Below, in pieces: positions 1 to 32,879 of a stretch of DNA of 32,879 nucleotides. Under the pieces are notes generated by a model. It searched no databases and had not been told where the DNA came from. It was given only the letters and a program-made list of their open reading frames with translations. Both the position numbers and the translations under genes were made by a program. Positions within the stretch are counted from its first letter, which is position 1. Every line of letters starts with the position of its first letter. The DNA is taken from NCBI RefSeq assembly GCF_947498175.1, contig NZ_CANMJB010000008.1, positions 70,234 to 103,112 of the forward strand, written 5' to 3'. This DNA comes from an uncultured Algimonas sp. Lineage in GTDB: Bacteria; Pseudomonadota; Alphaproteobacteria; Caulobacterales; Maricaulaceae.

Positions 1-459
1 GAGTGACGTCCGCGTCACGGCCAAGGCGAAGCGTACCGGGTTGTCATTCTGTATTGCCCCCAGATTCAACGCGTCTTCATAGCGGGCAAAATCGGCGTCC
101 GTCACACTCGTGCCGTCCGTATAGATGCGCGGATAGCGTGGTATGCGACTGATCGAGCGGAGATGTTCGGTCAGGTCCGCACGCGACAAACGGTCCGGTA
201 TCGCCCGGACATCGTTCAACGTCGCTTCGCCGGCTACGTTTTTGCGGTTGAACGCCTCGATCTCGGTCTGCGTCATGATGACGGCGTCGCCACCCGGTTG
301 CATCCAATAGCTCGGCGACAGGTGCTTTTCGCGAACGCCAATCACATTGGAGACAAAACCATCTTCGAAGCTCATATCACCCTCCGGTGTCGTCCACGTG
401 CTGGCGCACCCCACGATTGTCACAGCCCCTATATAGATCGGTAAATGTCGTAGTTTCAT
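1..459 (-). CDS. NlpC/P60-type lipoprotein, N-terminal part (cut by window edge)
   Basis: Reading leftward from the ATG at 459 there are 153 codons open to the window edge, so the C-terminus lies outside. The start follows the stop of the DUF819 gene by 8 bases, which indicates co-transcription. The first 20 residues form a lipoprotein signal with a lipobox ending VGCAS, so the protein should be membrane-anchored. The following part (SYWMQP, then D-V-I-M-T at about residue 53, later an AFN motif and a final RTSL) resembles from memory the N-terminal stabilising domain of NlpC/P60 proteins (PF12912), which precedes an SH3b1 domain and a cysteine peptidase that cuts gamma-D-Glu-diamino acid bonds. 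The catalytic domain is not visible, so peptidase activity is inferred from family and neighbours. Confidence 0.65.
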   Translation of the reverse strand, partial: MKLRHLPIYIGAVTIVGCASTWTTPEGDMSFEDGFVSNVIGVREKHLSPSYWMQPGGDAVIMTQTEIEAFNRKNVAGEATLNDVRAIPDRLSRADLTEHLRSISRIPRYPRIYTDGTSVTDADFARYEDALNLGAIQNDNPVRFALAVTRTSL

Positions 460-467
460 CGTTGGCC

Positions 468-1643
468 TCACACGAGCAGGGACAGGATCTTACCAACCAG
501 CAGTCCTCCGCCCGTGCCGATAACATATCCAAGCATGGCCATCAGAACACCGACCGGTATCAGGGCGCGGGAATAGGCCGCTGCAAGGATTGGTGCGGAC
601 GCCACACCGCCAATATTGGCTAAGGACGCAACACCGCAGGAAAACAGATCCAATCGGAAGATCTTAGCCACGACCACCATGATCAGACCATGCACCCCCA
701 GAATGACGAAACCGGCCAGGATGAACAGAGGGGCTTGAGTCAATTCAGCAAAGTTGGCGCGCGAGGCGATCAGCGCCACGATCCCGTAGAGCAAGACATT
801 CCCCAATTCGGCGGATCCGGCAATACGTTCCAGCCGTGTCATCGCGCCGATGATCCCCATGATGGTCACGATCAGGACGGTCCATGTAGTTCCCGACAGA
901 AAATCGGAGACTGGAAGGAATGCGGCAAGAGACTGCGCCAAGGCCGATGCAGCGAGGCCCGCTCCGATCAGAAATGCCAGCGAGGCGGCATCGATCTCTT
1001 TGCCGCGGGTTTTCGGAGTGGCATCCAACTTCGCACTGATCCTGTCGATAAGATCCGTATTGCCCTTCGTCCACGCATTGAACTTCGGCGAAAGAGGAAC
1101 GAAAGCGAGCAACAACATGACCCAGACGGCATAGTTGATCGAATCCATAAGGAGTGTGTAGCCCATGCTGGAGTCCGGAATGCTCAGCGCCCCCTGGATG
1201 GCGACCATGTTGGCCGTGCCGCCCATCCAGCTACCGCTGAGGGCTGCAAAAGTCATCCAGGCCGTTTCCGGCAGCCCGGGTCCGAAGATCAGGAAAGCCA
1301 CGACGAACCCCAGACCGATGCTGACGCTCGCCGTCACGAAAGCCAGGATCATTTTGGGTCCGAGCCCCATGATCTGACGGATGTCACCATTAAGCAGCAA
1401 GAGGAAGATCATGGCCGGCAAGAGATTGCCTTTGATCGCACTATAGGCGGTGTTGACGCTATCCGTCTTGCTCCAAAGCCCGAAGGTCGAAAGCAGCATA
1501 ACCACGAAATAGAGAATGACGATGCCAGGCAATATGCTGAAGAAACGGTACTTCCCAAATCCTTCCAGCGCTGCGATCATACCGCTGATCAGGAACAAAA
1601 TGGCAAGGTAGCTGAAGCCGGATGTAATCATGGTCGAGCCCAT
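468..1643 (-). CDS. DUF819 family membrane protein (putative muropeptide or peptide permease)
   Basis: This 391-residue, strongly hydrophobic protein has roughly ten to twelve membrane segments. It shows the DUF819 (YjcL-like) hallmark GSWMGGTANMVAIQ near residue 150 and a second glycine-rich helix pair near the C-terminus (ANIGGVASAPILAAAYS). The family has an inverted-repeat transporter look but no firmly established substrate that I can cite. Here it sits between an amidase and an NlpC/P60-type lipoprotein in one leftward operon, so import of cell-wall sugars or peptides is a reasonable inference. The start at 1643 could equally be the methionine four codons later. The gap of 63 bases to the upstream amidase gene shows no obvious terminator. 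Confidence 0.85.
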   Translation of the reverse strand: MGSTMITSGFSYLAILFLISGMIAALEGFGKYRFFSILPGIVILYFVVMLLSTFGLWSKTDSVNTAYSAIKGNLLPAMIFLLLLNGDIRQIMGLGPKMILAFVTASVSIGLGFVVAFLIFGPGLPETAWMTFAALSGSWMGGTANMVAIQGALSIPDSSMGYTLLMDSINYAVWVMLLLAFVPLSPKFNAWTKGNTDLIDRISAKLDATPKTRGKEIDAASLAFLIGAGLAASALAQSLAAFLPVSDFLSGTTWTVLIVTIMGIIGAMTRLERIAGSAELGNVLLYGIVALIASRANFAELTQAPLFILAGFVILGVHGLIMVVVAKIFRLDLFSCGVASLANIGGVASAPILAAAYSRALIPVGVLMAMLGYVIGTGGGLLVGKILSLLV

Positions 1644-1706
1644 TTTTCGCTAGAGCCCAGAATTGCCAGCGATTTCGTCTCGTCCGTCACTTTGCTCCAG
1701 TGGGGC

Positions 1707-2750
1707 TTATGGTATGATAGTGTGGTTACGATGCGCCTCCATGAGAGGCGATGTCGGATAATCCAGCAAGTCATCGAGCCTCTCGGTCCGGTATTTCTCG
1801 ACCAATGCATAAAGGATTGCCACCGTTTCGATGGATGGCTGCCCCGTCAATTCTGACGGCCGGAAGTGAAGCTGGAAGGCTTGCAATACGTCTTGCGTCT
1901 GATCGTCCATCACACCAGTTTCCTCGACCTTGTAACCATAGGCACCCAGCGCTTTTTGAACATAAACCATGGGAACAGGGTCGTTCACAAAGTGGTTCCA
2001 GTATTTAACGGCTGTCGCATCGTCGAACCAAGCACCGTAACCCAATTTGTAAAGACGTTGCCATGGAAAGCGCGGGCCTGGGTCGACCTTCCGGTCCGGA
2101 GCGATATCTGAATGAGCGACAATATTCGTCGCTGTGATTTGCGGGTTGCGAGACAGGATATCATCAATCAGTTCGACCAAGGCCGCAATCTGCGTCTCCG
2201 GGAAATCCGGATAGAAACAGAATCGCTTCACGGGCGGAATGATGGCTGGCTCGGCCATCTCGGTCTGATCTGATGCTGCATAAGGCATGTCGGGCGTCAC
2301 GGGCTGTGTCGGCACTAAACGCGTTGCAGGCTGTGTGTCGGGTTTTACGCAATAGGTTTGGTTGACGACTTCGATTCCAATCGAACTGTCGTTAAGCGCT
2401 TCCTTGCCGGCCCAGTAGCTTCGCCCGGCATGCCAGGCGCGTTTGTCCTCTGGCACGAGCCGATAGACATGCAACGCCTCTTCCGGATAGGTCTCGTCAC
2501 TGGGATCGGGCAGCAGATAATGAGAGCTGACGGGATTCGACGAAGGCTTGGTCAGAACATGCAAGGAATCTTCGAAATTGGACGTCGTATGGTGAATGAC
2601 CAATATGCTGATGTCATCTTTTCGCTCGTTGAAATTTTCGGACGGTACGATCTTCATCGTATTGCAAGCTGTCAGTAACGGAGCCAAAAGCAAGCTTACA
2701 AAGACTATCCGAAGAAATCCCTTATATCTAAGCGTATCGCAGTTCGACAT
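1707..2750 (-). CDS. amiD: N-acetylmuramoyl-L-alanine amidase, AmiD-like lipoprotein
   Basis: The product cleaves the amide bond between MurNAc and L-Ala in muropeptides. The ATG at 2750 is chosen over one at 2897 because GGAG lies about 9 bases upstream and a lipoprotein signal follows directly (lipobox LLTAC, Cys29). The Amidase_2 core carries VIHH at 51-54, WHAG at 106-109, Glu127 and the signature HSDIAPDRKVDPG from His213, giving the zinc set His53, His213 and Asp223. A peptidoglycan-binding domain follows at about 262-330, as in E. coli AmiD. An unusual proline/threonine-rich insert lies at about 136-177. It is the first gene of the leftward operon with the DUF819 and NlpC/P60 genes, and it diverges from the TonB-dependent receptor. 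Confidence 0.9.
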   Translation of the reverse strand: MSNCDTLRYKGFLRIVFVSLLLAPLLTACNTMKIVPSENFNERKDDISILVIHHTTSNFEDSLHVLTKPSSNPVSSHYLLPDPSDETYPEEALHVYRLVPEDKRAWHAGRSYWAGKEALNDSSIGIEVVNQTYCVKPDTQPATRLVPTQPVTPDMPYAASDQTEMAEPAIIPPVKRFCFYPDFPETQIAALVELIDDILSRNPQITATNIVAHSDIAPDRKVDPGPRFPWQRLYKLGYGAWFDDATAVKYWNHFVNDPVPMVYVQKALGAYGYKVEETGVMDDQTQDVLQAFQLHFRPSELTGQPSIETVAILYALVEKYRTERLDDLLDYPTSPLMEAHRNHTIIP

Positions 2751-2920
2751 TTGTGAAACTCCATCTTCCGAGCAAGTATAAGCGCTATCATCGCAAAACT
2801 CGCCTTGGATGAGAGTATATAAGACCAGAGCGAATGAAAAGTAATAACTGGTAGCTAAGTGGCATTGTCTAAGGTTGCGCTCATGAATGATTTTCATCTA
2901 TAATCGACAAAATCTGCCTA

Positions 2921-2958
2921 ATTGGTATTTGACTTACATGGAATCATGACATTATCAA
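2921..2958 (+). promoter_or_regulatory. Candidate promoter and operator of the TonB-dependent receptor
   Basis: In the A+T-rich gap between the divergent amidase and receptor genes, TTGACT (2929-2934) and TATCAA (2953-2958) are spaced 18 bases apart and could be -35 and -10 boxes for the receptor. ATTGGTATTTGACTT (2921-2935) overlaps the -35. It shares TGGTATT with the region upstream of nagB and broadly resembles GntR/HutC-type GlcNAc regulator sites as I remember them. The receptor gene has AGGGGAG at 2995-3001, eight bases before its ATG. Confidence 0.35.
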
Positions 2959-3009
2959 TCAAGTTGTATTCGCATGTTTACCGTATGCGGCGACAGGGGA
3001 GATTGTTGA

Positions 3010-5961
3010 ATGTCGAAAAGCGCGCGCACATCACTTAAATCGTTCTACAAGTACAACCGGATTTTGACGAGCTTGATCGTCGCCACGACAGTGAGTGCTA
3101 TGGGCTCGACTGCTTATGCCCAGCAGTCCGGTTCCGTAACGGGCATCGTGACCGAAGATGGTGGACTCGTCGTTCCTGGCGTAACGATCGAAGCTCGAAG
3201 CCCCGTTCTTCCAGGCATACGGACGGCCGTGACGGATGATAACGGGCGCTACCAACTGCCGCTTCTGCCTCCCGGCGAATATGAATTCACATTCATCGAC
3301 CCTAACGGTTCGATTACACGGCGCTCAGCCTCGGTTCTGCTTCAGCAAAGAAGGGATCTGGATATCGTCTTGGGAGGCGGGGACGAGATCATTGTCGTCG
3401 GACAGAGAATTGAGTTAGAAACAGGTAGTGGCTCCCTGAAGAATTCGATCACTAACGACATCATCACCGGCGTACCGGTCGGTCAGCAATATCGAGACCT
3501 TCAAAAGCTGATCCCTGGCGTCCAATATAGCGAAGACGAGATCCGCGGTCCAAGTGCGGGCGGCAGTGGTCAGGACAATGTCTATCAATTCGACGGCGTT
3601 GACGTGTCTCTCCCTTTGTTCGGCAATCTTTCGGCGGAGCCCTCCACGCACGACATCGATCAGGTCACGATCGTTCGCGGTGGGGCGACAGCAAAAGGGT
3701 TTAACCGTGCGGGCGGCTTTAAGATCAACACGATCTCCAAGCGCGGCACGGATGAATTCAAGGGCGAAGTCGGCTATCAGGTCCAGACGGCCGGCATGAC
3801 ATCGCAGCGCAAGAACGTTACGAATAGTGACTTCGATGAAGACAGAAGCTGGATCACCGCTAATATTGGCGGGCCGGTCCTGAAGGAGAAATTGTATTTC
3901 TACGGCTCTTATTTTCGTCCTACCATCAATCGTGTGAGCGCGAGCAATGCGTTGGGCGATGTGCCGGATTTCGAAAGCACCCGCGACGAATACTTCGGCA
4001 AGTTGACTTTCGCCCCCATATCCAACCTGACACTCGATGCAAGCTATCGGACATCAGACCGGGAAGACATTAATGCTAGTATCGGCGCGTTTGATTCCCC
4101 GACGACATCGGAAGGGGCCACGTCGTCTCAGGATATCGCGATCGCCGAAGTCTCCTGGATCATCGATAATGAAAGTGCGTTCAACTTCCGCTTCAACGAT
4201 TATGCGCTCAAGACATCCAGTCGGCCGGATACGATTTTCAGCGTTACTCCTGTCGAAGGCCAAGCATTGGATATCAATGCTTTAAATACGCTCGGTTTTT
4301 TCAGGGTTCCGACATTGCGCGACGGGACGACAGCTGAAGACTTAGCGTTTAACGCCTTCGCGCAACCAGTCATTACGCAATATGGCGTGGCAGGAAGCGG
4401 GCTGGGTGGAGCAACGACAATCGATGACATTGACTTCTTCCGCACAAGTTTCGAAGCAAGCTATAGCAGAAACTTCTCGATCGGAGGAATGAACCACGAG
4501 ATCCATATCGGCTATCAGCATATGGAAATCAAAGAAGTCTTGGAGCGATCTTCCAACGGGTTCGGCTTCATCAGCGTTCCAGGCGGAACGACGACGACGG
4601 CGGACGGCACTCCGATATTCTATCAGGCAAGATTGACACAGCCTGCGCCGGGCGGTGCGGGTCAGACGCTCACATCGTCTTCGATCCTGCAAAGCTTCGA
4701 GATCAACGACACGATCGAGACGGGCCGATGGACGATCAATGTCGGCGCATTGATCAGCAAGGACATTCTCTATGGCCAAGGCTTGGCCAATGACTCCAGC
4801 ACGTTGTCTGGCTTTGTTCTCTCTCCAGGCACAAAGTACAAAATGTATACGACCGACTGGGGCAAGATGATCCAGCCGCGTTTGGGAGTGAATTACGACT
4901 TTTCCGACACAGTCGAGCTTTACGCCAATTATGCACGCTACAACCCCTCTGCATCGTCCTTGGCGCGTGCCGCATCCTGGGACCGCAGGGTCCTGAGCAA
5001 GCGCACAGATTTCAACTACGATGCCAACGGCAACTTCTTGAACACCGAAGATGTGGGCAGTTCATCCGGCAAGCTGTTCGTGCCCGACATGGATCCACGT
5101 TATATCAACGAATATCTTGTGGGGGTGAACAAGCAGTTCACCGACAATCTGAACATCCGTCTTCATGCACGCCATCGTGAAGCCGGGAATTTCTGGGAAG
5201 ATACCAATAATGACGCTCGCCTGATTGCGAATGCCCCAGCCGACATCCAGGCGCTTGGACTATACATACCGAATTTGGACGAACAACGCCTTCAAATCGG
5301 CAACGGGGTCAGCAGCGGGTCATCCTACGTCGTCGCGACCTTGGACAATTCCTTCACCAAATATTACGAAGTTGGACTGGAAGGCTCATATACAGGCGAC
5401 GATTTCTCGCTGACCGGCTCCTATGTCTGGTCCAGATATCGGGGAAATTTCGACCAAGACAATACAAGCGGCAATAATGACCAGAACATATTCATCGGAT
5501 CGTCCAATCTTGCCGATGGCCCTGGTCGTCAATTATGGGACTTGAAGGAGGGGACGCTCGCAGGCGACCGTCCACATCAATTCAAGGTTTACGGCGTCTA
5601 TAATCTGCCATGGGATGCGAGTGTCGGCGGCTTTGCCGTATTCCAGTCAGGCCAGCCTTGGGAAACCTGGGACTTTCGTCCTTATAGCGCGCTCACACGC
5701 AGCCAGAGCACGACGATCCGTTTCAGCGAACCCGCAGGATCGAACCGCAGCGACAGTCACTTCCAAGCTGACTTGAACTACACCCAAAACATCCGCGTGT
5801 TTGGGGACTATTCGGTGCAACTTCGCGCCGATCTCTTCAATATCTTCAACAGCCAGACGGGATACAACATTCAGCCCCGTTTCAACGCGCCCAATTTCGG
5901 AGAACCGCTGAGACAGTTCAGGCCACGACGACTGCAATTGGGCGTAAAAGCCAAATTCTAG
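3010..5961 (+). CDS. TonB-dependent receptor with N-terminal carboxypeptidase-regulatory-like domain
   Basis: This 983-residue outer-membrane protein has a Sec signal peptide (cleavage after AYA, residue 37), then a carboxypeptidase-regulatory-like beta-sandwich (about 40-120, with VTGIV and TDDNGRYQLPLLPPGEY). A TonB-box-like stretch DEIIVVG lies at 125-131, a plug domain at about 145-245, and a beta-barrel ends in a C-terminal phenylalanine (LGVKAKF), the usual outer-membrane insertion signal. The layout is that of Oar-like receptors. Such receptors take up oligomers too large for porins, using TonB-transmitted energy. The flanking genes handle cell-wall sugars and muropeptides, so the ligand is inferred to be a peptidoglycan or amino-sugar oligomer; chitooligosaccharides are the main alternative. 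The start is supported by a strong ribosome-binding site. Confidence 0.9.
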   Translation: MSKSARTSLKSFYKYNRILTSLIVATTVSAMGSTAYAQQSGSVTGIVTEDGGLVVPGVTIEARSPVLPGIRTAVTDDNGRYQLPLLPPGEYEFTFIDPNGSITRRSASVLLQQRRDLDIVLGGGDEIIVVGQRIELETGSGSLKNSITNDIITGVPVGQQYRDLQKLIPGVQYSEDEIRGPSAGGSGQDNVYQFDGVDVSLPLFGNLSAEPSTHDIDQVTIVRGGATAKGFNRAGGFKINTISKRGTDEFKGEVGYQVQTAGMTSQRKNVTNSDFDEDRSWITANIGGPVLKEKLYFYGSYFRPTINRVSASNALGDVPDFESTRDEYFGKLTFAPISNLTLDASYRTSDREDINASIGAFDSPTTSEGATSSQDIAIAEVSWIIDNESAFNFRFNDYALKTSSRPDTIFSVTPVEGQALDINALNTLGFFRVPTLRDGTTAEDLAFNAFAQPVITQYGVAGSGLGGATTIDDIDFFRTSFEASYSRNFSIGGMNHEIHIGYQHMEIKEVLERSSNGFGFISVPGGTTTTADGTPIFYQARLTQPAPGGAGQTLTSSSILQSFEINDTIETGRWTINVGALISKDILYGQGLANDSSTLSGFVLSPGTKYKMYTTDWGKMIQPRLGVNYDFSDTVELYANYARYNPSASSLARAASWDRRVLSKRTDFNYDANGNFLNTEDVGSSSGKLFVPDMDPRYINEYLVGVNKQFTDNLNIRLHARHREAGNFWEDTNNDARLIANAPADIQALGLYIPNLDEQRLQIGNGVSSGSSYVVATLDNSFTKYYEVGLEGSYTGDDFSLTGSYVWSRYRGNFDQDNTSGNNDQNIFIGSSNLADGPGRQLWDLKEGTLAGDRPHQFKVYGVYNLPWDASVGGFAVFQSGQPWETWDFRPYSALTRSQSTTIRFSEPAGSNRSDSHFQADLNYTQNIRVFGDYSVQLRADLFNIFNSQTGYNIQPRFNAPNFGEPLRQFRPRRLQLGVKAKF

Positions 5962-5989
5962 ACCAGACTACATCGTGACCTCATATCGC

Positions 5990-6015
5990 CGGCCCGGAAA
6001 CGGGCCGAGGCTTTG
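5990..6015 (+). terminator. Candidate terminator after the TonB-dependent receptor
   Basis: A perfect 7-bp stem CGGCCCG/CGGGCCG with a GAAA tetraloop (5990-6007) starts 29 bases after the receptor stop. It is followed by AGGCTTTGCTT, a weak T-rich tail, so it is a plausible but not ideal intrinsic terminator. Confidence 0.6.
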
Positions 6016-6472
6016 CTTATCATGGTCGTGCTATGAAACGGTATGGGCTGGGAATATATGAGATAGAGCGTGCCCCGTCTTCCGATCGCGGCAATTCCGA
6101 AGCCAACGCAAATAGTGCTACTTGTTCCAGCGACAAGCCGACTTCCGCAATGTCATGTTCATAGGCGGCACAAATCGAATTGAATCTCTATTGCGACAAC
6201 TTACTTATTCCTAGGCCTCAACACACGATTGCCGATGACGACTCCTTGTGATCAGTCACGCATGCTTTTGAGTTTGCCCCATCGGCATCGATGTCTAGAA
6301 AATACGCTTGAGCGTTTCTCGCTGCAGGCTGCCGCGATAAAGGTTGAATAGACGCTGCCAACGAATGGCATTATCATAAGTCCAGCCTTATAGTGTGGAA
6401 GAGCGGAAATGTAGATGATCGGCAATACTGGTATTGTATTGGTGGCAAAACTAGTGTCATTTAAAACCTTCC
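6016..6472. other. Intergenic region with coding-like remnants on the minus strand
   Basis: No intact gene is visible here. Two short leftward reading frames look protein-like. One (6295-6384) ends in a basic/aromatic stretch, WQRLFNLYRGSLQ, followed by a TAG stop. The other (about 6020-6187) contains DIAEVGLSLEQVALFALASE and ends in TGA. Both lack starts and I recognise neither family. They could be remains of a decayed gene or chance open frames. The last 50 bases hold the presumed nagB promoter. Confidence 0.3.
6429..6467 (+). promoter_or_regulatory. Candidate GntR-type operator and promoter upstream of nagB
   Basis: TGGTATTGTATTGGTG (6429-6444) contains two GGT half-sites and shares TGGTATT with the receptor promoter region. 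ACTAGTGTCA (6450-6459) matches ACTAGTCTCA upstream of murQ in nine of ten positions. TTGGTG (6439-6444) and TAAAAC (6462-6467) are spaced 17 bases apart and would be weak promoter boxes. If so, transcription would begin almost at the nagB ATG, which has no Shine-Dalgarno sequence. The GntR gene in the same locus is the obvious candidate regulator. Confidence 0.35.
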
Positions 6473-7513
6473 ATGTTCAACATCGACAGCGATCAGACTC
6501 GAATGTATCAGGAAGCTGGCGAAGCTTCGATAAAGGTACAGAACCAGCTCATCGAAAACGCATCCTTGATCGGTCGGCTTGGCCGCCATTTTTTCCGTAA
6601 TGACCTTAAACTTGTGATGATTTGCGGCAGAGGCAGCTCATCTCATGCCGGCGTCTATGCACGTTATCTCATCGAGACTCGTACGGGTTTGCCGGTCCTT
6701 GCGGTGGCCCCGTCTGTAAGTTCTGTTTTCGCCGTGTCGCAAGCGCTTGAAAATACGTTGTTCCTTGCCATCTCACAATCAGGACAGAGCCCGGATATTC
6801 TGTCAGCCACAGCTGCGGCCAAACGCGGAGGCGCGTTCGTCGTATCCATAATCAATGATGAAAACTCTCCGCTGGTTGCCTTGTCTGATGAAGTCATTCC
6901 GATCAGAGCTGGTCCCGAAGTGAGCGTAGCCGCCACGAAAACGTTCATCTGCACTATGTCTGCCATTGCACACATGGTTGCCGAATGGGCGCAGGTAAAA
7001 ACGCTGCTCGGCGCGCTTCCTGCTCTGCCCGATCAATTGTCACAAGCCTTCCAGACCTCATGGAACGACGCCATTGCACCTTTGGAACGAGTTCCATCAC
7101 TCCTGACGGTTAGTCGTGGGCTGGCTATGGGCGTTGTCAAAGAGGCTGCCCTCAAATTCAAGGAAACCTGCTCTCTTCATGCCGAAGCTTTCAGTGCGGC
7201 GGAAGTCAGGCACGGACCCATGGCATTGGTCAAAGGCGATTATCCCGTAATAATTTTTGTGACCGGAGATGAAACTCAGACCAGTATCGATGCTGTCGCA
7301 CGGGATTTTACATCCCGTTCCTCGAAAATTTTCTCGATCGGCAACTCTTATGAGGGAGCGGTGCAGCTTCGTTCAATCGGCGATGTTATTCCGGAGTTGA
7401 TGCCGATGACCACGATCCAGACCTTCTATCGTTTCGTTAACGAATTATCCGTTTGCCGGGGGCTTAACCCCGATGCTCCTCAATATCTCAGCAAGATCAC
7501 AGAGACTCTGTAG
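6473..7513 (+). CDS. nagB: Glucosamine-6-phosphate deaminase, SIS-type (NagB-II)
   Basis: The enzyme would convert glucosamine-6-phosphate to fructose-6-phosphate and ammonia in the cytoplasm, the last step of amino-sugar catabolism. The 346 residues hold two SIS domains. The first has CGRGSSS (51-57), SQSGQSPD (101-108) and EVSVAATKTF (149-158). The second has the GlmS-like signature HAEAFSAAEVRHGP. There is no N-terminal glutaminase domain, which excludes GlmS and fits the NagB-II family found in Shewanella and Caulobacter-type nag operons. The nagA gene overlaps its stop by one base. No clear ribosome-binding site precedes the ATG; the alternative reading as an AgaS-type isomerase is less likely given nagA and murQ nearby. 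Confidence 0.88.
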   Translation: MFNIDSDQTRMYQEAGEASIKVQNQLIENASLIGRLGRHFFRNDLKLVMICGRGSSSHAGVYARYLIETRTGLPVLAVAPSVSSVFAVSQALENTLFLAISQSGQSPDILSATAAAKRGGAFVVSIINDENSPLVALSDEVIPIRAGPEVSVAATKTFICTMSAIAHMVAEWAQVKTLLGALPALPDQLSQAFQTSWNDAIAPLERVPSLLTVSRGLAMGVVKEAALKFKETCSLHAEAFSAAEVRHGPMALVKGDYPVIIFVTGDETQTSIDAVARDFTSRSSKIFSIGNSYEGAVQLRSIGDVIPELMPMTTIQTFYRFVNELSVCRGLNPDAPQYLSKITETL

Positions 7514-8676
7514 TGCTGACTGCCTTAACCAATGCGAGGGTGATGACGCCCGAAGGGTTAAAGGACGAATGCACGGTCGTCATTGATCAAGGGCGGATCG
7601 TCGATGTAGGAGCGGCGCTTGTGCTGGAGACGGCCGGGACGACGGTGCAAGATATAGAAGGCGCGCTTTTACTGCCAGGCTTCATAGACTTGCAGGTCAA
7701 CGGTGGTGGCGGTGTTCTATTCAATAATGACCCCAGCGTCGCGGGGATCAAGGAGATCGGCCGGGCGCACCGCGCTTTCGGAACAACGGGTTTTCTTCCA
7801 ACGCTCATCAGCGACGATCTGGAGCTGATGGCCGAAGCCATTGCCGCTGTCGACGCGGCTATTTCCGAGCAAGTCCCCGGCGTTCTCGGTATTCACTTGG
7901 AAGGACCTTTTCTAAACGCAGACAGAAAAGGCGTTCATGACGCATCGAAATTCAAAACGATTGGTGATGACGAGATTGATCTCCTGTCAAGTCTGAAGCA
8001 CGGCAAAACGCTCGTGACGTTGGCTCCAGAAATGACGACACTCGACACCATCAAATGCCTAAGAGATCGCGGGGTCGTCATTGCTGCCGGTCACACAGAG
8101 GCTGATTACAATGATGCCCTCGAGGCTATGGATGCAGGCCTTAAGGGTTTCACTCATCTCTTTAACGCCATGGCTCCGTTGCAGAGTCGGAAACCCGGCA
8201 TCATCTCCGCCGCTTTGGAAGATGCGCGCGCTTGGTGCGGGATTATCGTCGATGGCTATCACGTTCATCCCGCCATGCTGAGACTGGCGATCAGAGCGAA
8301 AACCGAAGATCAAATATCTCTGGTCACAGATGCGATGCCTTGTGTCGGCACGACCGACAGGCGGTTTTCCCTGGGCGAAATGGATATAAGTGTCACGGAC
8401 GGAAAATGCGTCACACAGTCGGGCGTTCTGGCAGGGTCGAACCTGAACATGATGCGTGCCGTTATCAATGCGGCGGACTGGCTAGATGTTACATTCGACC
8501 GGGCCGTGCGCATGGCGAGCGCCGTTCCCGCCCGTTTCCTTGGACTAGGTGAACAGATGGGTGAAATAAAAGCGGGCCGGCAAGCCAATCTGATCCTCGT
8601 CGATGACAGCTACAAGATCGTTGACAGTTGGATCAACGGATGCCTAACTTCCTTTAGCGATGTTGAAACTCCCTAG
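7513..8676 (+). CDS. nagA: N-acetylglucosamine-6-phosphate deacetylase
   Basis: NagA removes the acetyl group from GlcNAc-6-P, giving glucosamine-6-P for the neighbouring NagB. The 387-residue amidohydrolase has the expected metal and substrate motifs: GFIDLQVNGGGG (56-67), HLEGPF with Glu130, AGHTEA with His194, THLFNAM with His215, DGYHVHP at 247-253 and the catalytic VTDAM with Asp273. It starts with GTG, and that G is the last base of the nagB stop codon, so the two are translationally coupled. Its own stop TAG shares the tetramer CTAG (8673-8676) with the stop of the convergent GntR gene. Confidence 0.95.
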   Translation: MLTALTNARVMTPEGLKDECTVVIDQGRIVDVGAALVLETAGTTVQDIEGALLLPGFIDLQVNGGGGVLFNNDPSVAGIKEIGRAHRAFGTTGFLPTLISDDLELMAEAIAAVDAAISEQVPGVLGIHLEGPFLNADRKGVHDASKFKTIGDDEIDLLSSLKHGKTLVTLAPEMTTLDTIKCLRDRGVVIAAGHTEADYNDALEAMDAGLKGFTHLFNAMAPLQSRKPGIISAALEDARAWCGIIVDGYHVHPAMLRLAIRAKTEDQISLVTDAMPCVGTTDRRFSLGEMDISVTDGKCVTQSGVLAGSNLNMMRAVINAADWLDVTFDRAVRMASAVPARFLGLGEQMGEIKAGRQANLILVDDSYKIVDSWINGCLTSFSDVETP

Positions 8677-9413
8677 CTCAACTGGTCATTTCCAAGATCC
8701 ATGACGATGTCGTACCGATCACCTCGATAGGCCGAACGAGTCAATTCCACGGGCGTACCGTCTTTCAGGAAAGACCGCCGCTCGATCCGTAGAACCTCGC
8801 TGAATTCCCTTACGGACAGAAGCCCGGCCTCGGTGGGATTGGCAAGCGAGGCCTTAACCCTTTGCGTGCCTTGGACCGGACGATTTCCTCGACTTTCCAA
8901 GGCATGATACAGCGACTCGTCGATTTCATCGATGCTAGGCAATAGCCGCGCTGGAACGACGGCATGTTCGATGGCGACGGGTTCGTTTTCGAACTGCCGG
9001 ACACGTCCGAGACGAACGACCTTGTCTGTTTCCGATATTTGCAAGATCGTGGCTTCGTCGGCGGTCGGCATGCCGTAGGCCTTCACGATCCAGATCGCTT
9101 GGGATTTGTGACCTTTTGTCTCGGCATTGCTGGTGAAGCCCTTCAGACTTGACCCCAAATGCTCGACCTGCGGCAGGACGAAAGTCCCGGCGCCATGTTT
9201 GCGCTTGACGACCTTGTCCGCCTCCAGAACGCCAAGCGCTCGTCGTATCGTTACGCGCGATACCCCTGTGGTTTGACACAGTTCGCGTTCGGAGGGGAGG
9301 GCCTCGCCCGCCTCGATCTCGTTATTCTCAATGCAGACGCGGATCTTCTTGGCGATTTGCATGTAGTGCGGTGTGGAGACGGACTTGTCGGGGCCGATAT
9401 CAGTCAGACGCAT
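8673..9413 (-). CDS. GntR/HutC-family transcriptional regulator of amino-sugar catabolism
   Basis: The N-terminal winged helix-turn-helix is typical of GntR proteins (YMQIAKKIR, GEALPSEREL, VSRVTIRRAL, HGAGTFV). It is followed by a UTRA effector-binding domain, as in HutC/NagQ/YvoA proteins that sense phosphorylated amino sugars. I chose the ATG at 9413 (246 residues) over 9461, because AAGGG lies 7 bases upstream of 9413 while the longer form has no ribosome-binding site. It lies 126 bases downstream of murQ on the same strand, so it may be read from both the murQ promoter and one of its own. Likely targets are nagB-nagA, murQ and perhaps the TonB-dependent receptor; the effector is inferred to be GlcNAc-6-P or GlcN-6-P. 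Confidence 0.88.
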   Translation of the reverse strand: MRLTDIGPDKSVSTPHYMQIAKKIRVCIENNEIEAGEALPSERELCQTTGVSRVTIRRALGVLEADKVVKRKHGAGTFVLPQVEHLGSSLKGFTSNAETKGHKSQAIWIVKAYGMPTADEATILQISETDKVVRLGRVRQFENEPVAIEHAVVPARLLPSIDEIDESLYHALESRGNRPVQGTQRVKASLANPTEAGLLSVREFSEVLRIERRSFLKDGTPVELTRSAYRGDRYDIVMDLGNDQLS

Positions 9414-9539
9414 TCGGCAACCCTTCAAAGATGATCGTGGTAGATCCTCTTGGTGCGACATTACAAATCATGCCGCATCATTCTAGTGAGGAATATCGCA
9501 CAATCGACTTTCGACCAGAAGTAAATCCATGCGAGTGTG

Positions 9540-10433
9540 CTACGAAGATACGTAACCTTGCATATCGGATAAGGCCTGCCGCAAATTTCCACCCGCTTGT
9601 TTCAGTATTGTTTCGCTATCCGTCACGCTGGCGCCGAAACAGACTAATATAGCCGCCTTGATGTCATTGTCCGTTTCCATGAGCGCCGCACGCGCCGCAT
9701 CTGCCGAGCATGTCGCGATTTCGCTCACCATGTTCACGGCGCGCGCTTCGAGCTTGGTATTGGATATGATCATATCAACCATGAAGCCATTATAGACGCG
9801 GCCGAGGCAGGTCATAATGGTGGTCGACAACATATTCAGAACGGCTTTCTGCGCAGTCCCGGCCTTCATGCGCGTCGACCCAGCAATGATTTCGCTACCG
9901 GTTTCGACAAGGACGGGATAGTCGGCCTCCGTCAATATGGGAGTTCCAACATTGTTGGCAATGCCGATCGTCATTGCGCCACGAGCCTTCGCCTCTTTCA
10001 AAGCACCCAGCGTAAAAGGTGTGTGCCCGCTGGCCGCGACACAAAATACGACATCGTCAGGATATATATCGACATCCTGGATTGCGTTCCGGCCGTCTTC
10101 TGTCGAGTCTTCGGCGCCTTCGGCGCTTTTCATCAGCGCTTCCGTGCCGCCTGCCATGCAGAAAACAAGCCGGTCAAAGGACCAGCCAAAGGTCGGACCA
10201 AGCTCGGATCCGTCCAGAACCGCCAAGCGCCCGGACGTACCAGCACCGACATAGACCAAACGTCCTTTGTCTCCCAGTCTGAGCGCAGCCGCTTCCGCTG
10301 CTTTGGCAACGTCGTCCAGAGCCGACTGAACGGCGGCGACGGCGTCCACTTGTCCGTCATACATGGCCTGAACGGCCTCGCGGACGGGCCATATGTCCAG
10401 ATCAACATATTTACGGCTCGTCTCTTCAGTCAT
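9540..10433 (-). CDS. murQ: N-acetylmuramic acid 6-phosphate etherase
   Basis: MurQ removes the D-lactyl ether from MurNAc-6-P, giving GlcNAc-6-P, and so joins cell-wall recycling to NagA and NagB. The 297-residue protein is one SIS domain plus the family C-terminal extension. It shows VGAGTSGRLAVLDGSELGPTF (starting at residue 62), EGAEDS at 105-110 with the family's catalytic glutamate, CVAASGHTPF and GSTRMKAGTAQK, all typical. Family length is about 300 residues, so it is intact. A promoter with a palindrome over its -10 box lies just upstream. Its substrate needs a kinase (AnmK, or a MurNAc kinase) that is not in this window. Confidence 0.95.
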   Translation of the reverse strand: MTEETSRKYVDLDIWPVREAVQAMYDGQVDAVAAVQSALDDVAKAAEAAALRLGDKGRLVYVGAGTSGRLAVLDGSELGPTFGWSFDRLVFCMAGGTEALMKSAEGAEDSTEDGRNAIQDVDIYPDDVVFCVAASGHTPFTLGALKEAKARGAMTIGIANNVGTPILTEADYPVLVETGSEIIAGSTRMKAGTAQKAVLNMLSTTIMTCLGRVYNGFMVDMIISNTKLEARAVNMVSEIATCSADAARAALMETDNDIKAAILVCFGASVTDSETILKQAGGNLRQALSDMQGYVSS

Positions 10434-10459
10434 TGGGGGTCCGTGAACTATGAGAAAAT

Positions 10460-10487
10460 AGACTAGTCTCAGCTATGATCGTGTCAA
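10460..10487 (-). promoter_or_regulatory. Candidate murQ promoter with palindromic operator
   Basis: On the minus strand TTGACA (10482-10487) is followed after 16 bases by TAGTCT (10460-10465), good -35 and fair -10 boxes about 30 bases ahead of the murQ ATG. The -10 box is covered by a perfect 10-bp palindrome, AGACTAGTCT (10460-10469). Part of it recurs, nine of ten bases identical, upstream of nagB, which suggests one common repressor site. Confidence 0.5.
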
Positions 10488-10497
10488 TATGTGCCCT

Positions 10498-11153
10498 TCA
10501 CTGGTAAAGACGATACCGCTCTCTCACCACACGGAACTCCTTCAGATCCTGTTGGCAAGTCGTCCGGATTTCATGCTCTTCCAGACCCATCTTTATCTGC
10601 GCCATGAGCGCATCGTTCCTGGCCAGTTTGTTGAAGAAATTGTTCGGAAAAAACCGGTCATCTTCGGAAAGCGCCGCATGGAAATCGATCAGCCAGCGCA
10701 ACGTCAACCGGAGGCCTGCTGGATCCGCTTCGAAATCGAACGCTGACGTCCTGGATGTCGAATAAGATGATATCCACATCGTCAAGGTGCGCGGATGTCG
10801 GTTTCTTGTTCTGTCCGTAGAGAGAATATATCGGCAAACCAGTCCGCGCATCAACGCTATAATTGATATTCGTGCCCGCATCGCTTGTTCCGCGGAATCC
10901 ATGCTCGGGCGCGAAAAAACTTGCGGACCGAAATATTTGCGTCAAGTGGCGCATCGACGAGATGTTATATCTCCGGTCATGGAGGTTTAATTGGCAACCA
11001 CGGAGACGGATCGATCTTTAGGCAGAGGTCGAAAAGTTCTGAACTACCCGCCCCGACCTTCAGCGTGCCGGGTTGCAGCACGACATCGACTGCAGACTGG
11101 CAGCATATGAAGAGACACAGACCAAAATATGCCAACAAATTGAAAACATTCAT
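10498..11153 (-). pseudogene. namZ: Decayed namZ (DUF1343 exo-beta-N-acetylmuramidase)
   Basis: Three pieces of one gene lie in order but in three different minus-strand frames. The first (from 11153) has a signal-peptide-like helix (LLAYFGLCLFICC) followed by VVLQPGT, as at the N-terminus of NamZ. The second (from about 10954) has the strongest DUF1343 signature: FFAPEHGFRGTSDAG, TGLPIYSLYG and DDVDIILFDIQDV. The third ends at 10498 with a C-terminus like the family's (the last residues are RYRLY-Q). Only about 656 bp remain, where an intact NamZ of about 400 residues needs roughly 1.2 kb; the piece after DIQDV appears deleted. NamZ releases MurNAc from the non-reducing ends of glycan chains, so it would have supplied MurQ's pathway. 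Confidence 0.75.
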
Positions 11154-11394
11154 CGGTCTTGGGTTTACAGGACACATGATTATAACGTTGATGGCTCGAG
11201 CAAGACAGACCTTTGGTGCATTTCGCAAGCCTCTGGACCATAGACTTTGTAGAAGCCCATTCTGACTGGAGAATGTTGAAGTTGTACATCAGAAAGGGTG
11301 CTTAGGCTGTCTGAAAATGCCCGTAATTGTCAAGATTTGGCTTTACACGCTCCATGTCTCTGCCATTGATTTTGCTTAACGAGGAGTGCGGATC

Positions 11395-12447
11395 ATGGAA
11401 GTTGAACGAAGACATCTATTGGCGTTGTCCGCCTCGTTGACCCTCGCCGGTATGGTCGGAAACGCGGTTCCGGCGTTTTCGCAGACCACCGGTTTTTCGA
11501 AGATAAAACCGCCGCGCCTTAAGGCAGGGGATGTGGTCGGCTTGGTCTCTCCCGCCAGCAAAAGCCTGGAGCGCTTTGAATACCAGATCTCTGAAGAGGT
11601 CGTGACGGCATTGGGTCTTGTGCCTCGGCGCGGTCGATATGTCGGTGAGGACTTTGGATATTTCGCTGCGCAGGACAAAGAGCGGGCCTCGGACATCAAC
11701 ACTATGTTTGCGGATGAATCGGTTAAGGCCATCATGGCCGTGCGTGGCGGCTGGGGCTCTGCGCGGATACTGCCCTTTCTCGATTACGATCTGATACGGG
11801 CCAATCCAAAACCGCTTATCGGGTATAGCGACATCACCGCCCTGCATCTGGCACTACAGGCGAAAACGGGACTTGTCAGCTTTCACGGACCGAATGCCGC
11901 CAGTGCCTGGGGCAAAAGGACGTTGGAATATTTTCATCCTCTGCTCTTTGGCGGCGCAATGCCGACTTACACCAATCCCGTTCTCGATAGTGATCGCCTT
12001 GTCCAGCGCAAATGGCGCACGCAGACGATTACTGGAGGTACGGCAAGGGGCTATCTCGTCGGCGGGAACCTAACCGTTATGACGGCTTTGGTCGGAACAC
12101 CCTATATGCCTGATACGGATGGTGGCATTCTATTTTTGGAAGATATTGGCGAGGCTGAATATCGTGTCGACCGGATGCTGACGCAACTGGGACAAGCGGG
12201 CCTGTTAAGTGGTTTGAAGGGTATTGTGTTTGGCCAATGCACCGACTGTAAGACGTCAAATGGGAGTGGGTTCGAGCTGGCCGAAATCCTAAGTCAGCAC
12301 TTCAAACCGCTCGGTATACCGGTTTTCCACGGCGCATTTTTTGGCCATATGGCCGACCAGTTTACCGTGCCTCTCGGCATCAGGGCAGAGCTTAATGCCG
12401 ATAATGGAACACTTCGCTTATTGGAAGCCGCAGTGAGTTATTTATAG
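11395..12447 (+). CDS. ldcA: LD-carboxypeptidase (S66 family), exported
   Basis: S66 peptidases remove the terminal D-Ala from tetrapeptide muropeptides, which allows the tripeptide to be reused. The S66 triad is readable as Ser145 (GYSDITAL), Glu249 (FLEDIGEAEYRVDRML) and His318 (GHMADQFTVPLG). I prefer the ATG at 11395 over the GTG at 11386, because GAGGAG (11381-11386) is then 8 bases upstream. Unlike the cytoplasmic E. coli enzyme, this protein begins with a signal sequence containing twin arginines (ERRHLLALS, cleavage after about Ser29), so it is probably exported, perhaps by Tat. It diverges from the decayed namZ and is the last recognisable gene of the cell-wall locus before the island. 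Confidence 0.9.
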   Translation: MEVERRHLLALSASLTLAGMVGNAVPAFSQTTGFSKIKPPRLKAGDVVGLVSPASKSLERFEYQISEEVVTALGLVPRRGRYVGEDFGYFAAQDKERASDINTMFADESVKAIMAVRGGWGSARILPFLDYDLIRANPKPLIGYSDITALHLALQAKTGLVSFHGPNAASAWGKRTLEYFHPLLFGGAMPTYTNPVLDSDRLVQRKWRTQTITGGTARGYLVGGNLTVMTALVGTPYMPDTDGGILFLEDIGEAEYRVDRMLTQLGQAGLLSGLKGIVFGQCTDCKTSNGSGFELAEILSQHFKPLGIPVFHGAFFGHMADQFTVPLGIRAELNADNGTLRLLEAAVSYL

Positions 12448-12782
12448 CGCATGTATAGAATAAAAAAGGTTTTCTGTGACGATCACAACTGTAATCTAAG
12501 GCGTCTTCTGCTTCTATACGACTGTAGATATGTAAAAATTAGAAGTTTTAGTCTTACCGGTATTAAAATCAATTGTGTGAGGGCGTAATTGAATGTGCCG
12601 GATTTAATGCAAGTGCCCACCACGATTCTGAAGGTTTTGGTTCAGGCTTTGCATCTCGGCCACGTTGCACCGCTCTAATATTACATGATCTGTCGTACAA
12701 ATGTCATGTAATCTAAGGACGTTGTAGGCTGGACAAGGAAAACGCAGGTTTTCCAATACCTTGAGTGTGCGTGTTAAGGGTA
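12448..12782. other. Intergenic region between ldcA and the island
   Basis: No gene is visible. An inverted repeat ATTACATGA/TCATGTAAT (12680-12688 and 12704-12712, 15-base loop) overlaps the second of two copies of TGTAATCTAAGG (12490-12501 and 12707-12718). Neither shows a T-tract, so a terminator for ldcA is not evident. Before insertion of the island this stretch would have lain directly downstream of the tRNA-Arg gene. Confidence 0.5.
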
Positions 12783-12799
12783 TTATGGCGCACCGGGGA
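12783..12799. repeat. Island attachment site, distal copy (attL)
   Basis: This is the 17-bp copy TTATGGCGCACCGGGGA at the end of the island away from the integrase. It is identical to 24836-24852, and the match stops on both sides (A against T before, T against G after). It matches the tRNA-Arg 3' end including CCA but lacks the rest of the tRNA. Confidence 0.85.
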
Positions 12800-13063
12800 T
12801 GGGCGGCCCCAAGGCTATATTTTCTATGTATTTCAATATCCTATAAGGTGCATGGTTGTCAACGCACCCTTGGTTTCAACTGCTTTCCACCCCCCAGCGC
12901 TTTCGCGCCGATCTGGCGCAGAACTAGCGCGCCAGACCCGCCAAGCCAGAGGCTATTCGTAGCTTAAGCGTTAAGCGAATAGCCTGCCCGTCCGGCGAGG
13001 ACGCAGGCCAAAGGCTGCGGCTGGGTATGTGGTCGATGGCCCTTCTCTAGCGGGTCGTCTATC
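12800..13063. other. Island end with strong inverted repeats, no gene
   Basis: No coding region is supported in these 264 bases. TCTGGCGC/GCGCCAGA (12912-12919 and 12929-12936) forms an 8-bp hairpin. AGGCTATTCG/CGAATAGCCT (12950-12959 and 12976-12985) encloses a further CTTAA-GCG-TTAAG, giving a 15-bp stem with a 3-base bulge and a 3-base loop. The second lies some 80 bases beyond the res stop and may end leftward transcription by structure, but lacks a T-tract. Recombination-protein binding near attL is another possible role. Confidence 0.5.
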
Positions 13064-15757
13064 TTATCCGCACTTCGCAATAACGCCTTCAAGGGTCGCG
13101 CTGGCGTTGATATCGCTCTCCGAAACCAGCAAATATTTCCATGTCTTTCCGCCGGTCTCGAACTGGTTTGCATGGAACACCCACGTCTCAGCGGCCCGCT
13201 TCTTTTCGAGGACAACAGGATCTTGCATATCGCGATCAGCCTTAACTTCGACAACTAGCTTCAGGTCTGTTGTCTCAACGACGAAGTCCGGTTCGTATGG
13301 TTTGTTCGTGTCATATTCGATCCTGAACTGCTTCGGCGCTGGCTTCAGCCACCAGAGAACGTCGCTTTCGAAATCGCTGTCGATGAGGACTGCAAAGCGA
13401 CGCTCGGGATCAGAATCGAACTTATGGAAGTGGTCTGGAGACTTGTTCCCGCCCTTGAAAACGAAGTTCTTCGTAGCAGACAAAGGCTTGGCCGCCTGAT
13501 TGAGAAATAGCTGCTTAGTCGGTGAGAATGAGAACTGTCGGCCTGTGAAAGCACGATAGGACCGCGTGACCTTCGGGATGTATTCTGCGGGGGTTTGCCG
13601 ATAGTGCTTTTTCATCTGCCTATAGATAAATTCGGCAAGCTGACGGCCGTGAGACAGTGCGATATTCTCGACGGCCTCATCGCCCTCCGCATAGCTTTGA
13701 ATGAAAGCGACAGACTGACCCGCGAGCTTATAAAGGAGTTCAGCTTGGCTATCGTAGTCAATATCGGGATAGTCCATCAGATGTTTGACAATGTAGTTTT
13801 CAACGCGCTCTTCTTTCGGCGCATCTAGTGTCCTAGCGAGTTCCGTTCGGATTTCATCCCTCAACTGTTGGATTATCAGCCGCTCTGAAATCGGCTGGAA
13901 CCGGGACTGATTGCTTGTATCTAGGTCGAAATCTTCAAACCAGAAGTTCACTTCATTGCTCGGCAAGACCACGATGTCTGGGATTTCAATGAGGTTTTCA
14001 GTAAAGACCTTTGTGACCTGAGCGACCATTCTTTCCAGGTCCGGTGCATCTACTATCCCTTCAAGCGCGCCTTGCTGTCGCTCCTGCATCATCGAAACGC
14101 GCTTGACGATTTCCTTCTGTCTGTCTGCCGTTGATAGCTCGTTTGCGCCTGAGACTACGTGGCCCATGGCGTTCAGTACGTTGAGAATATCCTTTGCAGT
14201 CTCCTGCTCTATCGGTGTGTTGTATGTAATTTCCGACTGACTTTGGGCGTCATTGACCTCCAGCCCAATCTGAGACTCAACGGTAGCCGCACCAGTCATC
14301 GCGGCGATGTAGGCGGGCACAGACTCCACGATGACCTTGGTATCGTCGCTTATATCCCCACCTTCTCCAATCGTCAGGGTCTTGAGTTTTACGACAGAAT
14401 CGTCAGCCTTGGCGCGGTCAACGATGTCTTGAAATTTATCATGGGCGATAACGGTTAGACGATCCACGTCTGGGTTCCCTGTCCTCTCGCCGTAAGGCAA
14501 TCGTAGGCCTCGCCCAAGGGTCTGTTCCGTTAGGATTTCTGAAGCTGAAGCGCGTAAGGGGACGATGGTGTAAAGGTTCGTGACATCCCAACCTTCCTTG
14601 AGCTTGTTCACATGGATGACAATATCCGTGTCATTCGTCGTTTCCAGACCGACCAATCGATCCATTGCTTCATTGCTCTCATCACCTTTTAGCTTCGAAT
14701 GCACCTCGGCCACGCGACCGATGAATGCACCGTTGAAGAAGGAGTCGCTTTCGATCTTGGCCCTAATCGCAGCGGCGTGTTCCGTGTTTTGCGCGACAAC
14801 CAGCATAAAGGGGTGGACGCGCTTGCGGCCTGTCTGTCTGGCATAGAGATCAAGCTCTGCATCGACGTGGTTGTGATAGTGGATGCCGTCTTCGAGCATG
14901 ATCTGCTCAAGCTGGTCCTGGTCGAGGCCATCCTTTCGGAAGTCGGCGCGGGTCAAAACGGCAGGCTCTTTCACATAGCTATCTGCCATCGCATTGCCGA
15001 GGCCATAGAAATAGATGACGTTCTTGAAGTCCTTGGGCTTTGCGCCGACTGTCTTCGGCGTGGCGGTCAACTCGATCCCGAGTTTAGGCGATAGTTCGAA
15101 GATCGCCTTAGTCGCGGCCTTGGCGCGGTAACGATGGGCTTCGTCCATGAACATGACGAGGTCGTCCAGACCTGCCAGATAGTCGAAGTAAGAGTCGCCA
15201 ATCGTCTCCTTGAATCCCTTGATACGGCCTGCGTCCTTGTTGATCTTATCGACGTTGAAGATGTTTATGATCGTATCGTCGAAGAGGTCACTGCCGCGCA
15301 CACCACGGCCTTGCTCCCAGGTGTCACCTGTCACGATGACCGGAGGTTTTTGCGCAAATTCCCGAATGCCGCGAAACACGTATTTGGGCGAGGACTGCAC
15401 TGAAAAGTCGTCGATCAGCTTCTCATAGATGGTCGTATTGGGCGCGAGCACGAAAAAGTTTCGCGACCGTCCCGTCTGGAAAAGATAGGTGATCATCGCA
15501 CCCATCAAGCGGGTTTTACCGACACCCGTAGCGAGAGCAAAACAGAGCGACGGAAACTGACGTTCGAAGCTCTCGACAGTAGGGTATTTCGCGGCAATCT
15601 CAGCCAGCAGATTTTTTACATCCGTGGTTTGGTCAAAGTCCATCAACCCTAATACATCCGCTAGAATATCAAGGGACTCTTCCTGCGGTGTGCGGAGCGA
15701 CAAGCGCTGGCCGATGCCGCGCTTGATCTTGGCTTCGTCAATGTGAGGCTTACGCAT
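13064..15757 (-). CDS. res: Type III restriction enzyme Res-like helicase-nuclease
   Basis: This 897-residue protein is an SF2 helicase with Walker A ATGVGKT (76-82), DEAH (205-208) and TATP (231-234), followed in the C-terminal part by a PD-(D/E)XK nuclease: Asp824 in EPDFVVE and Glu837-x-Lys839 in VVEVKA. This is the architecture of type III Res subunits, which translocate on DNA with their Mod partner and cut near the recognition site. The ATG at 15757 overlaps the end of mod by 8 bases and has GGAGGA seven bases upstream, so it is preferred over an in-frame start further upstream inside mod. It is the last gene of the five-gene leftward operon. Catalytic motifs look intact. Confidence 0.92.
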   Translation of the reverse strand: MRKPHIDEAKIKRGIGQRLSLRTPQEESLDILADVLGLMDFDQTTDVKNLLAEIAAKYPTVESFERQFPSLCFALATGVGKTRLMGAMITYLFQTGRSRNFFVLAPNTTIYEKLIDDFSVQSSPKYVFRGIREFAQKPPVIVTGDTWEQGRGVRGSDLFDDTIINIFNVDKINKDAGRIKGFKETIGDSYFDYLAGLDDLVMFMDEAHRYRAKAATKAIFELSPKLGIELTATPKTVGAKPKDFKNVIYFYGLGNAMADSYVKEPAVLTRADFRKDGLDQDQLEQIMLEDGIHYHNHVDAELDLYARQTGRKRVHPFMLVVAQNTEHAAAIRAKIESDSFFNGAFIGRVAEVHSKLKGDESNEAMDRLVGLETTNDTDIVIHVNKLKEGWDVTNLYTIVPLRASASEILTEQTLGRGLRLPYGERTGNPDVDRLTVIAHDKFQDIVDRAKADDSVVKLKTLTIGEGGDISDDTKVIVESVPAYIAAMTGAATVESQIGLEVNDAQSQSEITYNTPIEQETAKDILNVLNAMGHVVSGANELSTADRQKEIVKRVSMMQERQQGALEGIVDAPDLERMVAQVTKVFTENLIEIPDIVVLPSNEVNFWFEDFDLDTSNQSRFQPISERLIIQQLRDEIRTELARTLDAPKEERVENYIVKHLMDYPDIDYDSQAELLYKLAGQSVAFIQSYAEGDEAVENIALSHGRQLAEFIYRQMKKHYRQTPAEYIPKVTRSYRAFTGRQFSFSPTKQLFLNQAAKPLSATKNFVFKGGNKSPDHFHKFDSDPERRFAVLIDSDFESDVLWWLKPAPKQFRIEYDTNKPYEPDFVVETTDLKLVVEVKADRDMQDPVVLEKKRAAETWVFHANQFETGGKTWKYLLVSESDINASATLEGVIAKCG

Positions 15758-17483
15758 TGTCACTGTCCTCCGGGAAGAGCGGCAGGTCATCGTCTTCATC
15801 CAGCGCATCGGCCATCGGGAGATTTTCGACATTAAGCGAGTAGTCGTCCTGCCCCCACTCACATTTTGCGAGGATGGCAGTCGGGATTTTCACCAGCGTC
15901 AGATTATCGAAGCTCTCAGCGTTCGCACTATATGCCTTACAGCAGATCAGCAGACTTCGCCCCTTGCCAACTTCATCCGCGAGCTTCTTGCAGGCGTCGT
16001 GGGTCAGGTTCTGCGTCGTGACATAGATGAAGTCACTTTCGGTCGAATAGCCATGCTTCCAGTATTCGTCGGCATCATGCGACGGCGCATAGGTAAATCC
16101 CATATGCTTGCACATGGCTTCCGACAACATGGCAGGATTATAGTCTTTGGAGATCACCCAATTGCCGAACTTGTCGGTTTCGAGGAGTGAGGGCGCTAAC
16201 GAGTAATAACGGAAGCCTCCGCCACCCTTCCAATCTGCTTGTTTGGTTATGCCGGTTTGATCATCTCCCGAGATTACTTTCTTCAAGCGGGGGCGGATAT
16301 GAAGATCTGCTTGCTGACCAATCTCAACTGTGATCCACTTTCTACGAAGCTTATGTGCGGCCGCCGCAGTTGAGCCTGAGCCACCAAAGGAATCCAAAAC
16401 AATGTCCCCTGGTTTGCTGAAATGCTTCAGTATAATCTGCAACAACGCTTCAGGCTTCTTTCCACTTCGAAAGTCTGCGTCCCCCTCTAATCTACAGTTT
16501 CCAAAAGCCCCCGCGAGATCATAAAAATTTTCGATCGGCGTGGTTTTAAAAGCTTCTCTGTCTTCAAGCTGGCTTATCGGCACGCCCTGATAATACTTCC
16601 CTTTCGTCGCGCCAACTCTTTTGGGTCCCGTAAAGTATCGATGTTCAAATTTGTCGTCGCCAATACCTTTCACTTTATACAAAACTTTATAACCGTCCTG
16701 TTTGAAACGACCAGCAAGGTTATCCCTGAAAAACCGACCCGACGAATTACCGTCTAAAATACTACCGGTAGCCCAGATTTCTTTTCTGCCGTCTTCGGAG
16801 CCTTCTCCTTTAACAATCTCATATTCTTCAGGTTGGAAGATTACCGTATCCTTCCCGCCCAGTCTGATTGGCGTCCCAGACGCCTTCTCTTCGATGTAAA
16901 ACTTGAACTTTTCAAAGGAGGCTTTTTTCTTATTCAAATTTGGTGTCGCTCCATATGCCCCTCTGTAGATATGGATCATCTCAACTTGCTTATGAAAATT
17001 CATATCCTGCTTGAGGGTCTTTCCGGCGTATCTGACCTGGATATAGAAGGTAGTTTGGTAATTCTCGCGACCAAAAACTTCATCCATTAGGACCTTCAAA
17101 TAATGGCCTTCAGAGTCATCTATGTGGCAGCAAATAAAGCCGTCATCGCTCAAAAGAGTTTTCAGTATTTTTAGCCGATCCTTCATAAGCCCAAGCCATA
17201 TTGAATGCTCTAGACCATCATCATAATGCTCAAATGCGGACCCAGTGTTATATGGCGGATCAATATATATGCAGCTTATCTTCCCCGCGTACTCCTGCTC
17301 CAATGCCCTCAGCGCGAGGAGGTTGTCGCCCTTTATAAGAATGTTATCGAAATTATCGTCATCGCTATAACGAACCTTGGCGTGATACGACTTCTCCGGG
17401 TCCTCGATGAGAATGCGAGGTTCAAGCTTAGGCCGCTCATCCTTACCGACCCAAGTCAATTCAAGTTTCTGCTTTTTCGCCAT
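15750..17483 (-). CDS. mod: Type III-like Mod adenine-N6 DNA methyltransferase
   Basis: The 577-residue protein carries DPPY (75-78, in CIYIDPPYNTG) and then, after a long target-recognition region, the SAM-binding DSFGGSGST (364-372). This order is that of beta-class N6-adenine or N4-cytosine methyltransferases such as type III Mod. The C-terminal 190 residues have no motif I recognise and end in an acidic tail. The ATG at 17483 is chosen over a GTG at 17507, since the latter overlaps the preceding gene and lacks a ribosome-binding site, while GAGG precedes 17483. The recognition region (about 16500-17000) is more A+T-rich than the ends, as expected for exchangeable specificity domains. It should protect host DNA and guide Res. 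Confidence 0.92.
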   Translation of the reverse strand: MAKKQKLELTWVGKDERPKLEPRILIEDPEKSYHAKVRYSDDDNFDNILIKGDNLLALRALEQEYAGKISCIYIDPPYNTGSAFEHYDDGLEHSIWLGLMKDRLKILKTLLSDDGFICCHIDDSEGHYLKVLMDEVFGRENYQTTFYIQVRYAGKTLKQDMNFHKQVEMIHIYRGAYGATPNLNKKKASFEKFKFYIEEKASGTPIRLGGKDTVIFQPEEYEIVKGEGSEDGRKEIWATGSILDGNSSGRFFRDNLAGRFKQDGYKVLYKVKGIGDDKFEHRYFTGPKRVGATKGKYYQGVPISQLEDREAFKTTPIENFYDLAGAFGNCRLEGDADFRSGKKPEALLQIILKHFSKPGDIVLDSFGGSGSTAAAAHKLRRKWITVEIGQQADLHIRPRLKKVISGDDQTGITKQADWKGGGGFRYYSLAPSLLETDKFGNWVISKDYNPAMLSEAMCKHMGFTYAPSHDADEYWKHGYSTESDFIYVTTQNLTHDACKKLADEVGKGRSLLICCKAYSANAESFDNLTLVKIPTAILAKCEWGQDDYSLNVENLPMADALDEDDDLPLFPEDSDNA

Positions 17484-17499
17484 TCTCGCGTCGCCTCGG

Positions 17500-18699
17500 C
17501 TATTCACTTACGTCTGAAAGAATCTTGTAGAGATATATTGCGTCATCTGTGCTGATTTGTCGGTCCGTGGCTAGTGCTATCAGTGCCGTTTTCAGCGCCT
17601 GGCCGTTTTTGTAGCCAATCCGCGACAGGATCAGTTTTGACAGGTGACCTTTGCGGCGTTCCGCCATGGTCTGTCTGACAAGGCGCTTTCTCTCCCGATG
17701 GCCCCAGCCTGGAAGTCTGGTGCTTTGTGAAATCAGGCTTTCAGGTTGGACTTTGCCCGCAATTACCGCAGCTACTGTGTCTGCCATCCTCGGTACTGCG
17801 GGTGTTTGCTGAATCGATCTTTGCGTCTTCGTGTCTTTAGTATCCGCTTTCGCTTCCGCACTTGCCCGACTCGGCGGAGCCTTCTTCGTTCCTCTCGCCA
17901 GGAGTCGATCTGGAACACATGTTTTGTGTTGTGTCCGCCACGCACCGAAGGGATTCAGATTCTCTGCCCATCGGTCCTCCGACCATAGGGATGCGTTGAT
18001 CGGTTTGCTCATATGCCGCGACCGCAAAGTCCATCGAACTGTATAGAGCACGTCGATGCGCCCATGACAGGACAAGCCCTCATACGTGTCGGCTTCAAAC
18101 TGGTCATGATTGTCGCGCAAGCTTCGGACCGATGCGTCAAGGGCTTTGAGCAAGCTCGGACGCATAGCCTCCATGTCCCCTATTCGTTTTCGGATCGCGG
18201 CACGCCTCTCCGGCAAGCATTCGGGAGCTCTCCGCTCTCGGCGAAGATTGAAAATGAAGGCGTTGACGTCCCTTAGGCCAAGGTCCGCTTCATCCTCGAT
18301 CGCGTTAATGGCCTCGTCCAGTTTTCGTTCTGCTTGCTCTAAGGCCCGTAAGCTCTTCATGTCGCATCGGCCGAGGAAGTCCCAATAGAGACCCTCCATC
18401 AAGTCAGGCAGCTCTTCGGGTGGGTCTTGGTGCATGTACGTCGGCAGGGAGGCGCGCATATCGAAAATGCGGTCACCGAGCCAGGTCTGGATGGCTCGCC
18501 CATGATCATCGCAATAGCAGGCAATGATTTGCCTATGTGATGATAGCGGCGTCTCGAGTTTTGCTTCGGCTACCTGCATCCAGCCGGATTGCCCCCACAG
18601 TTTCCAGATATGAGCTTTCTTTCCGGGGTAGCTTTCCCAATAGACATCAACCGCGAGGGGAGCGGGGCCGAAATCGGCCAATGTACCCAGCCACGACAA
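17500..18699 (-). CDS. Unknown protein sharing the C-terminal domain of the adjacent SNF2 helicase
   Basis: I do not recognise a named family. Residues 36-225 match residues 759-948 of the SNF2 protein encoded just upstream. Both open with GQSGW, continue through an AK-x(4)-P stretch (AKLETP against AKMPTP) and a Y-x-D-x-G motif, pass through a charged coiled-coil region and end in a similar motif (LYTVRW here, LFTLRW there). The two segments differ in length by about one residue. After this come a lysine/threonine-rich linker (about 268-300) and a basic C-terminal part (about 310-399) that could bind nucleic acid. The start is a TTG 4 bases after the snf2 stop, with no clear ribosome-binding site, so translation probably depends on snf2. 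A structural adaptor between SNF2 and Mod/Res is my inference. Confidence 0.75.
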   Translation of the reverse strand: MSWLGTLADFGPAPLAVDVYWESYPGKKAHIWKLWGQSGWMQVAEAKLETPLSSHRQIIACYCDDHGRAIQTWLGDRIFDMRASLPTYMHQDPPEELPDLMEGLYWDFLGRCDMKSLRALEQAERKLDEAINAIEDEADLGLRDVNAFIFNLRRERRAPECLPERRAAIRKRIGDMEAMRPSLLKALDASVRSLRDNHDQFEADTYEGLSCHGRIDVLYTVRWTLRSRHMSKPINASLWSEDRWAENLNPFGAWRTQHKTCVPDRLLARGTKKAPPSRASAEAKADTKDTKTQRSIQQTPAVPRMADTVAAVIAGKVQPESLISQSTRLPGWGHRERKRLVRQTMAERRKGHLSKLILSRIGYKNGQALKTALIALATDRQISTDDAIYLYKILSDVSE

Positions 18700-18703
18700 C
18701 GGA

Positions 18704-21556
18704 TCAGGCGACGGACCAGCGCAGTGTGAAAAGGGGCTCGAGCACAGGTTCTTGGCTCAAGCTCTCCATAAAATCATCCAGCTTATCGCTGACATCTTGC
18801 CGGACCTTGGCGACCTGCTCGTGCATCGTGAGGACCAGCTTGTCCCGGTCGCCCTGCAATTTCTTTACCTCTCTGCTGACGCCGATTTTCTCCTCCATAG
18901 ACAGCATGGGGTCACGCTTCTCGCGGTTCTTTTCCTTGATCAACGCTTCCAGCTCTTTGATCTTGGCATCGATTTCAATTTGAATGTCGTCGGCATAACG
19001 GTCGAGGCGCGTTTCCTCTTCCAGTACCCAACCGTAATTTTCTTCCTTCACTCGCTTCGAAAATCCGTTGAACGCTTCGTTCTCCAGTCGATCCAATGTC
19101 AGTGGATCGAGCTCTCTCTGACAGAGCTCCATGGATGACGCCGGCACAACCATCAGCTTCTTCGCGATGTCGGGGGAAATTCTCTCGCCCGCATCATTGT
19201 AGCACGAGAATAAAAGCTCTTCTCGCCTTGCTTTGGGCGTTGGCATCTTTGCCTTCGAGACCTTCAACCAACCTGATTGGCCTTTGAGATCATCCAAAGC
19301 GCCAACCTTTCCAGTGAAAGGGTATCGGTCAGGATGGAATGTCATCTGATGGACATGGCTTAGGTAGTCTCGCTCCATCGCAGACTTGACGGTCTGCTCA
19401 CCCAGGCCGTCCGATATTCGGAAAAATTGCCAGTCATTGTCATCGGCGACAGGCCATTCAGTTGTGTGCGTCTGCCCTTCCCGTACAAAACGGGCGAGCG
19501 CATCTGAGGGGAAATGAGCTTCTGGAAATTCTGCTCTTGCGGTGATCATCAGACGCCTCGCAAAATCATCGAGCGCATCCGTTAGCTTTTTCTCTCGGCT
19601 ATGCAGCTTGGAGATTACCTCACCGTCCATCTGCTCCAAGACGCTCTTTCTCGCGGCTTCGATGTCGGCATCGATTTTGTCTTGCAGCTCGGCTTCTAAC
19701 TTCTTGAACTCTGCCTCAGCCTCTTCGTCCGTCCGGCTTTTCTGGACAATCTTCAGCACCTCCTTTTCGAAGGCGACACCGCTTTGGATAGAGCCGAGAA
19801 CCTCGTCACTTGCGCCGAACACACCATCAAAAAGATGAAATTTTTCGCTGAGAAGCTCGTAGATTCGTTCTTCTGTTTTGTTCTTCAAGTTCAGCATATT
19901 CACGACCGTCACGTCGATCTTTTGACCGTAGCGATGACACCGCCCAATGCGCTGCTCAACCCGCTGTGGATTCCAAGGCAAATCAAAGTTGATCAGCAAC
20001 GAACAGAATTGCAGGTTAATCCCTTCGGCTCCGCTCTCTGTCGATATGAAGATGGTCTTGTCGTCTTGCTTGAAGGCTTCGACTAGAGCCGCTTTCATGT
20101 CGGCGGTCCTAGAGCCAGAAATTTTGTCCGTACCTTCGTGCTTCTCTTTCCAAGCTTTGTAGATTGCCCGGCTGTCAGGATCGGAGTTGGAGCCATTAAG
20201 TATGACAACCTGACCACGATAGCCTCGCTCGCTTAGAAGCTCCTTGAGATACTTCTGTGTTCTGACACTCTCCGTAAAAATGACCGCTTTTCGCTGCCCG
20301 CCTTTTTCCACGATTTGTTCGAAGGCGCTTGGCAATTGAGAGACTAGCTTGTCCCCTTTCGCATTGCTGCCAATGGACCTAGCCAGGTCCAGCATGGCTT
20401 TGACTTCGACAACCTCAGCCGCCACTTTTTCGAGATCGACTTCATCGCTAGATTCTTCATCATCCCACGAGTCATCGATGTCTTCTTCTACGACTACGGA
20501 GAAGTCATCGAGATCATCCGTCATATCGACAGACGCGGCTTGATGGCGGTGAAGTCTAGCGAGTAGTGTTTCCAAGTACTTCGATATCGCGAATGTCGAT
20601 GAACCCAGTATCTTCCTGATTTGCAGAACTACGAGTTGGTTCGCACGCTCTCCATAAGAGACGGTGTCAGTCCTTTGCAGGAAATCAGAAAGCCTTGTGT
20701 AAAGCTCCCACTCTGCATCGGTAGGATCAAAGCTGAACGTTACAGCGTGCCGACGCTTGAAGTTGATCTGCCCCGCTTCTTGAACCTGTCGCCGCAGCGT
20801 TCTGTGACATACTGGATTAAGGCGCTCACGGAGTATCTCCATATTTGCCGGGTTCGCCGACGCGCCGACATACTGTGCCTTGAAAGCATTGATGCCGCCA
20901 AAGTGCTCTTCATCAATTATCGAGACGATGCCGTAGAGCTCCAACAACGAGTTTTGTAGTGGCGTTGCTGTGAGCAAAATCTTGAAGGAGTCCTGCAGAG
21001 CTGCTTTTAGCTCTTTCGCTCGTTTCGACACACCCTTCTTATAAACGTTCCTCAACTTATGAGCCTCGTCGAACACTACGAGGTCCCAATTTACCGAACG
21101 TAGCTCGTCCGCTTTTCCTGCGGCGAATGCATAGGAGCAGATGACGATGTTGCCTGCGTCCTCAAACGGTCTTCGCTTGCCGGAAGAAACCATCTTCTTG
21201 TAAGTCGCCGACTCTAAGATCGTGCTTCTTAGAGAGAACTTTTCAAACAGCTCTTGCTCCCACTGTTTTCGGAGCGAAGCAGGCACGATCAGAATTATAC
21301 GCCGCTTCATCTCAGCCCAGCGTTGAGAGATGACCAACCCAGCTTCGATTGTCTTACCCAGCCCAACCTCGTCCGCGAGGAGCACACCCTTTGAAAGCGG
21401 TGAGCTAAGAGCAAACAACGCCGCATTTACTTGGTGAGGATTCATCTCAACACGGGCGGATGAAAGTGAACGGGTGAATGCCCCTTCGTCCGTCCCTTCA
21501 AGTGTCAGGTGGTGAGCATTGAAATATCCGTGAAGCGGTTGATAGCCGATTGTCAT
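18704..21556 (-). CDS. SNF2-family helicase (DISARM DrmD/RapA-like)
   Basis: This 950-residue SF2 ATPase has the SNF2 motifs: ADEVGLGKT (61-69), DEAH (163-166), LLTATPLQN (194-202), STESGAEGINLQ (505-516) and RIGRCHRYGQ (536-545). A strongly acidic stretch lies between the two RecA-like lobes (about 345-377). The C-terminal 350 residues contain coiled coils, and from residue 759 a domain repeated in the next gene. SNF2 proteins of this type translocate on double-stranded DNA and occur in DISARM class 2 (DrmD), as the transcription factor RapA, and next to restriction genes. The start ATG directly abuts the fic stop (TGAATG). Motifs look intact, so it should be an active ATPase. Confidence 0.9.
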   Translation of the reverse strand: MTIGYQPLHGYFNAHHLTLEGTDEGAFTRSLSSARVEMNPHQVNAALFALSSPLSKGVLLADEVGLGKTIEAGLVISQRWAEMKRRIILIVPASLRKQWEQELFEKFSLRSTILESATYKKMVSSGKRRPFEDAGNIVICSYAFAAGKADELRSVNWDLVVFDEAHKLRNVYKKGVSKRAKELKAALQDSFKILLTATPLQNSLLELYGIVSIIDEEHFGGINAFKAQYVGASANPANMEILRERLNPVCHRTLRRQVQEAGQINFKRRHAVTFSFDPTDAEWELYTRLSDFLQRTDTVSYGERANQLVVLQIRKILGSSTFAISKYLETLLARLHRHQAASVDMTDDLDDFSVVVEEDIDDSWDDEESSDEVDLEKVAAEVVEVKAMLDLARSIGSNAKGDKLVSQLPSAFEQIVEKGGQRKAVIFTESVRTQKYLKELLSERGYRGQVVILNGSNSDPDSRAIYKAWKEKHEGTDKISGSRTADMKAALVEAFKQDDKTIFISTESGAEGINLQFCSLLINFDLPWNPQRVEQRIGRCHRYGQKIDVTVVNMLNLKNKTEERIYELLSEKFHLFDGVFGASDEVLGSIQSGVAFEKEVLKIVQKSRTDEEAEAEFKKLEAELQDKIDADIEAARKSVLEQMDGEVISKLHSREKKLTDALDDFARRLMITARAEFPEAHFPSDALARFVREGQTHTTEWPVADDNDWQFFRISDGLGEQTVKSAMERDYLSHVHQMTFHPDRYPFTGKVGALDDLKGQSGWLKVSKAKMPTPKARREELLFSCYNDAGERISPDIAKKLMVVPASSMELCQRELDPLTLDRLENEAFNGFSKRVKEENYGWVLEEETRLDRYADDIQIEIDAKIKELEALIKEKNREKRDPMLSMEEKIGVSREVKKLQGDRDKLVLTMHEQVAKVRQDVSDKLDDFMESLSQEPVLEPLFTLRWSVA

Positions 21557-22627
21557 TCAGGTCTTAGCCCTCTCCAACTCGTACCACGTCGCGCGAGCCT
21601 TCCCGTGTTGCGATATATGACCCGATGCGACCAACTCTCGCATTCTGACCTTCACAGTGTTTCGATTCGCATTTGTACGTTTAACAACTTGAGAGAGTGT
21701 CAGTCGATTTGCATCATGAAACAACTCTAAAATCTGTTGCGACAAAGGATGAAGTCTTTGCTCAGATTTTTTCCGTATACCTTCATCGGCAACCCGCGCC
21801 GCCAGAATGCTCGCCTGCTTCTTCAAAGCCCGCAGGAAGAATCCAATCCACGGCTCCCAATCTGGCTCATCCGCGAGCGTCTTCTGCGTTCGCCGGAGCG
21901 CGTTGTAGTACTGCCCCTTGTTCTCCTCCACGACGCTTTCAAGCGACGCATAGGGCACGTAGGCGTAGCCAGCCCTCAACAGCATGAGTGTGGTGAGCAC
22001 GCGGGACAAGCGACCGTTACCGTCTTGGAAGGGATGGATCGCCAAGAACTGCACGATGAAAACGGCAATGATGAGGAGCGGGTGTAGCGCTTCTTCGCGG
22101 ATGGCTTTTTGCGTCCAGGCGACCAGCGCTTCCATCTCGCGCGGGGTCTCGAATGGCGTGGCCGTTTCGAAGACGACGCCTAGCTCCTCGCCGTCCGGTT
22201 CAAAAGCGACGACGTGATTGTCGAGCGTCTTGTAGCCGCCCCTATGCCGCTCGTCCTTCGTGCTGTGGCGCAAGAGCGTCTTGTGGAGCTGCCGGATGTG
22301 GTTCTCGGTGACGGCCATGTCTTCCCACGCTTGGAAGACCAAATCCATCGCCTCGGCGTAGCCTGCCACTTCCTGCTCATCGCGGGTTTGGAAGCTCTGC
22401 GTTTTGAGGTTGGTGAGTAGTTTCTCGACCTGCGCGTCTGTGAGCTTCGCGCCCTCGATCCGGGTGGATGATCCGATGCTCTCAATCGTCGCGACTTTGC
22501 GCAAGCTTTGCAGGCGATCCGGCGCGAGCGTTTTGAGCGCATCCCAACGCCCTTTGAACTCGTCCACCTCGGCGACGAGTTTGACGAGGTCTTGGCCGAA
22601 ACGGATATCTAATCGGGTGTAGTCCAT
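21557..22627 (-). CDS. fic: Fic-domain AMP-transferase with N-terminal inhibitory motif and C-terminal winged helix
   Basis: The 356-residue protein carries the full Fic active site HPFQDGNGR (198-206) and, near the N-terminus, SSTRIEG (53-59), the (S/T)xxxE(G/N) inhibitory helix of class II Fic proteins that blocks productive ATP binding until relieved. Fic enzymes usually transfer AMP to a hydroxyl of a target protein. The last 70 residues form a winged helix-turn-helix (LTLSQVVKRTNANRNTVKVRMREL), so it may bind DNA. It is the first gene of the operon, and its promoter is covered by repeats. A predicted -10 box ends only 6 bases before the ATG and no ribosome-binding site is present, so the mRNA is probably leaderless. 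Autoregulation of the defence operon is a reasonable inference. Confidence 0.9.
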   Translation of the reverse strand: MDYTRLDIRFGQDLVKLVAEVDEFKGRWDALKTLAPDRLQSLRKVATIESIGSSTRIEGAKLTDAQVEKLLTNLKTQSFQTRDEQEVAGYAEAMDLVFQAWEDMAVTENHIRQLHKTLLRHSTKDERHRGGYKTLDNHVVAFEPDGEELGVVFETATPFETPREMEALVAWTQKAIREEALHPLLIIAVFIVQFLAIHPFQDGNGRLSRVLTTLMLLRAGYAYVPYASLESVVEENKGQYYNALRRTQKTLADEPDWEPWIGFFLRALKKQASILAARVADEGIRKKSEQRLHPLSQQILELFHDANRLTLSQVVKRTNANRNTVKVRMRELVASGHISQHGKARATWYELERAKT

Positions 22628-22660
22628 ACCCGTTTATACCCAATTACACCCGATTGTCAT
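22611..22660 (-). promoter_or_regulatory. fic promoter covered by phased 10-bp repeats
   Basis: Three tandem 10-bp units lie at 22626-22655 (ATACCCGTTT, ATACCCAATT, ACACCCGATT). A fourth, inverted copy lies at 22611-22620, giving the perfect 11-bp inverted pair AATCGGGTGTA/TACACCCGATT. On the minus strand ATGACA (22655-22660) and TATAAA (22633-22638) are spaced 16 bases and form a plausible promoter, which would start transcription at about the fic ATG (22627). The repeats therefore sit on the promoter and the start codon. Confidence 0.6.
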
Positions 22661-22688
22661 CCGCCGTGATTCTCAGCCGAGAGCTGAC

Positions 22689-22724
22689 CCTTAAGAAAGG
22701 ATATGGCCGAATCTTTTCTTAAGG
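22689..22724. repeat. 10-bp inverted repeat
   Basis: CCTTAAGAAA (22689-22698) and TTTCTTAAGG (22715-22724) are perfect inverted repeats with a 16-base spacer, about 60-95 bases upstream of fic. Neither orientation has a convincing T-tract, so a protein-binding site is as likely as a terminator. Confidence 0.55.
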
Positions 22725-22920
22725 CTGCCACTAAGAAAACTTAGCGACCTAACGGATAAGGCCAATGACGCACGAAACAGCCGGAACGTGCGCAATGCGG
22801 CAGCGATAGCGCACGAACTGAGGCGAGTTTGCACCATTGGTTCTCGGCGATATCGGAGAGTTTTGACCAACCGCTGGGAAGAGGATCGAAGAGGCTGCAA
22901 AAGGGTTGAGCCTTGGTGGA

Positions 22921-23039
22921 GACACGAAAAACCTCAGTAAAACCTGAGAAAAACGCGAACTGGTGTATACACCCATTTCGCGGTGTCGACACGAAAAACC
23001 GATGTGCAGAAAGGGTTTAGGCCCTAGGTGTATACACCT
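22921..23039. repeat. Duplicated module: 13-bp repeat plus 12-bp palindrome
   Basis: GACACGAAAAACC occurs at 22921-22933 and 22988-23000, and the perfect palindrome GGTGTATACACC at 22962-22973 and 23027-23038. Each unit therefore consists of the 13-mer followed by the palindrome 26-28 bases later, repeated about 65-67 bases on. The second palindrome extends to 14 bp (AGGTGTATACACCT). A further palindrome, GTGTCGACAC (22983-22992), lies between. The array ends about 120 bases upstream of the small rightward gene. Confidence 0.7.
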
Positions 23040-23156
23040 CCTTTTATCTTGCACTCCACGCCCTGACCCGTGCCCAGCCCAGATTCCTCATCCATCCTCT
23101 TCCCGCCTGCAACGCTTCGCTGGCGCGAAAACGCCTTCCCGTGGTAGGTTTTGACC

Positions 23157-23369
23157 ATGACTGACTCCCCACAGACCGCCGCGACCGCTGACGACATTCG
23201 GCAAGCCATGACGACGCTTGCAGGCATCATCCGCAAGTTTGGCGATGCGCCTTGGCCGATCATGGAGCGTTTGCAGCGCGAGCTGAAAGCTATCGAGGAC
23301 CGCGAAAAGCTGCTCGATGACTTGCTGAAAGAGGGCGCTAGCGGTCCAAACTCGGCAAGCTTTCAATGA
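23157..23369 (+). CDS. Small hypothetical protein next to the integrase
   Basis: This 70-residue protein starts at the ATG 23157, preceded by TAGG. An in-frame TTG at 23151 would add two residues. It is predicted to be helical and charged (IRKFGDAPWPIMERLQREL, then KAIEDREKLLDDLLKEG), with no motif I can name. Its 3' end overlaps the 3' end of the convergent integrase gene by 32 bases. Similar short helical genes are often found beside tRNA-integrating recombinases, which would suit an accessory of integration, but that is only an impression. The palindromic repeat array lies in its upstream region. Confidence 0.5.
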   Translation: MTDSPQTAATADDIRQAMTTLAGIIRKFGDAPWPIMERLQRELKAIEDREKLLDDLLKEGASGPNSASFQ

Positions 23370-24711
23370 AGGCTCGGCTGACCGGATGAGCAATCTTTGA
23401 AAGCTCTGCGTGGCGGTAGGCGAGCGACCCGCCATCGCCATATTGGGGGCGATTGTTCTTGTGGCCCATGAGTGTGCAGCGCAATCCATAGTCCAATCCA
23501 GCCTCCAACATTCGGCTCTCAAAGGCGTGGCGGAAGCTGTAGATGCAATGCTTGTCGGTCGGCATGAGGCCGCGATTATGGAAGCTCTTTAGCAGCGCAG
23601 CGGACAGCGAATTGCCGCGATCCCGATAGCGCGGAAAGCCGTTTGGGGCTCGCTTCATGGCCTCCAGCGACACGCCGATGAGCGGAATATCACGACGCGA
23701 CGACACGGATTTAAGCTCTCGTTTCGACGTGGGCCGGATGCGAATATGCGGCACGTCGGCGTCCAGGCAGATGTTCTCCGGGCGTAGATTGGCGATCTCG
23801 CTCGGCCTGCACCCGGTCTCGATGAGCGCGTAGGCGATGAGCTGCACCTCCTCATTTATGCCTTCCAGTGCGTTCGGCTGGATGACGTTTGAGCGTACCC
23901 AATCGTCTGGAAAAGGCGGTGTCGGCTCGGCGGGTGTGTCCTTGAAGCGGAGCTTGCGGAACGGGTTTTCGCGGTCCTCGTCGCCTTGATAGGTCCAGTA
24001 TTCACGGAACAACTGGCGCATATTTCCAAGCTCTCGGTTGGCGCTATTGGGGCGATAGGTTCGGCATTCGCGATTGTCCGGGCGCAATCTTTCGCCCCAC
24101 CAGTCGTAGAACTGCCGCCCGTGATCTCGCGTCAAGGCGTCCATCGTGACGTTGCCGCAAAGCGCAATGAAGTGCTCCACCGCACGAGCCTTTGTCGCCT
24201 TCCAGCGCACGATTTGCTCAGGCGATTTCGTGCTCGTCTCGCCAATGCTGAGCTTGTCGCAATAGAGCTTAAACGCATCGCGCACCGTGTCCTTGGGAGG
24301 CTCTATCGTGCCCAAGGTCGCTTCTGCTTCGCGGTCTGTTACGTCAGGTTTGGCAAGTGCTTTGACACGTTCAACGATAGTCTCGACAGGCTCGAACGCA
24401 GCGATCTTCGCCATTGGCTTGAACTCGAAACCCATGGCCCGCGCACGGCGTCTGGCGCTGCGATAGCGACACATTTCGGGTGTCTCTTCGACGGTCGTGC
24501 CCATGTGCTTGGCGAGTGAGCTTTCCCAGAAATGCTCGTCGGCATCCATAAGGGCGTCCCGCCTCTCGCGGGCAATGGTGAGCGAGTCTGTGAGGAGCGC
24601 GACCTTCACGCGGCGGCGCGTGTCGATGCATCTGTATTGGGTTGGAACGCGGCGCACATAGTACCAACGGTGGCCGCGTTGTTCGAGGTAGTGGTTACGA
24701 CGTATGGACAT
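23338..24711 (-). CDS. int: Tyrosine recombinase/integrase (DUF6538-type N-terminus)
   Basis: This 457-residue site-specific recombinase would catalyse integration and excision of the island at tRNA-Arg. The N-terminus (YLEQRGHRWYYVRRVP) resembles the DUF6538 arm-binding domain. The catalytic domain shows Arg302 (TGCRPSEI), a YSFRH box with Arg394, the GH of MGHKNN (His417) and a probable nucleophile Tyr424 (RPQYG). The usual HxxR histidine is replaced by Tyr391, a variation I associate with this integrase group. The gene lies 127 bases from the tRNA-Arg 3' end, reading away from it. Direct repeats upstream of its start may be arm-type sites. Confidence 0.92.
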   Translation of the reverse strand: MSIRRNHYLEQRGHRWYYVRRVPTQYRCIDTRRRVKVALLTDSLTIARERRDALMDADEHFWESSLAKHMGTTVEETPEMCRYRSARRRARAMGFEFKPMAKIAAFEPVETIVERVKALAKPDVTDREAEATLGTIEPPKDTVRDAFKLYCDKLSIGETSTKSPEQIVRWKATKARAVEHFIALCGNVTMDALTRDHGRQFYDWWGERLRPDNRECRTYRPNSANRELGNMRQLFREYWTYQGDEDRENPFRKLRFKDTPAEPTPPFPDDWVRSNVIQPNALEGINEEVQLIAYALIETGCRPSEIANLRPENICLDADVPHIRIRPTSKRELKSVSSRRDIPLIGVSLEAMKRAPNGFPRYRDRGNSLSAALLKSFHNRGLMPTDKHCIYSFRHAFESRMLEAGLDYGLRCTLMGHKNNRPQYGDGGSLAYRHAELSKIAHPVSRAFIESLPSLDR

Positions 24712-24730
24712 ATTTCTATGTACCCCAGCT

Positions 24731-24753
24731 TGGACCCCAATCTGGACCCCAAT
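24731..24753. repeat. Tandem 11-bp repeat between integrase and tRNA (possible arm sites)
   Basis: TGGACCCCAAT occurs at 24731-24741 and again at 24743-24753, a period of 12 bases, in the gap between the integrase start and attR. A position so close to the crossover site fits arm-type binding sites of the recombinase, or an operator of its promoter. Confidence 0.5.
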
Positions 24754-24835
24754 AGAAGAGGACGTAGGAGGACCGTTAAGGACAACGCTAATTTCCCTAA
24801 GGAAACCAACGACTTATAGAAAATATGAGCTTGGT

Positions 24836-24852
24836 TTATGGCGCACCGGGGA
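24836..24852. repeat. Island attachment site at tRNA-Arg (attR)
   Basis: This is the 17-bp copy TTATGGCGCACCGGGGA overlapping the 3' end of the tRNA-Arg gene (24839-24852 lie within it). It is identical to 12783-12799. Because the copy supplies the authentic 3' end including CCA, the tRNA remains intact after integration. Confidence 0.85.
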
Positions 24853-24915
24853 GGATTCGAACCCCCGACCCCCAGATTCGTAGTCTGGTGCTCTATCCAG
24901 CTGAGCTACCGGTGC
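24839..24915 (-). tRNA. tRNA-Arg (anticodon ACG)
   Basis: The 77-base gene on the minus strand folds as a standard cloverleaf. The acceptor GCACCGG pairs with CCGGTGC, followed by G and an encoded CCA. The D-arm has TAGCTCAG, and the anticodon stem CCAGA/TCTGG encloses the loop CTACGAA with anticodon ACG (24879-24881). The T-arm loop is TTCGAAT. ACG is read as inosine-CG and decodes CGU/CGC/CGA arginine codons. Its 3' end serves as the island's integration site. Confidence 0.95.
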
Positions 24916-25011
24916 GTCTAGGCGGCGGGCTTTAGTCGGGGCGGGGCGGGGGGGCAAGGGGTTTTCGCGCGGGGTTTGCAGGCTTTCGCAGTGGATCGGG
25001 CGGCGTGTCCG

Positions 25012-25500
25012 TCAGCCCTTGGCGCGGGGATAGGTTCCGATCAGCCGGTCGAGCGTTTTTAGGAAGCGATCCGTCCCGGACGCGCTGAGCATGTTCCAGC
25101 CGAGCCCACCGGAAAGGCGGAGCCGGTCGATGATCCGGTCATAGGTCTGACGGCCTCGCGGCGTGAGATGCAGATGAGCCCGGCGGCCGTCCTGGTCGGA
25201 CGCTTCGCGCTGGACCAGTCCGGCCTCGACCAAGGTCGCGACGGCCCGCGAGACCAAGCCTTTATCCATCGGGGTGAGGGCGACGACTTGGGAGGCGGTG
25301 CGTCCGGTCTCGTCGGCGATGGCGGCCAGCACGCGCCATTGGCTGAGGTTTAGGCCGGCCACGTCCGAGGCGGTCTGCGACGTATGGCGCGCGACGCGGT
25401 CGGCCAGGACGGCGACCTTGTAGATCCAGCTGGCATCCAGGCTGAGCGGTTCGAGCGCATCGAGATCGGTGTCCGATCGGTCGGTCGAGGAGGGGGTCAT
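25012..25500 (-). CDS. MarR-family transcriptional regulator of the tyrosine cluster
   Basis: The 162-residue protein has the MarR winged helix-turn-helix ([37 protein letters not shown], then the wing [13 protein letters not shown]). It diverges from hppD with an 87-base gap that holds an inverted repeat, the usual setting for local control of an aromatic catabolic operon, with the repressor released by a pathway compound. The effector cannot be told from the sequence; homogentisate or 4-hydroxyphenylpyruvate are reasonable guesses. Its base composition matches the following G+C-rich genes and not the island. Confidence 0.88.
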
Positions 25501-25519
25501 GACGCGTCATCCCGAAAAT

Positions 25520-25535
25520 GGTTGTTATTGCAACC
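25520..25535. promoter_or_regulatory. Candidate MarR operator between marR and hppD
   Basis: GGTTG (25520-25524) and CAACC (25531-25535) form an inverted repeat with a 6-base spacer, centred in the divergent gap. The spacing of the half-sites suits a dimeric MarR protein. Overlap with promoter boxes could not be established. Confidence 0.4.
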
Positions 25536-25587
25536 TGTTTCGATTATATGTGACCTGACCCCGCCCGATGCAAGGATAGATCACGTC

Positions 25588-26712
25588 ATGGCCGACCTGT
25601 TTGAAAACCCCGCTGGACTCGACGGTTTCGAGTTCGTCGAATTCTCCGCTCCCGAGAAAGGCGTTCTGGAGCCTGTCTTCGAGACGATGGGTTTCACGAA
25701 AGTCGCGCGTCACCGCTCCAAGGACGTGGATCTCTGGCGCCAAGGCGGCATCAACCTGATCACCAATTACGAACCGAAATCCGCGGCCCATTATTTCGCC
25801 CGCGAGCACGGCCCGTCGGCCTGCGGCATGGCGTTCCGCGTCCGTGACGCCAAGGCGGCCTACGCCCATTTGCTGGAGCAGGGGGCGGAACCCGTCGATG
25901 TTCAGACCGGACCCATGGAACTGCGCATCCCGGGTATTCGCGGCATCGGCAATTCGATCATCTATCTGGTCGATCGCTACAATGACGAAAGCGCCCGGGA
26001 TCGGGGCGTGCTGTCGATCTACGATATCGATTTCGATGTCCTGCCGGGTGTCGAGAAATTCCCGGAAGGCTGCGGCTTCAAGCGGATCGATCACCTGACG
26101 CACAATGTCTATGGCGGGCGCATGGCCTACTGGGCGGATTTCTACGAAAAGCTCTTCAATTTCCGCGAAATCCGCTATTTCGACATCAAGGGCGAATATA
26201 CCGGCCTGACGTCCAAGGCGCTGACGGCGCCCGACGGCAAGATTCGCATTCCGCTCAACGAGGAAGGCGAGAACGGCAAGGGCCAGATCGAGGAGTTCCT
26301 GCGCGAATATAACGGCGAAGGCATCCAGCACATCGCCCTGATCTGCGACGACATCGTCGCGGCCTGGGACAAGCTGAAGGAACTAGGCGTGCCGTTCATG
26401 ACCGCGCCGCCGGAAACCTACTACGCCATGCTGGAAGAGCGCCTGCCGGGGCACGGCCAGGACGTGGAAGCCTTGCAGTCGCGCGGCATTTTGCTGGACG
26501 GGACAACGGAGGACGGCACGCCGCGCCTGCTGCTGCAGATCTTCGCCGAACCGCGCGTGGGTCCGGTCTTCTTCGAATTCATCCAGCGCGTTGGCGATTA
26601 CGAAGACGGATTCGGGGAAGGGAACTTCAAGGCCCTGTTCGAGAGCATCGAGCGTGATCAGATCGAACGCGGGGTGCTGGAGGTTCAAAAGGCTGCCGAG
26701 GAGGTTGCGTAA
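25588..26712 (+). CDS. hppD: 4-hydroxyphenylpyruvate dioxygenase
   Basis: HppD converts 4-hydroxyphenylpyruvate to homogentisate, the second step of tyrosine degradation, using Fe(II) and oxygen. The 374-residue protein has two VOC domains. The iron ligands are readable as His169 (DHLTHNV), His248 (QHIALI) and Glu330 (FFEFIQR), and the product loop RLLLQIF is present. The ATG at 25588 gives the family length and has AAGGA 11 bases upstream; a longer open frame extends across the regulator gene and is rejected. The stop overlaps the next start (TAATG), so it heads a rightward operon of at least six genes. Confidence 0.95.
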
Positions 26713-27284
26713 TGGCCACGCATCCCGTCAATTTGGGCGGCGTTCACCACGTCGCCTATCGCTGCAAGGATGCGAAGGAAACGGTCGAGTTTTATGAGCG
26801 CGCGCTCGGCATGGAATTCACCAAGGCGTTCGCCGAAGACCATGTGCCCTCCACGGGCGCCTACGATCCCTACATGCATGTCTTCCTGGAAGCCGGGAAT
26901 GGCAACGTGCTGGCCTTCTTCGAGCTGCCGGAACAGCCCGACATGGGGCGCGACGGCAATACGCCGGAATGGGTGCAGCACTTGGCGTTCAAGGTCGGGA
27001 GCGAGGACGAGTTGACCGCGGCCAAAGAGCATCTTGAAGGCCTGGGTCTCGACGTGCTCGGCCCGACCCATCACGGCATCTTCAAGTCGATCTACTTCTT
27101 CGATCCGAACGGCCACCGCGTCGAGCTGGCCGCCGATATCGGGACAGCCGAGCAATATGCCGAACTCAAGCGCGTGTCGCGCCCCATGCTGGACGAATGG
27201 AGCGAGACCAAGAAAGCGCCCCGCCACGCCGCCTGGCTACATGAGATCGCCAATGCGGAGAACGCGAAGAAAGCCGCTCAGTGA
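26712..27284 (+). CDS. VOC (glyoxalase/extradiol dioxygenase superfamily) protein
   Basis: The 190-residue protein is one full VOC module (two beta-alpha-beta-beta-beta repeats) with likely metal ligands in GVHHVAY (His12 or His13), FFEL, QHLAF and RVELA. A C-terminal helix of about 45 residues follows. It is translationally coupled to hppD (TAATG overlap) and to maiA (GTGA overlap), so it belongs to the tyrosine pathway. VOC enzymes include glyoxalases, epimerases and extradiol dioxygenases, and the exact reaction is not evident. It occupies the operon place where homogentisate dioxygenase is often found. Confidence 0.85.
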   Translation: MATHPVNLGGVHHVAYRCKDAKETVEFYERALGMEFTKAFAEDHVPSTGAYDPYMHVFLEAGNGNVLAFFELPEQPDMGRDGNTPEWVQHLAFKVGSEDELTAAKEHLEGLGLDVLGPTHHGIFKSIYFFDPNGHRVELAADIGTAEQYAELKRVSRPMLDEWSETKKAPRHAAWLHEIANAENAKKAAQ

Positions 27285-27916
27285 AGCTCCACGGTTACTG
27301 GCGCTCTTCCACGAGCTACCGCGTCCGCATCGCGCTGAACCTCAAGAGCCTGGATTACGACTATGCCCCGGTGAACCTGCTCAAAGGCGAGCATAGGAGC
27401 GAGGCCTACCAGGCGGTCAATCCGCACGGCACCGTGCCGCTCCTCGACACGGGCGATCTGCAGATCACGCAGTCCCTGACGGCCATCGACTGGTTGGACC
27501 GGACGTATTCGCAGGCGCCCTTCGTGCCAGACGATCCGGCGATGGCCGCACTGTGCCGCGATCTCTATTTCGCCGTCGCGACCGAACTCCACGCGCCCAA
27601 CAACATGCCGGTGCTGACCTATCTGCGCTCCGAATTCGGGGCGGACGATGCGGCCGTGATCGCCTGGCAGGAACGTTGGATCCACAAGACTTTCACCCCG
27701 ATCGAGCAGCGTCTCGAAGCCACTGACTGGATGGGCGATCTGCCGTTCGGAACGCCGTCGCTGTTCGAGATCGTCCTGATGCCGCGCCTCTACAATGCGC
27801 GGCGTTGGAAAACGAATCTGGAGCCGTTTCCCCTGATCCGGCGTATTGAAACCATCTGCGCGACGCTGGAGCCTTTCCAGCGCGCTCACCCCGACACGCA
27901 AATCGACGCGACTTAA
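27281..27916 (+). CDS. maiA: Maleylacetoacetate isomerase (zeta-class glutathione transferase)
   Basis: The enzyme isomerises maleylacetoacetate to fumarylacetoacetate with glutathione. The 211-residue protein has the zeta-class N-terminal motif (RSSTSYRVRIALNLK, the catalytic serine in SSTS) and the glutathione-site NPHGTVPLL and QSLTAIDWL. An all-helical C-terminal domain follows. The start is GTG in a 4-base GTGA overlap with the VOC gene. Followed after 9 bases by fumarylacetoacetase, it acts on the ring-opened product of homogentisate. Confidence 0.92.
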   Translation: MKLHGYWRSSTSYRVRIALNLKSLDYDYAPVNLLKGEHRSEAYQAVNPHGTVPLLDTGDLQITQSLTAIDWLDRTYSQAPFVPDDPAMAALCRDLYFAVATELHAPNNMPVLTYLRSEFGADDAAVIAWQERWIHKTFTPIEQRLEATDWMGDLPFGTPSLFEIVLMPRLYNARRWKTNLEPFPLIRRIETICATLEPFQRAHPDTQIDAT

Positions 27917-27925
27917 GGACTGACC

Positions 27926-28936
27926 ATGAAACTCGCCACCCTCAAGAACGGCACGCGCGACGGCCGACTGGTCGTCGTGAAGCCGGACCTGTCCACCTAT
28001 GTCGATGCGTCTGACATCGCCCCGACCCTGCAAGCGGCGCTGGACGATTGGTCCAATGTTGCGACCATGCTGCAAAAGCGCTGCGATGATCTATGCAGTG
28101 GGAACGCCGACGCCAAACCCTTCGACGAGACCGAGTGCGAAAGCCCGCTGCCGCGCGCCGCGCAATGGCTGGACGGCTCCGCCTATATCAACCATGTCGA
28201 ACTGGTCCGCAAAGCGCGCGGCGCCGAAGTGCCGGAGAGCTTCTACGACGATCCGCTCATGTATCAGGGCGTCAACGGCCCGAACCTCGCCCCGCGCGAT
28301 CCCATCCCCTTCACCGACATGAGCTGGGGCTACGACATGGAGGGCGAGATCGCCGTCATCACCGACGACGTGCCGCTCGGCGTCAGCGAAGCGGACGCGC
28401 TGGACCACATCAAGCTGGTCCTGCTCTGCAACGATGTCAGCTTGCGCGGCCTGATCCCGGCGGAACTCGCCAAGGGGTTCGGCTTCGTGCAGTCCAAGCC
28501 GCCTTGCGCCTTTTCGCCGGTTGCCGTGACGCCGGACGCACTCGGCGACCTGTGGGCCGACGGACTGGTTCACCGTCCGCTCAACGTGGACTATAATGGC
28601 GAGCCTTTCGGCCGCCCGCATGCCCATCAGGACGCGACGTTCAGCCTCGCGCGCCTCGTCGCCCACGCGGCCAAGACGCGGCCGCTGCTGGCCGGCACGA
28701 TCGTGGGCTCCGGCACCGTGTCCAACAAGGGCGAGGACGGCGGGCCCGGCAAGAAGGTCGAGGACGGCGGCCGCGGCTATGCCTGCATCGCCGAGCTGCG
28801 CATGATCGAGAAGATCGAGACGGGCGAATTCGTCACGCCCTTCATGAGCGAAGGCGACACGGTCCGCATCGAAATGCTCGACGCGGACGGCAACTCCATC
28901 TTCGGCGCGATCGACCAACAGGTGAAAGCGGTCTGA
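27926..28936 (+). CDS. fahA: Fumarylacetoacetase (FAH-family hydrolase)
   Basis: The enzyme would split fumarylacetoacetate into fumarate and acetoacetate. The 336-residue protein has an N-terminal cap and the FAH core, with the metal-binding [11 protein letters not shown] and CNDVSLR and the later [17 protein letters not shown] loop. It is of the shorter bacterial type (about 330 residues) and not the 420-residue eukaryotic-like type. AAGGA precedes its ATG, and its TGA overlaps the ATG of the next gene (TGATG). The acetoacetate it releases is the substrate of the CoA-transferase encoded next, which supports the assignment. Confidence 0.9.
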
Positions 28937-29634
28937 TGAAGAACAAGGTCTACGATTCCGCGGCTGCCGCGCTGGACGGCGTGTTGTTCGACGGCATGAC
29001 CATCGCCGCGGGCGGCTTCGGCCTGTGCGGCATTCCGGAGCTGGCCATCGCGGCGATCCGCGATGCGGGAACGAAAGACCTGACCGTCTATTCCAACAAT
29101 GCGGGCGTGGACGATTTCGGGCTAGGGCTGCTGCTCCAGACCAAGCAGGTCAAGAAGATGGCAAGTTCTTACGTCGGCGAGAATGCCGAATTCATGCGCC
29201 AATATCTCTCCGGCGAGCTGGAACTGGAATTCAACCCGCAGGGCACGCTGGCCGAACGCATGCGCGCAGGCGGGGCGGGGATCCCGGGCTTCTACACCAA
29301 GACGGGCGTCGGCACCGTCATCGCCGAGGGCAAGGAGGTGAAGAGCTTCGACGGAGAGGACTACATATTGGAACGCGGCATCGTCGCCGACCTCGCCATC
29401 GTGAAGGCCTGGAAGGCCGACACGACCGGAAACGCGGTGTTCCGCAAGACGGCTCGCAACTTCAACCTGCCCGCCGCCACCTGCGGGAAGATCTGCGTCA
29501 TGGAAGTCGAAGAGATCGTGGAGCCGGGCGAGCTGGACCCCGATCACATCCACCTGCCCGGCATCTACGTGCACCGCCTGATCCAGGGCGAGCACGAGAA
29601 GCGCATCGAGCAGCGCACCGTGCGGGAGGCGTAA
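28936..29634 (+). CDS. scoA: 3-oxoacid CoA-transferase subunit A
   Basis: This 232-residue alpha subunit of a class I CoA-transferase activates acetoacetate with CoA from succinyl-CoA, so that it can be cleaved to two acetyl-CoA. Typical features are [16 protein letters not shown] near residue 20, YSNNAG, GVGT, and the C-terminal [22 protein letters not shown]. It overlaps the fumarylacetoacetase stop (TGATG) and is followed after 4 bases by subunit B. In this operon it completes the conversion of tyrosine to central metabolites. Confidence 0.93.
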
Positions 29635-29638
29635 GAGC

Positions 29639-30280
29639 ATGGCTTGGGACAGAAACCAGATGGCCGCGCGGGCGGCGCAGGAACTCGAAGACGGCATGTA
29701 TGTCAATCTCGGCATCGGCATACCGACGCTGGTGGCCAACCACATCCCGGACGGGATGAGCGTCACGCTGCAGTCGGAAAACGGCATGCTCGGCATGGGA
29801 CCGTTTCCCGTGGCGGGCGAGGAGGATGCCGACCTGATCAACGCCGGCAAGCAGACCATCACGGAGTTGCCGCACACGGCCTTCTTCGACAGCGCGACCA
29901 GCTTCGGCATGATCCGGGGCGGCAAGATCGCTATGGCGATCCTCGGCGCGATGGAAGTGGCGGAAAACGGCGATCTCGCCAACTGGATGATCCCGGGCAA
30001 GCTGGTCAAGGGCATGGGCGGGGCGATGGACCTCGTGGCGGGCGTCGGCCGCGTCATCGTCGTGACCGACCACACCAACAAGCGCGGCGAGCCGAAACTG
30101 CTCAAGGAATGCACCCTGCCGCTGACCGGCAAGGCCTGCGTGGACCGGATCATCACCGACCTCGGCGTGTTCGATGTGGTCGCCAAGGACCACGGGGGCG
30201 GGCTGAAGACCGTCGAACTCGCGCCCGGCGTGAGCGCGGACGATGTCGCCGCCAAGACGGCGGCCGCCTTGGTTGGCTAG
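29639..30280 (+). CDS. scoB: 3-oxoacid CoA-transferase subunit B
   Basis: This 213-residue beta subunit carries the catalytic glutamate in the [10 protein letters not shown] motif (about residues 54-63) and the glycine-rich VNLGIGIPT near the N-terminus. [18 protein letters not shown] further on is characteristic. It forms the enzyme with the preceding subunit. It is the last gene of the tyrosine operon, and the next gene converges on it 12 bases downstream. Confidence 0.93.
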
Positions 30281-30292
30281 CTTATCGGCCGG

Positions 30293-30673
30293 CTAGGTCA
30301 CGGGTCGGCTGCGCCAGGCATAGGCCATCAGCGCGCAGGCAACGATTTCCACCCCGATCGGCATCAGCGCGCCCAGCACGAAACCGTTCACCAGGCCGTG
30401 CCCGATCCGGCCGACCGCCGTCAGGCCGAACAAGGCGATCGGGGCGAACAGCCAATCGCGCCGCCCGGCGAACAGGGCGGCGCCGATGCCGATCGTGTAG
30501 GTTAGGAAATAGGCCGGGAAATCCGCATAGAGGCTGGCCGCCCCGACCGGTCCCGTCGCGGCGAGCCCGCCGAGCGTCTCGCGCAAGCGCTCCGGCAGAA
30601 AGACAGCTTGCACCGACATGAACAGGCCGAGCAGGAACGGCAGGATGAGAGCGAGCTTCGCGGTGCGTGACAT
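30293..30673 (-). CDS. Small four-helix membrane protein (DUF4345-like)
   Basis: The 126-residue product has four hydrophobic segments of membrane-spanning length (LALILPFLLGLFM near the start, then YFLTYTIGIGAALF, LFAPIALFGLTAVG and MPIGVEIVACALMAYAW). The spacing and the ERLRETLGG loop after the first helix recall DUF4345 proteins, a family of unknown function. The ATG at 30673 has AGGGG six bases upstream and is preferred over one at 30727. It converges on the tyrosine operon and diverges from the oxidoreductase gene; no functional link is evident. Confidence 0.75.
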   Translation of the reverse strand: MSRTAKLALILPFLLGLFMSVQAVFLPERLRETLGGLAATGPVGAASLYADFPAYFLTYTIGIGAALFAGRRDWLFAPIALFGLTAVGRIGHGLVNGFVLGALMPIGVEIVACALMAYAWRSRPVT

Positions 30674-30802
30674 GCGGTCCCCTTGTCCCGCCGGTCCGGT
30701 GCTGTCCAGCGCATGCCGACCTCGCATTCATGCATGAAGGGTGGAGGGCGGCCGCGCGACAGGCTAGTCAGGGCGCAAAGCCCCTAGCCGAAGGACGACC
30801 GC

Positions 30803-31924
30803 ATGAGCCTGCCCGACACCTATAAAGCCCTGGTTTCCACCGTGACGGAGGACGGGCGGTTGCGGCTGGAAACGGTCGACAAGCCCATGCCCGTGCCCAA
30901 ACCGGACCAGGTAGTGATCCGGGTCGAGGCCGCCCCGATCAACCCGTCCGACCACGGCGTCATGTTCGGCTATTCCGACATGAGCCAGGCAAAGAACGAA
31001 GGCGATGCCTTGGTCGCGCCCGTGCCGGGGCAGGGGATGCGCATGATGAAGGGCCGGATCGGCCAAGCCCTGCCCATCGGAAACGAAGGCGCCGGAACGG
31101 TGGTCGCGGCCGGAGACAGCCCGGCGGCGAAGGCGCTGATGGGCAAGACGGTCGCCGCCATGGGCGGCGGCATGTACGCGCAATACCGCGCCGTTCCGGT
31201 CATGCAGGTCCTGCCGCTCAATGACGGTCATACGGCGCGCGACGGCGCATCCTCCTTCGTCAATCCGCTGACCGCGCTCTGCTTTCCGGAAACAATGCGC
31301 CAGGACGGCCACACCGCTCTGGTCCATACGGCGGCCGCCTCGAACCTCGGCCAGATGCTGGTCAAGATCTGCAAGGCGGACGAAGTCCCATTGGTCAACA
31401 TCGTGCGCCGGAAAGAGCAGGCGGAGCTGCTCGCATCCATCGGCGCGACCCATGTGGTCGACAGCTCGGACGACAACTTCATTCCACAGCTGATCGACGC
31501 GGTGCACGAGACCGGCGCGACGCTGGCGTTCGACGCGACGGGGGGCGGACGGCTCGCCTCCGACATATTGACCGCCATGGAAGGCGCGGCGGCCCGCACG
31601 CCCGGAGCCTACAGCATTTATGGGTCGGTCCACCACAAGCAGGTCTATCTCTACGGGTCGCTCGATCCCTCGCCGACCACTCTGACGCGCGGCTACGGCA
31701 TGGCCTGGGGCGTGGGCGGCTGGCTGCTGCCCAACTTCCTCGCCAAGGCGGGGATGGAAACGGCGATGCGTCTGCGAAAGCGCGTGGCCGACGAACTGAC
31801 CACCACCTTCGCCTCCACCTATACCGATGAAATCGGTCTGGCCGATGCGCTGAACGCCGACATCGTCGCGCGCTACAACGCCAAGAAGACGGGCGAGAAG
31901 TTCCTCGTCAATCCGCAGCTCTAG
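30803..31924 (+). CDS. MDR-superfamily zinc-binding-dehydrogenase-like oxidoreductase
   Basis: The 373-residue protein has a GroES-like N-terminal domain (PDQVVIRVEAAPINPSDHGV, GNEGAGTVVAAG) and a Rossmann domain with AAASNLGQMLVKICK as the nucleotide-binding turn. The cysteine/histidine zinc ligands of true alcohol dehydrogenases are not evident, so it is closer to the quinone-oxidoreductase/enoyl-reductase branch, which uses NADPH. GAAGGA precedes the ATG. The SDR gene follows after 10 bases, so the two probably form an operon. The substrate is not deducible. Confidence 0.85.
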   Translation: MSLPDTYKALVSTVTEDGRLRLETVDKPMPVPKPDQVVIRVEAAPINPSDHGVMFGYSDMSQAKNEGDALVAPVPGQGMRMMKGRIGQALPIGNEGAGTVVAAGDSPAAKALMGKTVAAMGGGMYAQYRAVPVMQVLPLNDGHTARDGASSFVNPLTALCFPETMRQDGHTALVHTAAASNLGQMLVKICKADEVPLVNIVRRKEQAELLASIGATHVVDSSDDNFIPQLIDAVHETGATLAFDATGGGRLASDILTAMEGAAARTPGAYSIYGSVHHKQVYLYGSLDPSPTTLTRGYGMAWGVGGWLLPNFLAKAGMETAMRLRKRVADELTTTFASTYTDEIGLADALNADIVARYNAKKTGEKFLVNPQL

Positions 31925-31934
31925 GGCGGGGGTC

Positions 31935-32672
31935 TTGCCGCTTTCGGACCAGCGCGTTCTCGTCACCGGGGCCAGCTCCGGGCTGGGCCGCGCGCTGTCC
32001 GTTCTGCTGGCGCAAGGCGGGGCCAAGGTCGTCGCGACGGCGCGCCGCCCCGACCCTTTGGAAGACCTGGCCGAACGCCATGCCGGCGTGGAGACGCGCA
32101 TCCTCGACTTGCTGGACCCCGAGGGCATCCAGGCGCTGTGCGCGGATGCCGGGCCGCTGACGGGCGCCGTGCTGAATGCGGGCGTGACCGATGTCGGACG
32201 GTTCGCCGACGGCTCCGACGCGCTCGACGCGGCCATGATCGAGACCAACGTCATGGCGAACATCCGCCTGGCGCGCGGCCTCCACGACGCGTTGGAGGGC
32301 GGCCGGCTTGTCTTCGTCGGGTCGATGGCCGGTCAGATCCCGCTGCCCTACCAAGCCGTCTATTCCGGCACGAAAGCCTTCCTGCACAATTTCGCGCTCG
32401 CCCTGCGCGAGGAATGGAACGGGCGGACCAGCGTGGGCGTGTTCGAACCGGGTGGGATCAAGACCGAAATGACCGACATCGACGCGCTGGCGACGCTGCA
32501 GGACCATCTGGCCGACCCGGACGAAGTGGCCGCCGAACTGCTGGCCTTCTATACGTCCGACCGCGCGATCCGCGTCCCCGGCCGCCTCAACCGCCTCTCC
32601 GCCCACGCCGCCCGGTTGCTCCCGGACGCGACCCTGGCGCGGGTGATGGAGCGGATCTACAGACGCGACTGA
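31935..32672 (+). CDS. Short-chain dehydrogenase/reductase (SDR)
   Basis: The 245-residue protein has the classical SDR signature: VTGASSGLGRAL (10-21) for cofactor binding, LNAGVTD, the catalytic serine in VGSMAG and YSGTKAF with Tyr-x-x-x-Lys. The position after the second beta-strand has ARRPD, suggesting NADP(H). The start is a TTG at 31935 preceded by a G-rich stretch, as no ATG or GTG in frame precedes the nucleotide-binding motif. It probably shares a transcript with the preceding oxidoreductase. The substrate is unknown. Confidence 0.88.
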   Translation: MPLSDQRVLVTGASSGLGRALSVLLAQGGAKVVATARRPDPLEDLAERHAGVETRILDLLDPEGIQALCADAGPLTGAVLNAGVTDVGRFADGSDALDAAMIETNVMANIRLARGLHDALEGGRLVFVGSMAGQIPLPYQAVYSGTKAFLHNFALALREEWNGRTSVGVFEPGGIKTEMTDIDALATLQDHLADPDEVAAELLAFYTSDRAIRVPGRLNRLSAHAARLLPDATLARVMERIYRRD

Positions 32673-32683
32673 TGCTGGCCGAT

Positions 32684-32771
32684 AGGTTTGCGTCCCGCGT
32701 GCGGGTCTAAGAACGGCGAAGCCGTTCGTCGCAAACCTTGTCCGGTACGGACACGCGCCCCAAAGGGCGCG
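32684..32771. repeat. Structured non-coding element with nested perfect hairpins
   Basis: An outer inverted pair AGGTTTGCG/CGCAAACCT (32684-32692 and 32730-32738) encloses two hairpins: CCCG-CGTG-CGGG (32694-32705) and GAACGGC-GAA-GCCGTTC (32711-32727). Two more perfect hairpins follow directly: TGTCCG-GTA-CGGACA (32739-32753) and CGCGCCC-CAAA-GGGCGCG (32754-32771). It starts 12 bases after the SDR stop. It could be a small RNA, a repeat of the REP/MITE sort or a transcript-end structure; I recognise no Rfam family. Confidence 0.55.
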
Positions 32772-32802
32772 AGAGGAAACGGCGCGTTGCAAGCCCATGA
32801 AC

Positions 32803-32826
32803 GTCCGCCTGACGGCGGGCTTTTTC
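32803..32826 (+). terminator. Intrinsic terminator
   Basis: GTCCGCC (32803-32809), loop TGAC and GGCGGGC (32814-32820) form a 7-bp stem (one G-T pair) followed at once by five T. This is a good rho-independent terminator for rightward transcription from the SDR operon or from an RNA encoded by the hairpin-rich element just before it. Confidence 0.75.
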
Positions 32827-32830
32827 GTAT

Positions 32831-32879
32831 GTCCCCCTCCGCCTCACTGCGTTCGGCACCTCCCCCTCGCGGGGGAGGA
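32831..32879. repeat. C-rich interspersed repeat, cut by window edge
   Basis: The sequence CCCCCTCCGCCTCACTGCG, then TTCGGCACCTCCCCCT and a mirror GGGGGAGGA, has the look of a dispersed intergenic repeat I associate with alphaproteobacterial genomes. CTCCCCC-TCGC-GGGGGAG forms a hairpin. It reaches the end of the window, so its true extent is unknown. Confidence 0.45.

Follow-up and report, generated by a model that had tools for sequence, protein, structure and literature searches.

The 399 amino acid protein P0001, encoded between the genes for a SNF2 ATPase and a Type III DNA methyltransferase, is supported by sequence comparison and structure modeling as the C-terminal domain (CTD), an alpha+beta/helical-hairpin unit, of a RapA-like SNF2 ATPase present as a separate gene. 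P0001 and its neighbors are listed below by their positions in the window, the whole stretch of 32,879 nucleotides that was analyzed.

17500..18699 (-): P0001, stand-alone CTD protein, 399 aa, with TTG as start codon, 4 bp after SNF2 ends
18016..18666 (-): conserved domain of P0001, residues 12-228, made up of a beta sheet and a long helical hairpin (BLASTP, profile-profile, model)
18073..18414 (-): helical hairpin of P0001, residues 96-209 (model)
18361..18423 (-): P0001 residues 93-113, with the motif PP...YWDFLG..D common to most stand-alone copies
17704..18009 (-): linker of P0001, residues 231-332, low-confidence and probably disordered (block pLDDT 31-60)
17506..17700 (-): basic helical tail of P0001, residues 334-398, found only in the window and the same-genus relative L194
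18704..21556 (-): SNF2/RapA-like ATPase, 950 aa, with GLGKT, DEAH, TATP and RVEQRIGR motifs
18710..19351 (-): SNF2 CTD, residues 736-949, the type from which the stand-alone domain derives
18986..19039 (-): SNF2 residues 840-857, a conserved signature in the CTD hairpin, mostly absent from the stand-alone copies
15750..17507 (-): Mod, Type III DNA methyltransferase, for which an ATG at 17483 may be the start
13064..15862 (-): Res, Type III restriction helicase-nuclease
21557..22627 (-): Fic-domain protein immediately adjoining SNF2, an optional neighbor also present in loci L194 and L020

Homology of P0001 to the SNF2 C-terminal domain

A sequence-only reading had proposed that the 399 amino acid protein is a stand-alone copy of the SNF2 CTD, having aligned residues 36-225 by eye with SNF2 residues 759-948. 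That alignment holds, and the proposal is now strongly supported by BLASTP, profile-profile comparison, the models and the tree. BLASTP gave an alignment of P0001 residues 24-225 with SNF2 residues 747-949 (E value 2e-15, 25% identity and 48% positives over 204 columns, gaps 1%), and the profile alignment of four stand-alone copies with 99 SNF2 CTDs, expected over about 190 residues, was significant over 206 columns (Prob 99.5, E value 2.6e-23). When sequences were shuffled 1000 times, the local score of the P0001 domain against the SNF2 CTD was 176 compared with a mean of 32 (sd 4.9), while the same domain scored 48 against the remainder of SNF2 (mean 36, sd 4.8). The beta half (88 vs 23, sd 4.1) and the hairpin half (106 vs 31, sd 5.5) were each significant separately, so the similarity is more than coiled-coil composition and a chance resemblance between coiled coils is ruled out.

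The predicted elements (E, strand; H, helix) follow the same order in the P0001 model (E15-20, E38-49, E54-64, H72-79, H96-157, H163-209 and E214-226) and in the SNF2 CTD region (E736-740, E761-772, E777-787, H795-801, H818-880, H887-933 and E938-949). The folds thus agree as had been anticipated, although the agreement depends partly on homology because the alignment from which the P0001 model was built also included SNF2 CTD rows. Searches of P0001 against Pfam, PADLOC, NCBIfam and PHROG assigned no family, and no known domain was found above curated cut-offs in the stand-alone copies and tails scanned.

Foldseek placed RapA first among the PDB matches to the stand-alone model, at a weak level (E value 0.017, prob 0.72, TM 0.17 by query length), and RapA chains made up the top five matches of the full SNF2 model (E value 4e-26, about 1050 columns including gaps, TM 0.36-0.54). 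Profile-profile comparison of the CTD with RapA by sequence was not significant. A 2026 survey (PMC12839542) suggests that the RapA/BrxHII-type C-terminal domain is unique to RapA-like helicases, having come upon no true homologue elsewhere. Both P0001 and the SNF2 CTD fit the domain as described in that text, with four strands of at least three residues and a fifth that is not clear, but the domain is helicase-fused there while P0001 is a separate protein with no motor. Here the domain is free-standing, with an evolutionary origin that can be read.

Origin and divergence of the stand-alone copies

At least six stand-alone copies were found, all six lying 4-19 bp behind a SNF2 gene, with mod and res following in five of them. 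Since the genome scan covered the best 80 of 544 matches, the locus and copy counts are a sample; among the matches listed there are five independent copies, the window and L194 being of the same genus. Weak hairpin-only matches (five further in the order search and two in the class search) were left out of these counts because one weak genome match, G596, turned out to be a sigma factor. P0001 used alone as a query had no match in viral contigs, and a locus with a stand-alone copy, L115, came from a SNF2 scan of the same viral-contig collection. No stand-alone copy was found in phage records, and there was no match among viral structures at E ≤ 0.001.

In the tree the stand-alone copies fall into a single clade (100/99), which joins four window-type SNF2 CTDs (97/96); the long branches of the L006 and L195 copies are a caveat on this placement. 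The copy clade is older than the split between the window and L194, which rejects a recent duplication from the SNF2 gene in the window. An ancient paralogue lying outside all related CTDs is disfavored by AU tests in which 9, 13 or 17 related CTDs, groups picked after the tree had been seen, were held together without the copies (p = 0.041, 0.012 and 0.004, respectively), the smallest group being marginal. These comparisons support, most simply, a single duplication within one lineage of SNF2-Mod-Res systems, whose named members are alphaproteobacteria.

Between the window and its same-genus relative, dN/dS was 0.12 over the domain and 0.10 over the CTD; the motor gave 0.02 and the tail 0.23. 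The open frame is intact in five of the six loci; in L194 a frameshift interrupts the linker, and the tail may not be attached in that copy. The stand-alone gene diverges fast and has been kept directly behind SNF2.

The surface of the domain differs from that of its parent type. The top-conserved hairpin residues of the SNF2 CTD (E847, W/Y854 and D857) are absent in all five independent copies, one of which has Glu for D857, a position occupied by Asp in 100 and by Glu in three of the 103 CTDs. Four of the five share the new motif PP...YWDFLG..D, most of which is missing from the Sphingopyxis copy. Compared with one another, the five independent copies showed no significant similarity in their tails, two of which are short (46 and 73 amino acids). 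The sequence-only reading had described the tail as basic, which is correct in the window (pI 10.3) and applies to Sphingopyxis (pI 10.6), but is not a general trait because the tails are unrelated among copies, three others having a pI of 5.8, 4.6 and 4.7. A basic tail as a DNA-binding trait was rejected, as it is not conserved across copies.

The SNF2-mod slot and known systems

In the window the partners of SNF2 are those of Type III restriction-modification. Mod is a beta-class methyltransferase with motifs I and IV (N6_N4_Mtase, 8e-36; MTase_III, 9e-175; DPPY and FGGSG in the sequence), and Res combines an SF2 helicase (GVGKT, DEAH) with a PD-(D/E)XK-like nuclease end (REase_III, 5e-216; PDF...EVK near the end). 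In a search for an integration site, the tRNA end was not repeated in the window (up to three mismatches) or in the genome (up to one mismatch).

The SNF2-Mod-Res chassis is already known (PMC8259958), and a 2021 study described the additional SNF2 ATPase in such Type III systems, without a known role (Murray 2021; PMC8259958). The E. coli NCTC86 locus resembles the window in having SNF2-Mod-Res with the ATPase gene 5' of mod, and the two SNF2 proteins are 38% identical over their full length (986 columns), CTD included. They differ in that the slot between SNF2 and mod is empty in NCTC86 and holds the stand-alone gene in the window; NCTC86 Mod is only partly alignable to the window Mod, and its Res has no BLASTP match at 1e-3 to the window Res. 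No mention of the stand-alone domain was found in the available portion of PMC8259958, which reports that peptides of the SNF2 homologue went undetected in partially purified Eco86II, so SNF2 may not belong stably to Mod-Res.

In other lineages the slot is occupied by AbiU/AIPR, AbiD, AbiJ, Dsr2, ThsA-like macro, PLD or Schlafen-like genes, or by none; the classes elsewhere include Abi, SIR2 and nuclease genes. A Pfam family was assigned to 12 of 20 slot proteins scanned and a PADLOC family to 8 of 10. Nothing was called in the slot at 43 of 83 SNF2-Mod loci among the matches listed, at least one of which (L010) is a missed call. It is supported, then, that the stand-alone gene sits in a slot that other lineages give to exchangeable antiviral genes or leave empty. 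None of the other slot proteins at the loci searched has the CTD-type domain, so slot proteins need no such domain to work with the chassis. BREX and BREX-related loci likewise carry varied nuclease and Abi-type genes inside a conserved defense operon, according to the text available of PMC12839542, but BREX is a different chassis and the slot here lies between the SNF2 ATPase and a Type III mod. Profiles of DISARM DrmD give the best score for the SNF2 motor; nevertheless the window SNF2 reaches 646 bits with NF038318, below the NCBIfam cut-off of 950, the best-matching stretch ends at SNF2 residue 664 and does not reach the CTD, and SNF2 here has Mod and Res as partners.

Possible roles of the stand-alone domain

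We tentatively favor a role for P0001 as a trans-acting accessory subunit which binds the complex by a face of its own and presents a variable tail. On this view the stand-alone domain retains the CTD fold, while most of the surface conserved on the CTD hairpin is gone; the conserved face at the hairpin base (PP...YWDFLG..D) may bind a component of the SNF2/Mod/Res machinery, and the exchangeable tail, on its flexible linker, might do copy-specific work as an effector, a sensor or a nucleic-acid contact. This role is favored because of the homology and fold, the single origin, the constant adjacency to SNF2 and the dN/dS constraint, and also because the CTD signature is lost, a new motif is shared, the tails are unrelated and the slot has the contents described above. 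Against it, the two shortest tails leave little room for an effector in those copies, and the L194 frameshift, the loss of most of the motif in Sphingopyxis, the small number of independent copies among the matches listed, the lack of the domain in other slot proteins and the Eco86II result (as given in the part of PMC8259958 available) also count. It is conceivable, though rather doubtful, that a RapA-type CTD has escaped its helicase to found a class of adaptors, re-surfaced, fitted with unrelated tails and placed in the effector slot, that couple new activities to the chassis. A second CTD copy in that slot offers a direct way to learn what the CTD binds and how restriction may be linked to backup effectors by the ATPase.

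A copy that uses the same interface as the CTD, or a decoy of it, is disfavored. The first of these, in which P0001 and the SNF2 CTD form a pseudo-dimer by way of their homologous hairpins and so tie the motor to Mod/Res or DNA, would explain why long homologous hairpins with the same predicted elements are encoded side by side in six of six loci. We consider it unlikely: the conserved CTD face is mostly absent from the copies, systems without a copy are common (the empty slots among the matches listed imply that the chassis is not generally in need of a docking partner), and the available part of PMC8259958 has no SNF2 detected in the Eco86II preparation. P0001 might instead regulate SNF2 by keeping the ATPase inactive until phage interference with the complex releases a slot-type response, as its derivation from part of the ATPase and the Abi-type genes in the slot elsewhere could suggest; this is a poor prospect, with no recognizable toxin domain in the copies scanned.

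Fast divergence of a domain copy inside a defense operon could also fit a decoy, a mimic of the SNF2 CTD that would capture phage anti-restriction proteins, but such a mimic should retain the conserved CTD face, and the Asp at D857 found in nearly all CTDs is present in none of the five copies, which makes a decoy very improbable. Equally remote is a functionless relic of the duplication, for although one relative is frameshifted and the branches are long, the domain has a low dN/dS, its frame is intact in all loci but one, and the copies have a shared motif of their own.

The stand-alone domain and its SNF2 counterpart

The 399-aa protein is encoded within an operon comprising the following genes:

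21557-22627, minus strand: Fic gene, operon member
18704-21556, minus strand: SNF2 gene; best score to DrmD, 646 bits, below the NCBIfam cut-off of 950
17500-18699, minus strand: gene for the 399-aa protein; no family found in Pfam, PADLOC or NCBIfam scans
15750-17507, minus strand: Mod gene; best PADLOC match a Type III methyltransferase (9e-175)
13064-15862, minus strand: Res gene; best PADLOC match a Type III restriction enzyme (5e-216)

The sequence-only reading had noticed by eye that the 399-aa protein resembles the C-terminal domain (CTD) of the neighboring SNF2 protein, a good observation that was borne out by BLASTP, shuffling and profile alignment. BLASTP aligned the two over 204 columns (E value 2e-15), and the full-domain score was 176 against a mean of 32 (sd 4.9) in 1000 shuffles. 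Taken separately, the beta and hairpin halves each scored far above their own shuffles; in the same test the domain did not score far above shuffles against the remainder of SNF2. A profile alignment of four stand-alone copies with 99 SNF2 CTDs was significant across 206 columns (Prob 99.5, E value 2.6e-23). AlphaFold2 models, whose inputs were confined to the window and the loci from the two scans, showed an identical series of elements in both proteins, as the reading would predict; the two hairpin helices measure 62 and 47 residues in the 399-aa protein, against 63 and 47 for SNF2. Since the alignment for the 399-aa model included SNF2 CTD rows, neither model is entirely independent of the other. 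Homology and a shared fold are near certain. Residues 231-332 of the 399-aa protein were modeled with low confidence and a small helical tail beyond residue 332 with moderate confidence.

The top PDB match of the stand-alone model was RapA, a weak hit (E value 0.017, prob 0.72, TM 0.17 by query length), with no match at E ≤ 0.001. The five best PDB matches of the SNF2 model were all RapA chains (E values 4e-26 to 6e-18, TM 0.36-0.54 over approximately 1050 columns including gaps). No significant relative of the CTD sequence was found in the PDB, nor did the CTD profile match RapA significantly. The window domain, in which four clear strands were called, fits the RapA/BrxHII-type C-terminal domain described in PMC12839542 (2026), which that paper suggests is confined to helicases, but differs in standing alone.

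Residues lost and gained in the copies

Twenty CTD columns were conserved (one residue at ≥70%) and were compared with the five independent copies, using SNF2 numbering. Eleven, including Gly762, Gly790, Trp947 and several leucines, were kept in at least three of the five copies, and nine were not, some through conservative changes only. Six of these nine lie in the first hairpin helix. None of the five copies has E847 (86 of 103 CTDs), W or Y at 854 (98 of 103) or D857 (100 of 103), for which the Sphingopyxis copy has Glu, while N840 (83 of 103) and K or R at 850 (94 of 103) each occur in one copy, the latter in the window; F844 is Leu or Ile in the copies. At the base of this helix the copies have in common prolines and Y-W-D-F-x-G-x2-D, whose first D is present in all five and whose Y, W, F, G and last D are in four; most of the motif is absent from the Sphingopyxis copy. 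The pattern would fit a copy domain that dropped a contact made by the CTD inside SNF2 and acquired another.

We tentatively favor, as the most likely function, an accessory subunit that would have a contact face of its own and a variable tail. The earlier reading had proposed instead that the copy pairs through the same interface, docking SNF2 to Mod/Res or DNA; this is the less likely reading, disfavored by the loss of most of the conserved CTD hairpin signature in the copies. The basic tail noted in the same reading held for two of the five independent copies and failed in the other three, and the five tails showed no significant similarity to one another.

Origin and distribution of the copies

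Two scans with the SNF2 alignment covered the best 80 loci of 544 relatives for genomes and 80 of 353 for viral contigs, to which seven plasmid loci and the window were added. An SNF2 ORF of the required size and score was present in at least 114 loci among the scan matches listed, the plasmids and the window. Among the loci listed, 83 had a Mod gene downstream of SNF2, and 74 of these a Res-like gene too. Stand-alone copies among their ORFs were found in the window, L006 (a Sphingopyxis plasmid, 527 aa), L013 (a proteobacterial MAG, 297 aa) and L115 (a viral-collection contig, 272 aa). Two more short ORFs were rejected, as each overlaps an SNF2 gene and seems to be a fragment of it. Searches of whole genomes contributed two more, L194 from the same genus and L195 from the same family. 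Leaving out weak hairpin-only matches and including the window genome in each count, copies were present in 3 of 398 genomes for the order, in 3 of 137 for the family and in 1 of 385 for the class. Three plasmid records matched, one with a copy and two through SNF2, and no phage record matched. Each of the six copies follows SNF2 at a distance of 4-19 bp on the same strand, and in five mod and res come next; L115 has neither within the 14.2 kb covered of its 17.3 kb contig. In L115, SNF2 and the stand-alone domain occupy 1329-5013, and phage-like ORFs are on the same contig. The same-family relative L224 has SNF2, Mod and Res and a 286-aa ORF of no known family (10447-11307), but lacks a stand-alone copy.

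A careful 36-row tree placed the six copies in one clade (100/99), grouping with the SNF2 CTDs of the window, L194, L006 and L195 (97/96). Since support for those four CTDs as their own clade was weak (80/57), the copies may be either sister to them or nested within them. Named hosts of the surrounding CTDs were all alphaproteobacteria (Sphingopyxis, Roseomonas, Paracoccus, Ketogulonicigenium), and a quick tree of 110 rows agreed. AU tests against trees in which 9, 13 or 17 related CTDs form a group that excludes the copies, groups picked after the tree was seen, gave p values of 0.041, 0.012 and 0.004. A single duplication is likely; where the clade attaches is less certain than that it arose once, because its stem is long, at 2.4 changes per column, and very long branches lead to two of the copies.

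The window and L194 share 92.7% DNA identity over 17180-22792, with dN/dS of 0.02 in the motor part of SNF2 and 0.10 in its CTD; the stand-alone domain has 0.12 and the tail, from few changes, 0.23. The L194 gene has a frameshift in the linker, leaving the tail as a separate open frame.

The slot between SNF2 and mod, its chassis and neighborhood

The slot in the 83 SNF2-Mod loci listed had no called gene in 43, one in 28, two in 9 and three in 3, with ORF picking having missed at least one (an AIPR gene in L010). Among the loci listed, 58 slot proteins (three by hand) fell into 29 groups. Twelve of 20 scanned had a Pfam family at E 1e-3 (AAA/SMC-like, AAA_21, AIPR, Schlafen AlbA_2, DUF4276, PLD, Bro-N, SIR2_2, Abi_2, GmrSD/HNH, Abi_C and ThsA macro) and eight had none; PADLOC families were found in 8 of 10, including Dsr2 (1e-143), AbiD, AbiU, AbiJ and ThsA. 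Within the subclade to which the window SNF2 belongs, the slot is taken by the stand-alone domain in the window, L194, L195, L006, L013 and L115, by a PLD protein in L009 and by an AbiJ-like protein in L093, and is empty in L196. The stand-alone gene thus sits where antiviral genes are exchanged elsewhere. Antiviral slot genes occur in L009, L011, L015, L017, L021, L023, L036, L052, L059, L076, L093, L096 and others, their kinds also including AAA with DUF4276, Schlafen-like and AbiU/AIPR. A slot protein of approximately 770 aa, one BLASTP group, recurs in L023, L028, L081 and L102; in L023 its ends resemble SMC/RecF-like ATPases, and PADLOC scores it as LmuB-like.

The SNF2-Mod-Res chassis is already known from Murray et al. 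2021 (PMC8259958). This order recurs at the E. coli NCTC86 locus, where SNF2 shares 38% identity with that of the window over the full length, CTD included; the locus is identified as Eco86II itself from the strain and the order of its genes. When a Shewanella SNF2 gene of the family was the blastn query, 249 of the 5426 E. coli genomes had a match, covering at least 80% of the query in 22. A second form of the system (L026, L032, L033, L035, L039, others and L223, the E. coli NCTC86 locus too) has a Mod of approximately 1000-1160 aa and, in the place of Res, a protein of approximately 1050-1150 aa without a match to the window Res. The passages and literature searched, which lacked most subscription papers, mentioned neither a stand-alone copy of the domain nor the exchangeable slot found here. 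The backup effectors that PMC12839542 describes for BREX loci are a similar idea on another chassis.

A Fic-domain gene abuts SNF2 on its upstream side in the window (21557-22627) and L194 (4281-5351), and another lies close upstream of SNF2 in L020 (8882-9931). An integrase-like ORF, judged by reading (23338-24711), lies beside a tRNA-Arg (acg) at 24839-24915, and G+C falls from that side towards the operon, which suggests a defence island integrated at the tRNA, although the tRNA end had no second copy in the window (up to 3 mismatches) or the genome (up to 1 mismatch). By reading only, window positions 1-12447 have the look of muropeptide/amino-sugar recycling, with amidase, TonB receptor, SIS protein, NagA-like, GntR, MurQ-like and LD-carboxypeptidase genes.
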